Shown in pieces: positions 1 through 64,000 of a DNA stretch of 64,000 nt (position 1 is its first letter; every line of letters begins with the position of its first letter). The position numbers and the translations under genes were made by a program. The notes beneath the pieces were generated by a model. The model was not told the DNA's origin and did no database searches. It was given only the letters and a program-made list of their open reading frames with translations. Where the stretch lies: positions 1 to 64,000 of the forward strand of contig JAUHYR010000001.1 of assembly GCA_030426475.1 (NCBI GenBank), read 5' to 3'. The DNA comes from Bacteroidia bacterium. Lineage in GTDB: Bacteria > Bacteroidota > Bacteroidia > Flavobacteriales_E > Vicingaceae.

Positions 1-103
1 GATAGGTCAGATAACCACCTCCTGACAGCACTACAAGTGAACCAAGAGAAAGCCACAGCTTTTGTGTGGGCGTAAGCGATGATATGAAAGAGTTCTCCTT
101 CAC
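1..103 (-). CDS. 5' end of a membrane-anchored protein, cut by the window edge
   Basis: Reading leftward from a GTG codon at 103, an open frame of 34 codons runs off the window. It begins with a short polar stretch (MKENSFISSLTPTQK) followed by a hydrophobic segment (LWLSLGSLVVLSGGGYLTY) that looks like an N-terminal membrane anchor. It lies 3 nt after the stop of the upstream 60 aa gene, in the same direction, so it is probably the next gene of the same operon. Function cannot be judged from the fragment. Confidence 0.5.
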   Translation of the reverse strand, partial: MKENSFISSLTPTQKLWLSLGSLVVLSGGGYLTY

Positions 104-106
104 TTT

Positions 107-289
107 TTAAAATCCAAGGGCAGATTTAGCAAGTGCGGTTTGCACCGGATCATTTTTAATGATGTCGGCTAGTTTGGTAAGTTCTTTCTCGTTAAGGTTC
201 GAACCCACCGTGGTGAGCGCCTGTACTTTTTTTATCGCCTCTTTTTGGTCTTGGGCGCTTATCGTGATTTTAAAACAAAAGGTTTTCAT
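107..289 (-). CDS. Small 60 aa protein of unknown function
   Basis: A 60-residue soluble protein. The first 12 residues look like a beta strand (KTFCFKITISA) and the rest like two or three amphipathic helices rich in Lys, Leu and Ala. There is no signal peptide or membrane segment. It lies 10 nt after the 266 aa gene, in the same operon-like run. The compact, charged, helical make-up would suit a small DNA-binding or scaffold-type protein of a mobile element, but no specific motif supports this. I do not recognise a named family. Confidence 0.55.
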   Translation of the reverse strand: MKTFCFKITISAQDQKEAIKKVQALTTVGSNLNEKELTKLADIIKNDPVQTALAKSALGF

Positions 290-299
290 TGATTTGGTT

Positions 300-1100
300 T
301 TATAATAGTTCTGTAATGGTGTTTATTTTTTCAGGGTGAGCCGTGAGATGCTCGTTAATTTTGATGAGCCTTTCAATTTCTGCATCAGAGAGTTTTTCTT
401 TTAGCTTGTCATAGACTGAGCTTTGTTCAGATTCTTCTTCAATGGTTTCATAGGAAACTTCACTTGCTGAGCTGCTATCGGCTTTGGTGGTATCTTCTTC
501 ATCCTTTTCAAAGAGTCCTGTCAGCGAGCCAAGTAGGGGGATTTGTTTTGCAGCTTTGGGATTGTTTTGACAGAACTTGGAAAAAGCACCCAGCCCTTTA
601 AAGAGTCCCTGTTGCCAGTTGTCTTTACTTTCTCCGGATTTGTTTTCCAGTTCCTTTTCTAAAAGTTCAATGTATTCTTCGGCATCTTTTAGTCTTTCTT
701 TGACCGTATTAAAATCTTTCTTTAGCTGTTCTGTATCCCAGCGCTCTCTTTCGATTTTTAAGCGTTCATTGAGCCGAGACTCTAGTTCCAATCCATCGAG
801 CGTTTTTTTCTTTGGATGGTTTTCAGGAAAATAAAGAATGCTTTTGGTGTGTCTTCCTGAAGTAGGACTGGTCGAGTAAAGCTTAAAGGTAATCTCATAG
901 GTACTGTCTGTGATAAACTCATCCAACAAGTCAAGATAATCCAGCTTATTTGTCTTTGGGATTACCTTCAGCCCATCAATAAATACCTGATAGTAAATAG
1001 GCGCTCCGTTCTCTGAATGACCTTGAATTACTTTTATGATATAGTTAAGTCTGTCCTCTGTATATTCTATTCTTTCGTCCATAACTTGGTTAAGATTCAA
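300..1100 (-). CDS. Coiled-coil protein of unknown function, 266 aa
   Basis: The N-terminal about 100 residues look like a mixed alpha/beta domain. Residues about 105-160 form a strongly charged predicted coiled coil rich in Glu, Lys and Arg. A short Gly/Phe/Pro-containing linker follows (about 165-200), then a Ser/Glu-rich acidic stretch and a C-terminal helical segment. No signal peptide or clear membrane helix. The start overlaps the end of the upstream 103 aa gene by 11 nt, which suggests translational coupling. The layout of folded head, coiled coil and acidic linker would suit a structural or scaffolding protein of a particle, but that is inference from shape only. Confidence 0.6.
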   Translation of the reverse strand: MNLNQVMDERIEYTEDRLNYIIKVIQGHSENGAPIYYQVFIDGLKVIPKTNKLDYLDLLDEFITDSTYEITFKLYSTSPTSGRHTKSILYFPENHPKKKTLDGLELESRLNERLKIERERWDTEQLKKDFNTVKERLKDAEEYIELLEKELENKSGESKDNWQQGLFKGLGAFSKFCQNNPKAAKQIPLLGSLTGLFEKDEEDTTKADSSSASEVSYETIEEESEQSSVYDKLKEKLSDAEIERLIKINEHLTAHPEKINTITELL

Positions 1101-1401
1101 TGATGATTTGTATCCATTTTATTTTTACCCTGAACCGATTTAGGTTTTGACAAATAATCTCTCCCTGATGCTCATGGGTCTGCTCGTTGATTACTTCACT
1201 ATCCTTGTCATAAGTACCAAGAGAAGAGGTGATAATTACCCCATCGGGTTCAGATATCAAAAGCCATATCTCACCAAAGGAGGGAATGGTAAGGCTTGAT
1301 TCTTTCTCTATCACCAGTTCTCTAAGGCGGTAGTGATAACTGGTAAAACCAAGTTCACTCATTCTCTTTGGGATATAGCTGCTTGCAAATGCTTCTGTCA
1401 T
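1090..1401 (-). CDS. Small beta-rich protein, 103 aa
   Basis: A 103-residue protein with alternating hydrophobic strands (IWLLIS, GVIITSS, FRVKIKWIQIIIE) and acidic loops, suggesting a small beta sandwich. No signal peptide or membrane helix. It sits between the 183 aa and 266 aa genes and overlaps the latter by 11 nt. It is the third small beta-rich protein in a row after the candidate capsid gene, so it may be a minor structural protein of the same particle. The family is not recognised. Confidence 0.55.
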   Translation of the reverse strand: MTEAFASSYIPKRMSELGFTSYHYRLRELVIEKESSLTIPSFGEIWLLISEPDGVIITSSLGTYDKDSEVINEQTHEHQGEIICQNLNRFRVKIKWIQIIIES

Positions 1402-1413
1402 GGTCTTTTTTAA

Positions 1414-1965
1414 TTACTCAATTTCAAAATAGAGATATAGGGTATAGGAAAGAGGAAGCAGACTTTCAGTAGTAACAAGGTCTTTGTATTTTCCAAAAAT
1501 CACCTTGGGAGAGGTTCTGCATCCGTTCTTTTCAAACTCGTGTCGAGATAGTCTACTGACCAGCTTATCGGGATAATGAAAAGCGATTGTGTCGTCTAAA
1601 TCAAAGCTGTCGGAGTTTTCATAGGTAACATCAGAAAAGTAAAACTCGTTTTCTTTTTTCAGACTTTGTAGCGATAGTCTTCCAAGTAGTTTAGTTCTTT
1701 TGGGTAGTTTTACTACTGTCTCTATCTGTCCGACAGGCTGGGGATTATAGAGTCCTCCACCAACCCCAATTCCTCCTCCGTCTAGTCCACCCACTTGCCC
1801 CGGAGCGACCACTTCTTCTTCCTCTTCGTAAATCACTCCTCTGTGAAGCTTTACCCCCACTTCAATGGCTGTGATTTTTGAAAAAGCAGATGGAAATCTC
1901 ACTTGGAACTTTTTCTCTTCGCCCTTTTTTGAAATCGGTATTTTATGGATCACTATCTTTTTCAT
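1414..1965 (-). CDS. Beta-rich protein with glycine-rich insertion, 183 aa
   Basis: The N-terminal 45 residues look like beta strands, then comes an acidic stretch (EEEEEVV) and a Gly-rich loop at about residues 55-75 (GGLDGGGIGVGGGLYNP). The C-terminal about 110 residues are again strand-like and end in a hydrophobic strand (YTLYLYFEIE). The start overlaps the stop of the 127 aa gene by one base. A beta fold with a long glycine loop is common in virion surface proteins, but nothing here proves it. The family is not recognised. Confidence 0.55.
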   Translation of the reverse strand: MKKIVIHKIPISKKGEEKKFQVRFPSAFSKITAIEVGVKLHRGVIYEEEEEVVAPGQVGGLDGGGIGVGGGLYNPQPVGQIETVVKLPKRTKLLGRLSLQSLKKENEFYFSDVTYENSDSFDLDDTIAFHYPDKLVSRLSRHEFEKNGCRTSPKVIFGKYKDLVTTESLLPLSYTLYLYFEIE

Positions 1966-2348
1966 TACTGTCCATCATCCATTTGACATTCCAGATAAAT
2001 GCTCACTCGGTAGCTTTCAAAAGGCGCACGCTCATCCTCTACATCGGTAAAGTCTACTTCTACCAGTCCGTTCCCAACGTTAGTCACCGTGATGGGATAA
2101 TACCTGTCACTTGGCTTGACGTTCAGTCCTGACATCAGTAGCCTACTCTCATAACCTTCGGGAACGATTTCAGAAGAATTGATTTCAATGCTCTGTGTTC
2201 CCCTGTAATAAAGTAAGTCGTCTTTGTCTGAGGTCAACAGTATTCCATCTACTTGTGTGATGGTAGACTCCAGTTCAAAGCTAGGCTGTACTCTTTCTCC
2301 TGCCTGAGCGATAGTAAAGTCAAATCGTTTTTTTATTGGTTTTATCAT
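1965..2348 (-). CDS. Small beta-sandwich-like protein, 127 aa
   Basis: A 127-residue protein made of alternating beta strands (for example SIEINSSEIV, ITVTNVGNGLVEVDF, YRVSIYLECQM) with acidic turns and no membrane segment. It starts just downstream of the intrinsic terminator that follows the 242 aa candidate capsid gene and overlaps the next gene by one base. The strand pattern would fit a jelly-roll or Ig-like fold of a minor structural protein. That is inference; I do not recognise the family. Confidence 0.55.
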   Translation of the reverse strand: MIKPIKKRFDFTIAQAGERVQPSFELESTITQVDGILLTSDKDDLLYYRGTQSIEINSSEIVPEGYESRLLMSGLNVKPSDRYYPITVTNVGNGLVEVDFTDVEDERAPFESYRVSIYLECQMDDGQ

Positions 2349-2364
2349 CTTTTTTGTTTGGTTT

Positions 2365-2400
2365 AAAACCAGCTACCCCATTAAAGGGCAGCTGGTCTTT
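2365..2400 (-). terminator. Intrinsic terminator after the candidate capsid gene
   Basis: Read leftward, a GC-rich stem (CCAGCTGCCC pairing with GGGGTAGCTGG, one mismatch) with a short A/T loop is followed by TTTT. It lies 23 nt after the stop of the 242 aa gene and before the start of the 127 aa gene, inside an otherwise tightly packed leftward block. It would lower transcription of the downstream genes relative to the 242 aa gene. Confidence 0.7.
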
Positions 2401-2422
2401 TAAGGTTTGTTTTAAAAAAGAA

Positions 2423-3151
2423 TTAAGGGGTGGTAATTGTACCGTGAAGTCCTGCCCACACATAGCTATTGGCAGCGATGCCTGTGGTTGTTCCAAGTTC
2501 AAGGGTCAGTTCAATAAGAACATCATCCTGAATTAGTCTTGGGTTAGCTAGCTTGTAATAGCCCACCGGAACCATCGACATTCCTTTTGTTTTAAAGATG
2601 TTGTTAGAGGTCTCGGGAAGGATTTGTTTTTTGTTACTTTTCAGTGACACCTCTCCGTTGGCAAGGGATGGAAATGCCTCAATGCTGTCATACTCTGTTG
2701 CCATCATAGCATCCTTGGTATTGTCTGCTGCTGTTCCTGCCAAAAGGATAATACCACTTACTAGAAGCGACTGGTTTTTAGGTAGCTTGGCATTGGAAAG
2801 GTTTCGAACGCCTATCTCTTTGTCATCTTGGGTTTCAAAAAGCTTAATAGTTTTTGAAGTGATGGGTTTGATGGAATAGATGATGGTGTCGGCAAGGCGC
2901 AGTTCTCCTTTTTTGATGGCTTCCTTCACGTGCTTTGGAAGTTCACGGAAGTGTTTTTCCATCTCTGCTCTTGAGCCTCTGCTTGGCATTGGTGCAGCGG
3001 TCAGTCGCTGGATGGCTTTTCTTCTTTTAAGTGGGTTCATCTTGCCAAGTGTTCCCATAAGACCTGCCATCATTTCGGGATCGTCATAGTCTATCCCGAT
3101 AAGGTCTCCTTGGTTGTTGAATTCATCAATGGCTTCTAATTGTCCTAACAT
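2423..3151 (-). CDS. Candidate capsid-like (jelly-roll-type) protein, 242 aa, unproven
   Basis: The N-terminal about 85 residues are charged and helical. From residue about 90 the protein turns into long hydrophobic strands with conserved-looking turns: LPKNQSLLVSGIILLAGTA, an ANGEVSLKSNKKQILP segment, LANPRLIQDDVLIELTLELG and a final VWAGLHGTITTP. This spacing of strands, with an Asn-Pro turn before the penultimate strand, reminds me of single or double jelly-roll capsid proteins of tailless bacterial viruses. At about 160 residues only one jelly-roll would fit. It is the only gene in the block followed directly by an intrinsic terminator. Assignment is by eye only. Confidence 0.4.
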   Translation of the reverse strand: MLGQLEAIDEFNNQGDLIGIDYDDPEMMAGLMGTLGKMNPLKRRKAIQRLTAAPMPSRGSRAEMEKHFRELPKHVKEAIKKGELRLADTIIYSIKPITSKTIKLFETQDDKEIGVRNLSNAKLPKNQSLLVSGIILLAGTAADNTKDAMMATEYDSIEAFPSLANGEVSLKSNKKQILPETSNNIFKTKGMSMVPVGYYKLANPRLIQDDVLIELTLELGTTTGIAANSYVWAGLHGTITTP

Positions 3152-3200
3152 TGTGTTTTTGTTTTTAGGGTTTATGATTTAAATTGATTGTTTACTTTTT

Positions 3201-3833
3201 TTAGATAAGTGGGTCTACTATTTCTTCTGAGGGGCTATCCGAAGTGATACCATCGGTTGTCCCTGACACCGAGTCGTTTTCCGATGCGCTGGCAAAGGAG
3301 GTGGCACTTTCTTCAATTTCTTTTTCCAGCTGGTCAAGTAGCCTTTCATGCTCTTTTGAATCCCCAAGAGCGCCCATCTCTTCTTCTGTCTTTTGAATAG
3401 ACTCTCCGCTTTTTTGAGAGGCGCTGTTCTCTTTTTTCGTGAGGATAGGTAGCTTATCTAAAAAGAGTTTTTGTTTCAGGCTCTCATTAAAATTGCTCAC
3501 TCTTTCTTTTGCCTCTGCAATTGTGCCAAGGCTTTTTCCAGAGAGGTTTTCTTTTTTTGGTGTAGGAAGACCCGAGGATGCCATCATGCCAAAGCCGATG
3601 GTGGAGGTGATTTTACTTTCCATGTAGTGACCGATTCCCGTCACAATAAGTCCGGTGACAAGGGATGCTCTTCCAAGAGCCGCTCCGATTATTCCTCCGC
3701 CAATCACTCCAATGACAAGGTCTTTTCCGGTTTCAATGGCGCTGTTTTGAACGCTCTTTTTTGTTTTAAGAGGAGTGGTGATTCCACTTAAAATGTTCTT
3801 TTTGGTTTTTTCTTTTTGATATGGATTACTCAT
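3201..3833 (-). CDS. Glycine-rich membrane protein, 210 aa
   Basis: Residues about 36-80 form one or two small-residue-rich membrane helices (VIGVIGGGIIGAALGRASL, then VTGLIVTGIGHYM) followed by a short motif TIGFGMMASSG. The C-terminal half is polar, Lys- and Glu-rich, and ends in a Ser/Asp/Glu-rich tail. There is no cleavable signal peptide. It lies 13 nt downstream of the transglutaminase-like gene and upstream of the candidate capsid gene. Gly/Ala-rich helices of this sort are common in membrane proteins of lipid-containing virions, but cellular roles are possible. The family is not recognised by name. Confidence 0.55.
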   Translation of the reverse strand: MSNPYQKEKTKKNILSGITTPLKTKKSVQNSAIETGKDLVIGVIGGGIIGAALGRASLVTGLIVTGIGHYMESKITSTIGFGMMASSGLPTPKKENLSGKSLGTIAEAKERVSNFNESLKQKLFLDKLPILTKKENSASQKSGESIQKTEEEMGALGDSKEHERLLDQLEKEIEESATSFASASENDSVSGTTDGITSDSPSEEIVDPLI

Positions 3834-3846
3834 AAAATATCTTGGT

Positions 3847-5472
3847 TTAAAGGGTTTTGCTTGCCGTTTTTGAGGTTTTCTTTTTTGCAGGTTTTTGTGC
3901 GGTTTTCTTTTTGGCTGCTCCTTTCTTTTTAGGCTGACCGCTTAGGTCGTTAGTTGGGGCAGCAGGCTTCTTTTTCTTAGGCTTTAAAAGCTGATAGCCA
4001 AGAATAGAAAGACCAAGTCCACCCACTCCAAAAAGAGTCGGCTTGAGCCACTTTTTGTTCTTTTTCCAAAAACTCTCTTCCGGATCATCAGAAGAACTGG
4101 CATCAGAACTGGTTCGTTGATTTGCAGAACCACCATCAGGTAAGCTACTGTTATCAGTAGAAGTGGTCACTACATCAGTTGGATAATCCTCAGTGTATGT
4201 CTCAAAAGCATCTGAGCTGGTTTCTGTGGGAAGGGTAATACTCTCATCCACAAGTTCAGTCTCTTGGCTGGCTGCTGCTTCTTGCCCTGCTCTTTTAGGA
4301 AAAAGTTCTCCGATGTTTTTTAGTAGTGCCGAAATGGATGCTATCACTCCGGTTGCTGCTGTAATTGCAGCAGCCGTAGCCGGCTCACCGAGTTCTCCAA
4401 GCCCGTTCATATCATCGATGTTCTCACTTCGGTAGATTTCTTCTCCCAGTAGTTCAGAAAGTGGCATTGAAGTAGAAAAATCAAAAGCACCGAGTCCGGC
4501 TACTTCTCTATTTGCATTTCCTTTACCCGATAGAATAGCCTTTTTAAGATTCTCAGGTTTTCCACCTGCGCCATGAAAGATTTTCTCAAGACGCTGGCGA
4601 ACACCTACCAGCTTTTGATAGCGCCCCATGTCCATTCCTTTTTTCTGGGCAACTTCAGGGGTTACATATGCCCACTTTAGTCTCTCGGCAACTTTAAAAA
4701 GATTGACCTTCATCGCTGCAAGCACTCCGTTTCGAAGTAGTACCGTGGAAGGGTTCACTCGGTTAATCACATGTAGTCCCTTACCAACTATCTTTTTAAA
4801 TATTCCTTTCTTTTTGGTGGAGGATGAGCTGCTACTAGATGCTGCTGCTTTTTTCTTTTTTCTAAAATTAAAGATGCCTTCAAAGTTTTCTTCTTCTAAA
4901 AACTCATCAAAGTCATCTTCGTCTATTCCTTGTAAGTATTCTAATTCCATGGGTGTATCCATTTTTTGGGTAAAGGGTTGTTCACTGTTAAAATTATCCA
5001 TCACACAGTCTAGGGTGATGTAGGAGCTATCATATGGCACGATGGGGTAGATATGCTGAAAGTAGTCCTTGTTATACTTTGCTATCCGTAGCTTATGTGG
5101 GATGTTTAGATTGGTTAGAATGCTAGAGATAAATACCGTGTAGCAATCACAATCCACTCCCGAAAAGCGGTCGTGCCATGTTCTGATAGGACTTCTGATT
5201 TGTTCTTTTCCCTTGGCATCTTTTTTATAGTTGATGTGTCTGTAGACAAACTCCCAAATGTTTTCAAGAGTTTTTATGGTGGTATCTGCTTTTAGCTTTT
5301 GTGCGATTGCTTTGGTTTGATGGGTAGTTTCTTTTACTACTCTTTGGATAAGTGAAAGGGTATCTTCCAGTCTTGCATCTCTTTTGATTAGCTCATTTCT
5401 ACCACTTGCTTTTTCAAATAGATGGTCAAACGCTCTTGTAGAATTGATATGTCTAACTGACTTTGCAATCAT
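3847..5472 (-). CDS. Transglutaminase-like cysteine-protease-fold protein with lysine-rich tail
   Basis: Residues about 60-165 match a transglutaminase-like core: a Cys in GVDCDCYT (about residue 106), a His in FQHIYP (about 140) and an Asp in ITLDCVMD (about 153), the usual order of the catalytic triad. A Lys/Ser-rich stretch (about 208-225) separates it from a helical middle domain. An Ala-rich segment lies near 365, and a hydrophobic helix LFGVGGLGLSILGYQLL near 480 is a likely membrane anchor. The last about 45 residues are almost all Lys, Ala, Pro, Thr and Ser, like a histone-H1-type nucleic-acid-binding tail. It overlaps the LEA2-like gene by 4 nt. Domain call is by motif; the biological role is unknown. 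Confidence 0.6.
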   Translation of the reverse strand: MIAKSVRHINSTRAFDHLFEKASGRNELIKRDARLEDTLSLIQRVVKETTHQTKAIAQKLKADTTIKTLENIWEFVYRHINYKKDAKGKEQIRSPIRTWHDRFSGVDCDCYTVFISSILTNLNIPHKLRIAKYNKDYFQHIYPIVPYDSSYITLDCVMDNFNSEQPFTQKMDTPMELEYLQGIDEDDFDEFLEEENFEGIFNFRKKKKAAASSSSSSSTKKKGIFKKIVGKGLHVINRVNPSTVLLRNGVLAAMKVNLFKVAERLKWAYVTPEVAQKKGMDMGRYQKLVGVRQRLEKIFHGAGGKPENLKKAILSGKGNANREVAGLGAFDFSTSMPLSELLGEEIYRSENIDDMNGLGELGEPATAAAITAATGVIASISALLKNIGELFPKRAGQEAAASQETELVDESITLPTETSSDAFETYTEDYPTDVVTTSTDNSSLPDGGSANQRTSSDASSSDDPEESFWKKNKKWLKPTLFGVGGLGLSILGYQLLKPKKKKPAAPTNDLSGQPKKKGAAKKKTAQKPAKKKTSKTASKTL

Positions 5473-5948
5473 GAGAGTTTGATGTTTTCGGTGGTGGAAA
5501 ATGGGATGCTGGCTTTTCCAAGTAGAAGCTGGGTGGTAGTTTTTACAACCAGCGTAAGCTGAGACTTGGCTTTTAACTTTTGGATGAACTCTGCTCCAAA
5601 GCTTAAAAGTGAGGTCATAGGGCTTTGAATAAAAATCGGCTCAAGGGTAACCTCACCATTGGCAGGGACGGTGATGGTATTGTTTTTCGCCTCTGATGAG
5701 CCGATTAGATTTTCGGTATAATAAATTCTGACAAAAGGAAAACGAAGAGTAAGACTGGCAGAACTTGGGTTTTGGAGCTTGGTATCGACTCTGAGTGTAA
5801 CACCACTTAGCGTAACCTTGTGAAGGGAAATTCTAGAGAGAACTTCAATTTCAACAGAGGCTTTTTTAAGCCGAAAGAGCCATGCTCCAAGACCAACTAG
5901 TCCTGTGGTAATGGTTAACCCGATGAGTATGTTTTTCAGTTTAGCCAT
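5469..5948 (-). CDS. Membrane-anchored LEA2/WHy-like beta-sandwich protein, 159 aa
   Basis: Residues about 5-27 are a hydrophobic anchor (ILIGLTITTGLVGLGAWLF). The remainder resembles the LEA type 2 (WHy) beta-sandwich: a series of strands with the phrase LRVDTKLQNPSSASLTLRFP, the usual Asn-Pro/Ser turn of that family, then PANGEVTLEPIF. Such domains bind hydrophobic ligands or surfaces in known families. It overlaps the transglutaminase-like gene by 4 nt and abuts the 63 aa gene, so the three are probably translated together. Role here is unknown. Confidence 0.55.
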   Translation of the reverse strand: MAKLKNILIGLTITTGLVGLGAWLFRLKKASVEIEVLSRISLHKVTLSGVTLRVDTKLQNPSSASLTLRFPFVRIYYTENLIGSSEAKNNTITVPANGEVTLEPIFIQSPMTSLLSFGAEFIQKLKAKSQLTLVVKTTTQLLLGKASIPFSTTENIKLS

Positions 5949-6140
5949 TTATTTTTTTCTTCTTTTTAGTTTTTCAATTACCATCTCACCTGAGATTTTT
6001 ACCCCTACCCAAATCACCCCTCCGATGAGTGCTTTTATCGCATACTCCACAACAGAGGAGTAGTCAATGGAGGCGAGCATGATGGAAGCGGTGAGATAAA
6101 TACTCGAGCCGACTTCGGTGAGTTGTGGTTTTAATTGCAT
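5949..6140 (-). CDS. Small membrane protein, 63 aa (holin-like size and topology)
   Basis: A 63-residue protein with one hydrophobic stretch at about residues 13-25 (IYLTASIMLASID) and a stronger one at about 35-50 (AIKALIGGVIWVGVKI), ending in a basic tail KLKRRKK. It is the first gene of the structural-looking run and is followed directly by the LEA2-like gene. Two weak helices and a basic C-terminus are shared by many holins, but also by other small phage or host membrane proteins. No family is recognised. Confidence 0.5.
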   Translation of the reverse strand: MQLKPQLTEVGSSIYLTASIMLASIDYSSVVEYAIKALIGGVIWVGVKISGEMVIEKLKRRKK

Positions 6141-6257
6141 GGTGTATTATTTTTCATGGAGCAAACATCCTACAAGGGAAAAAACTACTTTTCGCTTATT
6201 GCACGACTTTGCAGTTTTGTGCCGATGATTGATGAAAAAAGCTGACGATTGATGGAA

Positions 6258-6464
6258 TTAGTCTAGCGAAATAGTCATCGGTGTTCCCAGTTTTTCTAAG
6301 ATGGTTTTTACCTGAGCAATGCTATAATACCTGCCGTTTTTCTTTCCGATTTCTTTTTGAAAGGGTCTAATCCATTTTTTGATGGTGCGGTAATCCACAT
6401 CGTAAAGTCCGGCTAAATCTTTTAAGCTTAAAGGCTTTATCTGAAATTTGTCACTTCCCATCAT
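6258..6464 (-). CDS. Small HTH DNA-binding protein, copy 1, 68 aa
   Basis: A 68-residue protein with a helix-turn-helix: LKDLAGLYDVDYRTIKKW forms the two helices and NGRYYSIAQVKTILEKLG looks like a wing and trailing helix, as in MerR/excisionase-like folds. It is clearly paralogous to the 70 aa protein at 10089-10301 (shared pattern LA..Y..D.RT.KKWI.PF..EIG...GR.Y.I.QVK.I.EKL). It overlaps the 143 aa gene by 4 nt and precedes the structural-looking genes, so a role in late-gene control or replication is plausible but unproven. Confidence 0.7.
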   Translation of the reverse strand: MMGSDKFQIKPLSLKDLAGLYDVDYRTIKKWIRPFQKEIGKKNGRYYSIAQVKTILEKLGTPMTISLD

Positions 6465-6892
6465 GCCACACCTCCCAGTTCCTTTTGAATTTCATCTAGG
6501 ATGACAAAAAAGATGTGTTCAGTTACACTCACATAAACGGGCTTTGGACTTTCCTTTTTTACTTTCCAATTCTTTGTCCCTGCAAATCCTTTTGGGTTGT
6601 GTTTGTTTAGCCAAATGGTTGGATGAGGAATGTATCGCAATGGATGTCTGTTGACATACTCTTTGGCAAGACGTATTCTCTCACAGTAATTTCTAAAATG
6701 TCGGGAGGATTCCAGTGAGAAGTTTTCAGGTGAAATCATCTGGTAGTATTCTTTGATAAATGCTTTGGAGATTTCAACTTCGCTTTTGGTAAATCTTTGG
6801 TTCTCCCAAAGTGTTTTTTGTGCGTACTCCCAAGTTAGGTTGCTCAGGAAGTCTATTGAAGCGGGATGCACTTTTGTGATTGTTTTTGTCAT
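6461..6892 (-). CDS. Unknown 143 aa protein, possibly replication-associated
   Basis: A soluble, basic, mostly helical protein. The only notable motif is HPTIWLNKHNPKGFAGTKNW at about residues 90-110, a Trp-Leu-Asn plus Gly-Phe-Ala-Gly-Thr pattern that resembles short motifs in phage replication-type proteins; I cannot name a family with confidence. It overlaps the HTH gene by 4 nt, forming a two-gene unit. It is separated from the HEPN pair by about 150 bp of AT-rich DNA, in which I see no gene. Confidence 0.5.
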   Translation of the reverse strand: MTKTITKVHPASIDFLSNLTWEYAQKTLWENQRFTKSEVEISKAFIKEYYQMISPENFSLESSRHFRNYCERIRLAKEYVNRHPLRYIPHPTIWLNKHNPKGFAGTKNWKVKKESPKPVYVSVTEHIFFVILDEIQKELGGVA

Positions 6893-7040
6893 GTTTTCTT
6901 GTTTTTAAAAGTTTACAGGACAAAGAAGCGGAGATCACAAGTGATGCTTTCCACTTTGTGCAGGGTTATGATAAAATGTGCTGAAAGAAGTTAATTTATG
7001 ATAGGAAATGATGATAAAAGAAGAGAAAGGAAAGTTTGTG

Positions 7041-8561
7041 CTAGTTTATGTCGGTTTGTGTTTTTTTATGACTTTTAACTTTTTTAGACAATAAGCTTTT
7101 CAAGGTTTTGGTAGTGTTTTTCCCGGTTAGATAGTCGATGTGTTTAAAAATATGTTTCAGGTTTTCCTCAGAGTAAAATCCCCATTTGATGTGGTCTTTT
7201 AAATGTTTGTGAAAATCTATGTTATGTAATAAATCGTTTTTGATTTCTTCAAGGTCTTTTTCTACTTTATACATATCCGGAATATCTCTTATGGGTAGAC
7301 TTAAAAAGTTACATAGTAAATCATAGTGATTACTACTTACTAGCTTTCTTGCGTTAGGTAGCTTTTTTAAAATATCCAATTTTTCATTAACAGGTAGTTG
7401 AATATCACGAACCATTTTTTTACTGAAAAAGAATAAGTCTAATATGAACAGAAAGGGCAAATAAATATTTTCCTGATCCTCAATTTTTCCGCCATGCATT
7501 AATCTATTACGGTAATACCTAAAAACAAATCCGTAGTAGTCAAAGTCATGGATCATCATCGAATGATGCTTTCGAAGGATATTCATTTTCTCTTTTAATC
7601 CCTTGTTATGGATTTCCAGTTCGGGCGTCCCATATTCTATACACATATCATGTATGATCCCTTCAATAATTGGTGGGATTAAATGAACTGAACTAAGGTA
7701 ATCTTCTTTTTTATAATCTTCTAGCACCTTATAAATCATTTCTTTTCTTGAAAAAAGAATATGGTTAAACTCAACCAAAGAATCTATGGTATCTATTACT
7801 TTTTCTGTGATGATATAATCTTTTAAAAAGTAAGCCAATTCTTCAAATTTGCCTTCTTGAAATAATTTGAGAGTTGTTGATTTATCTGCTTGATCTTTTC
7901 TTGAATGAAGAAACTTATTGAATAAGACGTCCGGATATCTAGGCTCTAAAAATTCTACGGTATAGAAGTAGTCGTATGGTATTCCTTCTTTAAATCGAAA
8001 AAAGTCAACCCTACAAAGACCAATTACATGTCTTTTTACTTGATTGTGATTGCTTATAAACTCCATCATTTCTTTTCTTGTTTCTTTGTTTTCCTCAAGT
8101 AAATAATGTGAAAAGTCGAGCTTGAAGTTGATATCATAAAAAGAATTGGAAGAAGTTTTTTTATTTTTTAGTTCTTTTATTTCCTTTTCGAGTTGAGAAA
8201 TATTATCGTTAATAGCTAGTAGCTGTCTTGAGCAATGTAGATAAAGCTGGATAAAAACTTCATTAGGAGATTTTTTCATCCTAAAATGTCTGAAGTAAAT
8301 ATCATCTATTAGTTTTGGAAGTGTCTTGGGAATCTGATTTTCACTCTCTTTTTTAACACCATAAATAGTAAATCGTAACTCTTGCTTTAAGATTGAATCC
8401 TTTGCAACATAAGCACTTTTAATTTTTTCGAAGTCAGATTCGTGGTAGTTTAATCCTAAATGCTTTACAAAAAACCTTCTGACAAGATCTTCTTTATTAG
8501 ATACTAAAATATCATCTGATTTTAGTATTCCCATTACATCTTCATGCGCAGATAGAATCAT
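7041..8561 (-). CDS. HEPN-like protein A of a tandem paralogous pair, 506 aa
   Basis: A long mostly helical protein. A coiled-coil-like segment lies at about residues 110-135. At about residues 285-375 is a conserved block (HLIPPIIEGIIHDMCIEYG, then YYRNRLMHGG) whose RNRLMH is an Rx4H motif followed by Gly-Gly, the hallmark of HEPN-type ribonuclease domains such as Apea-like HEPN. Its neighbour at 8558-10084 has the same block and a similar N-terminal region, so the two arose by duplication. The genes overlap by 4 nt. HEPN proteins often act as RNases in abortive infection or toxin systems; activity here is inference. Confidence 0.55.
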   Translation of the reverse strand: MILSAHEDVMGILKSDDILVSNKEDLVRRFFVKHLGLNYHESDFEKIKSAYVAKDSILKQELRFTIYGVKKESENQIPKTLPKLIDDIYFRHFRMKKSPNEVFIQLYLHCSRQLLAINDNISQLEKEIKELKNKKTSSNSFYDINFKLDFSHYLLEENKETRKEMMEFISNHNQVKRHVIGLCRVDFFRFKEGIPYDYFYTVEFLEPRYPDVLFNKFLHSRKDQADKSTTLKLFQEGKFEELAYFLKDYIITEKVIDTIDSLVEFNHILFSRKEMIYKVLEDYKKEDYLSSVHLIPPIIEGIIHDMCIEYGTPELEIHNKGLKEKMNILRKHHSMMIHDFDYYGFVFRYYRNRLMHGGKIEDQENIYLPFLFILDLFFFSKKMVRDIQLPVNEKLDILKKLPNARKLVSSNHYDLLCNFLSLPIRDIPDMYKVEKDLEEIKNDLLHNIDFHKHLKDHIKWGFYSEENLKHIFKHIDYLTGKNTTKTLKSLLSKKVKSHKKTQTDIN

Positions 8562-10084
8562 TTTGTTTTGAGATATTTATTATTATACATTTTAAAATCT
8601 ATTCCCTTTACCTTGTTTTTAGCTAAAATTTTAATAAGTTCCACTCTATCTATTAAAGAGGTGATTTCTTCATCGTCCAAAATATTTTTGATGAAGCTTA
8701 TATAACTTTTGGTATGAAGCATAGAATAAGCAGCATTAACTTCACTGTCTTTATTGTAAATTTCTGGTATGGCGACCTTATCCTCCAATACAAAAAATAT
8801 CACAGCATACATTCTTCTAAAATCATTCGGATCATTATAATCATTAATCTTATTTAAATAGTATAGTCTAATATTTAAAGGTGTACGAATTTTATGAATA
8901 ATAACATTAATAAACCGATGTAACATCAACATTAATAACACAGGGATATACTGGTACTCACCATCACTAAGATTTCCGCCATGTGCCATTTGGTTTCTAT
9001 ATATAGTCATGATGAACATTAAAAATTCATAGTCAAAAATATCCAATGAATTTTTTTCCGATAACATTTTCAGTTTTGCCCTTAATCCAGCAGTCTGGTT
9101 TTTTAAACTTTTTTGTTTTATATCTAATTCAATACACAATTCATATATTAAACCTTCAATTATTGCAGGTACTAAATGAGCCGCAGATAACTCATAACCG
9201 TCCTTGTAACTATTGATACAATCGAAAATTAATTTACTCTTTTTATTTGTAAGATGATGTTTTGAAATGCCAGCCACAATTTCTTTGTATAGCTTTTCTT
9301 TTGTAATTACATTAAGTAATTCTTCCCTAAGTCCGTTTGGATTAAGTGATAAAAAATACTCCTCCCTAATTGGGTAGGGGAAGTACCAAATAAAGTTGAA
9401 TATTAATTCTTTCCAATCTCTTTTTTGAAGTAAATATTCATTTTCATGGAAAGTGTACCAAGGATTTGAAAGACTTTCATAAGACTGTGGTGAAATGCAT
9501 TTACCACGTACAATAGTTGAGATTTTCTCCTGATTTAAAAGAAATAATCCTATCTCTTCTAAAGTTAAATTGTTCTGCTCTAATAGGTGTTTTATTAGTT
9601 CAATATCTATCTTTATTTGGTGAATTTCACTATCGGAATTATCGCCAGCGTTATTATTTTCTTCTATACTTTTCTGTTCTTTGGTATTAAGAGTTTTAAG
9701 TGCAGTGTTTAGATTTTCTATATTACTTTTTATTTGCTCTGCTTGGTGGTTACAATAGTTATAAATATTGGAATAGATTGTTTTGGGTTCGTGTTGAAGA
9801 TGGAGTACTTTTAACGAGATAAACTTCACAAACTGCTTGAAATAACGTGGTACTTCGGATTTGCTCTTAAACGGTTTATTTTCAGCTTTTAAATTCCCGC
9901 TATTAACATCATGGTTGATCTTAGTTATAAAGGATTGGCGTGTTTTTTCTAAGTTAGTATATGGATTTTTTATTCTTAGATATTTTTCCAAAAAAGACTC
10001 TGTTAGTTCTTCGTAAGAAGAAACGATAAAATTTGTTTGGTAGAGAAGTTCTCTTCTTATCAGACTTAATTTTTCTTTTGGCAT
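8558..10084 (-). CDS. HEPN-like protein B of a tandem paralogous pair, 508 aa
   Basis: Paralogue of the downstream 506 aa protein. The shared block at about residues 300-390 includes HLVPAIIEGLIYELCIEL and IYRNQMAHGG, with RNQMAH as the Rx4H motif. An N-terminal region and a coiled coil at about 120-150 also align by eye. Its DNA is visibly richer in A/T than the flanking polymerase genes, which suggests separate origin. It lies 4 nt downstream of the 70 aa HTH gene, which may regulate it, and overlaps its paralogue by 4 nt. A two-HEPN heterodimeric ribonuclease is one reading; a membrane or sensor role is not supported by any hydrophobic segment. Confidence 0.55.
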   Translation of the reverse strand: MPKEKLSLIRRELLYQTNFIVSSYEELTESFLEKYLRIKNPYTNLEKTRQSFITKINHDVNSGNLKAENKPFKSKSEVPRYFKQFVKFISLKVLHLQHEPKTIYSNIYNYCNHQAEQIKSNIENLNTALKTLNTKEQKSIEENNNAGDNSDSEIHQIKIDIELIKHLLEQNNLTLEEIGLFLLNQEKISTIVRGKCISPQSYESLSNPWYTFHENEYLLQKRDWKELIFNFIWYFPYPIREEYFLSLNPNGLREELLNVITKEKLYKEIVAGISKHHLTNKKSKLIFDCINSYKDGYELSAAHLVPAIIEGLIYELCIELDIKQKSLKNQTAGLRAKLKMLSEKNSLDIFDYEFLMFIMTIYRNQMAHGGNLSDGEYQYIPVLLMLMLHRFINVIIHKIRTPLNIRLYYLNKINDYNDPNDFRRMYAVIFFVLEDKVAIPEIYNKDSEVNAAYSMLHTKSYISFIKNILDDEEITSLIDRVELIKILAKNKVKGIDFKMYNNKYLKTK

Positions 10085-10088
10085 AACA

Positions 10089-10301
10089 TTAGGATATTAA
10101 AATCACACTCGGCAAGTCCAGCTTTTCAAATATTATTTTTACTTGCGGAATGGTATAAAACCGCCCTCTTTTTTCACCGATTTCAGTTTCAAATGGTTTA
10201 ATCCATTTTTTTAAAGTGCGAGGATCCATCTCATAGATTCTTGCTAATTCTGTGATGGAATAGGCTTTTAATGGGATTTCTTTGCTTTTAATTGTTGTCA
10301 T
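10089..10301 (-). CDS. Small HTH DNA-binding protein, copy 2, 70 aa
   Basis: Helix-turn-helix protein: SITELARIYEMDPRTLKKW forms the HTH and RGRFYTIPQVKIIFEKL the wing-like part. It is the clear paralogue of the 68 aa protein at 6258-6464. It lies 4 nt upstream of the HEPN pair and 31 nt downstream of the XRE-ImmA/IrrE gene, so it may belong to either unit. The two copies bracket the HEPN pair and the 143 aa gene, which suggests a segmental duplication or two parallel regulator modules. Confidence 0.7.
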   Translation of the reverse strand: MTTIKSKEIPLKAYSITELARIYEMDPRTLKKWIKPFETEIGEKRGRFYTIPQVKIIFEKLDLPSVILIS

Positions 10302-10332
10302 CTTAGTTTGTTTTTAGTCGATCTTAGTTATT

Positions 10333-11379
10333 TTAATTATTTGCAAAACGTTCTATAAATTCATCTTCAAAAAGGTGCATCATGCTTGCCATTTCCTTTA
10401 CACTTAGCCCTGTGGCACTTCTGTATTTGGTAACAAGACTTCTAACAAGAAGTGGCTTTTCAATTGGCACATCCAGTTCCTGTGGTTCTCTTTTTCTAAT
10501 TTTTAAAGTGTTAAACTGAGAGATTAAATACCTTTTTTGATTGTATGTTATGAGTTCTAAATCACTTGCTCTGTATAGAAGTGCCTGCATTGAAACTTTC
10601 CATTTTTTCTTTAAAAGAGCAAGTAGGTTTAATCCTACATCTCCTTTCATATCTTTTTTAATTTCAGCTTCGGGCATTAATAGTTCAGCAGCAAAAATAT
10701 TGGCTCTATGGTCAGCATCTCCATTCATGCTTTCTGTAAAGTGGTGCATCAAAATATGCCCTAGTTCATAGGCTAGACTGAAGCGCTGCCTATCGCCTAA
10801 GAGCCGTTTATTTAAAATGATAAGTGGATGTCCGGTTTTGGTAATAAGTGTTCGAGAGTCCACTCTGTCAGTGTTAAAGTCAAATCTTACGACAAGAATA
10901 TTTCTTTTTTCAAGCTGTTCTGTGAGATTATCAATGGGAATATTACCCAAGTTCCAATCCTTTCTAACCTTTTTTGCAATTTCTGAAGGTGAGGTTTCTG
11001 AAGTAACCTTAAGTTTCGGAAAATTAGGTGCTGGTAGCTTTACTTTTTCAAGTAGTGTCTCTAGTTGCAAACGATAAAGATTACTGGTTGCTTCTATTGG
11101 AAAGAGAACTTTGTGGGCAACTTTTAACCGCTTTCTAAAGTTTATCATGGAAGGTAGAAAAGCATCTCCCTTTTGGTAAAAGAAACTTACCGGATAGTTG
11201 AGCCTCATCGAAAGTCGTTTTACATCGTCATCAGTAAAAGATTGGTTCTGCTGTTCTACAAGAGATATTTTTGCCTCTGAGAGATTCATCTCACTTGCAA
11301 GGTCACGCTGAGTTAAGCCTCTTGATTCTCTTGCAAGTGTTATCATTTCTGTATTTATCTCTTTTAAAGTGGGTGTCAT
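10333..11379 (-). CDS. XRE-family regulator with ImmA/IrrE metallopeptidase domain
   Basis: Residues about 10-65 form a XRE/Cro HTH (ESRGLTQRDLASEMNLSEAK). Residues about 165-250 are an ImmA/IrrE (COG2856-type) domain with the core AYELGHILMHH and a downstream ANIFAAELLMP. In the family the core is HExxH; here the first zinc-ligand His is Tyr (codon TAT, one change from CAT), so peptidase activity may be lost or altered. XRE-ImmA proteins commonly cleave or control a partner repressor in mobile elements and stress responses. A candidate promoter lies just upstream. The S24 repressor is two genes upstream in the same direction. Confidence 0.75.
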   Translation of the reverse strand: MTPTLKEINTEMITLARESRGLTQRDLASEMNLSEAKISLVEQQNQSFTDDDVKRLSMRLNYPVSFFYQKGDAFLPSMINFRKRLKVAHKVLFPIEATSNLYRLQLETLLEKVKLPAPNFPKLKVTSETSPSEIAKKVRKDWNLGNIPIDNLTEQLEKRNILVVRFDFNTDRVDSRTLITKTGHPLIILNKRLLGDRQRFSLAYELGHILMHHFTESMNGDADHRANIFAAELLMPEAEIKKDMKGDVGLNLLALLKKKWKVSMQALLYRASDLELITYNQKRYLISQFNTLKIRKREPQELDVPIEKPLLVRSLVTKYRSATGLSVKEMASMMHLFEDEFIERFANN

Positions 11380-11398
11380 GAATTTAATTTCTGTTTTG

Positions 11399-11406
11399 CA
11401 AATTTA
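11399..11406 (-). promoter_or_regulatory. Candidate -7 box of the XRE-ImmA/IrrE gene
   Basis: On the leftward strand TAAATTTG matches the Bacteroidota -7 consensus TAnnTTTG, 20 nt upstream of the ATG at 11379. No clear -33 TTTG is seen at the ideal distance. It suggests the gene can be transcribed apart from the repressor operon upstream. Confidence 0.35.
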
Positions 11407-11486
11407 AATAAAAACTTTACATCTTATTTTATTAAAATATCAACAAATTGTTTAAAACGCTGTTCATAAACTTACCATGCTTCTAT

Positions 11487-12860
11487 CTATAAGGGAATAA
11501 TTTGATAGTCCTCAAAATGGTTCATATAAAACCTCAGTACTTTATAAATGTCGCTGTTTTCTTTTTGGGAGGTAATAATTGATTTTACTTTTTTAAGAGA
11601 GTTTAATTTTTGATTCTTTTGTACAAAACCGTAGCCTTTATAAATTCCCTTTTCCAAAAGAACGATGCCTCTTTCATTTTCCTCTCTACCTTCAGTTTGA
11701 ATAATAAATGTCTCACTTGAAAGACTTAGAGACTCGATTGCCTTTTGAACTCTTTTATTATAATCCGCCACATCTTCTTTACCACAACAAACACCTTTAC
11801 ATTTTTTAAGCTGATGGGAAAAGCAAGCACCTGTTTTTACTTTTTCTATCTCGCAGAATTTTGGACAGAGTTCAAATTCTTCAATGAGTTTGTCAAGACA
11901 TAATCTTACTTGCCTTTCTGAATAAAACTTAGCAATGGGTTCATTAGCGAGTTTTAATTTTCCAAAGCAAAGTCTTAGAACACCACGCTTGTCGATGTAG
12001 GTAGTAAGAGCAACACTCTCTGAGACTCTTTTTTGAGCTCTGTTAAACAAAGGATAATGCTTTTTAATTTCTGCTGATTCCACTAATAGAGCGATGAGTT
12101 CTCCGCCCGTAAGGGTGTACTCAACTTTAGCTGTTTGTAAAGACATGCGCTGCTCTTTAGAAGACTTGTCTCTAAAATGACTAAGCACTCTTGCTTTGAT
12201 ATCTTTTGCTTTTCCTACATAGATGATTTTTCCTTCCTTGTTTTTAAAATAATACACTCCCGATGTGGTAGGTAGATTTTCAATCTCGCTGGTGTCAACA
12301 AGTGGAGGAAGCGTACCTTGAAAATGCCTTTTATTTAAAAAGTATTGAATGACTTTTTTCTCAGGGTCGTGATGAAGTATTTTTTCAAAGAGTTCTACCG
12401 TTGCCCTTGCATCTCCTCTTGCACGGTGTCTGTTTTGAATTTCTATACCAAGAGAAGAGCAAAGGTTTCCAAGGCTGTAGGAAGAATAACCGGGGAATAC
12501 TTTTCTACTTAATCTAACGGTACATAATTTTGGACGCTGGAATTTTGCACCCAGTTCTTTAAATTCTTTGGAGATTACACCATAATCAAAATTAACACTG
12601 TGTGCCACAAAAACAGCATCCCTTGTTTTACTTTCTATGATGTCTGCAATTTCAGAAAATCTTGGTGCATCACTTACCATTTCATTGGTGATTCCGGTAA
12701 GAGAAGTGATGGCAGTTGGGATAATGTTTTCGGGATTGATAAGAGTTGTAAACTCATCGATAATGGAATGACCGTCATGCAAGAAAATAGAGATTTCCGT
12801 AATCTTATTTTCAATGTGACGAAAACCACTGGTTTCAATATCAATGATGGCATAATTCAT
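11487..12860 (-). CDS. DnaQ-like exonuclease fused to UvrC-like GIY-YIG nuclease
   Basis: Residues 1-165 form a DEDDh exonuclease: YAIIDIETSGF (motif I, D-E), VFVAHSVNFD (motif II) and HRARGDARAT (motif III). From about residue 205 a GIY-YIG nuclease follows (SGVYYFKNKEGKIIYVGKAK), then a Cys cluster (CFSHQLKKCKGVCCG) as in the N-terminal half of UvrC and Cho. The fusion is known in several bacterial groups and is thought to act in repair incision plus strand trimming. It starts within the stop codon of the S24 repressor (one-base overlap), so it is probably SOS-regulated. A separate full UvrC is encoded at 59168. Confidence 0.8.
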   Translation of the reverse strand: MNYAIIDIETSGFRHIENKITEISIFLHDGHSIIDEFTTLINPENIIPTAITSLTGITNEMVSDAPRFSEIADIIESKTRDAVFVAHSVNFDYGVISKEFKELGAKFQRPKLCTVRLSRKVFPGYSSYSLGNLCSSLGIEIQNRHRARGDARATVELFEKILHHDPEKKVIQYFLNKRHFQGTLPPLVDTSEIENLPTTSGVYYFKNKEGKIIYVGKAKDIKARVLSHFRDKSSKEQRMSLQTAKVEYTLTGGELIALLVESAEIKKHYPLFNRAQKRVSESVALTTYIDKRGVLRLCFGKLKLANEPIAKFYSERQVRLCLDKLIEEFELCPKFCEIEKVKTGACFSHQLKKCKGVCCGKEDVADYNKRVQKAIESLSLSSETFIIQTEGREENERGIVLLEKGIYKGYGFVQKNQKLNSLKKVKSIITSQKENSDIYKVLRFYMNHFEDYQIIPL

Positions 12861-13663
12861 TAACTGGTGGCAGGAATTCTGTTTTCAAGTTTTGTCATCT
12901 TCTCTCTTAAATCAGCTAGTTCAATTCCCACACTTCTAAGCAGGTTAAGTATATTTTTAGGATTAAGTTCATCTGCCGAATACTGACCTATACAAAGGTT
13001 TAATTTAAACTGCCATATTTCAAGGATGTCTGAAAAGTGAACATCGTAGGGATGATAGCTTTTATTATCTGAAACAAGGGTCAGGAACTTTTGTTTTACT
13101 CCTGCCGTGTTAACTCTTTTATACACCAACCCATCGTTTTTAGTAAGGATGATATAACAGAAATTGTTCCTCACTTCTTTAATATCGTGAAGATATTCTC
13201 CGATAACATAATCTCCTTCGTTTACCCATGGAGACATCGAGTCTCCTTTTATTCTAAACCCACGATGTTTTCCGGTGGGTAGAAAAGGAAGGTTCATGAT
13301 AGGTAAATTAGAAACGTATTCACTATCGGAGTATCCGTTAAGATATCCGGCAGATGCTTCCTTGGTAACAATCTCAATTTGGTTGTTATCATTCTCATCA
13401 ATAATGATGGGAAAAAGCAATCGGTTGTTTCCAATATCCATATAGGCATCTTCTTTGGAAAGGGTCAGATTGTTTTTGATAAGTACATCAATGGGCAGTT
13501 GAAAGAACTCTGAGAATTTTACCAGCGTCTCTTGGGAAGGTTCTGCTCTTGAATCTTCATAAGAGGAGATTTGGTTTCTAGTGATGTCTAGGTGATCTGC
13601 AAGAGCAGGTTGAGATAGATTTTTTTTAGCTCTCAGATACCTTATGTTTTGGGCAAAATACAT
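12860..13663 (-). CDS. LexA/CI-type repressor: XRE HTH plus S24 self-cleaving domain
   Basis: Residues about 5-60 are a XRE HTH (NLSQPALADHLDITRNQIS). The C-terminal half is an S24 peptidase: the likely self-cleavage bond is Ala-Gly in EASAGYL (about residue 105), the nucleophile Ser is in IKGDSMSPW and the Lys in LVYKRV. RecA-stimulated self-cleavage is known for this family and would link the operon and the divergent polymerases to DNA damage. The gene faces the polymerase pair across an 89-bp gap with inverted repeats, where it would bind. It could be either an SOS regulator of the polymerase cassette or the lysogeny repressor of the whole element. Confidence 0.85.
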   Translation of the reverse strand: MYFAQNIRYLRAKKNLSQPALADHLDITRNQISSYEDSRAEPSQETLVKFSEFFQLPIDVLIKNNLTLSKEDAYMDIGNNRLLFPIIIDENDNNQIEIVTKEASAGYLNGYSDSEYVSNLPIMNLPFLPTGKHRGFRIKGDSMSPWVNEGDYVIGEYLHDIKEVRNNFCYIILTKNDGLVYKRVNTAGVKQKFLTLVSDNKSYHPYDVHFSDILEIWQFKLNLCIGQYSADELNPKNILNLLRSVGIELADLREKMTKLENRIPATS

Positions 13664-13708
13664 ATTCGTTTAAATATTAAACCGTTTATTATTAAATTTT
13701 AAACGAAT
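13664..13708. promoter_or_regulatory. Palindromic operator region between repressor and polymerase genes
   Basis: An 11-bp perfect inverted repeat, ATTCGTTTAAA at 13664-13674 and TTTAAACGAAT at 13698-13708, with 23 bp between. Nested inside the left part is GTTTAAATATTAAAC (13668-13682), itself a GTTTAA/TTAAAC palindrome. A second pair CGTTTA/TAAACG spans 13683-13705. The region lies between divergent starts, one encoding an S24 repressor, so it is the likely self-controlled operator. Confidence 0.65.
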
Positions 13709-13752
13709 TTAGCAACTCCAAATTAATCCACCAAATTTTAGGATAAAAAAGA

Positions 13753-14964
13753 ATGGAGAGGTCAATTGTGCATATGGATTTGGATAGCTTTTTTGTCTCC
13801 TGCGAGAGACTTTTAGATAGTTCTTTGAATAATCGTCCGGTGATAATAGGCGGACTATCTGACAGAGGAGTTGTGGCTAGTTGCAGTTATGAGGCAAGAA
13901 GCTTTGGAGTGCATTCTGCTATGCCTATGCGAATGGCAAGAATGCTTTGTCCCGAGGCAATTTTTATTCAGGGCAACAGTGGGATATACAGTAAGTATAG
14001 TGATGTGATTACCGATATCATCAGAGAGCGCTCCCCACTTTTTGAAAAGGCATCTATCGATGAATTTTATGTGGACGTTTCAGGGATGGATGTATTTTTT
14101 GGAAACTATAAATGGGCTAAAGAATTACGTCAAACTATTATAAAGGAAACTGGTCTCCCAATTTCGTTTGGTCTTAGCACTTCCAAAACTGTGGCTAAGA
14201 TATTAACCGGAGAGGCAAAGCCAAACAACCATCGGCAAATCATAAAGGGAGAGGAAAAACCCTTCCTCTCACCTTTAGAGGTAAAAAAAATACCGATGGT
14301 GGGAGACCAGACCTATTTAACGCTTCGCTCTATGGGTGTTAAATGGATTAAAACACTACAGGAGATGCCCATGGAAATGATGGAGCGAGCCATGGGAAAA
14401 AATGGAATGACCATTTGGAAAAAAGCACAGGGCATAGATAATTCTCCTGTGATTGCTTATCATGAAAGAAAATCTATCTCTATTGAGCGAACCTTTGAAA
14501 AGGATACCATTGATGTTTTACGCCTTAGAAATTTAGTGATTGCCATGGCAGAGAATCTTGCCTTTCAGCTTCGAAATGGAGAAAAGTTGACTTCAATTGT
14601 GGCTGTTCGAATACGGTATTCAGATTTTCAAACGGTTTCCAAACAACGTAAAATACCTTATACCTCAACTGATGAGACCTTGATTTCAAATTGCCTTGAT
14701 TTGTTTTATCAGTTATATCAACGAAGAGTACTGGTAAGATTAATCGGTGTAAAATTCTCAGGACTGGTGGGAGGGTCTTATCAGATAAACCTGTTTGATG
14801 ATAATCAGAAAATCATCAGTTTATATCAGGCGCTGGATAAGGTAAGGAACAGATTCGGACAGGATGCGGTGAAAAGAGCCATTGCTATGGACACCAAAGG
14901 CATTGGAAGAAGTAATCCTTTCAATGGAGAACCTCCTGTTATACCTGCCCACAGAAGGGCATAA
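13753..14964 (+). CDS. Y-family (UmuC/DinB-like) translesion DNA polymerase
   Basis: A 403 aa Y-family polymerase. The catalytic carboxylates are present in VHMDLDSFFVS (about residue 8) and ASIDEFYVDVSG (about residue 95), followed by a helix-hairpin-helix thumb and a little-finger domain. Near the C-terminus YQINLFDDNQ is a good match to a beta-clamp-binding motif (Q.xLF). Unlike ImuB, which is catalytically dead, this enzyme should be active. It is transcribed away from the S24 repressor and is followed 11 nt later by the DnaE-type polymerase, so the two are probably co-induced on DNA damage. Confidence 0.85.
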   Translation: MERSIVHMDLDSFFVSCERLLDSSLNNRPVIIGGLSDRGVVASCSYEARSFGVHSAMPMRMARMLCPEAIFIQGNSGIYSKYSDVITDIIRERSPLFEKASIDEFYVDVSGMDVFFGNYKWAKELRQTIIKETGLPISFGLSTSKTVAKILTGEAKPNNHRQIIKGEEKPFLSPLEVKKIPMVGDQTYLTLRSMGVKWIKTLQEMPMEMMERAMGKNGMTIWKKAQGIDNSPVIAYHERKSISIERTFEKDTIDVLRLRNLVIAMAENLAFQLRNGEKLTSIVAVRIRYSDFQTVSKQRKIPYTSTDETLISNCLDLFYQLYQRRVLVRLIGVKFSGLVGGSYQINLFDDNQKIISLYQALDKVRNRFGQDAVKRAIAMDTKGIGRSNPFNGEPPVIPAHRRA

Positions 14965-14975
14965 ACAAAAAAAGG

Positions 14976-17900
14976 ATGTATTTAAATTGTCACACTTATT
15001 TTAGTTTAAGATATGGGACGCTCTCTATTAAGGGGCTGTTGTCAGAGGCAGCAAAAAAAGGAGTTTCTTCTCTTTGTCTTACAGACATTAATAATACATC
15101 TGCTGCACTAGATTTTATAAGACTATCTAAAGAGTATAATATCACACCAAGAGTAGGAGTTGAATTCAGAAACCAGGACGAGCTTTGTTATGTGATGATA
15201 GCAAAAAACAATAACGGATATTTTTTAATCAATCAATTTCTGTCTTACCATCTTCATCAAAAACTGGACTTTCCAAAGAAAGCACCTCACTTGAAAGATA
15301 CTTACGTAGTTTATCCTTTTGACTTTAAACAAAACCCTAATCTTCTAGAACATGAGTTTATCGGTATTACTTATACCGACCTTACTAAACTTACTCTTCA
15401 TTCACTTTATAAAAGAAAAGAAAAACTGCTCGCATTTTATCCTGTTACTTTTTCTTCCGAAAAAGACCATAACACCCATCGTCTTTTAAGAGCCATAGAT
15501 AAGAACTGTCTTTTAACCCAGCTAACAGATAAAAGCTTGGCAAAAAAAGGAGAGGTGATTCTTTCAAAAAAAGAACTTTTAATGCGCTTTGAGGGTTTTG
15601 AATTTTTGGTTGAAAATGCAAGCCAGCTAATGGAGAAGTGCTCTATTGATTTTGAGTTTAACGACGCTTCTTCTCATAACAATCAAAAAAGCTATACCGG
15701 AAATGAGGAGTTTGATTTTCGTTTTTTAAAACGGTTATGTTATCAAAACCTTTCCTACCGTTATGAGGAAGTGACTGATGCTATACTTGATAGAATATCA
15801 AAGGAGTTAAGTTTAATCAAGCAGAAAAAGTTTGTTTCCTATTTTTTGATTGCTTGGAAAATCACAAAGTATGCAAGAGAGAGTGGTTATTTTTATGTAG
15901 GTAGAGGAAGTGGAGCGAACAGTATCATCAGTTATTTACTTCGGATAACTGATGTTGACCCCATCGAACTTGATTTATATTTTGAAAGATTCATTAATCT
16001 GTTTAGACAAAATCCTCCAGACTTTGATATTGATTTTTCATGGCAGGATAGAGAAGATGTTACTAGCTTTATTTTCAAACGGTTTAAAAATGTAGCACTA
16101 CTAGCTACCTATAATACTTTTCAGTATAAAGGATGTATCAGGGAAATTGGAAAAGTGATGGGGCTTCCTGAATCGGAGATTAAAAAATTGCAACATGACC
16201 CTGATTCTGCCGACCAAATCGGAAAGCTAATTTTAGCCTACAGCAAAAAGATACATGGATTTCCCAATCACCTGAGCGTTCATGCCGGAGGTATTTTAAT
16301 CAGTGAAAAACCACTTCAGCATTATTCGGGTACTTTCCTTCCTCCAAAGGGTTTTCCAACGGTGCAATTTGATATGCATATCTCTGAAGATGCAGGTCTT
16401 TATAAGTTTGACATACTGGGACAAAGAGGGCTTGCAAAGGTGAAGGATGCCCTTGAGATAATTTCCAAAAATCAAAATACGAAAGTAGATGTACACAACA
16501 TCACAAAACTGAAAAAGGATAAAAAGACCAATGACCTTTTAAAAGAGGCGAATGCTATTGGTTGTTTTTATGTAGAGTCACCAGCTATGCGGATGCTATT
16601 AAAAAAGCTAAAAGTAAATGATTACTTGGGGCTGGTTGCTGCCAGTTCTGTTATCCGTCCCGGGGTTGCTCAAAGTGGGATGATGCGAGAATATATTTTG
16701 CGATTTAGGTATAAAGAAAAAAGAGAGGAAGCAAAGCGAACTTCTCCGGTACTTTATAACTTGATGCCTGAGACCTATGGAGTGATGGTCTATCAGGAAG
16801 ATGTTATCAAAGTGGCGCATTATTTTGCAGACCTTTCATTAGCTGAGGCGGATGTACTTCGTAGAGGGATGAGTGGTAAGTTTCGATCTCGAAGTGAGTT
16901 TCAGGAGGTAGAGAAAAAGTTTTTTGAAAACTGTATTAAAAAAGGATATTCCGATGAGCTTACCAAAGATGTGTGGAGGCAAATAGAAAGCTTTGCAGGA
17001 TATGCCTTTGCCAAGGGACACTCTGCAAGTTATGCCGTAGAGAGTTATCAATGTCTTTATTTAAAGGCATACTATCCCCTTGAATTTATGGTTGCCGTTC
17101 TCAACAATGGTGGCGGCTTTTATTCCCGTCAGTTTTATATTCATGAGGCAAGAATGTGTGGAGCGACCATTCACCTTCCTTGTGTTAATCTTTCTAGTAG
17201 TGAGTTTAAAATTATTGGAAAGGATATCTATGTGGGTCTAAGTACTATTAAATCTCTTGAAAGTGCGACTCTTATTAATATACTAAATGAGAGAGAAGAG
17301 AACGGGACGTTTCTCTCTTTAAGAGATTTTGTGGATAGGGTAAAAGTGTCATTGGAACAATTAATCGTACTAGTTCGGTCAGGTTGTTTTGCCTTTGAGG
17401 GAAAAAGTAAAAAAGAGCTTTTGTGGGATGCACATTTTTTGCTTGGAACAGAAAAGAAAACATCACCCACTAAAAACTTATTTAAAGTAGAAGTTAAAAA
17501 AGTAGAGCTTCCAAAATTGTGGTATCATCCACTAGAGTCTGCTTATGATGAGATGGAACTGATTGGTTTTCCAATTAGCTGTTCTGTCTTTAAACTCTTT
17601 AAAGGACTTCCCGACAGAACCATTGCAAGTGATAAGCTTCCTTTATTTATTAATAAAACAGTTGACATTGTTGGGTATTTGGTTCATGTAAAAGGAACTA
17701 CAACTAAAGATGGGCTTTACATGAGTTTTGGTACTTTTATCGATATCAAAGGAAGGTGGATTGATACGGTGCATTTCCCAACTGTGGTAGAAAGATTTCC
17801 ATTTAGGGGGGCGGGGTGTTATCGAATTATTGGAAGGGTGATTGAAGAGTTTGAATACATCTGTATAGAGGTACAAAAGATGTATCGTTTTGAAAATATT

Positions 17901-17999
17901 AATATTGAAGATGAAGGTGGAGCGCTTCGTTCCACCGAGTCTTATTACAAAAAACCTTCGGGAGCTAAGGGTTTTCAGCAAAGAAAGAGGTTAAATTAA
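14976..17999 (+). CDS. DnaE-type (error-prone, DnaE2-like) DNA polymerase III alpha subunit
   Basis: 1007 residues. An N-terminal PHP domain begins with NCHTYFSLRYG. The polymerase active site is in NPPDFDIDFSW (about residue 350, three Asp) and a finger region follows with SVHAGGILIS. The C-terminal part has helix-hairpin-helix and OB-fold features. It is shorter than replicative DnaE (about 1150-1200 aa in many bacteria) and lacks an obvious tau-binding tail, as in DnaE2/ImuC. The gene follows the Y-family polymerase by 11 nt. Together they look like an SOS mutasome. Assignment to the exact subfamily needs a tree. Confidence 0.8.
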   Translation: MYLNCHTYFSLRYGTLSIKGLLSEAAKKGVSSLCLTDINNTSAALDFIRLSKEYNITPRVGVEFRNQDELCYVMIAKNNNGYFLINQFLSYHLHQKLDFPKKAPHLKDTYVVYPFDFKQNPNLLEHEFIGITYTDLTKLTLHSLYKRKEKLLAFYPVTFSSEKDHNTHRLLRAIDKNCLLTQLTDKSLAKKGEVILSKKELLMRFEGFEFLVENASQLMEKCSIDFEFNDASSHNNQKSYTGNEEFDFRFLKRLCYQNLSYRYEEVTDAILDRISKELSLIKQKKFVSYFLIAWKITKYARESGYFYVGRGSGANSIISYLLRITDVDPIELDLYFERFINLFRQNPPDFDIDFSWQDREDVTSFIFKRFKNVALLATYNTFQYKGCIREIGKVMGLPESEIKKLQHDPDSADQIGKLILAYSKKIHGFPNHLSVHAGGILISEKPLQHYSGTFLPPKGFPTVQFDMHISEDAGLYKFDILGQRGLAKVKDALEIISKNQNTKVDVHNITKLKKDKKTNDLLKEANAIGCFYVESPAMRMLLKKLKVNDYLGLVAASSVIRPGVAQSGMMREYILRFRYKEKREEAKRTSPVLYNLMPETYGVMVYQEDVIKVAHYFADLSLAEADVLRRGMSGKFRSRSEFQEVEKKFFENCIKKGYSDELTKDVWRQIESFAGYAFAKGHSASYAVESYQCLYLKAYYPLEFMVAVLNNGGGFYSRQFYIHEARMCGATIHLPCVNLSSSEFKIIGKDIYVGLSTIKSLESATLINILNEREENGTFLSLRDFVDRVKVSLEQLIVLVRSGCFAFEGKSKKELLWDAHFLLGTEKKTSPTKNLFKVEVKKVELPKLWYHPLESAYDEMELIGFPISCSVFKLFKGLPDRTIASDKLPLFINKTVDIVGYLVHVKGTTTKDGLYMSFGTFIDIKGRWIDTVHFPTVVERFPFRGAGCYRIIGRVIEEFEYICIEVQKMYRFENINIEDEGGALRSTESYYKKPSGAKGFQQRKRLN

Positions 18000-18028
18000 G
18001 TTCATATTAAACCATAAAAGTATTTTCT

Positions 18029-19102
18029 CTAACGAATTAACGTAAGGTTTCCCTTCTCCACTTTGGTTTCTCCGCTTGGTAGAGTGTATTGCACAATGTA
18101 AAAATATGTTCCTTCGGTTACGGGTTTACCTGTAGGAGTATAACCGTCCCATGCAGGATTAAAGTTAGTAGGTTCTGCTGTATTAATAAGGCTAATTTTA
18201 TACACTTGTTCTCCCCAACGGTTAAACACTTGTATGTTTAAGCTATTTACTTCACTAGCCGTTACTTCCCATAAATCATTTTCTCCGTCTTGGTTAGGGC
18301 TAAATACATTAGGTATAAATATAAAGGTGGTGTCTTGGGGTTCTTCTACTAATGGGCTGTCACAAGCATATACGCTTACGTTATCAATATAGTAATAAGC
18401 ACCATCATTCCATGAAGTGACAGCATGATTACTTACTTTTTGATAATTTCGTTGGGTAAAATTATCATCATAAAAATTACCTATGGTTATAAATTGCTCC
18501 CCCCCTTTAGCAATAAAACTATCTTTAACAATCACCCAGTTCTTTTTATTAGTTATTATGTTCAAGCTATCATTTTGTATCTGAGGAATTACATTTATTA
18601 AGTAATTATTAGGAAGGTTGTCTATCAACACACTATCAATGGAAAAATAAGCCCCGATACTACTAATAGCATAATTTTGAGTATCTGCTAACGAAACATA
18701 AAACTCAACACAATAAGTATAATCTTGTTTTAAAGAAGAAGATAATTTAGCTTCAATATACTCCCTACCATTAGGATAGTCTGCCGTATAAATACCTATT
18801 CCAGAATAGCCACTTAAGGAATAAGGGGCTTGATTTCCCATTACATTCTTTGGCACAGATACAAGAATTATACTACAAGTATTATACAAATCAGATGTCG
18901 AAACTTGTCTAATCGGTTGAAACCAATTATAAGCTTTATATATCTCTCCATAAGTCAAAGGACAAGAAACTAACGAATCAAACCCTCCATTAATCACCAA
19001 ATTATTCTGAGCAAAAAACGAATGAAAAGAAATAAAAAAGCAGACAAAAAGTGTCTGCTTTTTTAAACTATCTACAACCTTATTTTTAATTGATAATAAC
19101 AA
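18029..19102 (-). CDS. Secreted protein with T9SS type B (gliding-type) sorting domain
   Basis: 357 aa. A signal peptide covers about residues 15-32 (KQTLFVCFFISFHSFFAQ). The body is a beta-rich domain beginning NLVINGGFDSLVSCP, typical of Bacteroidota surface proteins with a carbohydrate-binding-like head. The last about 85 residues (FIPNVFSPNQDGENDLW, then FNRWGEQVYK, WDGYTPTGKPV and GTYFYIV) are the type B C-terminal domain exported by T9SS. The only in-frame start before the signal peptide is TTG at 19102, inside the end of the upstream gene (17-nt overlap), and the signal-peptide codons contain an intrinsic terminator hairpin. Confidence 0.75.
   Translation of the reverse strand: MLLSIKNKVVDSLKKQTLFVCFFISFHSFFAQNNLVINGGFDSLVSCPLTYGEIYKAYNWFQPIRQVSTSDLYNTCSIILVSVPKNVMGNQAPYSLSGYSGIGIYTADYPNGREYIEAKLSSSLKQDYTYCVEFYVSLADTQNYAISSIGAYFSIDSVLIDNLPNNYLINVIPQIQNDSLNIITNKKNWVIVKDSFIAKGGEQFITIGNFYDDNFTQRNYQKVSNHAVTSWNDGAYYYIDNVSVYACDSPLVEEPQDTTFIFIPNVFSPNQDGENDLWEVTASEVNSLNIQVFNRWGEQVYKISLINTAEPTNFNPAWDGYTPTGKPVTEGTYFYIVQYTLPSGETKVEKGNLTLIR
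19034..19064 (-). terminator. Perfect terminator hairpin inside the signal-peptide codons
   Basis: AAAAAAGCAGACA (19034-19046) and TGTCTGCTTTTTT (19052-19064) are perfect 13-bp arms around a 5-nt loop. The structure works in both directions and lies just downstream of the 1663 aa gene on the leftward strand. It also encodes Lys-Lys-Gln-Thr-Leu-Phe-Val-Cys-Phe-Phe of the next protein. Confidence 0.75.
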
Positions 19103-22100
19103 GTTTTCCAGTTTTTATTACTTCTTGGTTCGTTTTCAATACATACAAATATACGCCTTTTTCAGTATCCAGTTTCAACTCCTCTCGTTGGTTGGTGCTG
19201 TTTAGCATAATTTGTTTTACCATTTTTCCTGTTATGTCGTACACCTCCATTTTTCCGCCTTGCTCCAGTTGGTAATCTATGGTAAAGTTTCCTTTGCTTG
19301 GGTTAGGATAAATGTTAAAGGCTACCACTTGTTGTTGATTGACAACTGGAACGTCAGGCTGTGCTATTCTGCTTGACGAAACAGTATTATCCAGTACCTC
19401 ACACGGATTAACATAATTACCGGTATCTAGGGGGTCAATTATGGCTCTTGCCATATATACTGCGTCTCCTTCGGTAAACGGACACATATTGGCAATACTT
19501 TGCAACTGACTAAATTGCTGTACGGTTAAAACTTTACTTCCGCTGATTTGTTTTGCTAAACAAATGCCGTTTACTTCTCGTTGTAAGGCTTGCATGGTGT
19601 CTGCGGGTTGTGCAGAGATATTGGCAGACTGTAAGCCTATCACGGCACTTTGGTTAAGTGTATCCACACACAATAGTTCGGATATACTGTCTATTACTCC
19701 CATTGAAGCGTTACGCAAACTATCTCTGTATTGTATCAATAGCGTATCGTTTAAAGATGAATTGGCTATAAGGTTCCTAAAAACGTGTCTTCTACTCCAG
19801 TTCCACCATGCGGCAGCATTGCTTCCTGTAATTGGTAAATTACCCTGTGCTATAGTTATGGATAGATTATCTGAAATTACTCCACCGCCACTATTACTAG
19901 GACTACAAATTGGACCACAGTTTCCGTTACCTAAGTTAGTATTAACTGTTGTATAAGTTACTGGGCTAGGCGTTGGGATTGAGGCGTCAATAGTATTCTT
20001 GTATGGAATGTAGCCTGAAAGAAAAAAGCTTTGTCTAACGGTAAGGTCAGAAAATGAGCCGTTAGAACTGTTTTCAGCTATAGTATGAAAATATGGGCTT
20101 CCTAAGTAAGCGTTTATCCATCTATTTTCATTTGGATAGGTAACTCCATTGAGTATTGTTTTTTGTGGAAAAATAACACCGTTTTGGTTTAAACTTAATC
20201 CATAAAAATTTAAGAACATCGTGTTAAATGACCAATGTGTTCCGGGTTGGCTACCGCTAAATACAAACCCTCTTCCCAAAAAGTTAGGGTTGTTACAAGT
20301 AACTAAAAGGCTATTGCTATTATCACTTCGTATCCCTGTAATGTGAAGTGAATTCGTGCTATTTCCTCTAATGAAGTTTCGTTCTATTCTTCCTCCTATT
20401 GCATTGTCTAATCGTATGCCTTCAGTTTGTATATTACTGTTTAATGCATAAGGGTAAATAGTATTATGAATTACATTTGGTAATCTCATGTTTACCAATT
20501 TCACACCTGTTTTTGGTCCGAAAATGTTATTACAAATAACATCCATAGTATGCGAATTAAAACGCTGGTTAGTTGTTTCCTGTGCCAATACAGCTATCCC
20601 TGTGGTATTGTAACTATTCGGATACCAAAAGGTATTGTATATAATATTTGAATTACATATTGAATTCTGCCATGCCACTACTCCTCTATAGGCATTTCTA
20701 AAGTTGTTTCGTCTTACCTCCACTAGATTTCCACCAATAATACCTTGATAGTAAACTCCTGCTAAAAATATGTCTCTAAATCGGTTATTGAAAATGTGCA
20801 TGTGAGTGCTTTGATTGCCCCATACTCCGTATTGGCAACTATCAAAATCATTGGGTTGTAAACTATCCAAATCTCCCCCAACAAATACAGTATGTAGATT
20901 AGAGGCTGATGTACCTGCACTTGCTACGTTGGTTACCCATATTGCTCGGTGTAAAGGAGCAAAAGGCACTAGAATAGTATCTAGTATGGCAATGTATTTA
21001 AACTTATTATTTTCAATAATGGTATTGGAATAGGAGGTTCTTATTCCGTTCTCAAGACTGTCAAACACATTGGGCTGAAAGCTTGGTGAACCAATTCTAA
21101 GGGTATCTACACTTCTTACATCTACTCCAATATGGGCTTTATCTCCCAAAAATGGTTTGATTAATTTTGTTCCTGGACTAAAAGGTAATCCTGAGTATTT
21201 GGATGTAAATATACAACTGTCTATAGTTCCCAAATGACTACCTGCATAGGGTTGAACTAAAATTCCAATATAGTTTTTATTAAACAAGCTTTTATAAATA
21301 GTATATGGTGCTCCATTTTCTGAAACTATTGCATTTAATGCTTCTTCAAAATAACCACCTTTAACTACTAGATTAGCTCCAGCTTTTAAATAAATTCCAT
21401 CCCACATACTGTCTTGGCAAGCATGAAAGTAAGATGGGTCTATGGTTAATGTAACCCCTGAATTAACTACAATTTTTGATAGAGGGCTAAACCTTACGTC
21501 AGATTCTCCAATGGAATAATTTATATCTACTTCAAAGGTTCCATTAATTGCAACATGGTCACTGGTATTATATGCTGGTAAAGGATTACCTGTCCAATTA
21601 GTTGAAAAGCTATTTGCGGTCACATTGCCCAACGAAGGGTAAAGACCGAAAAGATTACTTGCTTTTTCATCAGTTATTGTAAAGGCTTGACCATTTACTA
21701 ATCCTCCACAACAAGCAATTAAATTGATTTGACTGGAATCTTGGCAACCTGCATCATCTGTAATAACAACGGTAAATTGTTCATTATTAGATGAGCCGTC
21801 AGGGTTAATGTTCCATTGTATATCAAAGCAATCGCTATTAATTTGAGTAATAGAGGTAGCTGTTGGCGCATTAATGGTGTACGTAACTCCCGATGGAGCA
21901 AAACAGTAAATACTGTTTGCGGTACAAGAATGTATTTGTCCCGTTAGCAATATGGGTGCGGTTAGTTGAGGCATTACCAGTACGTTAATGTTATCGCTGG
22001 CACTACATCCGTTGCTGTCTGTTACGGTTAAAAAGAAAGTGGTTACTCCTGTAGGGTTTAAATACCCGTAAGGGGTAGCGCAGGTATCACAGCTTAACAT

Positions 22101-24077
22101 ACCGATAGGTGTCCACTGGTATTTGAATGGTGCATCTCCGTTTGTTCCTATTAATGGTAATAATAATGAGTCTGTTCCGTAGCAAACTTTTATGGTGTCT
22201 TGTTCAAAAGATGCAACAAAGGTTTTTAGTGATATTTTCATACTGTCGGTGAGGGTAGTATCACAAATGGTATAGGAAAGATAAATGGTTGTGTCTCCTG
22301 TTATAGTAACAAAAAGGGTGGTGTCATTGTTACCATTTCCCCAATTATATACTCCACCTTGCGGAAATATGGTAGGGTCTATTAAAATGCTTGAACCGTT
22401 ACATATTGCTGTATCGTTTGGAAAGCCGCTAATTATATATTGAATTGTATCGGGTCTTTTAAATGCTATAGCTGGGCAATGAGGATTGTAGGAAAGGGTA
22501 ACTGCATCGTAACTTCTTGGTTGCACAAACGGAGCTGTATCAGCACAAGAATTAATTTTTGGTGCGTATCTCCCTAGTTGAGAATAAAAATTTCTTCCCC
22601 AAGTAATTGCTTTACCATTATCATATATCACGGTATTATGTTGAAATGCTCCTGCCGTTTGTATATCAATAATTTTTGTTGCTCCTGTTGGCACAGGTAA
22701 TGTATATTGAGGGAAAAAGCTTGTTTTAACAGCATTTGCATTGGGGTTAATGCTTCCTACACAATCATAACCGTTTCCAGTTAATACGGGTGTAATTACT
22801 CCTCCAACGTTGTAACCGCTTCCCATATAGGTATTGTTTCCTGTTATCAATATACTAAAGTCTCTACCTGCCGCAATATCTATTTTACTTACGGCATCAA
22901 CTGCGGAAAGGTGTAGTGCCGCAAACTGATTTGCTCCTGCCAAACCTAGTTGTCCTGAACTATTATTCCCCCACACCCATAATCTATTCATAGAGTCAAG
23001 AGCTAGTGTGTGGGTTTCTCCTGAGCTAATATCTTTTATAGCCCTAAGTACATTATTACTGCCGTCTCTGACTAAAGCTGGAGATGAAATTACTGGTGTG
23101 GTAATATTTTGTCCCAAAGCACCTCCTCCATTGCTTCCCCATGAATAAACTCTTCCAGTAGTATCTAAAACAACTACAAATGCAGCACCCGCATCTACCT
23201 TATATGCGGAGCTTATTCCTGTTACTTTTGTAGGTGTGCTGTTTATTCCTCCTGTTGTTCCGTTTCCTAATTGTCCTGAACTGTTAGAACCCCATGTTAA
23301 TACTTCTCCTCTAGTATTAATTGCCACAGCAAAATTTTCTGCAAGAGCAATATCAACAATATTACATACTTGCACTTGTATAGGACAACTGGAACTGCTT
23401 GGGGTTAATGAACCAAATACTCCATTGGTATTTGCTCCCCAAACATACACATCACCTTTGTTTGTTAATGCCATTGAAATACTGGAAGCGACATCAACTT
23501 TAACCACTGTATCGGTTATACCAAGTATTCTAAAGTAGTTATAATAATCGTGATGAATATCTGATAAGTCTGACGCACAACTGCTACCTAGTTGACCAGA
23601 GGAATTGTCTCCAAAAGCTTCAATTTTTCCATCTCTACATATTAGTAAAGTGTGTTCTTTAGGTTCGGCAAGCTTAAAAAAACATATTTCATAATTAATA
23701 TCAAACGTAGTGTCATTCTTTTCTACTAACAGCTTATAGCTATTTCCAACAATAGTATAAATAGCAAGGCTTAAAACTGAATCTCCCACAACTATACTAT
23801 CCATTGCTAAAATAGTTCCGTTACAACTGTCTAATAAAGCTAGTTTGGTAACGTAACCCGGAACACTAAATCCTTGTAGGATATTAATCTGAACATTTTC
23901 TCCTGTGCCCGTGAACTGATGCCAACTGACACCCTGTCCAACAGGGATGTAATAGTTTTGGTAGTTACACACCGTATCTACTGTGGATGTGATAGGCGAA
24001 TTACAGCTCGTTTGAGCATTTATAGCCATACTGATTACTATAAAAAGTAGGCTAAGGATTTTAAGTAGTTTACTCAT
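19086..24077 (-). CDS. Giant secreted RCC1-repeat and beta-helix protein, T9SS type A sorting domain
   Basis: 1663 aa with a signal peptide (MSKLLKILSLLFIVISMAIN). Residues about 145-510 contain at least five RCC1-type blades (VYVWGANTNGVFG, VLTWGSNSSGQLG, VYSWGSNGGGALG, LWVWGNNSSGQLG, AITWGRNFYSQLG). Ig/PKD-like segments follow (about 560-800), then a long right-handed beta-helix-like stretch (about 880-1330) full of Asn-rich turns. The end (FNIYPNPSKGNFTIDYQ and ITGKMVKQIML) is a type A sorting domain. It is probably exported and attached to the cell surface. Substrate is unknown. The downstream type B gene overlaps it by 17 nt. Confidence 0.8.
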   Translation of the reverse strand: MSKLLKILSLLFIVISMAINAQTSCNSPITSTVDTVCNYQNYYIPVGQGVSWHQFTGTGENVQINILQGFSVPGYVTKLALLDSCNGTILAMDSIVVGDSVLSLAIYTIVGNSYKLLVEKNDTTFDINYEICFFKLAEPKEHTLLICRDGKIEAFGDNSSGQLGSSCASDLSDIHHDYYNYFRILGITDTVVKVDVASSISMALTNKGDVYVWGANTNGVFGSLTPSSSSCPIQVQVCNIVDIALAENFAVAINTRGEVLTWGSNSSGQLGNGTTGGINSTPTKVTGISSAYKVDAGAAFVVVLDTTGRVYSWGSNGGGALGQNITTPVISSPALVRDGSNNVLRAIKDISSGETHTLALDSMNRLWVWGNNSSGQLGLAGANQFAALHLSAVDAVSKIDIAAGRDFSILITGNNTYMGSGYNVGGVITPVLTGNGYDCVGSINPNANAVKTSFFPQYTLPVPTGATKIIDIQTAGAFQHNTVIYDNGKAITWGRNFYSQLGRYAPKINSCADTAPFVQPRSYDAVTLSYNPHCPAIAFKRPDTIQYIISGFPNDTAICNGSSILIDPTIFPQGGVYNWGNGNNDTTLFVTITGDTTIYLSYTICDTTLTDSMKISLKTFVASFEQDTIKVCYGTDSLLLPLIGTNGDAPFKYQWTPIGMLSCDTCATPYGYLNPTGVTTFFLTVTDSNGCSASDNINVLVMPQLTAPILLTGQIHSCTANSIYCFAPSGVTYTINAPTATSITQINSDCFDIQWNINPDGSSNNEQFTVVITDDAGCQDSSQINLIACCGGLVNGQAFTITDEKASNLFGLYPSLGNVTANSFSTNWTGNPLPAYNTSDHVAINGTFEVDINYSIGESDVRFSPLSKIVVNSGVTLTIDPSYFHACQDSMWDGIYLKAGANLVVKGGYFEEALNAIVSENGAPYTIYKSLFNKNYIGILVQPYAGSHLGTIDSCIFTSKYSGLPFSPGTKLIKPFLGDKAHIGVDVRSVDTLRIGSPSFQPNVFDSLENGIRTSYSNTIIENNKFKYIAILDTILVPFAPLHRAIWVTNVASAGTSASNLHTVFVGGDLDSLQPNDFDSCQYGVWGNQSTHMHIFNNRFRDIFLAGVYYQGIIGGNLVEVRRNNFRNAYRGVVAWQNSICNSNIIYNTFWYPNSYNTTGIAVLAQETTNQRFNSHTMDVICNNIFGPKTGVKLVNMRLPNVIHNTIYPYALNSNIQTEGIRLDNAIGGRIERNFIRGNSTNSLHITGIRSDNSNSLLVTCNNPNFLGRGFVFSGSQPGTHWSFNTMFLNFYGLSLNQNGVIFPQKTILNGVTYPNENRWINAYLGSPYFHTIAENSSNGSFSDLTVRQSFFLSGYIPYKNTIDASIPTPSPVTYTTVNTNLGNGNCGPICSPSNSGGGVISDNLSITIAQGNLPITGSNAAAWWNWSRRHVFRNLIANSSLNDTLLIQYRDSLRNASMGVIDSISELLCVDTLNQSAVIGLQSANISAQPADTMQALQREVNGICLAKQISGSKVLTVQQFSQLQSIANMCPFTEGDAVYMARAIIDPLDTGNYVNPCEVLDNTVSSSRIAQPDVPVVNQQQVVAFNIYPNPSKGNFTIDYQLEQGGKMEVYDITGKMVKQIMLNSTNQREELKLDTEKGVYLYVLKTNQEVIKTGKLVIIN

Positions 24078-24231
24078 AGTTGGTTAATTTTAGATTTGCG
24101 ATTTTAAGAATTTATTTTGCTCCCTTCCAAATAAAAAATAGGAAAGGCTTGTTTTTGCTCATTTTCGGTAATGTATTGATTGATAGTGTGTTTTATACGT
24201 ATTTTTACTTAGCTTAACTAGGTATTTATAC

Positions 24232-24603
24232 TTAGATTGTATTTTCATAATAGTTTATTTTATTGGCGATTTTATCAATGGAAAATTCATGTTTTACAAT
24301 AAATCCGTCTGCTCCGTTTTTTAAAAATTCCTGCTTCACAAATTCTTCATCTATAATAGATAGTCCGATGATTTTTATTTCGGGATAGTTATCTTTAACT
24401 TGTTGTGTTGTTTTTGCTCCGTTTTGATGTTTCATTTCATAGTCCATGAAAATAACATCTACTTCATTTCTTTTTAGAAAGGGAATGACTTCTATTCCGT
24501 CTTCACATTCTCCGATAATATGTAAAGTGGGAAGTATATTAAACACTTTTTTCAGTGCTTCTCTGAATACAGAGCTGTCATCTACGAGTAATACTTTTAT
24601 CAT
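24232..24603 (-). CDS. Receiver-only response regulator
   Basis: 123 aa, a single REC domain of about the usual 115-125 residues with no output domain. Acidic pocket VLLVDDSS near the N-terminus, phosphoacceptor Asp in VIFMDYEM (about residue 54), Ser/Thr-like position in IIGLSI (about 82) and Lys in FIVKHEF (about 104). A stand-alone receiver would pass phosphate to, or compete with, a partner protein. No histidine kinase is nearby. Sequence type resembles LuxR/NarL-type receivers. Confidence 0.85.
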   Translation of the reverse strand: MIKVLLVDDSSVFREALKKVFNILPTLHIIGECEDGIEVIPFLKRNEVDVIFMDYEMKHQNGAKTTQQVKDNYPEIKIIGLSIIDEEFVKQEFLKNGADGFIVKHEFSIDKIANKINYYENTI

Positions 24604-24664
24604 AGTGGTTCAATTTTTATTCATCCCCCACTATAAAATAGATAGGGGTGAAACTTCAACTTAT

Positions 24665-24780
24665 CGGCAAATAGGTACGACCAGTACCCTGCAACCAAAC
24701 AAGCGAAGCCCACCCCATACGGTGAGCTTACAGCTTATAATTCAAGGTTGCAGTTTAAAATTGGTCGTTTTATTTGCCTG
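24665..24780. repeat. Long imperfect palindrome (116 bp)
   Basis: Left arm 24665-24696 (CGGCAAATAGGTACGACCAG and on to GCAACC) pairs imperfectly with right arm 24746-24780 (GGTTGCAGTTTAAAATTGG to TTTGCCTG). Inner segments AAGCGAAGCCCACC and GGTGAGCTTACAGCTT also pair in part. The whole can fold into a long hairpin. No gene is inside. Confidence 0.6.
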
Positions 24781-24851
24781 AATTATAGCATAAGCTATAA
24801 AAACAATATTTTTGTAAATGTAAATCAGAAGTTTAGAACTCACAAATTCTA

Positions 24852-25013
24852 ATGAATAAAAAATACAATAACCATTATTCTAATTCTTATAAGTGGACAA
24901 TAAAGATGGCTTTATGGGTGGGTGCTGTGGTAATTGCAATAGGGCTTATTCTGACCCTTTTGGATGCTCTCGGAATTATTGAACCGGACTTTTTGAAGAA
25001 CTTAAATCGTTAG
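24852..25013 (+). CDS. Small single-span membrane protein, 53 aa
   Basis: An open frame of 53 codons from ATG 24852 to TAG 25013: a polar Asn/Tyr/Lys N-terminus, a membrane helix MALWVGAVVIAIGLILTLLD, then a short acidic tail ending LKNLNR. It is isolated between two palindromic segments. The clear polar-hydrophobic-polar layout suggests a real gene. Function is unknown. Confidence 0.5.
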   Translation: MNKKYNNHYSNSYKWTIKMALWVGAVVIAIGLILTLLDALGIIEPDFLKNLNR

Positions 25014-25163
25014 TTAGACCAAATTTCTTTTGCCTTATTAAATAAAAAAACGGCTCCGTCATTATATGGACAGGCACAATAAGAATTTATTAAAGTTGAA
25101 GATTAAGTATTATTTTTATACTTAATTGTACTGATTATGTCGCATATGCCGTTTAGCCAATAG

Positions 25164-25240
25164 TTGGGATAAATTACCCTGACGGGTCGGAACTACCATT
25201 TTTGCTTCGCAAAAACTTTGCAGTACCTAATTTATCCCAA
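25164..25240. repeat. 77-bp palindrome with perfect outer and inner stems
   Basis: Outer arms TTGGGATAAATTA (25164-25176) and TAATTTATCCCAA (25228-25240) are perfect. The apex TTTTTGC-ttc-GCAAAAA (25199-25215) is a second perfect stem. Between them GGAACTACCA and CTTTGCAGTACC pair partly. It lies upstream of the Gabija-like operon. The remaining 24604-25451 spacer holds only this, the first palindrome, the 53 aa gene and smaller hairpins. Confidence 0.7.
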
Positions 25241-25451
25241 TGGGTCAATTGTCATAACAATCTCATTACATAATCTCTAACTTTCTTTGTAATTTTACCT
25301 GAACTTTAAAATTAACAGCTTCTAACAAAGCGTATAGCCAATGAGGAGTTATGATGACTCTTCGTGAGCCGATTTCCATAAAAATCAGTTCACTCAGTAT
25401 ACACAGTTGAAGTTAGCTACAATTAAATTACAAAAGTATTACTCACAACAC

Positions 25452-27053
25452 ATGCCATATATTTCAAGACTCAAACTGACCAATTTTAAAAGATTTAGAA
25501 ATCTTGACATTGAATTCCAAAAGGATCGTAATATCCTAGTTGGAAACAATGCTTCAGGAAAAAGCTCTATTCTTCAAGCTCTTGAATTATGTTTGTTAGC
25601 AAATAAACAGAGTGTTGAAGATGAAAACTTAAAATTCCTTATTAATAGCTCAGTAGTTCAGGATTTTGTTTCGTTACCACACGTTGAAAGAAATTTAGGT
25701 TTACTGCCTAAAGTCAATATCGAAGTATTCATTAACGAACTTGAAGACCCTCAGTTTGTAGGAAGAAATCATTCCGAAAATGGTGATTTAGCTGGAATTA
25801 AACTATCTATTGAGCCAAACCCAGAGCTTGGTATTGATATAAACAGAATTGTCTCTCATGAAGAAATTAGTTTCCCATTTGAATTCTATATGGCAAAGTT
25901 TACAACTTTCCAAGGAGGCTCTTATTCTATGTATAGTTGTCCGTTAAAGCACTTGTTAGTAGATCATTCAGCAATAGGAGCAATTTCAGGAACTAGCAAC
26001 TACATTAAAAACCTATTTAACCAGACTGTCGATTCGAATCAAAAAAACTTAATTTCTCATCAATTAAGAGGCAACAAGAATAATTTCAACAATGTCGTAC
26101 TATCTCAGTTGACTCCCAATGTTCCAGAAAATTTTGTTTTAAGAACTGATAAGGCGCATTCGATATCATATAGCGTGAGTATAGAGTCAAATGGAGTAGA
26201 TATAATGCATGAAGGAAAGGGAAGTCAAAGTTTGATTAAAACTAAGTTTGCCCTTCAGCGCAGAACCGAAGGCACTCAAGTATTATTAATCGAAGAACCG
26301 GAAAATCACCTAAGTCACTCAGGATTGTTTGAACTATTGCGACTTTTTGATGAATCACACGAAGGACAAACTATTATTAGCACACATAGTAGTTTAATAG
26401 CTTCAGGGTTGGAACTGAATAACATTCTTATAGTAGGTGAAAATGATACAGTTAGCTTTTCATTGTCAGATATTGACCCATCTACAGCAAAGTTCTTTTC
26501 AAAAGCACCTGACCATCTTTTGTTGGAATTCATATTATCAAAAAAAGTTCTATTAGTTGAAGGCGCTGCTGAATTCATTTTGTTACCACAACTGTATAAA
26601 AAGATGTTCCCCGGGCACACTTTGGTTGGTGATGGAATTAGATTAATTCCCGTAGGAGGCATCAAATTCAAGAGGTATTTAAAAATCTCAACGCAGCTAT
26701 CTAAAAAAACGGCATTTATTCAAGATAATGATGGTAAAACTAAAGATGATGTACTTAATCAATATTTAGAATTAGATGATGAAACTTCATTAATTCAGAA
26801 TGAATTTCAGTTTTTAGGTCTTCATGAAGATGCACTACAAACTACCTTTGAGACTGTTCTTTACTCCGAAAATAAAGAGCTTTTAGATGAACTATTCATT
26901 CAAAGGGTAAGAACGAATTCTGTCGAAGAATTCCTACTTGCGAACAAGACCGAAGTTGCTTTATTACTAGCAAATTATTTAGAGCAGAATCCCGACTCAG
27001 ACTTCAAAATTCCTGAATATATTCAAGATACTTTCAGATGGCTCCAAGATTAA
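25452..27053 (+). CDS. gajA: OLD-family ATP-dependent nuclease, Gabija GajA-like
   Basis: 533 aa from ATG 25452. A TTG 45 nt upstream would add 15 residues, but the usual OLD start (MPYISRLKLTNFKRFRNL) fits the ATG. N-terminal ABC-type ATPase: Walker A GNNASGKSS (about residue 30) and Walker B VLLIEEPENHLSH (about 280). C-terminal TOPRIM nuclease: the Glu in VLLVEGAAEFIL (about 375) and the Asp pair in AFIQDNDGK (about 425). In Gabija, GajA nicks DNA when nucleotides are depleted and works with the helicase GajB, which is encoded next with a 16-nt overlap. Naming follows gene pairing and motifs. Confidence 0.75.
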   Translation: MPYISRLKLTNFKRFRNLDIEFQKDRNILVGNNASGKSSILQALELCLLANKQSVEDENLKFLINSSVVQDFVSLPHVERNLGLLPKVNIEVFINELEDPQFVGRNHSENGDLAGIKLSIEPNPELGIDINRIVSHEEISFPFEFYMAKFTTFQGGSYSMYSCPLKHLLVDHSAIGAISGTSNYIKNLFNQTVDSNQKNLISHQLRGNKNNFNNVVLSQLTPNVPENFVLRTDKAHSISYSVSIESNGVDIMHEGKGSQSLIKTKFALQRRTEGTQVLLIEEPENHLSHSGLFELLRLFDESHEGQTIISTHSSLIASGLELNNILIVGENDTVSFSLSDIDPSTAKFFSKAPDHLLLEFILSKKVLLVEGAAEFILLPQLYKKMFPGHTLVGDGIRLIPVGGIKFKRYLKISTQLSKKTAFIQDNDGKTKDDVLNQYLELDDETSLIQNEFQFLGLHEDALQTTFETVLYSENKELLDELFIQRVRTNSVEEFLLANKTEVALLLANYLEQNPDSDFKIPEYIQDTFRWLQD

Positions 27054-28078
27054 TATTAGCCGTTGCAGGCTCCGGAAAGACGCGTAGAATAGTCGAGAAT
27101 CTTAACCCAGAAAGGAGAACTCTAATATTAACTTATACGATAGCAAATCATCAAAATATTTTAGATCGAATAATCGCTAAATTTGGGTATCTTCCAAAGA
27201 ATTTTCATATCCATAAATACGTTTCCTTTCTTTATAGTTTTTGTTATCAACCATTTCTCCAAGATGCTCTTGGTACAAAAGGTTTGATATTTGAGCGAGC
27301 TCCTCGATATGGAAACGGAAATAGAAGATGGATATCAACCGGAGGCTATTTGTATAATAATCGCCTATTTCAATTAATACTTAACCGTGTCGGAAGTCAA
27401 GATCTTTTAACTAGATTTAATAGGTTTTATGACGAAATATATGTTGATGAAGTACAAGACTTTGCAGGACATGATTTTGATTTCATTGAATTATTGAATC
27501 AGTTTGATGGAAGTGTGCTTTGTGTAGGGGACTATTATCAACACACATTCGACACAAGCACTGATGGTAATAAAAATGGTAGTTTACATTCAACGTATCA
27601 AGAATTCATTAGAAGGTTTGAAAACGCAGGATATGATATAGACACAGAGTCGTTGAACAAAAGCTGGAGATGCAGTCCAAGCGTTTGTGAAGCGGTTACT
27701 AATTTAGGAATAGAAATAAGTTCAAATAAAGAAATTGATTCCGAAATAATTAGAACTACTGAAGAAAATGTAGTTCGAGAAATCATCGAAAACAATTTGA
27801 TAATTAAACTTTTCAGAGAACGTTCTTCAATCTTTGAGGTGAGGTCAATGAATTGGGCTGTCTCAAAAGGAATTGACCATTTTCACGATGTCTGTGTTGT
27901 TCTTAACGATGGTACTAGAGATCATTGGAATAACGAAACATTGGATACCTTAAACCATCGAACGAAATGCAAATTATATGTGGCTATGACTAGGGCAAAT
28001 AGAAACTTGTACATAGTTGATGAAAGTCAAGTGAAAAGAATATTAGAATTGAAAAAAAAAGGAGCTAATAAAACCTAG
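27038..28078 (+). CDS. gajB: UvrD/Rep-type helicase, Gabija GajB-like, short form
   Basis: 346 aa, superfamily 1 helicase motifs in order: Walker A LAVAGSGKTRR (about 7-17), motif II IYVDEVQDF (about 137-146), motif III CVGDYYQHTF, motif IV SWRCSPSVCEAV and motif VI KLYVAMTRANRNLYIV (about 310-325). It overlaps the GajA-like gene by 16 nt, so translation is coupled. GajB proteins described are near 490 aa; this one is about 150 residues shorter and probably lacks 1B/2B-type insertions. Loss of function cannot be excluded, but all core motifs are present. Confidence 0.7.
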   Translation: MAPRLILAVAGSGKTRRIVENLNPERRTLILTYTIANHQNILDRIIAKFGYLPKNFHIHKYVSFLYSFCYQPFLQDALGTKGLIFERAPRYGNGNRRWISTGGYLYNNRLFQLILNRVGSQDLLTRFNRFYDEIYVDEVQDFAGHDFDFIELLNQFDGSVLCVGDYYQHTFDTSTDGNKNGSLHSTYQEFIRRFENAGYDIDTESLNKSWRCSPSVCEAVTNLGIEISSNKEIDSEIIRTTEENVVREIIENNLIIKLFRERSSIFEVRSMNWAVSKGIDHFHDVCVVLNDGTRDHWNNETLDTLNHRTKCKLYVAMTRANRNLYIVDESQVKRILELKKKGANKT

Positions 28079-28238
28079 ATGAAATATCCTTCAGAACAGT
28101 GCGCTTAACCAAAACATTAGGTACCATTTGAAAATGAAAACCTTTCTTCTGATATTACCTAAACTACAATTAGGTAAGCTAAACCCAATAAAGCTGTAAT
28201 AATCGTTACACAGGTATTAAATACATCCAATTCAAACA

Positions 28239-31200
28239 TTAGCTTCCCTCCACAATTTCAATTTCTTCTTCTGTTAAATCATAGAGTTCATAGACCATTT
28301 TGTCTATTTGTCTTTCTATATTAGTAGTATCTAAAGACAGATCTTTCTCTTTCTGTGAAATAATTTGCTTTGCTAAGTCAACTAACTTTTTTTCAGTTCC
28401 TTCATCGGGAAGTTTATAAGGTAACCTTTTCAGCTCATTAACTTTGATTTTCGGAAATAAATCATCCTCTTCAGAATAAAATTTTCTAAAGAAAAAACCA
28501 TATAATCTAGAATTAAGAATGGCTAGATAAGAATGTAAATCAATATTAGATTCTTTAAATGGAACGGCAACATACAAAGATTGATCTGCTATAGCATTTG
28601 ATTTGTCAATAGAACAGATAAAACCATCTCCAATTATTTGCCGTATTAATATCTTTGGTTGAAAGTAATAATGATAGTCCTTAGGCGACATTAACCAGTC
28701 TCCCCATTTTATAAACTCATTTGGCTGTTTTGTAAAGTAAGGCTGAATATGTTTTCCTTTTAATTCAGGGTAATAATCATCGGATAATTTTATTTTCGAA
28801 TGGTATATCCTGTTTTTAACATCTTCTTTTGTTAACGTGTTTCCATTAAGGTTTTTACCATATCCAGCTTGATAAGGTTTGCAGCCATTTGATATATCAA
28901 GAAATTCATAAAGTCTTGTTATGCTTTTATTTACTTTCTCTAAAATAGATTGTGTTTTCCTGTTTTCAGAAAAATTAATAATTAGATTATCATCACTCAG
29001 CCAGTTACTGGGCTGGAAATCATACTTATTTATTAAATCTTGTCCTACGGTAATTATCTCTAAACCGATTGCTTTTTTTATCGAAATAATACTAGTTTCA
29101 ACTTGAGCATCCTCAAAAATAACTTTTTGATTAAAATTAATAATTTCCAAAGGCATATGGTGCTCAAGAATCAATTTACGAACTCCAAAGGCGTATTTAT
29201 TAGATAACCATGCATTGGGGATTATATATGAAAGAGTTTTTTTCTGACCAAGAATTTTATCCAATGCTAACTCAATAAACATGTAATAAACCTCTGCATG
29301 TCCTATAATAGATTTATAAGTATTCTTGTAGAATTCAATCTGAAACTCTGATAGTTTTACTCCGTATGGCGGGTTTCCAATAACTACATCAAAACCTATA
29401 AAAACACCTTTGTCATCTAACACCTCAGGAAACTCAAAACGCCATTCAAATGCATTAATATAGATTTTATTGTTTTTTATGTTTTCAATATCCTCTTCTA
29501 GCTTATTAATATCTTTTGTAAGTTTTGTCTCCTCCTTTTTCAAATCAGATTTTTCTTTTTTACTCATTTGAAAAAGGTTCGTCTGTTTTGTAAGGTTCAC
29601 TAAATCTCCTTTTAACTTTGAAAGTCTTTTTATTTTAGGGTCATTACGTGCTATTTCACTTCTAAAATTGTTCTTTATCTCATCAATATAGCGTTCCATT
29701 TCACGCTTTTGCTCTTTGTTTTGAGCATTTCGGTAGGTGTTTACCGCGTTTCGGTAATCCGTTATTTTAATTTTGTTCTTTTTCAGAACTTCACTTAAAT
29801 CAGAATCTAAATCAAATCGACTGATTAATGAATTTCCACACTTAATATTAATGTCAATATTAGGTAGCGTTTCAAGTTCATCCTTACTTCTATAATAAGC
29901 ACTTTTTAATAGTTCTATCCACAGCCTTAGTCTACATATCTTAACTGAATTAGGGTTAATATCTACTCCAAAAAGACAGTTTTCTATTATTGTTTGCTTT
30001 TCATGAAACAATGTCTCCTGAACACGTTGGCTTTCTTTATTCAATGGATTGTATTCATACAACTCGCCTTCTTCATCAGTAACAATTAACTCATCATTTA
30101 CTACTTCTACATGATATTCCTTTAGTCTTTTACCATTTCGGTCTTGCAGAATTTTTAAGTCATTTTTAACGGCTATCATTTCATTAAGAGCTGATACCAA
30201 AAAGTGACCTGAACCCACAGCTGGGTCACAAATTTTAATACTATTTACAATTTCATTTGCCTCTTTTCTATCTTCTATTTTGTCATATAGTTCTTCGATA
30301 GTATTACAATTCCACTTTTTTGCCTCGTTAAATTTTTGGACAACAGCCTTTCGAATGGTTTCACGACACATATACATGGTAATGAACCCGGGAGTAAAAA
30401 ATGAACCATCTTTGTAGCCATTTATTTTTTCAAATATTAAACCTAATACTGAGGCGTTAATCAGTGTTTTATTGTCTTCTTGTATTTCCTCTGAGCCTTC
30501 ACTACTAAAATCATAAGCATTTAAAAACTCAAACAAGTATTCTAATAAATTTAGCTTTCCCGTTCGCTTTTTACCCTTATCATCTTTCAAAACGGTAGAA
30601 GGATGAATGGGTATTTCTTTATTATCTCTTAGGTTACCAATAAATATAGTGTTGTGTTCTATTTCAGTTGGCTCAAATAATGAACTATTTAAATAAGGTA
30701 CTTTACTAAACAGTTCTTTAACTTCTTCAATTCTTTTCTCCTTTCTACGAGCAAGTACTTTAAAAAAGAGTGTATTTAAATCATCAAAACTCTTTATCTT
30801 AGAAAGGTCTAAGAACTTATATGATTCATCATTTTTATGATAGGTGAGTAGCTGTGCTTCTAACAGTTTTAAGAAGAGTATTCTATTTATCCATGTTATA
30901 CAAAGTTCTAGACCAACATTGAATAATTGTTCTTCATAGGTTGAACCATAGGCTTCTTTGTTATCTAAACGATAAACTTTCTCAACACTATGTATTTCGT
31001 TAATGGCTGTTTCTAGCAATGAACCACTATTTCTTTCTTTCTCCTTTTTTCTTCCAATTAATTTTTTACCCTTTTCCTTTACTTCTTCTAGTCCGATTAA
31101 ATGCAGTAATTCAGTATAAAATCTTTTATCTAATGCATTGCTATCATTCTCAAAAGGTAATTTTAATAAATGTTCAGGTGACAACAGTTTATACAAGACA

Positions 31201-31874
31201 ATAAGTTTATTGTCGTCCTTCGGATCATTATTTCTTAATGACTTATCGTAACTAGGTATGTCAAAATAGGTGAATTCAATTTTGTTTTCTGCTTTGGCAA
31301 TAGCTGGTTTTGCTATGTCTTTGTAAAATATCTCATTCTTAGTGCCACTTAAAGTTCCGGCTTCAAATTCCTTGAATTTTTTGACTAATTCTTTATCCTG
31401 AGCGAAGTGTTTTTCAAACTCTTGTGCATCAAAAACATACCATTCATTAATATTGGTTGCAATAAGATATCTGATTTCAAGGTTTTGTTGAGTTATTCGT
31501 TCTCTCAAGTAATATAACAACAGTTCCTGTAACGCCTTTTTGTTAATATCCTTTTTAGATAGCATTTCAGAAGCATTGGTTGGTCGCTTTGCTTCTATAA
31601 TAACACCTACCGTACTTTTAGGTTTATCTCCATTATGAATAACTAAATCATTTCTGCCTTTTGTATTGATAAAAAACTTTGGGTCATAGTAGGTTTTTTT
31701 AAGAAAAGCTGAAACCAAATTTTTATGATACTCCTCTGATTCTTCTTTATTTGAAGTATCAATTAACTCAATTAAATTTTCCTTAAATTTCTCTATTTCT
31801 GCCCTTGTCGGCTTTACTTTTAGGTATGCTTTATTTAATGCTTTCCTAGGTTGGAGAATTTGTTCTTTATTCAT
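28239..31874 (-). CDS. Type IIG restriction-modification enzyme (single-chain nuclease and adenine methyltransferase)
   Basis: 1211 aa. The N-terminal PD-(D/E)xK-like nuclease shows DLVIHNGDK then VGVIIEAKRP (about residues 67-95). A helical linker leads to a DNA N6-adenine methyltransferase: SAM motif I CDPAVGSGHFL (about 548) and catalytic NPPYG (about 831). The C-terminal about 300 residues are the probable target-recognition domain. Such enzymes (Eco57I-type) modify and cleave without separate subunits. It is transcribed towards the Gabija pair. No separate methyltransferase is nearby, consistent with a self-contained system. Confidence 0.8.
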   Translation of the reverse strand: MNKEQILQPRKALNKAYLKVKPTRAEIEKFKENLIELIDTSNKEESEEYHKNLVSAFLKKTYYDPKFFINTKGRNDLVIHNGDKPKSTVGVIIEAKRPTNASEMLSKKDINKKALQELLLYYLRERITQQNLEIRYLIATNINEWYVFDAQEFEKHFAQDKELVKKFKEFEAGTLSGTKNEIFYKDIAKPAIAKAENKIEFTYFDIPSYDKSLRNNDPKDDNKLIVLYKLLSPEHLLKLPFENDSNALDKRFYTELLHLIGLEEVKEKGKKLIGRKKEKERNSGSLLETAINEIHSVEKVYRLDNKEAYGSTYEEQLFNVGLELCITWINRILFLKLLEAQLLTYHKNDESYKFLDLSKIKSFDDLNTLFFKVLARRKEKRIEEVKELFSKVPYLNSSLFEPTEIEHNTIFIGNLRDNKEIPIHPSTVLKDDKGKKRTGKLNLLEYLFEFLNAYDFSSEGSEEIQEDNKTLINASVLGLIFEKINGYKDGSFFTPGFITMYMCRETIRKAVVQKFNEAKKWNCNTIEELYDKIEDRKEANEIVNSIKICDPAVGSGHFLVSALNEMIAVKNDLKILQDRNGKRLKEYHVEVVNDELIVTDEEGELYEYNPLNKESQRVQETLFHEKQTIIENCLFGVDINPNSVKICRLRLWIELLKSAYYRSKDELETLPNIDINIKCGNSLISRFDLDSDLSEVLKKNKIKITDYRNAVNTYRNAQNKEQKREMERYIDEIKNNFRSEIARNDPKIKRLSKLKGDLVNLTKQTNLFQMSKKEKSDLKKEETKLTKDINKLEEDIENIKNNKIYINAFEWRFEFPEVLDDKGVFIGFDVVIGNPPYGVKLSEFQIEFYKNTYKSIIGHAEVYYMFIELALDKILGQKKTLSYIIPNAWLSNKYAFGVRKLILEHHMPLEIINFNQKVIFEDAQVETSIISIKKAIGLEIITVGQDLINKYDFQPSNWLSDDNLIINFSENRKTQSILEKVNKSITRLYEFLDISNGCKPYQAGYGKNLNGNTLTKEDVKNRIYHSKIKLSDDYYPELKGKHIQPYFTKQPNEFIKWGDWLMSPKDYHYYFQPKILIRQIIGDGFICSIDKSNAIADQSLYVAVPFKESNIDLHSYLAILNSRLYGFFFRKFYSEEDDLFPKIKVNELKRLPYKLPDEGTEKKLVDLAKQIISQKEKDLSLDTTNIERQIDKMVYELYDLTEEEIEIVEGS

Positions 31875-31970
31875 AATTATTCTAAAGCTCTAAAAGTATT
31901 AAAGTAATTCTTCACTCACAATAGGTATTTATACGGATATCAAAAACTCAGAAACAACTAACGACAAGTC

Positions 31971-32040
31971 GCATCAGTCCGCATCGTTCCGCAACAAGCC
32001 GCATCGTTTCGCATCACACCGCAACCAACCGCAACACGCC
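31971..32040. repeat. Seven-unit 10-bp phased repeat array
   Basis: Seven consecutive 10-bp units with consensus GCA(T/A)C plus three variable bases plus (C/T)C, for example GCATCAGTCC, GCATCGTTCC, GCAACAAGCC and GCAACACGCC. The spacing is exact. It lies in the 388-bp gap (31875-32262) between the divergent restriction enzyme and recombinase genes; the rest of the gap holds only a short imperfect repeat and AT-rich DNA. Nearly one helical turn per unit suggests a protein-binding or bent-DNA element. Confidence 0.85.
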
Positions 32041-32182
32041 AAGACATTTCTCACCACCTTGATAGGATATTATACGTGCCTATAAAACAGACACAAACCG
32101 TCAATCTTCGGCATAAGTCTTCCTATTGCTGCAATAACCGAAAAGTAGTTGGTTAGCTATTCTCAGTTTTGAACCACAAAAT

Positions 32183-32241
32183 CTAATGCTGTAAAGTTTA
32201 ACTATTTGGAATTAGATGCTGTGAAGTAAAAAATATTGGAA
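32183..32241. repeat. Two imperfect 30-bp tandem copies upstream of the recombinase genes
   Basis: Two adjacent segments share the pattern TAATGCTGTAAAGT-(N)-TTGGAA and TAGATGCTGTGAAGT-(N)-TTGGAA. They end 21 bp before the 74 aa gene and may be operator-like repeats or part of its promoter. Confidence 0.5.
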
Positions 32242-32262
32242 ATAGACAAAGAATAGTGTTCA

Positions 32263-32487
32263 ATGAACTTGGATAATCCACATACTGTAGCGAAGTTTGA
32301 GAAAACCCCATTCTCCTTTCAGCAAATCATTAATGCTGAAAAGATGACGGTGGAAAAACTAAAAACATTTTCAGGATTTGAAAACATATCAGAACAAGAA
32401 GCACAACACATTATTGAAACACTTAATTGTTTTAGTGACATTATTATAAATCATATTACTAAACCGGAATATCATGCAGACCCTTAG
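32263..32487 (+). CDS. Small protein paired with serine recombinase, 74 aa
   Basis: A 74-residue soluble helical protein (FSFQQIINAEKMTVEKLK, then ENISEQEAQHIIETL). It starts 225 nt upstream of the recombinase stop-side partner and overlaps the recombinase start by 14 nt. Similar small genes often precede large serine recombinases in Bacteroidota, and may regulate expression or direction of recombination. No DNA-binding motif is obvious. Function not known. Confidence 0.6.
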   Translation: MNLDNPHTVAKFEKTPFSFQQIINAEKMTVEKLKTFSGFENISEQEAQHIIETLNCFSDIIINHITKPEYHADP

Positions 32488-34132
32488 TCCTTTTAAAAGT
32501 TTTGCCAAAGCATCTAAAGAACAACACATCAACAAAGATGGAAAAGCGGTAGTCTATACCAGAGTGTCTACCAAAGAACAGGCAGAAAACAATGCAAGTT
32601 TAGAAACACAAAAAAAGTATTGTATTGAATTTGCCAAAAAGAAGAAAATAGAAATCATCGAATTTTTTGGTGGTACTTATGAATCTGCCAAAAGTGATGA
32701 GCGTAAAGAATTTTCTAAAATGCTTTCATTTGTCAAGCGAAAGAAAGACATCTCTTATATCATTGTTTATTCTTATGACCGTTTCTCCCGAACAGGAGCG
32801 AATGGTGCTTATATCAGTGAGCAACTTAAAAAGCAAGGTATTGTCACCTTATCTGCTACTCAAGAGGTAGATGCTATGACGGCAGCTGGTTCTTTTCAGC
32901 AGAACCTGTATTACTTATTCAGTCAGTTTGATAATGAACTTAGAAGAGATAAGTCAGTTTCGGGCATGAGGGAAAAACTCAGAAAGGGATATTGGATAGG
33001 TTCTATTCCATTTGGTTATACCAACCTCAACCCGGGAAAAGGGAAAGAACAGCAGATTGTCATTAATGAACAGGGTAAACTCTTAAAGTATGCTTTCTTA
33101 TGGAAGGCGAATGAGAACATTACGCATATAGAAATAGCAAAGCGACTAGAAAGAAAAGGTTTAAAGGTTAGCTATAAGAAACTGAGTGATTATTTCAGGA
33201 ATCCTTTTTATTGTGGCTTGGTAGTTAGTTCTCATATACCGGGTGAAGTGGTAGAAGGAAAACATGAGGCGCTTATTTCCAAGGAAACCTTTTTAAAGAT
33301 TCATCAGCTATTAAATAAAACAGGTTATGGGGAAAAGAAGAACATGGATGATGAGAACCTTCCTTTAAAACGTTTTATGAAGTCTACGGTTTGTGGAACA
33401 GCTTATACAGGTTATCTTGTCAAAAAGAAGGGGTTATATTATTACAAGAACAATCGTATTAGAAGTAAAGAAAACCGCAACGCAAAAATCATCCATCAGC
33501 AGTTTTTAGACCTTTTGGAAAATTATGCTCTTGTTGATGAAAAGCATCTTACTCCGTTAAAGGAGATGATGTATTATTCTTTTAAAAAGGCTCATGAGGC
33601 ACATATTCAGGAAACAATGGCGCAACAGAACGAATTATTGGGGATATCTACCAAATTAGAGCGCTTGGAGGAGCGTTATGTGTTTGAGGAGATTACTCAG
33701 TCGCAATATGAAAAGTTCAGGCAACGTTTGGAGGCTGAGAAGCTGGAAATTGAAGAAAAACTTCACTCCAGTGGGTTTAATTTATCGAACCTGGAGAAGG
33801 CGTTGGATTTGGGGTTAAATTATGCCAAAAACCTGCCTGAACTGTGGCAAAGCGGCAATCTGGACACTAAGCGTAGTCTTCAAAAGATGGTGTTTCCGGA
33901 GGGTATTTTGTATGATTTTAAAAACAGTGTTTTTCGAACTCCTTATGTGAATTCCATTTTTAGCTGTATTGGGGAGTTGTCTAAGGAAATGGTCAAAAAT
34001 AAAAACGGGACAAGTCAAAATTTTGAGGACTTATCCCGTTTAGTACCAAAGGTGGGAATCGAACCCACACATCCGAAGATACACGATTTTGAGTCGTGCG
34101 CGTCTACCAATTCCGCCACTTTGGCAATTTGA
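32474..34132 (+). CDS. Large serine recombinase reading through the tRNA-Leu region
   Basis: 552 aa. Resolvase catalytic domain with the nucleophile Ser in VVYTRVSTKEQ (about residue 32) and SYDRFSRTG, then a Recombinase domain (IPFGYTNLNPGKG) and the zinc-ribbon position KSTVCGTAYTGY, where most of the usual Cys ligands are missing (only one Cys remains). A coiled-coil region follows (about 395-440). The last about 30 codons run antisense through the tRNA-Leu terminator and most of tRNA-Leu, so that tail (DLSRLVPKVGIEPTHPK) is supplied by the chromosome. It probably integrated this island at the tRNA gene. Confidence 0.75.
   Translation: MQTLSPFKSFAKASKEQHINKDGKAVVYTRVSTKEQAENNASLETQKKYCIEFAKKKKIEIIEFFGGTYESAKSDERKEFSKMLSFVKRKKDISYIIVYSYDRFSRTGANGAYISEQLKKQGIVTLSATQEVDAMTAAGSFQQNLYYLFSQFDNELRRDKSVSGMREKLRKGYWIGSIPFGYTNLNPGKGKEQQIVINEQGKLLKYAFLWKANENITHIEIAKRLERKGLKVSYKKLSDYFRNPFYCGLVVSSHIPGEVVEGKHEALISKETFLKIHQLLNKTGYGEKKNMDDENLPLKRFMKSTVCGTAYTGYLVKKKGLYYYKNNRIRSKENRNAKIIHQQFLDLLENYALVDEKHLTPLKEMMYYSFKKAHEAHIQETMAQQNELLGISTKLERLEERYVFEEITQSQYEKFRQRLEAEKLEIEEKLHSSGFNLSNLEKALDLGLNYAKNLPELWQSGNLDTKRSLQKMVFPEGILYDFKNSVFRTPYVNSIFSCIGELSKEMVKNKNGTSQNFEDLSRLVPKVGIEPTHPKIHDFESCASTNSATLAI
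34006..34038 (-). terminator. tRNA-Leu intrinsic terminator inside the recombinase frame
   Basis: Read leftward after the tRNA: CGGGATAAGTC stem, A/T loop, GACTTGTCCCG stem, then TTTTTATTTTT. It lies just 3' of tRNA-Leu and is antisense to the recombinase codons. Confidence 0.8.
34044..34125 (-). tRNA. tRNA-Leu (anticodon CAA)
   Basis: Class II tRNA of 82 nt. Acceptor stem GCCAAAG with CTTTGGT, D-arm GGCGGAATTGGTAGACGCG, anticodon loop CTCAAAA (anticodon CAA), a variable arm with a TTCG tetraloop and T-arm GTGGGTTCGATTCCCAC. The discriminator is A and the CCA end is not encoded (CTA follows). It is the insertion target of the recombinase next door. Confidence 0.93.
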
Positions 34133-34185
34133 GAGGGCGAAAATAGACAATAGAAATTATTACAACAAATAATCTGTTTGGTTTG

Positions 34186-34217
34186 TTTGGCAAAACGTAA
34201 ATATATCGCTACATTTG
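34186..34217 (+). promoter_or_regulatory. prs promoter, Bacteroidota type
   Basis: TTTG (34186-34189) and TACATTTG (34210-34217) are 20 nt apart, close to the TTTG-N19-TAnnTTTG consensus. The -7 box lies 21 nt upstream of the chosen prs ATG. Confidence 0.65.
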
Positions 34218-34238
34218 CCACCCTTTTTTAACAACGAA

Positions 34239-35168
34239 ATGGATCACAACACAAAATTCTTTTCAGGTAGAAATACATTAGGCTTAGCCAAACAAATAGC
34301 TGCTGCCTATGGAAAGGAATTAGGAAATGTGATTATCAATGAGTTTAGTGATGGAGAGTTTCAGCCATCTTTTGAAGAAACGGTAAGAGGCGATGATGTC
34401 TTTATTATTCAATCTACCAATCCTCCTTCAGACAATTTGTTTGAGCTTTTGCTTATGATTGATGCTGCAAAAAGAGCATCAGCAAATAGTATTGTAGCGG
34501 TAATTCCTTACTTTGGTTTTGCAAGGCAAGATAGAAAAGACAAACCAAGAGTTCCAATAGGAGCTAAAATGGTTGCCAATCTTTTATCTGCTGCCGGAGC
34601 AAACAGAATTATTACTATGGACTTACATGCCGACCAAATTCAAGGGTTTTTTGAAGTTCCGGTTGACCATCTTTATGCATCTACTATTTTCATTCCATAT
34701 ATCGAAAGTTTGGGCTTGGAAAACTTAACCATGGCCTCACCGGACTTAGGTGGCATGAAAAGAGCAAATGCTTACGCAAAACACTTAGGAGCAGAGGTAG
34801 TAGCTTGTTATAAGCAAAGAAAAAAAGCCAACGAAATTGAAAATATGTTTTTGATTGGGGAAGTAAAAGACAGAAACATCGTGCTAGTAGATGATATGGT
34901 AGATACTGCCGGCACACTTACAAAGGCGGCTGACCTTATGATGGAAAACGGAGCGGCAAGCGTAAGAGCTATTTGTACGCATGCAATTTTATCGGGAGGT
35001 GCTTACGAAAAGATTGAAAAATCAGCTATTACCGAACTAATAACAACAGACACTATCCCTTCAGAGAAAAATTCAAAAATAAAAGTACTTAGTTGCGCTG
35101 AACTATTTGGCGATGTGATTCAACGATTAAAATCACACCAAAGCATCAGCTCAAACTTTATTTGTTAA
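34239..35168 (+). CDS. prs: Ribose-phosphate pyrophosphokinase
   Basis: 309 aa from ATG 34239; an in-frame TTG at 34215 lies within the promoter and is unlikely. It makes PRPP from ribose 5-phosphate and ATP for nucleotide, His and Trp synthesis. Visible family features are KFFSGRNTLGLAK at the N-terminus, the FGFARQDRKDKPR flexible loop (about 95-108), the MDLHADQIQGFF segment and the PRPP-binding loop LVDDMVDTAGTL (about 212-223). Length is normal. It is followed after 22 bp by rplY; both are core genes to the right of the island. Confidence 0.95.
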   Translation: MDHNTKFFSGRNTLGLAKQIAAAYGKELGNVIINEFSDGEFQPSFEETVRGDDVFIIQSTNPPSDNLFELLLMIDAAKRASANSIVAVIPYFGFARQDRKDKPRVPIGAKMVANLLSAAGANRIITMDLHADQIQGFFEVPVDHLYASTIFIPYIESLGLENLTMASPDLGGMKRANAYAKHLGAEVVACYKQRKKANEIENMFLIGEVKDRNIVLVDDMVDTAGTLTKAADLMMENGAASVRAICTHAILSGGAYEKIEKSAITELITTDTIPSEKNSKIKVLSCAELFGDVIQRLKSHQSISSNFIC

Positions 35169-35190
35169 CCAATTAATCTATATACACACA

Positions 35191-35844
35191 ATGAAAACCG
35201 TAACTTTAAAAGCAGAAGTTAGGAAAAGTACCGGCTCAAAGACTGCCAAAGAGCTAAGAAAATCCGGGATGGTTCCCTGCGAACTTTACGGCCCTAACGG
35301 TAACCAACATTTAGCAGTAAATGAAATTGAGCTGAACAAGCTTATTTATACTCCAGAAGTATATTTCTTTGAATTAGATGTTGATGGAAAAAAGGTAAAA
35401 ACTGTATTGAAAGCAGCACAGTTTAACCCAATTAATGACAAAACAGAACATATTGATTTTGTTGAAGTAACTGATGGAAAAGCGATTAAAACCGTTCTTC
35501 CGGTGAGACTAGAAGGAACATCAATAGGTGTAATGAATGGAGGAAGATTAAGACACGTTCTTAAGAAAATCAGAATTCAAGCATTACCTTCAAAAATTCC
35601 GGACGGAATAACAGTAGATATTTCTGACTTAAAAATTGGAAAGTCTGTTAAAGTTCAAGATTTGAACATTGACGGAGTTAAAATTCTTGAAGCAGGAAAT
35701 GCTGTAGTTGTTGCTGTTAGAACTGCTAGAAACTTAGTAGAAGCATTACCTGAAGAAGGTGAAGCTGCTGCAGAAGGCGAAGAAGGTGCAGCTGCTCCGG
35801 CAGAAGGCGCTGAAGCTCCTAAAGAAGAAGCAAAAGCAGAGTAA
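35191..35844 (+). CDS. rplY: Ribosomal protein bL25 (Ctc type, long form)
   Basis: 217 aa. The N-terminal part matches L25/general stress protein Ctc (KSTGSKTAKELRKSGMVPCELYG), which binds 5S rRNA. The C-terminal beta domain is typical of the long CTC form. The last about 30 residues are an acidic Glu/Ala/Gly/Pro-rich tail. Between prs and pth, with only 3 bp before pth, so co-transcription with pth is likely. Confidence 0.93.
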   Translation: MKTVTLKAEVRKSTGSKTAKELRKSGMVPCELYGPNGNQHLAVNEIELNKLIYTPEVYFFELDVDGKKVKTVLKAAQFNPINDKTEHIDFVEVTDGKAIKTVLPVRLEGTSIGVMNGGRLRHVLKKIRIQALPSKIPDGITVDISDLKIGKSVKVQDLNIDGVKILEAGNAVVVAVRTARNLVEALPEEGEAAAEGEEGAAAPAEGAEAPKEEAKAE

Positions 35845-35847
35845 ACA

Positions 35848-36411
35848 ATGAAGTACCTTATTGCGGGCTTGGGAAACATCGGAGATGAATACCAAAACAC
35901 CCGTCATAATATAGGATTTAAAGTATTGGATGAGTTGGCAGGCTCATCCAATCTTGTTTTTAAGCAAGACAAACTCGCCTTTGTTACTGAATTTAAACAC
36001 AAAGCCAGAACATTTATTTTAATAAAGCCAACCACATTTATGAATTTGAGTGGAAAAGCGGTTGCATATTGGATGCAAGCGGAGAAAATTCAAGTTAATA
36101 AATTGCTGGTGGTTACAGATGATATTGCCCTGCCTTTCGGAAAAATAAGAATTAAAGGAAAGGGAAGTGATGGCGGCCACAATGGACTTAAAAGCATTAA
36201 CGAATCTCTTTCTACCAATCACTACGCAAGGCTTAGATTTGGAGTAGGAAATGATTTTCCCAAGGGAAGACAAGCAGAGTATGTTTTAAGCGAATGGAAT
36301 AGTGAAGAAAAACAACTACTTCAAGAAAGAATTAGCGTTGCAGTAGAGGCAATAAAAAGTTTTGGTTCAATAGGCTTGACCTATACCATGAACGATTTCA
36401 ACAATAAATAA
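35848..36411 (+). CDS. pth: Peptidyl-tRNA hydrolase
   Basis: 187 aa, typical length. It frees tRNA from stalled peptidyl-tRNA. Active-site motifs are all present: GLGNIGDEYQNTRHNIGF (Asn and the catalytic His), FMNLSGKAV and DDIALPFGKIRIKGKGSDGGHNGL with catalytic Asp and conserved HNG. It follows rplY by 3 bp, forming the common rplY-pth pair, and ends 2 bp from the convergent yidD gene. Confidence 0.95.
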   Translation: MKYLIAGLGNIGDEYQNTRHNIGFKVLDELAGSSNLVFKQDKLAFVTEFKHKARTFILIKPTTFMNLSGKAVAYWMQAEKIQVNKLLVVTDDIALPFGKIRIKGKGSDGGHNGLKSINESLSTNHYARLRFGVGNDFPKGRQAEYVLSEWNSEEKQLLQERISVAVEAIKSFGSIGLTYTMNDFNNK

Positions 36412-36413
36412 AA

Positions 36414-36641
36414 CTATTTCTTTTCTTTTTTCGGCACCGGGTCATAACCATGACCTCCCCAAGGATGACATGTCGCCAACCTTTTTGTTCCTAGCCATAA
36501 GCCCTTTATAACCCCCCATTCATTAATAGCGTCTATCATATATTGAGAGCAAGTAGGAGTATAGCGACAAGAGTTGGGCAAATAAGGAGAAATTATTCCC
36601 TGATAAAGTTTTACAGGTAGTATAAATAGTTTTTTTATCAA
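36414..36641 (-). CDS. yidD: Membrane protein insertion efficiency factor YidD
   Basis: 75 aa with the family pattern [20 protein letters not shown], then CSQYMIDAI, and [12 protein letters not shown] near the C-terminus. It assists YidC-dependent membrane insertion. It overlaps the HupE-like gene by 4 nt, so the two are translated together. The Cys pair (CRYTPTCS) and short length are as in the family. Confidence 0.93.
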
Positions 36642-37210
36642 TTTAATAAGTCTGTTTGTAGTGTTAAAACAATAGACATACCTATGCCAATGCCTAAAAG
36701 AGTTTGCGTTCGGTTCTGATAAGCTGCTGAAAATATTTTTTCAAAAAGGTTTACAGCTAAAACGATTAAACTAACCACCACAATTTGACCAAGTTCTACA
36801 CCTAAGTTAAAACCAAGCAATGAAACAGCAATATTAGAATCAGACATCATACTGCTGAGGTAGTTTGAAAAACCTAAACCGTGAATTAATCCAAAACATA
36901 ATGCTAACAAATAAGCGAGTTTATTTTGCTTAATGCCTTTGCTAAAAAAATGAAAAATACCCGTAAGGAAAATACTAAGCGGAATTAAAAACTCAATTAT
37001 TTCTTGCGAAAACGATACCCACTGGTAAACTCCAAATAGTAATGACAAACTATGACCAATAGTAAAAGCGGTTATTAAAACCAAAAGAGACTTCCATTCA
37101 TTATTTTTAAATGGGGCAATCAGCACCATTAAAAAGGCAAGATGGTCTAAAGCCGATAGGCTTAGAATATGTTTAACTCCCAGATTAAGGTAAATAACAA
37201 ACTCTTCCAT
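36638..37210 (-). CDS. HupE/UreJ-family membrane protein
   Basis: 190 aa with about six predicted membrane helices and the family motifs [11 protein letters not shown] near the N-terminus, [11 protein letters not shown] in the third helix and [10 protein letters not shown] in the middle. HupE/UreJ proteins are implicated in nickel or cobalt transport, but many Bacteroidota members occur without metal enzyme genes nearby, as here. The gene overlaps yidD by 4 nt and cysS by one base. Confidence 0.75.
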
Positions 37211-38721
37211 TATATAACTTCATAAGAAACAGAACCGTCCTTATTGTCTTTTAACAAAACACCTGCATCCTTAAGTTGGTCTCTAATTTTATCGGAAAGC
37301 GTATAGTTTTTATCCGACTTTGCCTGCTTTCTCATCTCAATTAAAAGTTCTACCACTTTATCTAAAGATTGGTTGTTGCTCTCACCGTCTTCTTGTTTTA
37401 AACCAAGCACATCAATCAAGAAAGATTTAAACGTTGACTTTAATCGTTCAAATGTATTTTCTGAAATAGAAGATATTACAAGCTGACCATTAGCAAAGCT
37501 GTTAATCTTTGCAGATAGTTCAAACAAAACAGCAATGACTTTGGGCGTATTGAAATCATCACACATTTCAATGTAGCAATTTTCACATAGTGAATTAATT
37601 TCTTTGTCTAATTCAAGGCTTACTTCTCCTGAAGTGTGATTCATGCCTTCAACAACGTCAAGGGAATGCATCAATTTTTTGAAGCCTTTTTCCGATGCTT
37701 GTATAGCTTCATTCGAAAAATCTAAAGTGCTGCGGTAGTGAGCCTGAAGCATAAAAAACCTTGCCGTCATAGGAGAATATGCTTTTTCTAACAGCGGACT
37801 ATCGCCTGTAATTAACTGATGTGGAGTAAATACATTTCCAACCGACTTACTCATTTTTTGACCGTTCATGGTTAGCATATTTCCATGTAGCCAGTATTTA
37901 GCAGAATCCACTTTATTAGCTGCTTTTCCTTGTGCAACTTCACATTCATGATGCGGGAACTTTAAATCCATTCCACCACCGTGAATGTCAAACTGCTTTC
38001 CTAAATATTTAGTGCTCATCACACTACATTCAATGTGCCAACCCGGAAACCCCTTTCCCCATGGAGAAGACCATTTCATGATATGTTGTGGCTCAGCCTT
38101 TTTCCACAACGCAAAATCAAGGCTGTCTTTCTTTTCATCTTGCGCACTTAACTCACGTGTATTTGCATACAAATCATCAATTACTCTTCCCGATAGCTTA
38201 CCGTAATGATGGTCTTTATGGTATTTTCTTACATCAAAATAAACAGAACCATTTTTTTCATAGGCATATCCGGCATCCAATATTTTCTGAGTCATTTCTA
38301 TTTGCTCAATAATATGCCCTGTGGCAGTTGGCTCAATTGATGGAGGAAGAATGTTATATAATCGCATTACATTTCTAAAGTCATCAGTATAATGCTGAAC
38401 CACTTCCATCGGCTCCATTTTCATCAGCTTGGCTTGTTTGCCAATTTTGTCCTCTCCCTCATCTGCATCATCAACTAAATGCCCAACATCAGTAATGTTT
38501 CTAACATAGCGAACTTTGTAGCCAAGATGAGTTAAAAACCTAAAAATAACGTCAAAAGAAGTAAAGGTTCTTACGTTACCAATATGCACATCACTATACA
38601 CTGTAGGGCCACACACATACATTCCCACAAAAGGCTCATGAAGAGGCTCAAACTTTTCTCTAGATTGTGAGGCACTATTATAAAGTGTAATTGGATATTT
38701 CTGAAACAACTTTTCTGACAT
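37210..38721 (-). CDS. cysS: Cysteinyl-tRNA synthetase
   Basis: 503 aa, class I synthetase charging tRNA-Cys. HIGH-type motif VHIGNVRTF after the zinc-binding Cys of MYVCGPTVYSD, further zinc ligands in GWHIECSVM and FPHHECE, and KMSKS motif GQKMSKSVGN. Length and order match the family. It starts 10 bp after a small unrelated spacer and is followed by the HupE-like gene (one-base overlap). Confidence 0.95.
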   Translation of the reverse strand: MSEKLFQKYPITLYNSASQSREKFEPLHEPFVGMYVCGPTVYSDVHIGNVRTFTSFDVIFRFLTHLGYKVRYVRNITDVGHLVDDADEGEDKIGKQAKLMKMEPMEVVQHYTDDFRNVMRLYNILPPSIEPTATGHIIEQIEMTQKILDAGYAYEKNGSVYFDVRKYHKDHHYGKLSGRVIDDLYANTRELSAQDEKKDSLDFALWKKAEPQHIMKWSSPWGKGFPGWHIECSVMSTKYLGKQFDIHGGGMDLKFPHHECEVAQGKAANKVDSAKYWLHGNMLTMNGQKMSKSVGNVFTPHQLITGDSPLLEKAYSPMTARFFMLQAHYRSTLDFSNEAIQASEKGFKKLMHSLDVVEGMNHTSGEVSLELDKEINSLCENCYIEMCDDFNTPKVIAVLFELSAKINSFANGQLVISSISENTFERLKSTFKSFLIDVLGLKQEDGESNNQSLDKVVELLIEMRKQAKSDKNYTLSDKIRDQLKDAGVLLKDNKDGSVSYEVI

Positions 38722-38828
38722 TTATACTAAACTTTAATAGCATCCAAAAATAGAAATAAAACTTGTTTTATGGATTAAAGATGCTTTTGGCATCATAATT
38801 GAAATTCAGATAACAATTATTTAAAAAA

Positions 38829-38930
38829 ATGTTAACCCGAAAAGAGAAAATATTCAGCGCCTTAATGTCACTAATAATTAGCGGAGTTATATTAGCTTAT
38901 TTGACTTTAGTAACAATTAGCTTTGGTTAA
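38829..38930 (+). CDS. Very small membrane protein, 33 aa
   Basis: ATG 38829 to TAA 38930 encodes MLTRKEKIFSALMS followed by a hydrophobic span LIISGVILAYLTLVTISFG. It lies between the divergent cysS and convergent caspase genes, where otherwise only AT-rich sequence is seen. Positive-inside N-terminus and single helix suggest a real small membrane protein, but no family is recognised. Confidence 0.4.
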   Translation: MLTRKEKIFSALMSLIISGVILAYLTLVTISFG

Positions 38931-38931
38931 A

Positions 38932-41250
38932 TTATTTTTTGCTAAAAAGAAAATCGCTACCCGGTTCATTGTTGCCAAATTCACCAAATCTTGGCTGTGG
39001 GTCCACTTTTTCTATATAAGTTAGAATTTCGTTAAGCGTTAAAATCCCGTCTTGCCCGCCATAGCTTCTAAAGGCTTCTAGTAATTTTCTGGTAAAAGGA
39101 GAATGCTGACCGGGTCTTCCGTCAGGAACATATTCTTTTCCTCCCGAAGTCAAATACATTCTGGTTTGATATTTTAATTTTCTGTTGACAAATTCTTGAG
39201 TTTCTACATCTTGATATATTCCGGTTGCTCTTCCTGAAGAAGCAATAAGCGGGTCAAACGTTCCACCAAAACAGGCATCTAAACACAAAAAGATATGTTT
39301 GCAAGGGATGTTGTTTACTACCGTTCTTAAATTACTGTGTGATAAGAAAGAGGTGTGAGCAATGTCGTCTGAACGAGAATCTTTTGCGATTAAATAGCCT
39401 TCTTTAAAAACATCATCATAATATCCGTGCCCTGCAAAAAAGATGAAAAGCTGGTCTTTGTCGTTATACTTTTTTAAGGCGTAAGTCTTAAGTTTTTTTA
39501 GAATATCGTCTAGCTTGGGGTTAGTAAGAATTTCCACTTCAAAGCCATAAGTTTCTGCTAAGTCTTTTGCAATTTGCTCAACATCAACACTAGGGTTAAT
39601 CAAGTTATCAAAATAATCATATTCATTAGTAGCAATTAAAAGAGCATAATTTTTTTGCGAAAAACCAGTATCGGATTTAGCGGTTGAAGAGTTTATCATA
39701 ATAGAAGAAGTCTCTCCTTTTACTTCAACTTTTTTCTTTATATGCTCAAAATTAAATGGGTTTTCCAAAAACTCAATCTCGTAAGTTTTTTGAGTCTTAG
39801 GGTGAACTAACTTGTAGTTTCCATATTCATGGTGAACATCATTTTTATCTTTTGCTTTAGTCGCTTTAATAAAGGCTTTTTCTTGTAGGCTTTTAAGTTC
39901 TTTGGCTTCCAGTCTTGGAATGGCAACGGTGGCTTCAGTATTGCAGAAAGAAATAGTATAAACCTCTTTATCGGCATCGTACTTTTTTAATTCTAGCTTT
40001 AACTGTGCATTTTCTTCAGTAGATTTTGAAAAAGAGAAAAGCTCTTCTTGCTTTTTTTGAATCTCATGCAATATGGCAGAGCGGGTTTTTAAAAGCCTTT
40101 CCCAATATTCTTTAGAAGTTTCAAATTCATCTTTGGGCGCAGATAAGTTTTTATCAAGACCATTTATGATTTGCTGAGAAAAACTTTCCGTTAAAATTGT
40201 TTTTTGAGAAAAGGTAAGGCTGTTGCCTAAATAGGAGAATATTTGTGATAAATTATTTCCTTTTACTCCTTTTACATCCCAAACGATAGCCGTCATATCT
40301 TCACTTGAGCTAACCAGTTTTTTGCCGTCAAGGCTGTAATTGATAGAGAGAATATAAGCATTATGCCTAGGGAACTTTTCGTCCTCAACAAATCCATTTT
40401 TAGTGATGAGATAGCTCTCAATACTTGTTCCATTAGCCAAAACAATGCTTGCTCCGTCAGGAGAGTATTTAACATCTTTTATTCGGCCAATTCTAATTTC
40501 GATAGAGTCTTTTGTGGTAAAGTTTTTTCCGGAAAGTTTATACTGCCATACTTTATCTGAAGAACCTGCCAGAAAAGAATCTTCGTAAGGATGATAATCT
40601 AAATAATCAAGCCCCCATCTTGTAACCGGAATAGTTTGTGAAAGCTCGTAAAGCCCGCTTTTTTCTTCATATACCAATAACTTATCCTTGTTACCGCAAA
40701 TTATCAGGTGTTTGTCATCAAAGCCAAATACCGCATCATAAGCTTTATCCTCATACTTTATTTCTTGTATTTCTGTCCATTTGCCGTCCTTATTTTCAAA
40801 TATTTTGGCTGTATTATCAGTACTGGTTGAAACAAATCGATTTCCTTGTTTGTTAAAGTTGATGGTAACAATTCGGTCGCTATGAGCTGTTAGTTGTTGC
40901 TCAACGGTTTGATTAATTAAATTGTAAACGGCAATGTCCCCAACAGAGTTGAATCTGCCTATCATCAAATATTTCTCGTTAGGAGAAAAAGCAATTTTTG
41001 AAGACGATCTTTCATAAAGGCTATCTCCCGCATGGGAATAGATAGGATTGTGGTGCTGATCAAATAAGTAAACTTTATTCTTGTCACAGGTAAAAGCAAA
41101 GTAGGTTTGAAAAGGAGAATACTGGGCTTCCATGATGTAGCCTCCATAACCGTCAATTACTTTTTTTTCTTCTAGTTTTATTTGAGAATAACCGCTGCAT
41201 ATAAAAGCAAAAAAACAGGATAAAAGAAATATCTTTTTACAAGCAGTCAT
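38932..41250 (-). CDS. Secreted WD40-repeat protein with C-terminal caspase-like domain
   Basis: 772 aa. A signal peptide (KKIFLLSCFFAFICSGYS) indicates export. Residues about 30-330 show WD40-like repeats (for example AYILSINYSLDGKKLVSSS and DMTAIVWDV). The C-terminal about 250 residues are a peptidase C14/metacaspase-type domain: catalytic His in IFFAGHGYYD (about residue 606) and catalytic Cys in CLDACFGGTF (about residue 660). Such fusions are found in Bacteroidota; the substrate is unknown. Both catalytic residues are present. Not in an operon; folE starts upstream of it on the same strand. Confidence 0.8.
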   Translation of the reverse strand: MTACKKIFLLSCFFAFICSGYSQIKLEEKKVIDGYGGYIMEAQYSPFQTYFAFTCDKNKVYLFDQHHNPIYSHAGDSLYERSSSKIAFSPNEKYLMIGRFNSVGDIAVYNLINQTVEQQLTAHSDRIVTINFNKQGNRFVSTSTDNTAKIFENKDGKWTEIQEIKYEDKAYDAVFGFDDKHLIICGNKDKLLVYEEKSGLYELSQTIPVTRWGLDYLDYHPYEDSFLAGSSDKVWQYKLSGKNFTTKDSIEIRIGRIKDVKYSPDGASIVLANGTSIESYLITKNGFVEDEKFPRHNAYILSINYSLDGKKLVSSSEDMTAIVWDVKGVKGNNLSQIFSYLGNSLTFSQKTILTESFSQQIINGLDKNLSAPKDEFETSKEYWERLLKTRSAILHEIQKKQEELFSFSKSTEENAQLKLELKKYDADKEVYTISFCNTEATVAIPRLEAKELKSLQEKAFIKATKAKDKNDVHHEYGNYKLVHPKTQKTYEIEFLENPFNFEHIKKKVEVKGETSSIMINSSTAKSDTGFSQKNYALLIATNEYDYFDNLINPSVDVEQIAKDLAETYGFEVEILTNPKLDDILKKLKTYALKKYNDKDQLFIFFAGHGYYDDVFKEGYLIAKDSRSDDIAHTSFLSHSNLRTVVNNIPCKHIFLCLDACFGGTFDPLIASSGRATGIYQDVETQEFVNRKLKYQTRMYLTSGGKEYVPDGRPGQHSPFTRKLLEAFRSYGGQDGILTLNEILTYIEKVDPQPRFGEFGNNEPGSDFLFSKK

Positions 41251-41259
41251 AATTATTAA

Positions 41260-41946
41260 TTAATCTTCGGGATAGGGATCCAGTTTTATGGTTTCAAAAA
41301 ACTCTTTACGTAATTGAGGGTCTTGAAACTTTCCGGAATATTCAAAAGTAAGTGTTGAACTGGTTACGTCTTTAATTCCTCTTGAATTAACACAAAGATG
41401 TTTAGCATCAATTAAACAAGCAACATCATCTGTTTCTAGCACTTTTTTCAGGTGATTAACAATCTGCACATTTAACCGCTCCTGAACTTGCGGTCTTTTG
41501 GCATAATACTCTACAATCCTGTTTAGTTTAGACAAACCAATTACATTATTTTTTGGGAAATAAGCAACATGAGCCTTTCCTACAATGGGTAAAAAGTGAT
41601 GTTCACAAGTAGAGTAAAGCGCAATGTTTTTTTCCACCAGCATACGGTTATAGCCATATTTGTTTTCAAAAACCGAAGCAATAGGCTCATTCATAGGGTT
41701 TAAGCCTGAAAAAATTTCTTTAACGAACATTTTAGCGACTCTTAAAGAAGTTCCTTTAAGGCTGTCATCAGTTAAGTCAAGACCAAGCGTTTCAAGCACT
41801 TTGGAAAAATGAGTTTGAATAATTTTAATTTTCTCTTCATCAGAAAGCATATGGGCATCGGCTCTCATTGGCGTTTCTATACTGCCCCCTGCATGGTTGT
41901 CTCCCAGCGAATCAATTAAGTCAATGTAGTCTTTTTTATCTTTCAT
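41260..41946 (-). CDS. folE: GTP cyclohydrolase I
   Basis: 229 aa from Met at 41946 (MKDKKDYID); a longer frame to 42021 would add a hydrophobic, non-family N-terminus. It makes dihydroneopterin triphosphate for folate or tetrahydropterin. Motifs: TSLRVAKMFVKEIFSGL, the zinc-binding STCEHHFLPIVGKAHV and HLCVNSRGIKD with the second Cys. folB is elsewhere in the window at 57421. The 195 bp upstream hold no other gene on this strand. Confidence 0.92.
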   Translation of the reverse strand: MKDKKDYIDLIDSLGDNHAGGSIETPMRADAHMLSDEEKIKIIQTHFSKVLETLGLDLTDDSLKGTSLRVAKMFVKEIFSGLNPMNEPIASVFENKYGYNRMLVEKNIALYSTCEHHFLPIVGKAHVAYFPKNNVIGLSKLNRIVEYYAKRPQVQERLNVQIVNHLKKVLETDDVACLIDAKHLCVNSRGIKDVTSSTLTFEYSGKFQDPQLRKEFFETIKLDPYPED

Positions 41947-42162
41947 TCTAAACATTAAAAACCCAACTGAAAACAGTTGAGATGTGAATAAAGTTGTTTT
42001 AAACAACCAATATTTAAACAAAAGTAGCTTTTTTAGGGGAAATAAAGTAAAAAAGCCAATAACAATAGACTGCTAAATATCAGTTTAAGGTGGTAAACAA
42101 AGGCTAAAGGAAAAAGTTTTAAACTGGGATAAAATTTATTTTATTCTTTTTGAAAAATTAAC

Positions 42163-42170
42163 TAGATTTG
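42163..42170 (+). promoter_or_regulatory. Candidate -7 box for the 40 aa lipoprotein gene
   Basis: TAGATTTG matches TAnnTTTG and lies 46 nt upstream of ATG 42217. No good -33 box is visible. Confidence 0.3.
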
Positions 42171-42216
42171 CTTTTTAACCGTTTCTAGTAGTTATTAGAA
42201 GTATTATTTTAGAATT

Positions 42217-42339
42217 ATGAAAAAATTGATTGGATTAGCAGTATTTGTTGTTGCAGTTTTAGTTTTAGCATCGTGCAAAGGTCACGAAAAATGTCCTGCT
42301 TACGGCAAAGCTGACGTTAAGACAGAAATTCCTGCTTAG
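42217..42339 (+). CDS. Small lipoprotein, 40 aa
   Basis: ATG 42217 to TAG 42339. A signal of KKLIGLAVFVVAVLVLASC ends in a lipobox-like LASC with the Cys at residue 19, then a short soluble part (KGHEKCPAYGKADVKTEIPA) with a second Cys. It is two bases upstream of the YtxJ-type gene start, so the two may be co-translated. Function is unknown; entericidin-like small lipoproteins are a loose comparison. Confidence 0.6.
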   Translation: MKKLIGLAVFVVAVLVLASCKGHEKCPAYGKADVKTEIPA

Positions 42340-42341
42340 TT

Positions 42342-42683
42342 GTGAACTGGCTTCCGCTGGAAAGCCTTGATTCGTTAGATGAGGTTCTCCGGCAATCTTC
42401 TGATAACTCCCTACAAGCAATAATTATATTTAAGCATAGTACAAGATGCTCTATTAGTGCTATGGCAAAAAATCGTTTTGAACGGGAATGGACAGATAGC
42501 CCTACAGCCCCTGTTTACTATTTAGATTTGATAAAGCACAGAGATGTGTCTAATGCTGTTGAGGATAAGCTTGCTGTAAAGCACGAATCTCCGCAAGTTT
42601 TAGTAATTAAAAATGGGAAGTGTGTTTACCATGCTTCGCATAATGCTATTTCGGGAAAGGAAATATTGGAAGCATCTATATAA
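42342..42683 (+). CDS. YtxJ-type thioredoxin-like protein
   Basis: 113 aa beginning at GTG 42342. The sequence IIIFKHSTRCSISAMAKNRF carries the single-Cys TRCSIS motif of the DUF2847/YtxJ family (bacillithiol-linked redox proteins), and the remainder is a thioredoxin-like fold (PVYYLDLIKHR, ESPQVLVIKNGKCVYHASH). It directly follows the lipoprotein gene. No bacillithiol synthesis genes are in the window. It ends 8 bp inside the convergent membrane-protein gene. Confidence 0.8.
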   Translation: MNWLPLESLDSLDEVLRQSSDNSLQAIIIFKHSTRCSISAMAKNRFEREWTDSPTAPVYYLDLIKHRDVSNAVEDKLAVKHESPQVLVIKNGKCVYHASHNAISGKEILEASI

Positions 42684-43215
42684 AAAGCTCATATCCTTTT
42701 TTAGCTGCACCGTTGTAAACAGTTAATTTTTTAGAAACAAACTTTTCGGCAATTTCAAAAACAAAGCTCTTTTTTCCTTTAAAAAGCAATTTTAAATTAT
42801 TGTTCTTTCTATCAAATAGGTATATCCCTAAAACACTTTCAGTATATTTTCCCGTATTAATTTCCAATCCCGGAGCGGCTCCTTGTTTTACTTTATAAGT
42901 AAGAGATCCCTTTTTTATTACGCCATATTTAAACTCTTTCAAATAATAGTAACTGGAAGTACTAAGGCGTCCAAAGCCACTTCTTATTTTAAATTTTCCG
43001 GCTTCAAAATCAATGATTTCTAAATACTTGGAAGAAAAAAGGATATAAAAACCAAAAAAGAAAAGTAAATACATTATCGGGTTAATGAAAACAGCATTAC
43101 CATATTCGTTATACCATATACCAATTATAAACCACAACATAAGAGCAAAGCCTTTTCCAGGAATAGAGAAAGAAGAAGATATCCGATAAAGTTGATTTTT
43201 ATTTATCATTATCAA
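42676..43215 (-). CDS. Unknown membrane protein, possibly PH-domain-like, 179 aa
   Basis: Two hydrophobic segments in the first half (about residues 20-35 and 45-60: GFALMLWFIIGIWY and MYLLFFFGFYILF) are followed by a beta-rich part (LEIIDFEAGKFKIRSG, YYYLKEFKYGVI, TYKVKQGAAPGLEI), which by shape resembles a bacterial PH domain. Its start overlaps the GWxTD gene stop by 4 nt. Function is unknown. Confidence 0.55.
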   Translation of the reverse strand: MIMINKNQLYRISSSFSIPGKGFALMLWFIIGIWYNEYGNAVFINPIMYLLFFFGFYILFSSKYLEIIDFEAGKFKIRSGFGRLSTSSYYYLKEFKYGVIKKGSLTYKVKQGAAPGLEINTGKYTESVLGIYLFDRKNNNLKLLFKGKKSFVFEIAEKFVSKKLTVYNGAAKKGYELFI

Positions 43216-44474
43216 TAAACTTTTCCTTGCCTCCAGGAGTCAATAGACCTATACCAACTAGATTTTAATAGTGGATTTCGGTCAAGGATATAGTCGTTTT
43301 CGGTAAAAGGATTTTTTACTTTTTGAAACTGCATAGACACAGTCATAATGTTTCCCTCTTCGCCATATACCCATGTTTCCACCATATTGTTTTTATAAAT
43401 GGTATTAGGCGGACCATATACAATATAAATCAATCCTCTGTCGGTTTTCCAACCTTCGGTATATGAAGTAAAATGTCTGTTGGCTTGTTCAACTCTATTG
43501 TAATACTCCTTAATCAAAAGCTTAGCCCTATCAGTGCTCCCGCCAAGTGAAAGCCAAAAACGTTCTAAGGTTTCTTTTGGGGTTTTACTTTCTTCAATAC
43601 TTTTAAATTCGTTTTTAGAAGTTAAATAGCGGACACATTCAATCATTTGGTTTACAGAGGTAACTTCAGGGAAGTTTTTACCAAAAGCAAAAAGGGTTAC
43701 TCCGGTTTTTTGCTCAGCGTCAGTTAGTAAATGATAAAAGCCTGTGGTTTTAATCTCTACTTGAAACGTTCCCGGCTCTTTGGCTTCAATAGTAAAAACG
43801 TCATCAGCATCATAGGTATCGGTGAATAAATTGTCAGTTACAAAAGGCGGGAGAGGTAAGGGGTAATTTCTGGAATAAAAACGACAGTTGATAGTTTCAA
43901 TAGGTTCTTTACACTTTACAATTACTTTTTCGCCCACATCAAAAGAAGTTTTAAATGAAACCAGGTTGTTTTCATTAAGCAGTAAAAAGTTTTGCCGGTT
44001 AAGCTTGTCTTTTTTATTGACTTCAATGATTGCTGTTCCGATATTTCCTCTGAGAACTTCGGTAACTTTAGCGGAAAAAACATAATTGTTTCCGAATGGG
44101 GCTTTAATTTTGATGGCTCCGTAAAGATGTTTGTTTTGTCCGTTTTTCCCGGTAGCATGTAGTACAACAGTATTACTGTCTGCAATAGTTTTCTTTTCAA
44201 AATCATTAAAAAGTTTATACTGAAAAACCAAATCGGAATGAAAAAGACTGTCGTCTCCCTTTTTAGTAAACAACAGTTGTGAACTTTCAATTTTAAAATA
44301 GATGGTAGTAGTATCTTCCGATGAATGGTAAACCACATAATCCGGGAAAAGATTCTGCTCATTTTTTTGATAGATGTAAGCATAATTATTAACCGTTTCT
44401 TTTGGAACAGCACAAGAGAACGTTAATAATCCGACAATAAAAACCTGAGATATGTTTCTTAACCACTTACTCAT
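43212..44474 (-). CDS. GWxTD-domain lipoprotein
   Basis: 420 aa from Met at 44474 (MSKWLRNISQVFIVGLLTFSC): the signal ends in LTFSC, a lipobox, making a lipoprotein. An upstream in-frame ATG at 44528 would add 18 residues without signal character. The C-terminal domain has RAKLLIKEYYNRVEQANRHF and the name-giving EGWKTDRG, then IYIVYGPPN. GWxTD proteins are common in Bacteroidota; role not known. Start overlaps rmuC stop by about 8 nt, so they are probably coupled. Confidence 0.8.
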   Translation of the reverse strand: MSKWLRNISQVFIVGLLTFSCAVPKETVNNYAYIYQKNEQNLFPDYVVYHSSEDTTTIYFKIESSQLLFTKKGDDSLFHSDLVFQYKLFNDFEKKTIADSNTVVLHATGKNGQNKHLYGAIKIKAPFGNNYVFSAKVTEVLRGNIGTAIIEVNKKDKLNRQNFLLLNENNLVSFKTSFDVGEKVIVKCKEPIETINCRFYSRNYPLPLPPFVTDNLFTDTYDADDVFTIEAKEPGTFQVEIKTTGFYHLLTDAEQKTGVTLFAFGKNFPEVTSVNQMIECVRYLTSKNEFKSIEESKTPKETLERFWLSLGGSTDRAKLLIKEYYNRVEQANRHFTSYTEGWKTDRGLIYIVYGPPNTIYKNNMVETWVYGEEGNIMTVSMQFQKVKNPFTENDYILDRNPLLKSSWYRSIDSWRQGKVY

Positions 44475-45831
44475 TAAATAACGATTTTGGCAGTTCTCCT
44501 TCATCATCAGAATCTTCAAAGTCTTCAAATGATGATGGGAGGTTTTTTTCAGTTTTAATGCCTAGCTCTTTTATTTTTTCTACCCGGCTAATTAAGTTTC
44601 CTTTTCCACTTTTTAGCTTGTTAAAGGCACCTTCATACGCTTTTTGTGAAGATTCTATCCCTTTTTGGATTTTTTCCAAATCATCTAAAAAGGCCATAAA
44701 CTTATCGTATAAGTTTCCTGATTGTCGGGCAATTTCTAAAGCATTCTTAGTCTGTTTTTCTTGTTTCCAAAGCGATGAAACAGTTCGCAAAGTGGCTAGT
44801 AAAGTAGTTGGCGTAACAATCACAATCTTTTTATCCCAGGCAGAAACAAACAAATCTTTGTCGTTTTCCATAGCCAATGAAAAAGAAGCTTCAATAGGCA
44901 TAAAGAGCAACACAAAATCAGGTGTATTGAAGTCTAAAGAGGAATGGTATTCTTTAGACGAAAGCGTTTTGATGTGTGCTTTAATAGAAAGTAAATGTTC
45001 AGCTAGGAATTTACTTTTCTCGGCTTCGTCATTAGAGGAAATATAGTTGTTGTAAGCTAAAAGAGAAACTTTAGCGTCAATAATAATATGTTTGTTGTCA
45101 GGTAAATTTACAATCACATCCGGACGGATGGTCTCGCCTGCCGTATTAGCGGAAGTGGTTTGTGTGGTGTACTCTCTTCCTTTTTCCAAACCGGAACTTT
45201 CCAATACTTTTTCCAGAATAATTTCACCCCAATTTCCTTGTTTCTTTATATCACCTTTTAATGCTTTAGTAAGGTTCTGTGCATCTTCACTAAGTTTTTG
45301 ATTCAGCTCGAAAAGTTGTTTTACCTCAGCTTTTAAGCTGGTGGTTTGTTTTAATTCTTTCTCATAAGTTTCCTGTACTTGCTTTTCAAACTTTTCGATT
45401 TTTTCCTTAAACGGATTTAATATTCCCTCCAGTTTTTTCTGATTACTTTCGGTAAATTCTGTTGAGCTTTGCTTCAAAAGTTTGTTGGCAATATTTTCAA
45501 ATTCGGTTTGAAACTTTTCCTGAAGCTTTTGGGTTTCTTCTTTTAGTTCGGTGTGTTTGGTTTTGTATTCGGCTAATTCTTTGGTGAGGATGTTATTGTC
45601 TTGCTGTAGCTTAACCAGTTCTTCTTGTTGCTGTTTGAAAAACTCTCTCGATTTTTCCAGATTCCCTGTTAGTTGCCCTTTTTCTGACAATAGCTCATCC
45701 TTTTGTTTTTCTAAGGCACGCAGTTTTTCATTATCAAGAGAACCATTGGAGTTTCCGTATTTTGTTTTGGCAAACAAAAACCCGACAGTAACTCCTGCCA
45801 CTAAGCCAATGATTAGAAAAAAGATATCCAT
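44467..45831 (-). CDS. rmuC: DNA recombination protein RmuC
   Basis: 454 aa. An N-terminal membrane helix (FLIIGLVAGVTVGFLFA) is followed by a long coiled coil (about residues 30-190) and then the RmuC nuclease-like core (GNWGEIILEKVLESSGLEKG, DVIVNLPDNKHIIIDAKVSL, DFVLLFMPIEASF). RmuC is thought to limit inversion at repeats and has a PD-(D/E)xK fold; the DAKV matches the catalytic region. Length is typical. The GWxTD gene follows with overlap. Confidence 0.88.
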   Translation of the reverse strand: MDIFFLIIGLVAGVTVGFLFAKTKYGNSNGSLDNEKLRALEKQKDELLSEKGQLTGNLEKSREFFKQQQEELVKLQQDNNILTKELAEYKTKHTELKEETQKLQEKFQTEFENIANKLLKQSSTEFTESNQKKLEGILNPFKEKIEKFEKQVQETYEKELKQTTSLKAEVKQLFELNQKLSEDAQNLTKALKGDIKKQGNWGEIILEKVLESSGLEKGREYTTQTTSANTAGETIRPDVIVNLPDNKHIIIDAKVSLLAYNNYISSNDEAEKSKFLAEHLLSIKAHIKTLSSKEYHSSLDFNTPDFVLLFMPIEASFSLAMENDKDLFVSAWDKKIVIVTPTTLLATLRTVSSLWKQEKQTKNALEIARQSGNLYDKFMAFLDDLEKIQKGIESSQKAYEGAFNKLKSGKGNLISRVEKIKELGIKTEKNLPSSFEDFEDSDDEGELPKSLFNE

Positions 45832-45867
45832 AAATTAATGCAATAAAGGTAAGGGAAAAAATCAGAA

Positions 45868-46575
45868 CTAATAATTCAAAATGAGAACAGGAGTTCCTTC
45901 CGGTATGATGGAAAATAGTTCAACTATGTCTGCATTTTTCATCCGTATGCAGCCGTGAGACTGAGGGGTGCCGATTAACCCCTCTTCGGAAGTACCGTGA
46001 ATATAAATATAGCGGTTGTACGAGTCCACTTTTCCGCCTTTGTTTAAACCATGTTCCATTCCCTCAAGCCACATAATTCGGGTAGTAATGTCATCAGTGG
46101 GAGACTTGGTATCATCATAATATATTTTGGCTGTTTTTCCGGCATATACTCTGGACTGAAACAAACCTCCCTCCGGAACATTTTGACCGATTTTATTTTT
46201 TACCCTATGTAAACCGATAGGAGTTTGTTCACTTCCGTAATCGTTTCCGGCTCCGTTGGCAGCGGTAGAAATTTTGTATTTTTTTAAGATGGCATCGTCT
46301 TCAATCAAGTACATGTTTTGGTATTTAACCGAAACAAACAAATACATTTCGAACTTGTATTTTTTGTATTTGATATTGACGTATTCTTTTAAGAAACTAG
46401 CGAGCATTTCTTCGGGTGGAGCCATTGGTTTTTCGACCACTTCTTTTTCTACTTCTTCTATTTGGTTTTCTTTTACGGCTAATTCCTTTTCTTTTTTAGA
46501 TTTTCCGGAGCCTCTGAAAATACTACATGAGCTAAACATTACTAAACCAATGATACATATCCAAAGCGCTTTCAT
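45868..46575 (-). CDS. L,D-transpeptidase-family lipoprotein
   Basis: 235 aa. Signal with lipobox-like FSSCSIFRG (Cys about residue 17), an acidic linker, and a C-terminal YkuD domain with the catalytic IHGTSEEGLIGTPQSHGCIRM (about residues 190-212, His and Cys). It cross-links or modifies peptidoglycan or anchors proteins to it. It is a single gene between rmuC and the Omp85 gene on the same strand. Family and catalytic residues are clear. Confidence 0.87.
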   Translation of the reverse strand: MKALWICIIGLVMFSSCSIFRGSGKSKKEKELAVKENQIEEVEKEVVEKPMAPPEEMLASFLKEYVNIKYKKYKFEMYLFVSVKYQNMYLIEDDAILKKYKISTAANGAGNDYGSEQTPIGLHRVKNKIGQNVPEGGLFQSRVYAGKTAKIYYDDTKSPTDDITTRIMWLEGMEHGLNKGGKVDSYNRYIYIHGTSEEGLIGTPQSHGCIRMKNADIVELFSIIPEGTPVLILNY

Positions 46576-46656
46576 GGGAAACGAAGAAAAGTATTTTTTG
46601 TCTTTTTGAATAAACTAGGTATTAATACTTATACAAAGTGGGTTGTGAATTAATAG

Positions 46657-48393
46657 CTAAAAATAGTTAACGAAGCCGAAATGTATTTTAGCCGAACGAA
46701 TTAGAAATTTATTGTTGAACTCATTACCTATGGCATAGGTTAAGCTAAAAATTCCCACCTTACTGTCAAAAGCAATTCCACCACCAAAGGAGGTGGGTTG
46801 GTAGTGTAGTGTGGCGGGAAGTGCGCTAGCGTTATTTTCCCAATATCCCACATCAGTAAAAGCAAACAGATAAGAGTTTTGCTCCAAAATAAACCGTAAC
46901 TCAAATGTATTTATGGCATAAAAAGAAGCAAAGATGGATTCTTCGTCAAAGCCTCTTAAAGTTTTAAACCCTCCTATTCTGTAAAGTTCGTTTTTAAAAA
47001 TGGTGCTGTTTTCTATAATGGCAGAACGGATGCCATAATTACCAATTAGCCGCTTGTATATGGGGAAAAAGAAGTCGGCAGAAACTTCTGCTTTATATCG
47101 GGTAGAGTTGGTTTCTATGTCTTTAAAGTTTTCAAGCAAAGTGGTATCGGTAGGGAGAATAATTTTTTTGAAACCGGTAGAAGCAAAAAAGTCCAGGCTG
47201 AAACCTTTTCTGGGGTTGAGCTTATAATCTAACTTTTCTAAGTGAACTCCCAGTCCGTATGCGTTTACCTTTACATCATTTAACTCCGGCAGACTGCTAC
47301 TGAAAGCCGTTTGCTTGATTAAGGTATTGGAACTTTCGGCAGTATAAACAAACTTTAAATAGTTGTTGGCCGAAAACAAATAGCGAAATCCGATATTGTT
47401 TTTTACGTCCAGAAAAGAAGAATCACGCTTGTATAAATCTAAATGATAATCGAAACCAAGAGGTGTTCCTAATAAGTAAGGGTAAACAAACTTCACATCT
47501 AAATCTTGTGTTTGATTAGAAAGGTTTCGCCAGTTAAAAAAGATTTCTTCGCCATGCCCGAAACCGTTGAGCAGCTTTAATTCAATATCGCCCGTAAACC
47601 TTATTTTGCCGTTTTGGTCGGGCTGAAACCCTAAAATACCGTTGAACCGACTGGCTTTTTTCTTTTTTAAAAATAGCGTGAGCTCGCAATCTTCTTTGGT
47701 AAAAATAAGCTCGGCAGGTTTAAAAGCTTCTACAAACGGAAGATTCTTTATTCGGGTGTCTATCTTCTTAATTTCCGATTCATTGTAAGCGCTGCCTTCT
47801 TTAATGGAAAGATAGTTGGCAATAAAACTCTCCGAAACTTTTGCATCACCCGAAATAATTAAGCTGTCGATTTTATAAAACTTGTTTTTGGTAATATTTA
47901 AGCTGGCTTTTATGCCGTTTTCTAAAAACCCCACACTGTCCAACCCTACTGATACAAAAGGGAAGCCGTGATTTTCGTAATACTGAATGATGGACTCAAA
48001 TAGATTACCGATTTGTTTGGGTTTAAACTTAGAGGCGGTAAATAGTTTTTCTTTATAGTTGGTTTTATGGATAACATCGCTCTCGGCATTTCCGCTTTTA
48101 AGCGCAACCCATTGATAAGGTTCGTGCGGGTTAAAATACGCCATATATTTTTCTTCTTTCCATACCACACTATCCAGTTCGGCTAGTAGATACGAGAGAC
48201 TGTTTAATTGCACAATTACTTCACGGGTGACTTTGCCTAATTCGTTTTCATCATTAAGATAGGACGGGAAGTCTAGTTTTTTAAATTCTTTTTTCGGAAG
48301 GCTAGGAACAACTATGTCAAAAGGAATTTTTTCTTTTTTTTGGGCAAAGAAAAGGAGCGGAAAAAATAAAAGAAATGCAGTTAAGGTGCGCAT
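46657..48393 (-). CDS. Omp85/BamA-TamA-like outer-membrane protein
   Basis: 578 aa with a signal peptide (TAFLLFFPLLFFAQ). Residues about 170-245 resemble a POTRA domain (KIDSLIISGDAKVSESFIANY, then RIKNLPFVEAFKPAEL). The remainder is strand-rich and resembles an Omp85 barrel, with ELKLLNGFGHGEEIFFNW and GGFKTLRGFDEESIFAS near the characteristic VRGY-like region. It ends in a terminal aromatic residue (FVNYF), as outer-membrane barrels do. It lies 4 bp from ung on the same strand. Which Omp85 subgroup it belongs to is not settled. Confidence 0.75.
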   Translation of the reverse strand: MRTLTAFLLFFPLLFFAQKKEKIPFDIVVPSLPKKEFKKLDFPSYLNDENELGKVTREVIVQLNSLSYLLAELDSVVWKEEKYMAYFNPHEPYQWVALKSGNAESDVIHKTNYKEKLFTASKFKPKQIGNLFESIIQYYENHGFPFVSVGLDSVGFLENGIKASLNITKNKFYKIDSLIISGDAKVSESFIANYLSIKEGSAYNESEIKKIDTRIKNLPFVEAFKPAELIFTKEDCELTLFLKKKKASRFNGILGFQPDQNGKIRFTGDIELKLLNGFGHGEEIFFNWRNLSNQTQDLDVKFVYPYLLGTPLGFDYHLDLYKRDSSFLDVKNNIGFRYLFSANNYLKFVYTAESSNTLIKQTAFSSSLPELNDVKVNAYGLGVHLEKLDYKLNPRKGFSLDFFASTGFKKIILPTDTTLLENFKDIETNSTRYKAEVSADFFFPIYKRLIGNYGIRSAIIENSTIFKNELYRIGGFKTLRGFDEESIFASFYAINTFELRFILEQNSYLFAFTDVGYWENNASALPATLHYQPTSFGGGIAFDSKVGIFSLTYAIGNEFNNKFLIRSAKIHFGFVNYF

Positions 48394-48396
48394 GAT

Positions 48397-49089
48397 TTAG
48401 TTTAAACTCCAGTCAATGGGGGTGAGCCCGTGTTGGGTTAAAACGGCATTTGTTTTAGAAAAGTGTTTGCAACCAAAAAAACCATTATTGGCCGAATAAG
48501 GCGATGGATGAGCCGCTGTTAAAACCGTATGCTTTTGAGTGTCGATAAGTTGAGCTTTGTCCTGTGCAAACCTCCCCCACAGCAGGAAAACCAGTTTTTC
48601 TTTTTTATCCGAAAGCGTTTTAATCACACTATCCGTAAAGTTTTCCCAGCCCTTTTTTTGGTGTGAACCGGGTTGTTTGGCTCGTACGGTTAGGGTAGCG
48701 TTGAGCAACAATACACCTTGCTTTGCCCATGCCGTTAACTCTCCGTGATTAGGCGGAGCAATACCTAAATCGTTTTGAATTTCCTTAAAAATGTTTTTAA
48801 GTGAAGGCGGTGGGTTAACGCCTTTCTTTACCGAAAAGCTTAACCCGTGCGCTTGCCCGACACCATGATAAGGGTCTTGCCCGATGATGACGACTTTTAC
48901 ATCTTTAAAAGGAGTATAGTTAAACGCATTAAATATTTCCTTACCCGGAGGATAAATGGTAAGCCCTTTCTTTTTTTCTTCTACCAAAAAAGCTTTCAGC
49001 TCGGCAAAGTAAGGCTTCCCGAACTCTTCCTGTAAGGCTTCTTTCCAGCTTTCTTCTATTTGCGGAGATATGTTTGCGGTAGTGCTCAA
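48397..49089 (-). CDS. ung: Uracil-DNA glycosylase
   Basis: 230 aa. Active-site motif [17 protein letters not shown] with catalytic Asp, WGRFAQDK and the C-terminal [11 protein letters not shown] motif with the conserved His. It removes uracil from DNA in base-excision repair. Length is typical. Its upstream DNA (49090-49144) contains one copy of a 27-bp direct repeat whose other copy is at 50503. Confidence 0.95.
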
Positions 49090-49144
49090 TATTGCTCTGT
49101 TTCAACAAAGCATAAAATTAGGGATTTAATTGGAAATAGGGTTT

Positions 49145-49963
49145 TCAAATATCAACAGGTTTATTTTTTAAATACTCCAGCCATTCCATGTTTATTTGAT
49201 TATAGCTTTTACCTAATATTTTTTTAAAGTGTTTGAAGTCAGACTGTATTTGAAGCATGGTATCCCACCCGTAAGTAGATATTATGTAGTCACAAAAAAG
49301 CCATGACCACCCATAAAGCAGCTCAACTTTAAGGTAGTTGGTATGTAGGTCTTTCACTGTAGGAACTTTACCTTGGTCTATCTTTTCAAGGATAAGCTTC
49401 TTAAAGCCTTTTCCATAGTAGTATTGATCTGCCTTCCAACAGGCAAGTCCCTCTGTTATCCACCAAGGGATTTTATTAATATTTGCTTCACCAATTATGT
49501 CGTATGTAATGTTATGTATATATTCATGCAACATTACTTTATTAAAACCACCCCAAACTTTATATATTGAATCTCCTTCAATTGAAGTGCCCGGCATTAC
49601 CATTTGTATCTTTTTGATGTAATGTGCACACCCTAACTTTGTCCAATTGCGCTCCTTTTTATTAAGTGTATCCCATCCGCAAACGCATTGAGATGCATTA
49701 ATTGAAGGATAAAACTCAAACTGAACTTGTCCTTCTATTTTGTGTTCAAACTCTTCGAATATGCCTGTAGACATTATTGTTAAAAAACTATCCAGTTGAA
49801 CAATAGCTGCTTTATCTTGAGGTCGGGCATAATATATACCAATGCTTGAAGAATGGATTTTGACCATACCATATTTTTCCATAAGTAGGCTATCAGTAGG
49901 GGCGGCATAAAGTTTTGTTGTGAGTCCAACGAGTATTGTTATGATAGATATCGTTTTTCTCAT
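49145..49963 (-). CDS. Secreted zinc-metallopeptidase-like protein (HExxH), 272 aa
   Basis: A signal peptide (SIITILVGLTTKLYA) and the motif VMLHEYIHNITYD (HEYIH, about residues 169-173) with a downstream Glu in WWITEGLACW (about 190) make a gluzincin-type site. The order HExxH plus following Glu suits the MA clan peptidases. Ligand spacing is compatible with activity. It overlaps the OmpA gene by 4 nt. Its substrate is unknown; cell-wall or surface proteolysis would be reasonable guesses. Confidence 0.7.
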   Translation of the reverse strand: MRKTISIITILVGLTTKLYAAPTDSLLMEKYGMVKIHSSSIGIYYARPQDKAAIVQLDSFLTIMSTGIFEEFEHKIEGQVQFEFYPSINASQCVCGWDTLNKKERNWTKLGCAHYIKKIQMVMPGTSIEGDSIYKVWGGFNKVMLHEYIHNITYDIIGEANINKIPWWITEGLACWKADQYYYGKGFKKLILEKIDQGKVPTVKDLHTNYLKVELLYGWSWLFCDYIISTYGWDTMLQIQSDFKHFKKILGKSYNQINMEWLEYLKNKPVDI

Positions 49964-50445
49964 TTTCTTATTTCAAGTATCTTGAATTCGGTTCTACGAT
50001 TAACGGCATGTGCTTCTTCTTTTTCTTGAGCGGTTTTCAGATTATCAATTTCTTTCTCCGAAATGATTAATTGAGTTGCTCCAAACCCAACAGGAATTAG
50101 TTGCTCTTTTGGTATTCCTTTGTCAATGAGATAGTCAACTATATTTTGCGCACGACTTTGCGAAAGATTTCTTGATCTAATTTTCTCTTGCTCTGCAACC
50201 CTACTATCGTTATGAACCCCTACTTCAATTACTAATTTGTCATTTTTTAATAGAAATTCTGCAATACTGTCCAATAGGGGATAACTTTCTTTGCTGATGG
50301 TTGACTTAGCAAGATCAAATAAAATCCTTGGATTGGCTTTATAGATACTGCCAACACTAAAACTTGTTGAGGTTAAGTTAAATTGCTGGGCTATGGATAA
50401 CTTCCCTAGTAAAACAAAAAGTATAATGACTAAAACTCTTTTCAT
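49960..50445 (-). CDS. OmpA-family peptidoglycan-binding protein, 161 aa
   Basis: 161 aa with a signal peptide (VLVIILFVLLGKLSIAQQ). Residues about 45-160 are an OmpA C-terminal domain (SIYKANPRILFDLAKSTISK, VGVHNDSRVAEQ, SQSRAQNIVDYLIDKGIPK and LIPVGFG), which binds peptidoglycan. It is translated just before the metallopeptidase with a 4-nt overlap. Together the pair sits between the two copies of the 27-bp repeat. Confidence 0.8.
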   Translation of the reverse strand: MKRVLVIILFVLLGKLSIAQQFNLTSTSFSVGSIYKANPRILFDLAKSTISKESYPLLDSIAEFLLKNDKLVIEVGVHNDSRVAEQEKIRSRNLSQSRAQNIVDYLIDKGIPKEQLIPVGFGATQLIISEKEIDNLKTAQEKEEAHAVNRRTEFKILEIRK

Positions 50446-50636
50446 TGTTTTATTACATAGTTGAGAAAAGCCAGTTTATGTGAAGAATAGATTTTAATTA
50501 AACATAAAATTAGGGATTTAATTGGAAATCTTTGGTCGGACAAGCGTAAAAAGGGCTTTTCTTAGCCTTTTAATTATCAAAAGAGCCGTTAAAAAGCTTT
50601 GGTTTGGCGCATGGAAGGTCGGAAGAGGCGTTCAGA

Positions 50637-50893
50637 AGCTCGGCAGTGATGTTCATTACGTTAAAGCTGCCGCAACTTGCGCCAGGCGTGTCGCATTTTA
50701 CGCCAGCAGAGACGCTCCGAGCGCCAACCGTGCCGTAACTTTCGTCTAAAGAGGCGCACTGAACGCCAACGCTTGCGAAATTTACGCCTCAATAGCCGTA
50801 GCGAGTGCCATTAATGGCGTAACTTAAGCCAAACAAGACGCACATTACGCCAAAGACGACCCTTTTTACGCCAACTTGGCAGTGTTTTACACC
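50637..50893. repeat. 21-bp phased degenerate GC-rich array (about 13 units)
   Basis: A (A/G)CGCC-like box recurs every 21 bp, at 50658, 50679, 50700, 50721, 50742, 50763, 50784, 50805, 50826, 50847, 50868 and 50889 (ACGTT, GCGCC, ACGCC, GCGCC, CGTC-type, ACGCC, ACGCC, GTGCC, AAGCC, ACGCC, ACGCC, ACACC). A weaker GC box lies halfway between most of them. It is in the 496-bp gap between the OmpA and T9SS genes; I see no real gene there. Confidence 0.7.
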
Positions 50894-50941
50894 TCAGCCA
50901 CCGAAAGCTTGGGAAAATTGAATGAAATTTTCGCTAAAGTA

Positions 50942-52888
50942 CTAGTTCAATACTATCTTCTTCACGCTTTGTTTTCCGGCAGGGGCGGCTACGGTAATAA
51001 AGTAAGTGCCTTTTGCAAAGCTGTTTAGATCTAAAGTGTTTCTGCCTGTTGTTGCGGTGTGGTTCATGAGTACTTTTCCGCTAATGTCAGTTATTTTAAC
51101 AGCATAATTTTCGTATTCGTCAGAAGCAATGTCTAGAGTTACTAATCCTTTGCTTGGGTTCGGATATACGTTAAATGCTAGTGCAAAATCACGCTCATTT
51201 ACGGCTGTGCTAAAGGTAGTATTCCATGCACCTAGGCTAATGTTGTTGTAGGTTCCGCTTGGTGTAGTGTCTAATCGTACGGCTCTTACCATGTAGGTAT
51301 AATTCCCTTTAAGGTATTGGTTGTAGCTATAAGTGGTTCCTGTAATTAAGGCGCTGTTTAGCTTTACATAATTATCGTTGCTGTCGTTTTTCATATACAC
51401 ATTGTAACCATCTACATTATCGGGAGATGCATTCCAGCTAAGTTGTGCGGTAAATCCGCCAATATTGTTGATAGTAAGTTTACTCGGAGGTGTAATCATA
51501 TAAGCACGCAAAGTAGGGTCACCCATTAGTGCACTGTGAATATATCTCGGATAAACACTGGCATAATAAATAGAGTTATTCATGGTAATTCGGGCAGAAT
51601 AACCAATATTTTCACCCATTCCCATGTGATGGATAAGCCAGTTAGGTCTTCCCGCCCAGAAATTGGTAAGCGTAGAACCGTTGGCTAAAGCGGCTCGGAG
51701 TAAATTATTCTGGCTGTCAAAATCTCCAAAGTAACTTCCGAATAAAATGGTAAATATGCTTTGTAATGAATCGGCAGCAAAGTTGGCGGTAGTGCCTACA
51801 CCACTGCAACTGGTGTATGAGCCGCCTCCGCAACCAAACGACCAAAGGTAGCTTCTCTGTTTCATGTTGGTAAAATAATCGCCCGACTTTAAACTGTCAG
51901 AACCTGCTAACGGAGCAAAGTTTCTCCATCCGTTAGAAGCAAATGCTTCACCTGAAAAATATCCAAAGTTGTCATCAATAATGGCTCTGTTTACGGCAGT
52001 AATTTGCTTGTGTTTGTATTGATGGGCTTTGTTTAAGTATCTTCTTAACAGTTCTTCTTCGGTTTCGGTAAAGGTGGCCATGTTATAAAAATCTACTCTA
52101 CCTACTTGTAACTCAACAGGACTTGGGAAAATAGTTTGGTCAAACTTTCCGTCACCGGGAACATTTTGTGTTCTGGCCGGAGCAGTAGTGTTATTTACGG
52201 TAGCATCGGTCCAGGTTCCGTCTATTTCTCCATAGTAGCCATCGGCAGGCCATGCACCGTAATGGTTGTTGGTATGACCATCAGGCACTAAATCTCCTGA
52301 GTAAGGAACGGGCACGTGTCCCAATAAATAAACTCCGTTAGTGTTTTGAGGATCTTTATTGTAAGCAGCAACAATTCTGGCTTTTACAGCAGTTACCAAA
52401 TCGGTTCGGTCTACATCTATACGCTCTACTTTCCATCCGTCTTTTTCAATGTCTGCCTCCAAATCGGCTATTTCTGTTGCCAGATTAGCGGCATACATGG
52501 TATCTACCACCAAAATCATCACGCCTTTTAAATCCAGCTCCGGAACATTAATACCGGTGTTGATATAACCATAACCATTGTATGGGGAAATGAATTTTTT
52601 AACGAAATACTCGTACGACTCGCCTACCTGAACAGCAGTATCTACAAATTGAGTAGCTGTAGCAGATAGCCCACTTTGTAATAATGAAAAGTTACTGTCT
52701 GATTTTTTCTTTTTGTACACCTGGTAGCTGGTTGCGCCCGCATCCCCCAGCCAGTTTAAAGTAATTTGCGGAGGGCTTGCTTGAGTAGTGGCAGTAAGTT
52801 GTACCACTAAATCCTGAACGCTTTGTGAAAATGAAAAATGAACGGTTAGCAATGTTGCTAACAACAAAGAGGTTAATTTTTTTCTCAT
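50942..52888 (-). CDS. Secreted gingipain-like (C25 fold) protein with T9SS type A sorting domain
   Basis: 648 aa. Signal peptide (LTSLLLATLLTVHFSFSQ), an FN3-like domain (about 25-115), then an alpha/beta domain about 125-440 with VYLLGHVPVPYSG and HYGAWPADGYYGEIDG, where a His and Asp lie as in C25 peptidases, and a Cys candidate in WSFGCGGGSYTSCSG. A second FN3-like domain (about 455-545) and a type A sorting domain (FNVYPNPSKGLVTLDI, end) follow. The C25 assignment rests on pattern only; the active-site His and Cys should be tested by structure. Confidence 0.6.
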   Translation of the reverse strand: MRKKLTSLLLATLLTVHFSFSQSVQDLVVQLTATTQASPPQITLNWLGDAGATSYQVYKKKKSDSNFSLLQSGLSATATQFVDTAVQVGESYEYFVKKFISPYNGYGYINTGINVPELDLKGVMILVVDTMYAANLATEIADLEADIEKDGWKVERIDVDRTDLVTAVKARIVAAYNKDPQNTNGVYLLGHVPVPYSGDLVPDGHTNNHYGAWPADGYYGEIDGTWTDATVNNTTAPARTQNVPGDGKFDQTIFPSPVELQVGRVDFYNMATFTETEEELLRRYLNKAHQYKHKQITAVNRAIIDDNFGYFSGEAFASNGWRNFAPLAGSDSLKSGDYFTNMKQRSYLWSFGCGGGSYTSCSGVGTTANFAADSLQSIFTILFGSYFGDFDSQNNLLRAALANGSTLTNFWAGRPNWLIHHMGMGENIGYSARITMNNSIYYASVYPRYIHSALMGDPTLRAYMITPPSKLTINNIGGFTAQLSWNASPDNVDGYNVYMKNDSNDNYVKLNSALITGTTYSYNQYLKGNYTYMVRAVRLDTTPSGTYNNISLGAWNTTFSTAVNERDFALAFNVYPNPSKGLVTLDIASDEYENYAVKITDISGKVLMNHTATTGRNTLDLNSFAKGTYFITVAAPAGKQSVKKIVLN

Positions 52889-53026
52889 GGCAGTTTTTAA
52901 AATAGTCGTTACTAAGGTAATAAGAAAAACGGTACTTTAACTATTAAAAACGAAAGACTTAAAAAATCAAAAGAAAATTTTGTGTTTTACAATGCGTTTA
53001 AAATAAAGCAATTATAAAAGCGGGTT

Positions 53027-54007
53027 TTATAAATCTCGATTTAAGGAAGAGAGAATAATTTCAGCTACTTTTTCAGGAGAAATTTCTTTTACTGCAGCAT
53101 CTAAATCATCTGTTTTTGGTTGTTCATTGGTAATGAGGTGAACATTTTTGCCCAATGGTTGCCATCTTCCGGGATGTATAGGTCTTCTGTTGGAAAAGAA
53201 ACCAAAAGCATGTTTGTTAAGTGTAGCAGCAATATGCAAGGGACCTGTGCTGGCAGCAATCAATCCGTCACATTGCTGAATGAATTGGATAAATTCTTCC
53301 AGACTATATTTTCCGCAAACGCTATTTACCTTAGGGTGATTTATCAATTCTTCCAAGAAAGGTTTTTCGGCATCGGTACCCGAAACGTAAAGTTCAAATT
53401 TCTCTGATGGAAGAAGCTCAACCAGTTTTAAATAATTTTCAATGCCCCATTCTACGGCACTTCCTTTTGATTTGGGGTGCAAAATCAGCTTAAACTTTTC
53501 TTTAGGTAAATTAAAATCAGTTGACGGGTTTACTTCAATCCCTAAATAGTTATAAACTTCATCCAACAAAAACTCTTTTTTGATTCCCAGTGGAGATAAT
53601 AATTTCAGGTTTAATTGCGATTCGTGAAGCTCAGATTTTTTTCGGGTAAAGTTGAGGTAGTGCGTCATTTTTCCTAAATGGAAAATCTTTCTGACGGTGC
53701 CTATTCTGGTGGTGATGTTTGCCTGCTTGGCGGCTTTAGCAATGACTTTGTTCGGAAAAACATGAATAATGCAGTCGGCCTGATAAGGGGCAAGCGGGTT
53801 TTCGGTGTCTTGTATTTCGTCCCAATTAATAAATTCATCTACATGTTTGCTCAACGCAACAATAGGTTTTGTATAGGTTTTTCCTAAAAATAAAATGGAG
53901 GTATCTGGAAATTTTTCCTTTAAAACGCCCGCTATGGGCAAGGTGAGCATCACATCTCCAATGCTATCGGTTCGGCTAATGATAATTTTTTTAGGAGGCT
54001 GAACCAT
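53027..54007 (-). CDS. Glycosyltransferase family 9 (heptosyltransferase-like)
   Basis: 326 aa. N-terminal IIISRTDSIGDVMLTLPIAG is the ADP-heptose-binding type start of GT9, and the C-terminal half has KLILHPKSKGSAVEWG and DGLIAASTGPLHIAATL. It probably adds a sugar to lipopolysaccharide core. It overlaps the downstream-coded GT2 gene by about 17 nt, so the two are co-expressed. Donor and acceptor cannot be told from sequence. Confidence 0.82.
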   Translation of the reverse strand: MVQPPKKIIISRTDSIGDVMLTLPIAGVLKEKFPDTSILFLGKTYTKPIVALSKHVDEFINWDEIQDTENPLAPYQADCIIHVFPNKVIAKAAKQANITTRIGTVRKIFHLGKMTHYLNFTRKKSELHESQLNLKLLSPLGIKKEFLLDEVYNYLGIEVNPSTDFNLPKEKFKLILHPKSKGSAVEWGIENYLKLVELLPSEKFELYVSGTDAEKPFLEELINHPKVNSVCGKYSLEEFIQFIQQCDGLIAASTGPLHIAATLNKHAFGFFSNRRPIHPGRWQPLGKNVHLITNEQPKTDDLDAAVKEISPEKVAEIILSSLNRDL

Positions 54008-54755
54008 ACAACTGTTTTAGTTTTTGGTATTTCAAAGAAACTGCTTTAGCGGAATATTTAGCAATGTTCCATCCGGCTTTTCCGTCTAAAAAACCAAGCT
54101 TTAAAATGTAAGTAGAAAAGAATTTAAAAGCACCGCCAAAAAGTAGTTTCATGGCGCTTAGCTTTTTTCCGTCTAACTTCATTTGCTGTGCGTGTAGGGT
54201 AGAATATTTTTCAATTCTCTCCAAATGTTCATCAACGGTGTGGTAGGAGTAGTGCAGTAAATCTCCGTTTAAATGTTTGCTGGGGAGAGAGGCGTCAGTT
54301 TTTAAAATTTCATGTACAAAGTCTCCTTCCCAACGAGTATTATTTTTTGGGAAAATTCTGATTTTTTTGTCGGGATACCAGCCACCGTGCTTTACCCAAG
54401 AGCCACAATAATTGGTTAGTCGGTTCATGGAGTAGTTGCCATTAAAACCATGCAGTTTTTCTTTAATAATGGCTGCTTTTAGTTCTTCAGAAGGGATCTC
54501 ATCGGCATCTACCGAAAAAATATATTCATATTGAGCCTGGTCGTTGGCAAAGTTTTTTTGCCGAGAATAACCCTCCCACTCATGTTCAATAAACCTTACT
54601 TCTTTAAAGGATTGACAAATAGACTTGGTTTTATCAAAGGAAAATGAATCTACCACAATTATTTCATCGGCAATATCCAGCAAGCCTTCAATGCAACGCT
54701 TGATGTTTTTTTCTTCGTTGAAAGTGATAATAACTGCCGAGAGTTTGTTGTTCAT
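53991..54755 (-). CDS. Glycosyltransferase family 2 (WaaE/KdtX-like)
   Basis: 254 aa from Met at 54755 (MNNKLSAVIITFNEEKN); a further ATG at 54779 would add a short hydrophobic peptide. The GT-A fold is shown by DEIIVVDSFSFDKT and the DxD-like YIFSVDADEIPSE. Helical C-terminus includes a hydrophobic stretch (KLLFGGAFKFFSTYILKLGF), probably membrane-associated. Likely partner of the GT9 gene in lipopolysaccharide core assembly. Confidence 0.8.
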   Translation of the reverse strand: MNNKLSAVIITFNEEKNIKRCIEGLLDIADEIIVVDSFSFDKTKSICQSFKEVRFIEHEWEGYSRQKNFANDQAQYEYIFSVDADEIPSEELKAAIIKEKLHGFNGNYSMNRLTNYCGSWVKHGGWYPDKKIRIFPKNNTRWEGDFVHEILKTDASLPSKHLNGDLLHYSYHTVDEHLERIEKYSTLHAQQMKLDGKKLSAMKLLFGGAFKFFSTYILKLGFLDGKAGWNIAKYSAKAVSLKYQKLKQLYGSAS

Positions 54756-54807
54756 TACTACAAAGAAAGCAAAACACAATTAAAGTGCTTAGAAGAAACC
54801 GGAAATA

Positions 54808-55242
54808 TTAGCAATTAGTACTGAACAAATAATCCAGAGAAAATATATCCCACTTTTCAGGCAGGTAAAGTAAAACGGCAATAAGCACTAGTCTGGGGAA
54901 AAATAATTGCATATCCCACATGGGTTTTATCATGCTAAAGGCAATGGTGACAATTATAATGTCAATCCCCAGAAACAGTAAAGCAAAGTTTTTAAATAAA
55001 CCGAGAATTAGTAATGCTCCGCCTATTAATTCTACATAGGAAGTAAAGTAGGTACTTAGTGATAAAATGCTTTTCGGAACTTTAATTTTTCCGAGTTGAA
55101 CTTGAAAAGATTCTGTTACGCCTTTCATGCCTACTCTAAAAACTTTGTCGTAGCCTTGAAAAAGAAAAAGAATGCCCAACACCAACCTTAAAACAAGGTA
55201 CAGAACGGCTTCGTTATTAAAGTACTCCAACAGCTTTTCCAT
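54808..55242 (-). CDS. DoxX-family membrane protein
   Basis: 144 aa with four predicted membrane helices: YLVLRLVLGILFLFQGYDK at the start, then SYVELIGGALLILGLFKNFALLFLGIDIIIVTIAFSMI and LVLIAVLLYL. The DoxX layout (short, four helices, VELIGGALLILG) is clear. Members are linked to oxidoreductase or sulphur chemistry, but without a partner the function is open. No operon neighbour is evident. Confidence 0.7.
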   Translation of the reverse strand: MEKLLEYFNNEAVLYLVLRLVLGILFLFQGYDKVFRVGMKGVTESFQVQLGKIKVPKSILSLSTYFTSYVELIGGALLILGLFKNFALLFLGIDIIIVTIAFSMIKPMWDMQLFFPRLVLIAVLLYLPEKWDIFSLDYLFSTNC

Positions 55243-55315
55243 GAATAGCTAATTTATAATAGAGCAATGATACGAAATTCCCTTTGAAACAAACGATTAG
55301 TAAGAGTGATAAAAG

Positions 55316-55840
55316 TCAGGATTTCATTAAAGCCTTTCTTGCCCACCATGCATCTAGGAAAAAAAGAAATCCAATAAGCAAAGCAATTAAAACTATAAGG
55401 TGCCTTTCCCACCCATTGGGCAATTCAGAATAAGGGAAATAAGTTTTAATGAAAATAGCGATAAAACAAAGCGATAAAAAATATAAAACGATAAATAAAA
55501 CATTAATAGCATATAAAAAAGAAAAAAGAAAAAAAGATATTTTACTCTTAGAAGTATTTTGAATTAAGTCATTACCAGCCCCCCTACCTTTTAAGTATTT
55601 CGACTTAAAGTAAAAAGCTAGAGTTTTAATATGATAAACAAGCACAAGCATGCATAAAAGTAACCCGAGAAAAAAAGGGGTAAGGCTTTCTGTGGTGAAG
55701 ACAAGGTTTTCTGAAATTAGTTTTTGGTTCATAAGATAAGTGGAGATTAGCTCATCTAAAAACAACAGATTGATAAAGAGGACAATAACTGCTAAAAATA
55801 TTTTTATAGCCTTTTTCAAATAATAAATTTCTAAAAACAA
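55316..55840 (-). CDS. Unknown four-helix membrane protein, 174 aa
   Basis: About four hydrophobic helices (IKIFLAVIVLFINLLFLDEL, LTPFFLGLLLCMLVLVYHI, ISFFLFSFLYAINVLFIVLYFLS, HLIVLIALLIGFLFFLDAW). Basic and Lys-rich loops between. No family recognised. It is divergent to gltX (61 bp gap holding the gltX promoter). Confidence 0.5.
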   Translation of the reverse strand: MFLEIYYLKKAIKIFLAVIVLFINLLFLDELISTYLMNQKLISENLVFTTESLTPFFLGLLLCMLVLVYHIKTLAFYFKSKYLKGRGAGNDLIQNTSKSKISFFLFSFLYAINVLFIVLYFLSLCFIAIFIKTYFPYSELPNGWERHLIVLIALLIGFLFFLDAWWARKALMKS

Positions 55841-55878
55841 TAATACGCCATTCTATTCAATAGCTAAAACGGTTTTAA

Positions 55879-55886
55879 TACATTTG
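55879..55886 (+). promoter_or_regulatory. gltX -7 box
   Basis: TACATTTG matches TAnnTTTG, 15 nt upstream of ATG 55902. The -33 element is weak. Confidence 0.5.
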
Positions 55887-55901
55887 CACAAAATTTTTAG
55901 A

Positions 55902-57428
55902 ATGTCAGAAGTAAGAGTAAGATACGCGCCAAGTCCTACAGGTCCTCAACACATAGGAGGAATACGTACAGCATTGTACAATTATTTGTTTGCCAAAAAG
56001 AACGGAGGAAAAATCATTTTAAGAATTGAAGATACCGACCAAACGCGTTACGTACCAGGAACAGAAGAGTATTTGATAGAATCAATAAAATGGTGTGGTT
56101 TTGACTTTGATGAGGGTGTTCATGTGGGTGGAGAATATGGTCCTTATCGCCAATCGGAAAGAAAAGAGCTTTATAAGCCTTATGCTGAACAATTGGTAAA
56201 AAGTGGGCACGCTTATTATGCTTTTGATACTCCTGAAGAGCTGGAAGAAATGCGTGAGCGATTAAAGAAAACAGGAAACCCTTCACCTCAATACAATGCG
56301 GCTGTAAGAACATATATGAAAAACTCATTAACGCTCAGTGAAGATGAAGTTCAAAAGCGATTAGATGCAGGAGAGGATTATGTGATTAGAATTAAAATGC
56401 CAAGGAATGAGGAGATAAAGGTGCATGACATTATCAGAGGTTGGGTAGTCGTAAATTCTAATCAGCTTGACGATAAAGTATTATTTAAATCTGACGGAAT
56501 GCCTACTTATCATTTAGCCAATGTAGTAGATGACCATTTGATGAAAATATCTCATGTAATTAGAGGAGAAGAGTGGCTGCCGTCAGCTCCGCTTCACGTT
56601 ATTTTATATCGTTTTTTAGGCTGGGAAGATACCATGCCGCAGTTTGCCCATTTACCTTTATTACTTAAGCCGGATGGTAACGGAAAGCTTAGCAAAAGAG
56701 ACGGAGATCGACTAGGTTTTCCTGTTTTTCCGTTAGACTGGATTGACCCGACAACAGGCGAAAAATCTTCAGGATATAGAGAAGCGGGCTATTTCCCGGA
56801 AGCATTTTTAAATATCCTTGCCTTTTTAGGCTGGAATCCCGGAGATACGAGAGAGCATTTTACCTTAGATGAACTGATAGAAGCTTTTAGTTTAGAAAGA
56901 GTGGGGAAATCAGGAGCTAAATTTGACCCGGATAAAGCTAAATGGTACAATCAACATTACTTAAGATTAAAGTCTAACGAAGAACTGGCTAAGATTTTTA
57001 TGCCTTATTTGCAAGAAGCAGGATATACCGGATTTTCTGAAGAATATGTGGCTCAAACTTGTGAATTATTGAAAGAGAGAGCTTCGTTTGTAAAAGAAAT
57101 GCTAGATGAAGGAGCGTTCTTTTTTGCCGCACCAACCGAATTCGACCAAAAAACAAAAGAGAAAAAGTGGAAAGAGGACTCTGCCGAAACCCTTCAAAAA
57201 CTAAGTGCTGAATTTGAAAACACAGCCTTTCAATCAGATAAATTAGAAGAAGTATTTAAAGCATTTCTGGAGAAAGAAGGAAAGTCTATCGGGCAAGTGT
57301 TGCCTTGTTTGCGATTAACCATTACCGGAAAAGGAATGGGGCCAAGTATGTTTCATATTATGGAAATATTAGGCAAAGAAGAAAGCTTAAAAAGAATTGC
57401 AAGCGGTATTCAACAACTGAATGGGTAA
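55902..57428 (+). CDS. gltX: Glutamyl-tRNA synthetase
   Basis: 508 aa from ATG 55902; an earlier frame start at 55884 would fall within the promoter. Class I synthetase for Glu-tRNA: HIGH-type motif SPTGPQHIGGIRTALYN and KMSKS-type GKLSKRDGDRLG (about residue 260). The C-terminal anticodon-binding part follows. Length fits a discriminating or non-discriminating GluRS; I cannot say which. folB overlaps by 8 nt at the end. Confidence 0.95.
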   Translation: MSEVRVRYAPSPTGPQHIGGIRTALYNYLFAKKNGGKIILRIEDTDQTRYVPGTEEYLIESIKWCGFDFDEGVHVGGEYGPYRQSERKELYKPYAEQLVKSGHAYYAFDTPEELEEMRERLKKTGNPSPQYNAAVRTYMKNSLTLSEDEVQKRLDAGEDYVIRIKMPRNEEIKVHDIIRGWVVVNSNQLDDKVLFKSDGMPTYHLANVVDDHLMKISHVIRGEEWLPSAPLHVILYRFLGWEDTMPQFAHLPLLLKPDGNGKLSKRDGDRLGFPVFPLDWIDPTTGEKSSGYREAGYFPEAFLNILAFLGWNPGDTREHFTLDELIEAFSLERVGKSGAKFDPDKAKWYNQHYLRLKSNEELAKIFMPYLQEAGYTGFSEEYVAQTCELLKERASFVKEMLDEGAFFFAAPTEFDQKTKEKKWKEDSAETLQKLSAEFENTAFQSDKLEEVFKAFLEKEGKSIGQVLPCLRLTITGKGMGPSMFHIMEILGKEESLKRIASGIQQLNG

Positions 57429-57768
57429 AATAGTGCTTCAAAATATGGAGTTTTATGCCTATCATGGTCTTCACCCTGAAGAAAATACGATAGGCGGAAG
57501 ATATCTGGTTTCTCTTACCATTGATTATTCTTTTCCCAAAGAACATACCAACGAACTGCCCCAATTTGTAGATTATTCATCAGCATATGAATTGGTAAAA
57601 GCCGAAATGGAAAAGCCCGAAAAACTGATTGAAAATCTTGCGAAACGAATTTTGTCTGCCGTTAAAGAAAACTTTTCTTTGGTTGGAAAGGCAGAAATAG
57701 AAATATCTAAACTAAACCCGCCCATCAAGGGGAGTCTGGAAGCATTTAAAGTAATCGAAAGCCTGTAA
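57421..57768 (+). CDS. folB: Dihydroneopterin aldolase
   Basis: 115 aa starting ATG within the last codons of gltX (8-nt overlap), so translation is coupled. FolB motifs: YAYHGLHPEENTIGGRY near the N-terminus, VDYSSAYELV and LIENLAKRIL in the middle, and VGKAEIEISKLNPPIKG with the conserved Lys-Pro-Pro region. It converts dihydroneopterin to 6-hydroxymethyl-dihydropterin in folate synthesis. A terminator hairpin follows. Confidence 0.92.
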   Translation: MGKIVLQNMEFYAYHGLHPEENTIGGRYLVSLTIDYSFPKEHTNELPQFVDYSSAYELVKAEMEKPEKLIENLAKRILSAVKENFSLVGKAEIEISKLNPPIKGSLEAFKVIESL

Positions 57769-57774
57769 ACAAAA

Positions 57775-57798
57775 AAAGCCCTGCCTGAGCAGAGCTTT
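57775..57798. terminator. Bidirectional terminator after folB
   Basis: AAAGCCCTGC and GCAGAGCTTT form a stem around a CTGA loop. On the leftward strand it is followed by seven T, which suits the small membrane gene; on the folB side a T-rich stretch follows too. Confidence 0.7.
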
Positions 57799-57836
57799 CT
57801 TGTCTTCCAACGGTTATTGGTTGATTAAACTAGGGG

Positions 57837-57944
57837 TTACGTAAATGAGATCACTAACAATAATAAAAATGCTAGTATCAGAACTGCCACTCCTAAGGAT
57901 TTGGCAAGCTCTCTGATTTTGGTTTTGGTTGTAATTGTTTCCAT
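57837..57944 (-). CDS. Very small membrane protein, 35 aa
   Basis: From ATG at 57944 to TAA at 57837: METITTKTKIRELAKSLGVA then a hydrophobic tail VLILAFLLLLVISFT. A terminator for this strand lies about 40 nt downstream. The arrangement of a polar basic N-terminus and one C-terminal helix suggests a real tail-anchored protein. The remaining gap up to gpsA (57945-58150) holds nothing recognised. Confidence 0.55.
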   Translation of the reverse strand: METITTKTKIRELAKSLGVAVLILAFLLLLVISFT

Positions 57945-58150
57945 AACATCTTTCTTTGAGTTCTTAAACGCTGCTTTTTTCCATTTGTTTAGCGCACTTC
58001 ATAAGCGGCAGGAATTTTAAAAGGAGCGGTTAAATATTTCAAAGATACGGTTGGTTTTTGGTTTTGCTTCGACAAAAATAGGTTTTTTTTAGACGAATCA
58101 CCAAATTTATTCGATAAATTTTTGTTAAATATTTGTGAAGCTTATATTTA

Positions 58151-58158
58151 TACTTTTG
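58151..58158 (+). promoter_or_regulatory. gpsA -7 box
   Basis: TACTTTTG matches TAnnTTTG and ends only 5 nt before the gpsA ATG at 58164. If used, the transcript would start at or very near the ATG, leaving little or no leader. Confidence 0.45.
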
Positions 58159-58163
58159 TACTG

Positions 58164-59171
58164 ATGGAAAAAAGCGAGACAAATCAACGAGTTGCAGTAA
58201 TTGGCGGAGGAAGCTGGAGTACCGCTATCGTTAAAATTTTATCTAACAATCTGGATAAAATAGATTGGTGGATGCGCAATGAGCAATCGGTTAATCATAT
58301 TAATGACTACGGGCACAACCCTAATTATTTAAGTTCCGTTGAAATAGACCTTGAAAAGGTTTTCCCAACCAATCACATAGAAAAAGTAATTGAGGAAAAC
58401 GATATTTTAATATTGGCAGTTCCTTCTGCTTTTTTGTCAGAAAGCTTAAAGGATGTTAAGCCTGAATTGTTTAAAGGCAAAACGGTTTTTTCAGCCATTA
58501 AAGGAATTATCCCTGAAGAAAATGCCATTGTGGGAAGTTATATGAAAAAGCATTTTGATATTGAAGAGGAAAACTTTGGAATTATCTGTGGTCCTTGCCA
58601 TGCCGAAGAGGTTGCGCTTGAAAAACTATCTTATTTAACAATAGCTTGTAAAGACTCTGAAAAGGCAGCGTTCATTGCTGAAAAGATGAGTTGTAGATAC
58701 ATTAAAACGACCACCTCCGAAGATGTTTATGGAACGGAAATTTCAGCCATTTATAAAAACGTAATTGCTATCGCTTGTGGTATTTGTCACGGCTTGGGTT
58801 ATGGTGATAACTTTCAGGCAGTGCTTATTTCTAACGCTATTCAAGAAATAGAACGATTTGTAGATGCGGTAAGCCCTGTACACAGAGATGTTTTAACATC
58901 GGCCTATTTAGGAGATTTACTGGTTACCGGCTATTCACAGTTTTCAAGAAATAGATTATTTGGTACTATGTTGGGGAAAGGATATTCGGTTAGGTTTGCT
59001 CACTTGGAAATGAATATGGTGGCGGAAGGGTTTTATGCGGTAAAGAGTATTCATGAACTTAATGAAAACTACAAAGTAGACATTCCTATTGCTGAGGCAG
59101 TATATAACATCATTTACCAAAAGTATGCTCCGGGAATGGAGATGAGATTGTTAGCCGATAAACTGAGTTAA
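58164..59171 (+). CDS. gpsA: NAD(P)H-dependent glycerol-3-phosphate dehydrogenase
   Basis: 335 aa from ATG 58164 (MEKSETNQRVAVIGGG); an upstream frame would pass through the promoter. Rossmann motif VAVIGGGSWSTAIVKIL, LILAVPSAFLSE, the GPCHAEEVA segment and KNVIAIACGICHGLGYGDN with the catalytic Lys are present. It makes glycerol-3-phosphate for phospholipid synthesis. It ends 4 bp inside the convergent uvrC gene. Confidence 0.93.
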   Translation: MEKSETNQRVAVIGGGSWSTAIVKILSNNLDKIDWWMRNEQSVNHINDYGHNPNYLSSVEIDLEKVFPTNHIEKVIEENDILILAVPSAFLSESLKDVKPELFKGKTVFSAIKGIIPEENAIVGSYMKKHFDIEEENFGIICGPCHAEEVALEKLSYLTIACKDSEKAAFIAEKMSCRYIKTTTSEDVYGTEISAIYKNVIAIACGICHGLGYGDNFQAVLISNAIQEIERFVDAVSPVHRDVLTSAYLGDLLVTGYSQFSRNRLFGTMLGKGYSVRFAHLEMNMVAEGFYAVKSIHELNENYKVDIPIAEAVYNIIYQKYAPGMEMRLLADKLS

Positions 59172-60961
59172 ACGTTGAAGTAACCTAAAACTAGCTTTGC
59201 TTTACTTTTTCCGATAGTTTCTTCTATTTCTTTTTCAGAAGCTTTTTTGATGCGTTCAACCGAACCGTATTTTTTTAATAATGTTTCAATAGTGGCTTTT
59301 CCAATTCCTTTAATGCTTTCCAGCTCAGTTTTAAAAGAGTTTTTGCTTCTTCTGTTTCTATGGTGCGTTATTCCAAAACGGTGAGCCTCATTTCGCATGT
59401 GCTGAATGAGCTTTAACCCTTGCGAACGTTTATCTAAATAAATAGGAACGCTGTCTTCAGGAAAGTAAATTTCTTCTAATTTTTTTGCGATACCTATAAT
59501 GGCAATTTTGCCATATAAATCAAGTTTTTTCAAGCTTTTTACGGCAGAAGATAGTTGCCCTTTCCCTCCGTCAATTACAATGAGTTGAGGTAAAGGTTGT
59601 TTTTCATCTAATAATCGCTTGTATCTTCTGTAAACCACTTCTTCCATACTTGCAAAGTCATCAGGACCTTCAACGGTTTTTATATTAAAGTGCCGATAAT
59701 CTTTATTGGCGGGCTTACCATTTTTAAACACCACACAAGCAGCAACGGGATTAGTTCCTTGAATGTTAGAGTTATCAAAACATTCAATATGTGTGGGAAG
59801 AGTAGATAGATGAAGACTTTTTTGTAACTCTTCTAAAACAGGTTTTTTTTGTTTTTTCTCTTTAATGGTTTCATTCTTCAGTTTTTTGTCAAGCAGATAA
59901 TACTTGGCATTTCGTAAAGAAAGATCGATTAACCTTTTTTTATCTCCAATTTGAGGAAGGTGAATAGTAACGCCTTCCGGTTCAACACTTGGTGTAATAT
60001 TGCAATAAATTTCTTTGCTGGTGCTGTTAAAACGCTCTCTTAAATCAGTAATACCTATAGAAAGCAATTCCTCTTCAGACTCATCCAGTTTTGACTTTAG
60101 TTCCAGTGTATGCCCTTGAATGATTGCTCCATTCACAACTTTTATAAAATTTACGCAAGCTAAATCGTTTTCTTTTACAATGGTAAACACATCTACATTA
60201 TTTATTTTAGGGTTAACTACCGTAGAGCGTGCCTGAAACTTTTCAAGCAAATCAAGTTTTTCTTTTGTAAGCTGGGCATTTTCATATTCATAATTTTCCG
60301 AATATGTTTTCATCATTCGTTTTAGCTCGGTAATTATTTCGGTAATGTTTCCTTTTAAAATGTTTTTGATGTGAGCAATTTGAGCATTATAATCTTCCTC
60401 TGTCTGCAAACCTTCACATGGACCTAAACATTTTTTTATATGGTATTGCAGACAAACTTTGTATTTTTTTTGTTCAATGTTTTCTTCAGAAAGATGATAG
60501 TTACATGTTCTTAGTGGATAAAGCTTGGTAACAAAATCAAGCAAAGTGTTCATCATTTTACCGTTGGTGTAGGGGCCAAAATATTCTGAGCCGTCTTTCA
60601 CTAGCGTACGGGTTGAAAATACTCTTGGAAATCGTTCTTTTTTGATACAAATCCATGGATAGGTTTTGTCATCTTTAAGCATTACGTTGTACTTGGGCTG
60701 ATGTTTTTTGATGAGATTGTTTTCAAGCAACAGAGCATCTTGCTCGGTTTCAACCACAATGTAGTTAAGGTCTTTTATTTTACTTACCAACACACGAATT
60801 TTTCCGTTTTCGTGTTGTTTTTGAAAATAAGAGGAAACTCTTTTCTTTAGATTTTTGGCTTTGCCTATATATATTATTTTCCCTTTGTTATCGAAAAACC
60901 GATAAACTCCCGGGTTTTTGGGTAAGTTTTGAAGTTTTTGTTCTAAAGAAGCATCATTCAT
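59168..60961 (-). CDS. uvrC: UvrABC excinuclease subunit C
   Basis: 597 aa from Met at 60961 (MNDASLEQKLQ). GIY-YIG domain near the N-terminus (PGVYRFFDNKGKIIYIGKAK), the Cys-containing CLQYHIKKCLGPCEG, a UVR region with a coiled stretch, an RNase H-like endonuclease core (LPQLIVIDGGKGQLSSAV) and a C-terminal helix-hairpin-helix (SIKGIGKATIETLLKKYGS). It makes both incisions in nucleotide-excision repair. Convergent with gpsA (4-bp overlap). The PfkB gene is upstream on the same strand. Confidence 0.95.
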   Translation of the reverse strand: MNDASLEQKLQNLPKNPGVYRFFDNKGKIIYIGKAKNLKKRVSSYFQKQHENGKIRVLVSKIKDLNYIVVETEQDALLLENNLIKKHQPKYNVMLKDDKTYPWICIKKERFPRVFSTRTLVKDGSEYFGPYTNGKMMNTLLDFVTKLYPLRTCNYHLSEENIEQKKYKVCLQYHIKKCLGPCEGLQTEEDYNAQIAHIKNILKGNITEIITELKRMMKTYSENYEYENAQLTKEKLDLLEKFQARSTVVNPKINNVDVFTIVKENDLACVNFIKVVNGAIIQGHTLELKSKLDESEEELLSIGITDLRERFNSTSKEIYCNITPSVEPEGVTIHLPQIGDKKRLIDLSLRNAKYYLLDKKLKNETIKEKKQKKPVLEELQKSLHLSTLPTHIECFDNSNIQGTNPVAACVVFKNGKPANKDYRHFNIKTVEGPDDFASMEEVVYRRYKRLLDEKQPLPQLIVIDGGKGQLSSAVKSLKKLDLYGKIAIIGIAKKLEEIYFPEDSVPIYLDKRSQGLKLIQHMRNEAHRFGITHHRNRRSKNSFKTELESIKGIGKATIETLLKKYGSVERIKKASEKEIEETIGKSKAKLVLGYFNV

Positions 60962-60990
60962 CTCGGTTACAAAGTTAACCAATTGATGAA

Positions 60991-61923
60991 CTAGCTCACT
61001 AACTCAGAGTTTAAATCAAACTTTACTAATTGTGAGAATTCATTTAATCTGGCATTGAACTCATCAGCAGAAAGGTTGACTAAACGTTCCGTTCCGAATT
61101 TTTCAACGGAAAATGAAGCTAGTGCGCTACCATGAATAATAGCTCTTTTCATATTGTCAAATGAAGTGTCGCCTGTTTTGGCAATGTAACCGATAAAACC
61201 ACCGGCAAAAGTATCTCCTGCACCAGTAGGGTCAAATACATCTTCTAGCGGAAGAGCCGGAGCAAAAAACACATTGTTTTGGTCAAACAATAATGCACCA
61301 TGTTCACCTTTCTTAATGATTAAATATTTTGGCCCCATAGCTAAAATCTTTTTAGCTGCTTTCACTAAAGAGTATTCTCCAGACAATAATCTCGCTTCTT
61401 CATCATTAATAGACAAGACATCAACCATAGCAATGGTTTGCTTAAGCTCTTCTAATGCAATTTCCATCCAAAAATTCATGGTGTCCATTACAATTAGCTT
61501 AGGTCTGTTTTTTAAGCTTTTAATTACTTTTTGTTGTACAAATGGAGCAAGATTACCAAGCATTAAATACTCACAGTCTTGGTATGAGTCCGGCACTTTT
61601 GGGTCAAAAGTTTCCAGTACGTTAAGTTGAGTTTCAATGGTATCTCGGGTATTCATATCTAAGTGATACTTTCCTGACCAGAAGAAGGTTTTTCCTTCTT
61701 TTACAATTTCTAACCCTTCGGTATTTACTTTATGATTTTTTAATAGGTCGATATATTCTTGAGGGAAATCACCACCAATTACCGAAACAATATTAATATT
61801 ATCTACCAGCTGTGAAGCAGATAGACTAATGAATGTGGCAGCACCACCTAATATTTTATCTGTTTTTCCGAAAGGAGTTTCTATGGCATCAAACGCCACT
61901 GTTCCAACAACAATTAAGCTCAT
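60991..61923 (-). CDS. PfkB-family carbohydrate kinase
   Basis: 310 aa with the ribokinase/PfkB pattern: IVVGTVAFDAIETPFGK at the start, ILGGAATFISLSASQL, and the catalytic DPTGAGDTFAGGF at about residue 236. The substrate is not evident; adenosine-kinase-like or sugar kinases share the fold. It stands 30 bp before uvrC on the same strand. Confidence 0.85.
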   Translation of the reverse strand: MSLIVVGTVAFDAIETPFGKTDKILGGAATFISLSASQLVDNINIVSVIGGDFPQEYIDLLKNHKVNTEGLEIVKEGKTFFWSGKYHLDMNTRDTIETQLNVLETFDPKVPDSYQDCEYLMLGNLAPFVQQKVIKSLKNRPKLIVMDTMNFWMEIALEELKQTIAMVDVLSINDEEARLLSGEYSLVKAAKKILAMGPKYLIIKKGEHGALLFDQNNVFFAPALPLEDVFDPTGAGDTFAGGFIGYIAKTGDTSFDNMKRAIIHGSALASFSVEKFGTERLVNLSADEFNARLNEFSQLVKFDLNSELVS

Positions 61924-61988
61924 GTTAAATAAATTTTGGTAAAGATAAGATTAGTTAAAAGTTAAAAGGTTAAAAAGGTCAAAGTTTA

Positions 61989-62621
61989 TTAGTCAAATCG
62001 GCAGAACAATATGTTTATAGATGGGTTGCCTTTATTTAAGGTAATAAGATATTTTGCTTTTTTTTCTTCGTAAGGGAGAAAGGAAGCAGCATAGTACTTA
62101 ATAATTGCATCAATAAATTGTCGTTTATTAAATGCATACCCATATATTCCTAAAGTTTTTAAAGAGTCTTTTAAATGAAGGGAGGGTTCAACAATATGAC
62201 CACATAAATCAATAGATGACGCGAGACAATAAATAGAATCATTTTTAATTGGAAACTCTCCCTCATTTAAAAGACTCAAAACGCTCCATTTTTTATTGTT
62301 TACTTTTTTTAGAAAAAATAAACTTTGTTGTCCTACACTATATTCTGTCCACCTTTTTGGTGGACAAACACCTGCATGGATGTCTTGTCTATTAACTGTA
62401 ATAATTGTAGGTTTTCCATTAATTTTATCTATTAATAGACTATCAATAGAAAGTTCAAAAGTGCGATTATTTACAGAAGTAATTTTTCCAACAACTGCAA
62501 TATCACATGTTTTAATCAACTCATGAATTTTATATGGACGATATTTTCCATAGGAAAAACCAGAATACAAAAGCCCTAAGAGGAGGGAAAGAACTAGAAG
62601 TTTATGCCTTGAATAATCCAT
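61989..62621 (-). CDS. Exported protein of unknown function, TIMP/NTR-like
   Basis: 210 aa from Met at 62621 (MDYSRHKLLVLSLLLGLLYS), whose hydrophobic signal peptide supports the start; a longer frame to 62666 lies inside the GT2 gene. Strand-rich: CDIAVVGKITSVNNRTFELS, then SVGQQSLFFLKKVN. This pattern is like NTR/TIMP-type OB folds (VGKVT...F.v...LF...), but the match is weak. Two Cys pairs may be disulphide-linked. It overlaps the GT2 gene end by about 20 nt. Confidence 0.45.
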   Translation of the reverse strand: MDYSRHKLLVLSLLLGLLYSGFSYGKYRPYKIHELIKTCDIAVVGKITSVNNRTFELSIDSLLIDKINGKPTIITVNRQDIHAGVCPPKRWTEYSVGQQSLFFLKKVNNKKWSVLSLLNEGEFPIKNDSIYCLASSIDLCGHIVEPSLHLKDSLKTLGIYGYAFNKRQFIDAIIKYYAASFLPYEEKKAKYLITLNKGNPSINILFCRFD

Positions 62622-63312
62622 ACTTAAAAATACAATAGATAGCTCTGAAGCCGTCTTTCCAACCAATTTTTTTGCCTTCCTGATAGGTTCTTCCGTAATA
62701 GGAAATTCCTACTTCATATATTCTGATGCCTTTTATTCGGGAAAGCTTGGCAGTTATTTCAGGTTCAAAGCCAAATCGGTTTTCTTTTAGTTTAATCTTT
62801 TTGGCATAGTCACTTCTAATTAACTTGTAGCATGTTTCCATATCGGTCAAGTTAAGGTTGGTAAACATATTGCTCAAAAAAGTGAGAAACTTGTTTCCGA
62901 GCGAATGCCAAAAAAATAAAATTCTGTGCGGCTTTCCGCCCATAAAACGAGAGCCGTAAACTACATCTGCTACACCGTCAACGGCAGGCTGTAAAAGCAA
63001 ATTAAACTCTTCAGGATTATACTCTAAGTCGGCATCTTGAACAATTAAAAAATCACCGCTTGCGAGCTCAATTCCTTTTCGAATAGCAGCGCCTTTTCCT
63101 TGATTTTTTTCTTGGTGAAACAGTTTAATATTTGAGTTAGAGGTAGCAGAAAAATCTTCAATTACCTTTTTGGTATTGTCTGTAGAACAATCATTTACTA
63201 CAATAACTTCTTTTTCTACATCGCCAATCAAAGTTACGTCTACCACTTTTTGAAGCAATTTTACAATTGTTTTTTCTTCATTATAAGCGGGTATGATAAC
63301 TGATAATTTCAA
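62602..63312 (-). CDS. Glycosyltransferase family 2 (dolichol-phosphate-mannose-synthase-like)
   Basis: 236 aa. GT-A fold: MKLSVIIPAYNEEKTIVKLLQ, VIVVNDCSTDNTKK and the DxD motif DADLEYNPEEF. The C-terminus has MTFLSNMFTNLNLTDMETC-like residues and FGFEPEITAKLS, typical of polyprenyl-phosphate sugar transferases. Likely a peripheral enzyme transferring sugar to a lipid carrier. The next upstream gene is the DUF4837 gene (no gap). Confidence 0.85.
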   Translation of the reverse strand: MKLSVIIPAYNEEKTIVKLLQKVVDVTLIGDVEKEVIVVNDCSTDNTKKVIEDFSATSNSNIKLFHQEKNQGKGAAIRKGIELASGDFLIVQDADLEYNPEEFNLLLQPAVDGVADVVYGSRFMGGKPHRILFFWHSLGNKFLTFLSNMFTNLNLTDMETCYKLIRSDYAKKIKLKENRFGFEPEITAKLSRIKGIRIYEVGISYYGRTYQEGKKIGWKDGFRAIYCIFKYGLFKA

Positions 63313-64000
63313 TTAAAGATTAAACTTTAAAGTAGCTGCAATGGCTTCTGTTTGTCTTAAATATTCTCTTTTATCAAACCTTGGAGCATAAACATAAGTG
63401 TCTATCACCGTAATTTTACTTTCCTTGTTGTTTACAAAAGCAAAATTAACGAACGGTCCACCCATAAAGCCGTTTTCAAGTTTCCATAAACCTCTGGTTA
63501 CATAACAATCCTTTTCAGCCACTTTACTTAATAAGGTTAAAGGCGGAACTAGTTTTTCATGTGTCATGTAGGTATTTTCTTTTCCTCCTTCAATCCATCT
63601 TTTGGTAATAGAATCTCTCACGGCAACTAGCATTTCAGAAGTAATCTCGCTGTCTGTCATAGGAAATTCGTACATAAAAAATGACTGGCTAATGGGGTGA
63701 CCGCCACTTTCATATTCCTTTCTTAGCCATAAAAAGTTTGCGGAATCCATTGCTACTTGATAACCTGTAGGAACTGAAAGTGAGATATTAAATTTACTTG
63801 ATATTAGTTTTTTCAAAACATCATCCGGTTCAGAAATGTATTCTTTTGCAATTTTAGAAAGCTCTTCATTTCTAAATTTCTCAAGAATCCCAACTTTATT
63901 CTCTTTGATATAACTGGCTATTTCAGTTGCGTTTTTACCGGATATGTTCATTACGAACTGATTCTTTGCCCAATTATCGTAAGCAACGGTTATTTTAGGC
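63313..64000 (-). CDS. DUF4837-family protein, cut by the window edge
   Basis: The frame continues past the window, so the N-terminus is missing. The visible 229 codons include MDSANFLWLRKEYESGGHPISQ, VAVRDSITKRWIEGGKEN, VTRGLWKLENGFMGGPFVNF and YVYAPRFDKREYLRQTEAI, all typical of the DUF4837 lipoprotein family of Bacteroidota. Function is unknown. It runs into the GT2 gene without a gap. Confidence 0.8.
   Translation of the reverse strand, partial: PKITVAYDNWAKNQFVMNISGKNATEIASYIKENKVGILEKFRNEELSKIAKEYISEPDDVLKKLISSKFNISLSVPTGYQVAMDSANFLWLRKEYESGGHPISQSFFMYEFPMTDSEITSEMLVAVRDSITKRWIEGGKENTYMTHEKLVPPLTLLSKVAEKDCYVTRGLWKLENGFMGGPFVNFAFVNNKESKITVIDTYVYAPRFDKREYLRQTEAIAATLKFNL

Follow-up and report, generated by a model that had tools for sequence, protein, structure and literature searches.

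The closest isolate to the element described here is SSIP-1, and not FLiP or PM2. SSIP-1 is a tailless membrane phage whose gp40, annotated as a virion protein, is reported as its predicted packaging ATPase (PMC4124505). The particle is described as icosahedral (T=49) with an internal membrane and circular dsDNA (PMC6260650), and the genome as scarcely resembling anything in GenBank (PMC6356626).

The window, a stretch of 64,000 nucleotides beginning at the end of its contig, opens with a block of leftward genes that, according to the original prediction, could build a tailless, lipid-containing particle. Jelly-roll-like models, homologues in mobile elements and an ATPase of the gp40 family support such a virion function, and from these we infer the particle. 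The block is probably the virion half of an integrated temperate, tailless, inner-membrane virus related to SSIP-1, which is undescribed in the literature searched.

Gene content of the putative virion operon

Ten consecutive leftward genes, overlapping or abutting as predicted, were found at positions 107-6140 of the reverse strand; neighbouring genes overlap or are separated by 0-75 bp. The first gene (5949-6140) encodes a 63 aa membrane protein with one hydrophobic segment and is followed by the gene of a 159 aa LEA2-like protein (5469-5948; Pfam LEA_2, 2.5e-6) with an N-terminal anchor (hydrophobic segment 7-25). The 541 aa transglutaminase-like protein (3847-5472; Pfam DUF553, 2.2e-5) has a conserved DCDC motif and a basic, Lys-rich C-terminus. 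Then come a 210 aa membrane protein with a Gly-rich hydrophobic segment (3201-3833), the 242 aa candidate major capsid protein (2423-3151; 32 homologues) and a 127 aa protein (1965-2348) that is a candidate second capsid or vertex protein. The remaining genes encode a fast-evolving 183 aa beta-rich protein (1414-1965; family F07), a 103 aa beta-rich protein (1090-1401; F08), a 266 aa coiled-coil protein (300-1100; F09) and a 60 aa soluble protein (107-289; F10), the last with an orthologue in the matching position in eight other elements. Because about ten other loci preserve this gene order, and dN/dS values of 0.007-0.096 indicate purifying selection on the 242 and 127 aa genes, the operon is not a chance string of open reading frames.

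Structure models of the candidate capsid proteins

The AlphaFold model of the 242 aa protein (pLDDT 81.8, pTM 0.72) has a helical N-terminus followed by one eight-strand jelly-roll-like domain, in line with the capsid-like strand pattern from which a jelly-roll had been suspected. The best PDB matches obtained with Foldseek were capsid proteins of tailless icosahedral viruses, namely EhV-201, SPV1, PBCV-1, FLiP (penton) and SH1. The TM-scores were low (0.2-0.5), so the jelly-roll assignment rests on the strand pattern and the kind of matches. When the 32-member alignment of the 242 aa family was used as a profile against PDB sequences, no match was significant. The model of the 127 aa protein (pLDDT 93.8, pTM 0.85) also has eight strands in a jelly-roll-like arrangement, and its Foldseek matches were viral coat proteins mixed with the non-viral sandwiches BcsB, Ena and PliG, with E values of at least 2e-3.

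A double jelly roll of the FLiP/PM2 type, which also occurs in tectiviruses and corticoviruses, was rejected for the 242 aa protein, since its model has a single eight-strand domain. Among the matches in BFVD was the nameless entry I1ZBH9 (211 aa, TM 0.43/0.49), whose length equals that of SSIP-1 gp46 and gp35; it was not counted as evidence.

The contig end and the packaging-type ATPase

An eleventh gene begins in bases 1-105 (reverse strand), which hold its first 34 codons (VKENSFISSLTPTQKLWLSLGSLVVLSGGGYLTY); it is cut by the contig end, and its remainder was lost in an assembly gap. The translation resembles the N-termini of annexin-like membrane-anchored proteins in six other elements (L004, L003, L017, G341, G106 and G091), and the orthologue in L004 matches Pfam Annexin at 8.7e-10. 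The left end had been called missing; the operon is indeed cut there, but only because the window begins at the end of the contig. A packaging ATPase had been noted as absent, and none is encoded in the window, but the assembly has a packaging-type ATPase at one end of another contig, C15. Judged from gene content and not from sequence overlap, this end appears to join the left end of the window (contig C32), with some 1.6 kb missing between the two, and the ATPase would then lie in the adjoining DNA, where the original prediction would look for it.

The best match of the C15 ATPase among 38,880 PHROGs was phrog_6891, the family that holds SSIP-1 gp40. The E value was 8e-19 for the protein on C15, 2e-19 for that of G047 and 3e-22 for that of Niastella, while the next-best PHROG over the same region was at least 14 orders of magnitude weaker. 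SSIP-1 gp40 itself matches phrog_6891 over its full length (2.6e-79), and the profile match between the element ATPase and gp40 had an E value of 1.5e-11. The 541 aa transglutaminase matched the SSIP-1 virion protein gp34 in hhalign (probability 97, E 3e-11), and PF04473 is matched by both. As AAA and transglutaminase domains are widespread, the gp40 and gp34 matches alone would not prove kinship.

When every family of the block was compared with the SSIP-1 proteins by hhalign, clear matches were obtained only for the transglutaminase and the ATPase, and the gp44, gp47 and gp48 families gave nothing significant against the block families. For the capsid proteins a link is suggestive: the profile of the 242 aa family aligned with a 14-member gp45/gp46 profile at a score of 27.1 over 136 collinear columns, compared with 22.8 for the best of 200 column shuffles, with an hhalign probability of only 7-10%. 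Some elements encode a methyltransferase-type protein of 1569-1729 aa, whose match to gp43 is confined to the methyltransferase domain (E 7e-5). In its place, a D12 methyltransferase is present in the genome studied here, where a search for the strawberry-notch helicase/methyltransferase and the annexin gave nothing above the cut-off.

Candidate regulators, recombinase and boundaries of the element

Just upstream of the operon lies the gene of a 143 aa protein (6461-6892, reverse strand), with homologues likewise placed in seven other elements, and between the two a 68 aa small protein is encoded (6258-6464, reverse strand), a possible DNA-binding regulator with similar small open reading frames in the same place in four others. 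A protein combining an XRE helix-turn-helix with an IrrE-like M78 peptidase according to Pfam (10333-11379, reverse strand) is a candidate lysogeny regulator; four genomes have genes 45-51% identical to it, close to the corresponding end of their elements.

A large serine recombinase (32474-34132, forward strand; Pfam Resolvase/Recombinase) is 39-46% identical to recombinases of the elements in G350, G155 and G048, and is probably the integrase of the operon's element or of a co-resident one. The 3' end of its gene overlaps a tRNA-Leu(CAA) gene (34043-34125, reverse strand), a candidate attachment site, for which a search for a direct repeat of the tRNA found none. Between 18 and 25 kb the proteins look host-type and secreted, which, with the lack of such a repeat, makes any right boundary of the element tentative. 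When relatives were compared for an empty site, their gene order upstream of prs differed from that of C15. No replication initiator was recognised.

Distribution, mobility and selection

Collinear operons were found in a Niastella chromosome (L003), in two IMG/VR contigs (L004 and L017) and in seven further genomes; Niastella sp. OAS944 has a copy that looks intact. The profile of the 242 aa protein had matches in 37 of the 395 genomes of the class that were sampled, which fall in 25 of 197 genera; a single genome may hold as many as five copies. Where a copy is complete, the operon is followed by genes for the annexin-like membrane protein, for proteins of the peptidoglycan-binding, amidase and spanin-like kinds, for a DNA methyltransferase and for the ATPase, and endolysin families identified by PHROGs in the element proteins were amidase and glucosaminidase. 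The candidate integrases of L010 and L012 are of the tyrosine type; those of the window and of G155, G350 and G048 are serine recombinases. Homologues in non-mobile cellular operons would speak against a virus; those found lie instead in patchily distributed, multi-copy mobile elements with integrases.

The same elements might be domesticated or defective proviruses, whose retained virion genes now serve the host by producing particles that are not infectious, or a membrane compartment, e.g. a gene-transfer or delivery particle. This is unlikely. Unclear ends of the element in the window, the absence of much of the 11-32 kb region from most other copies and an internal stop in the capsid gene of copy L046 are in its favour. 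An active virus is the better fit, however, to the strong purifying selection on the capsid genes, to the presence in many copies of an ATPase, recombinases, regulators and genes for lysis, and to an element that is patchily distributed and can occur several times in one genome. Still less probable is an operon for the envelope or cell surface, or else an integrative element carrying a machine that penetrates the cell wall; the beta-rich proteins would then serve in extracellular adhesion or matrix. The capsid-type matches of the 242 aa model, the matches to SSIP-1 virion proteins and the lysis genes all argue against it, and no conjugation family was present among the proteins scanned, although anchored, peptidoglycan-binding and annexin-like proteins, and the resemblance of the 127 aa model to non-viral beta-sandwiches, would suit such an operon. 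A divergent tailed prophage or its satellite with misread head proteins is highly improbable: tailed phages too commonly have lysis genes and integrases, but among the element proteins scanned (a subset of the proteins of all copies) there was no convincing PHROGs match to a portal, large terminase, HK97-fold capsid, tape measure or tail, and neither the 242 nor the 541 aa protein had a tblastn match in 50,697 phage records.

Proposed working and significance

In an integrated virus related to SSIP-1, the XRE/IrrE repressor-protease would keep lysogeny. On induction the recombinase would excise the genome, after which the operon would be expressed. The shell would be formed by the 242 aa jelly-roll protein, probably together with the 127 aa jelly-roll protein, and the small anchored proteins (63, 159 and 210 aa, annexin-like and peptidoglycan-binding) would belong to the inner membrane. 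DNA packaging may be driven or helped by the gp40-type ATPase, and a part in maturation, entry or lysis may fall to the transglutaminase-like enzyme, to the hydrolases and to the proteins that bind peptidoglycan.

The balance tips slightly towards a broader reading, i.e. a large undescribed lineage, of family level or higher, of temperate tailless membrane-containing dsDNA viruses across Bacteroidia. Its members would have the packaging ATPase and the transglutaminase in common with SSIP-1, a shell of the 242 and 127 aa single-jelly-roll proteins, and an annexin-like anchored protein that shapes or docks the membrane. If this is true, the SSIP-1 kind would be a common resident of Bacteroidota chromosomes and not a salt-lake oddity, single-jelly-roll viruses would be placed in an important bacterial phylum, and the bacterial annexin-like protein would receive a viral context. 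Standard tools would miss such a resident because its virion proteins match no PHROG or Pfam capsid model. Many lysogens would become available for inducing tailless membrane virions, and the profiles for finding more are supplied.

Comparison with known tailless viruses

Sulfolobus polyhedral virus 1 (SPV1), although among the best PDB matches of the 242 aa model, is an archaeal virus with which no other common gene was detected. FLiP and PhiCjT23 of Flavobacterium are tailless and lipid-containing, with Bacteroidota hosts; proviruses of PhiCjT23 are found, and the FLiP penton is a match of the 242 aa model. However, their genomes are ssDNA of 7.6-9 kb and encode a replication initiator and a single capsid protein with a double jelly roll, whereas the element is large and has single-jelly-roll proteins.

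The two-capsid-protein plan of the vertical single beta-barrel viruses (P23-77, SH1, SNJ1; Sphaerolipoviridae, Simuloviridae and kin) would fit the two adjacent genes for putative single-jelly-roll proteins, each with an eight-strand jelly-roll-like domain in its model. Sphaerolipoviridae and kin differ in that they gave no sequence match to the element, have genomes of 16-30 kb and mostly infect haloarchaea or Thermus. The element ATPase is of the SSIP-1 gp40 type.

SSIP-1 differs from the element in how its genes are ordered overall; an annexin-like protein was not seen in it, and its other virion proteins gave no sequence match. In common, both have an ATPase of the gp40 PHROG, a gp34-like transglutaminase and an integrase, and the large methyltransferase near the ATPase may have its counterpart in the methyltransferase-type protein of some elements. 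The SSIP-1 run gp44-gp48, with membrane protein, capsid and beta protein, resembles the element's gene run in make-up, and relatives of the SSIP-1 capsid gene occur in the same phylum as the hosts of the element.

Probable virion operon and its second half

The genome carrying the window comprises 2.87 Mb in 139 contigs, and the window is the beginning of one of these (C32). Ten leftward genes, overlapping or abutting, occupy positions 107-6140; of an eleventh, the first 34 codons are present and the rest lies beyond the contig end. Pfam matches above cut-off were obtained for only two of the ten proteins, the 159 aa protein (LEA_2) and the 541 aa protein (transglutaminase-like DUF553), and none of the ten matched a PHROG with an E value below 0.03.

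As the original prediction had stated, no packaging ATPase is encoded in the window. A candidate for the missing gene is present in the same genome, at positions 36393-36998 of contig C15, and its product is 64% identical to the ATPase of a viral contig. Towards its end, the final 5 kb of C15 encode this ATPase, a D12 methyltransferase, a spanin-like protein (so labelled from anchor and coiled-coil appearance only), a small membrane protein, a 231 aa protein, an amidase and, last, the C-terminus of a peptidoglycan-binding protein. The window starts with the N-terminus of an annexin-like protein, which in relatives directly precedes the peptidoglycan-binding protein. Since the two cut genes are neighbours in relatives, and neither the 242 aa gene nor that of the ATPase has a second copy in the genome, gene content makes it very likely that C15 and C32 adjoin, with a gap of about 1.6 kb between them.

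Gene content and order were identical in all full copies of the element: 63 aa membrane protein, LEA2 protein, transglutaminase, Gly-rich membrane protein, 242, 127, 183 and 103 aa proteins, coiled coil, 60 aa protein, annexin-like and peptidoglycan-binding proteins and usually amidase with a 209-231 aa protein, spanin-like protein, methyltransferase and ATPase. The 209-231 aa protein is a glucosaminidase in viral contig L004, and small genes vary in more divergent copies, e.g. G407. The annexin-repeat protein of L004 (13188-13883) and its orthologues are anchored in the membrane by their N-terminus and encoded within a virus-like operon; for some annexins of bacteria, a viral origin is possible.

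The 242 aa protein has relatives on viral contigs L004, L017 and L110; the 541 aa protein has one in the species-genome collection, in Niastella sp. OAS944 (L003). Of 395 genomes sampled within the class, 37 were matched by the 242 aa profile; they fall in 25 of 197 genera, and one of them holds five copies. In a phylum-wide sample, only 5 of 395 genomes were matched. Presence is patchy, and the elements carry recombinases of either the tyrosine or the serine type. Values of dN/dS for the capsid candidates (0.007-0.096) indicate strong purifying selection. In one decaying provirus copy (L046, 152-886), a stop codon interrupts the 242 aa gene.

Candidate integration site and other genes of the window

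The serine recombinase at 32474-34132, which would mediate integration, sits at tRNA-Leu. Elements G155 and G350 have a related recombinase beside their ATPase gene, and G048 has one at one of its ends. The element could therefore span about 41 kb, from 35.5 kb on C15 to 34.1 kb in the window; its right end is provisional, since a search for a repeat of the tRNA found none and the 18-25 kb region inside this span looks host-like. Two relatives that lack the 242 aa gene (L087 and L088) also have related serine recombinases ending at the tRNA-Leu beside prs, so this tRNA looks like a hot spot for integration.

The XRE/IrrE protein at 10333-11379, the putative regulator, is conserved near the corresponding end of four other elements. 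Two neighbouring paralogues of about 507 aa (7041-10084; 25% mutual identity) gave no PADLOC match, and the first gave no Pfam match. At 12860-17999, an S24/LexA-like repressor and two polymerases, of the DinB and DnaE types (the latter 1007 aa), are encoded next to one another and resemble an SOS mutagenesis cassette; G062 has a comparable group of three roughly 7-14 kb past the virion operon end. The region at 18-25 kb encodes type IX-secreted proteins of host-like appearance. Among them, at 18029-24077, are a CHU_C-tailed protein and, beside it, an RCC1-repeat protein of 1663 aa that bears a type IX secretion tail; this stretch may be either host DNA or cargo. A GajA/GajB pair of the Gabija anti-phage system (25407-28078; PADLOC 1.3e-95 and 4.6e-46) is followed by a type IIG restriction-methyltransferase (28239-31874); together they are possible defence cargo. 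G341 has a 50% identical type IIG gene upstream of the regulator.

Models of the candidate capsid proteins

The 242 aa protein had been predicted to have a capsid-like strand pattern, and its AlphaFold model (32 homologues; pLDDT 81.8) agreed, showing eight strands and an N-terminus that is helical. Capsid proteins of tailless viruses were among its first Foldseek matches in the PDB (EhV-201 capsid protein, 2e-5; SPV1, 1.6e-4; FLiP penton, 2.3e-4; also PBCV-1, SGIV and SH1), at low TM-scores of 0.2-0.5. The 127 aa model (pLDDT 93.8) also had eight strands; its matches were mixed, weaker and less specific, including birnavirus VP2 and plant virus coats together with Ena, BcsB and PliG. Strand count and Foldseek matches point to jelly-roll-like folds for both modelled proteins.

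Probable relationship to SSIP-1 and proposed virion

SSIP-1, an icosahedral phage that has no tail (T=49), contains an internal membrane and a circular dsDNA genome of 43.8 kb (PMC6260650). Its gp40, annotated as a virion protein, is listed as a predicted packaging ATPase in PMC4124505. The element ATPase matched gp40 at 1e-5 (tblastn), alongside other phages, and a profile of nine ATPases did so at 1.5e-11. The family phrog_6891 matched gp40 over its full length (2.6e-79) and was also the best PHROG for the element ATPases (8e-19 to 3e-22). A profile of eleven transglutaminases matched the SSIP-1 virion protein gp34 (E 3e-11).

The 242 aa profile gave nothing significant against single SSIP-1 capsid sequences. 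Against a 14-member profile built from gp46 relatives found in the phylum, it gave a collinear alignment of 136 columns with a score of 27.1 (best of 200 column shuffles, 22.8; reversed, 12.0), which is suggestive. Genes for gp46-like capsid proteins (L115-L126; G724, G521, G618, G475 and others) occurred in 16 of 395 phylum genomes, of which a single family accounts for 14; the 12 loci examined have the order gp44-gp46-gp47-gp48. SSIP-1, an orphan until now, seems to have a group of proviruses of its own. Literature on tailless or single-jelly-roll proviruses of Bacteroidota, searched mostly outside subscription journals, contained no match to the present gene set; it describes Microviridae, double-jelly-roll and PhiCjT23-type proviruses instead.

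In the virion proposed here, the 63, 159 and 210 aa proteins and the anchored annexin-like and peptidoglycan-binding proteins would belong to the membrane, and an ATPase of the gp40 type would package the DNA. The transglutaminase-like enzyme, whose DCDC motif is retained in all eleven copies, may act in maturation or entry. Lysis would involve the amidase, in some elements the glucosaminidase, and the spanin-like protein. The shell would be formed by the 242 aa protein, probably together with the 127 aa protein. This plan is likened to that of viruses with two single-jelly-roll capsid proteins, among which SSIP-1 is counted (PMC4958249).
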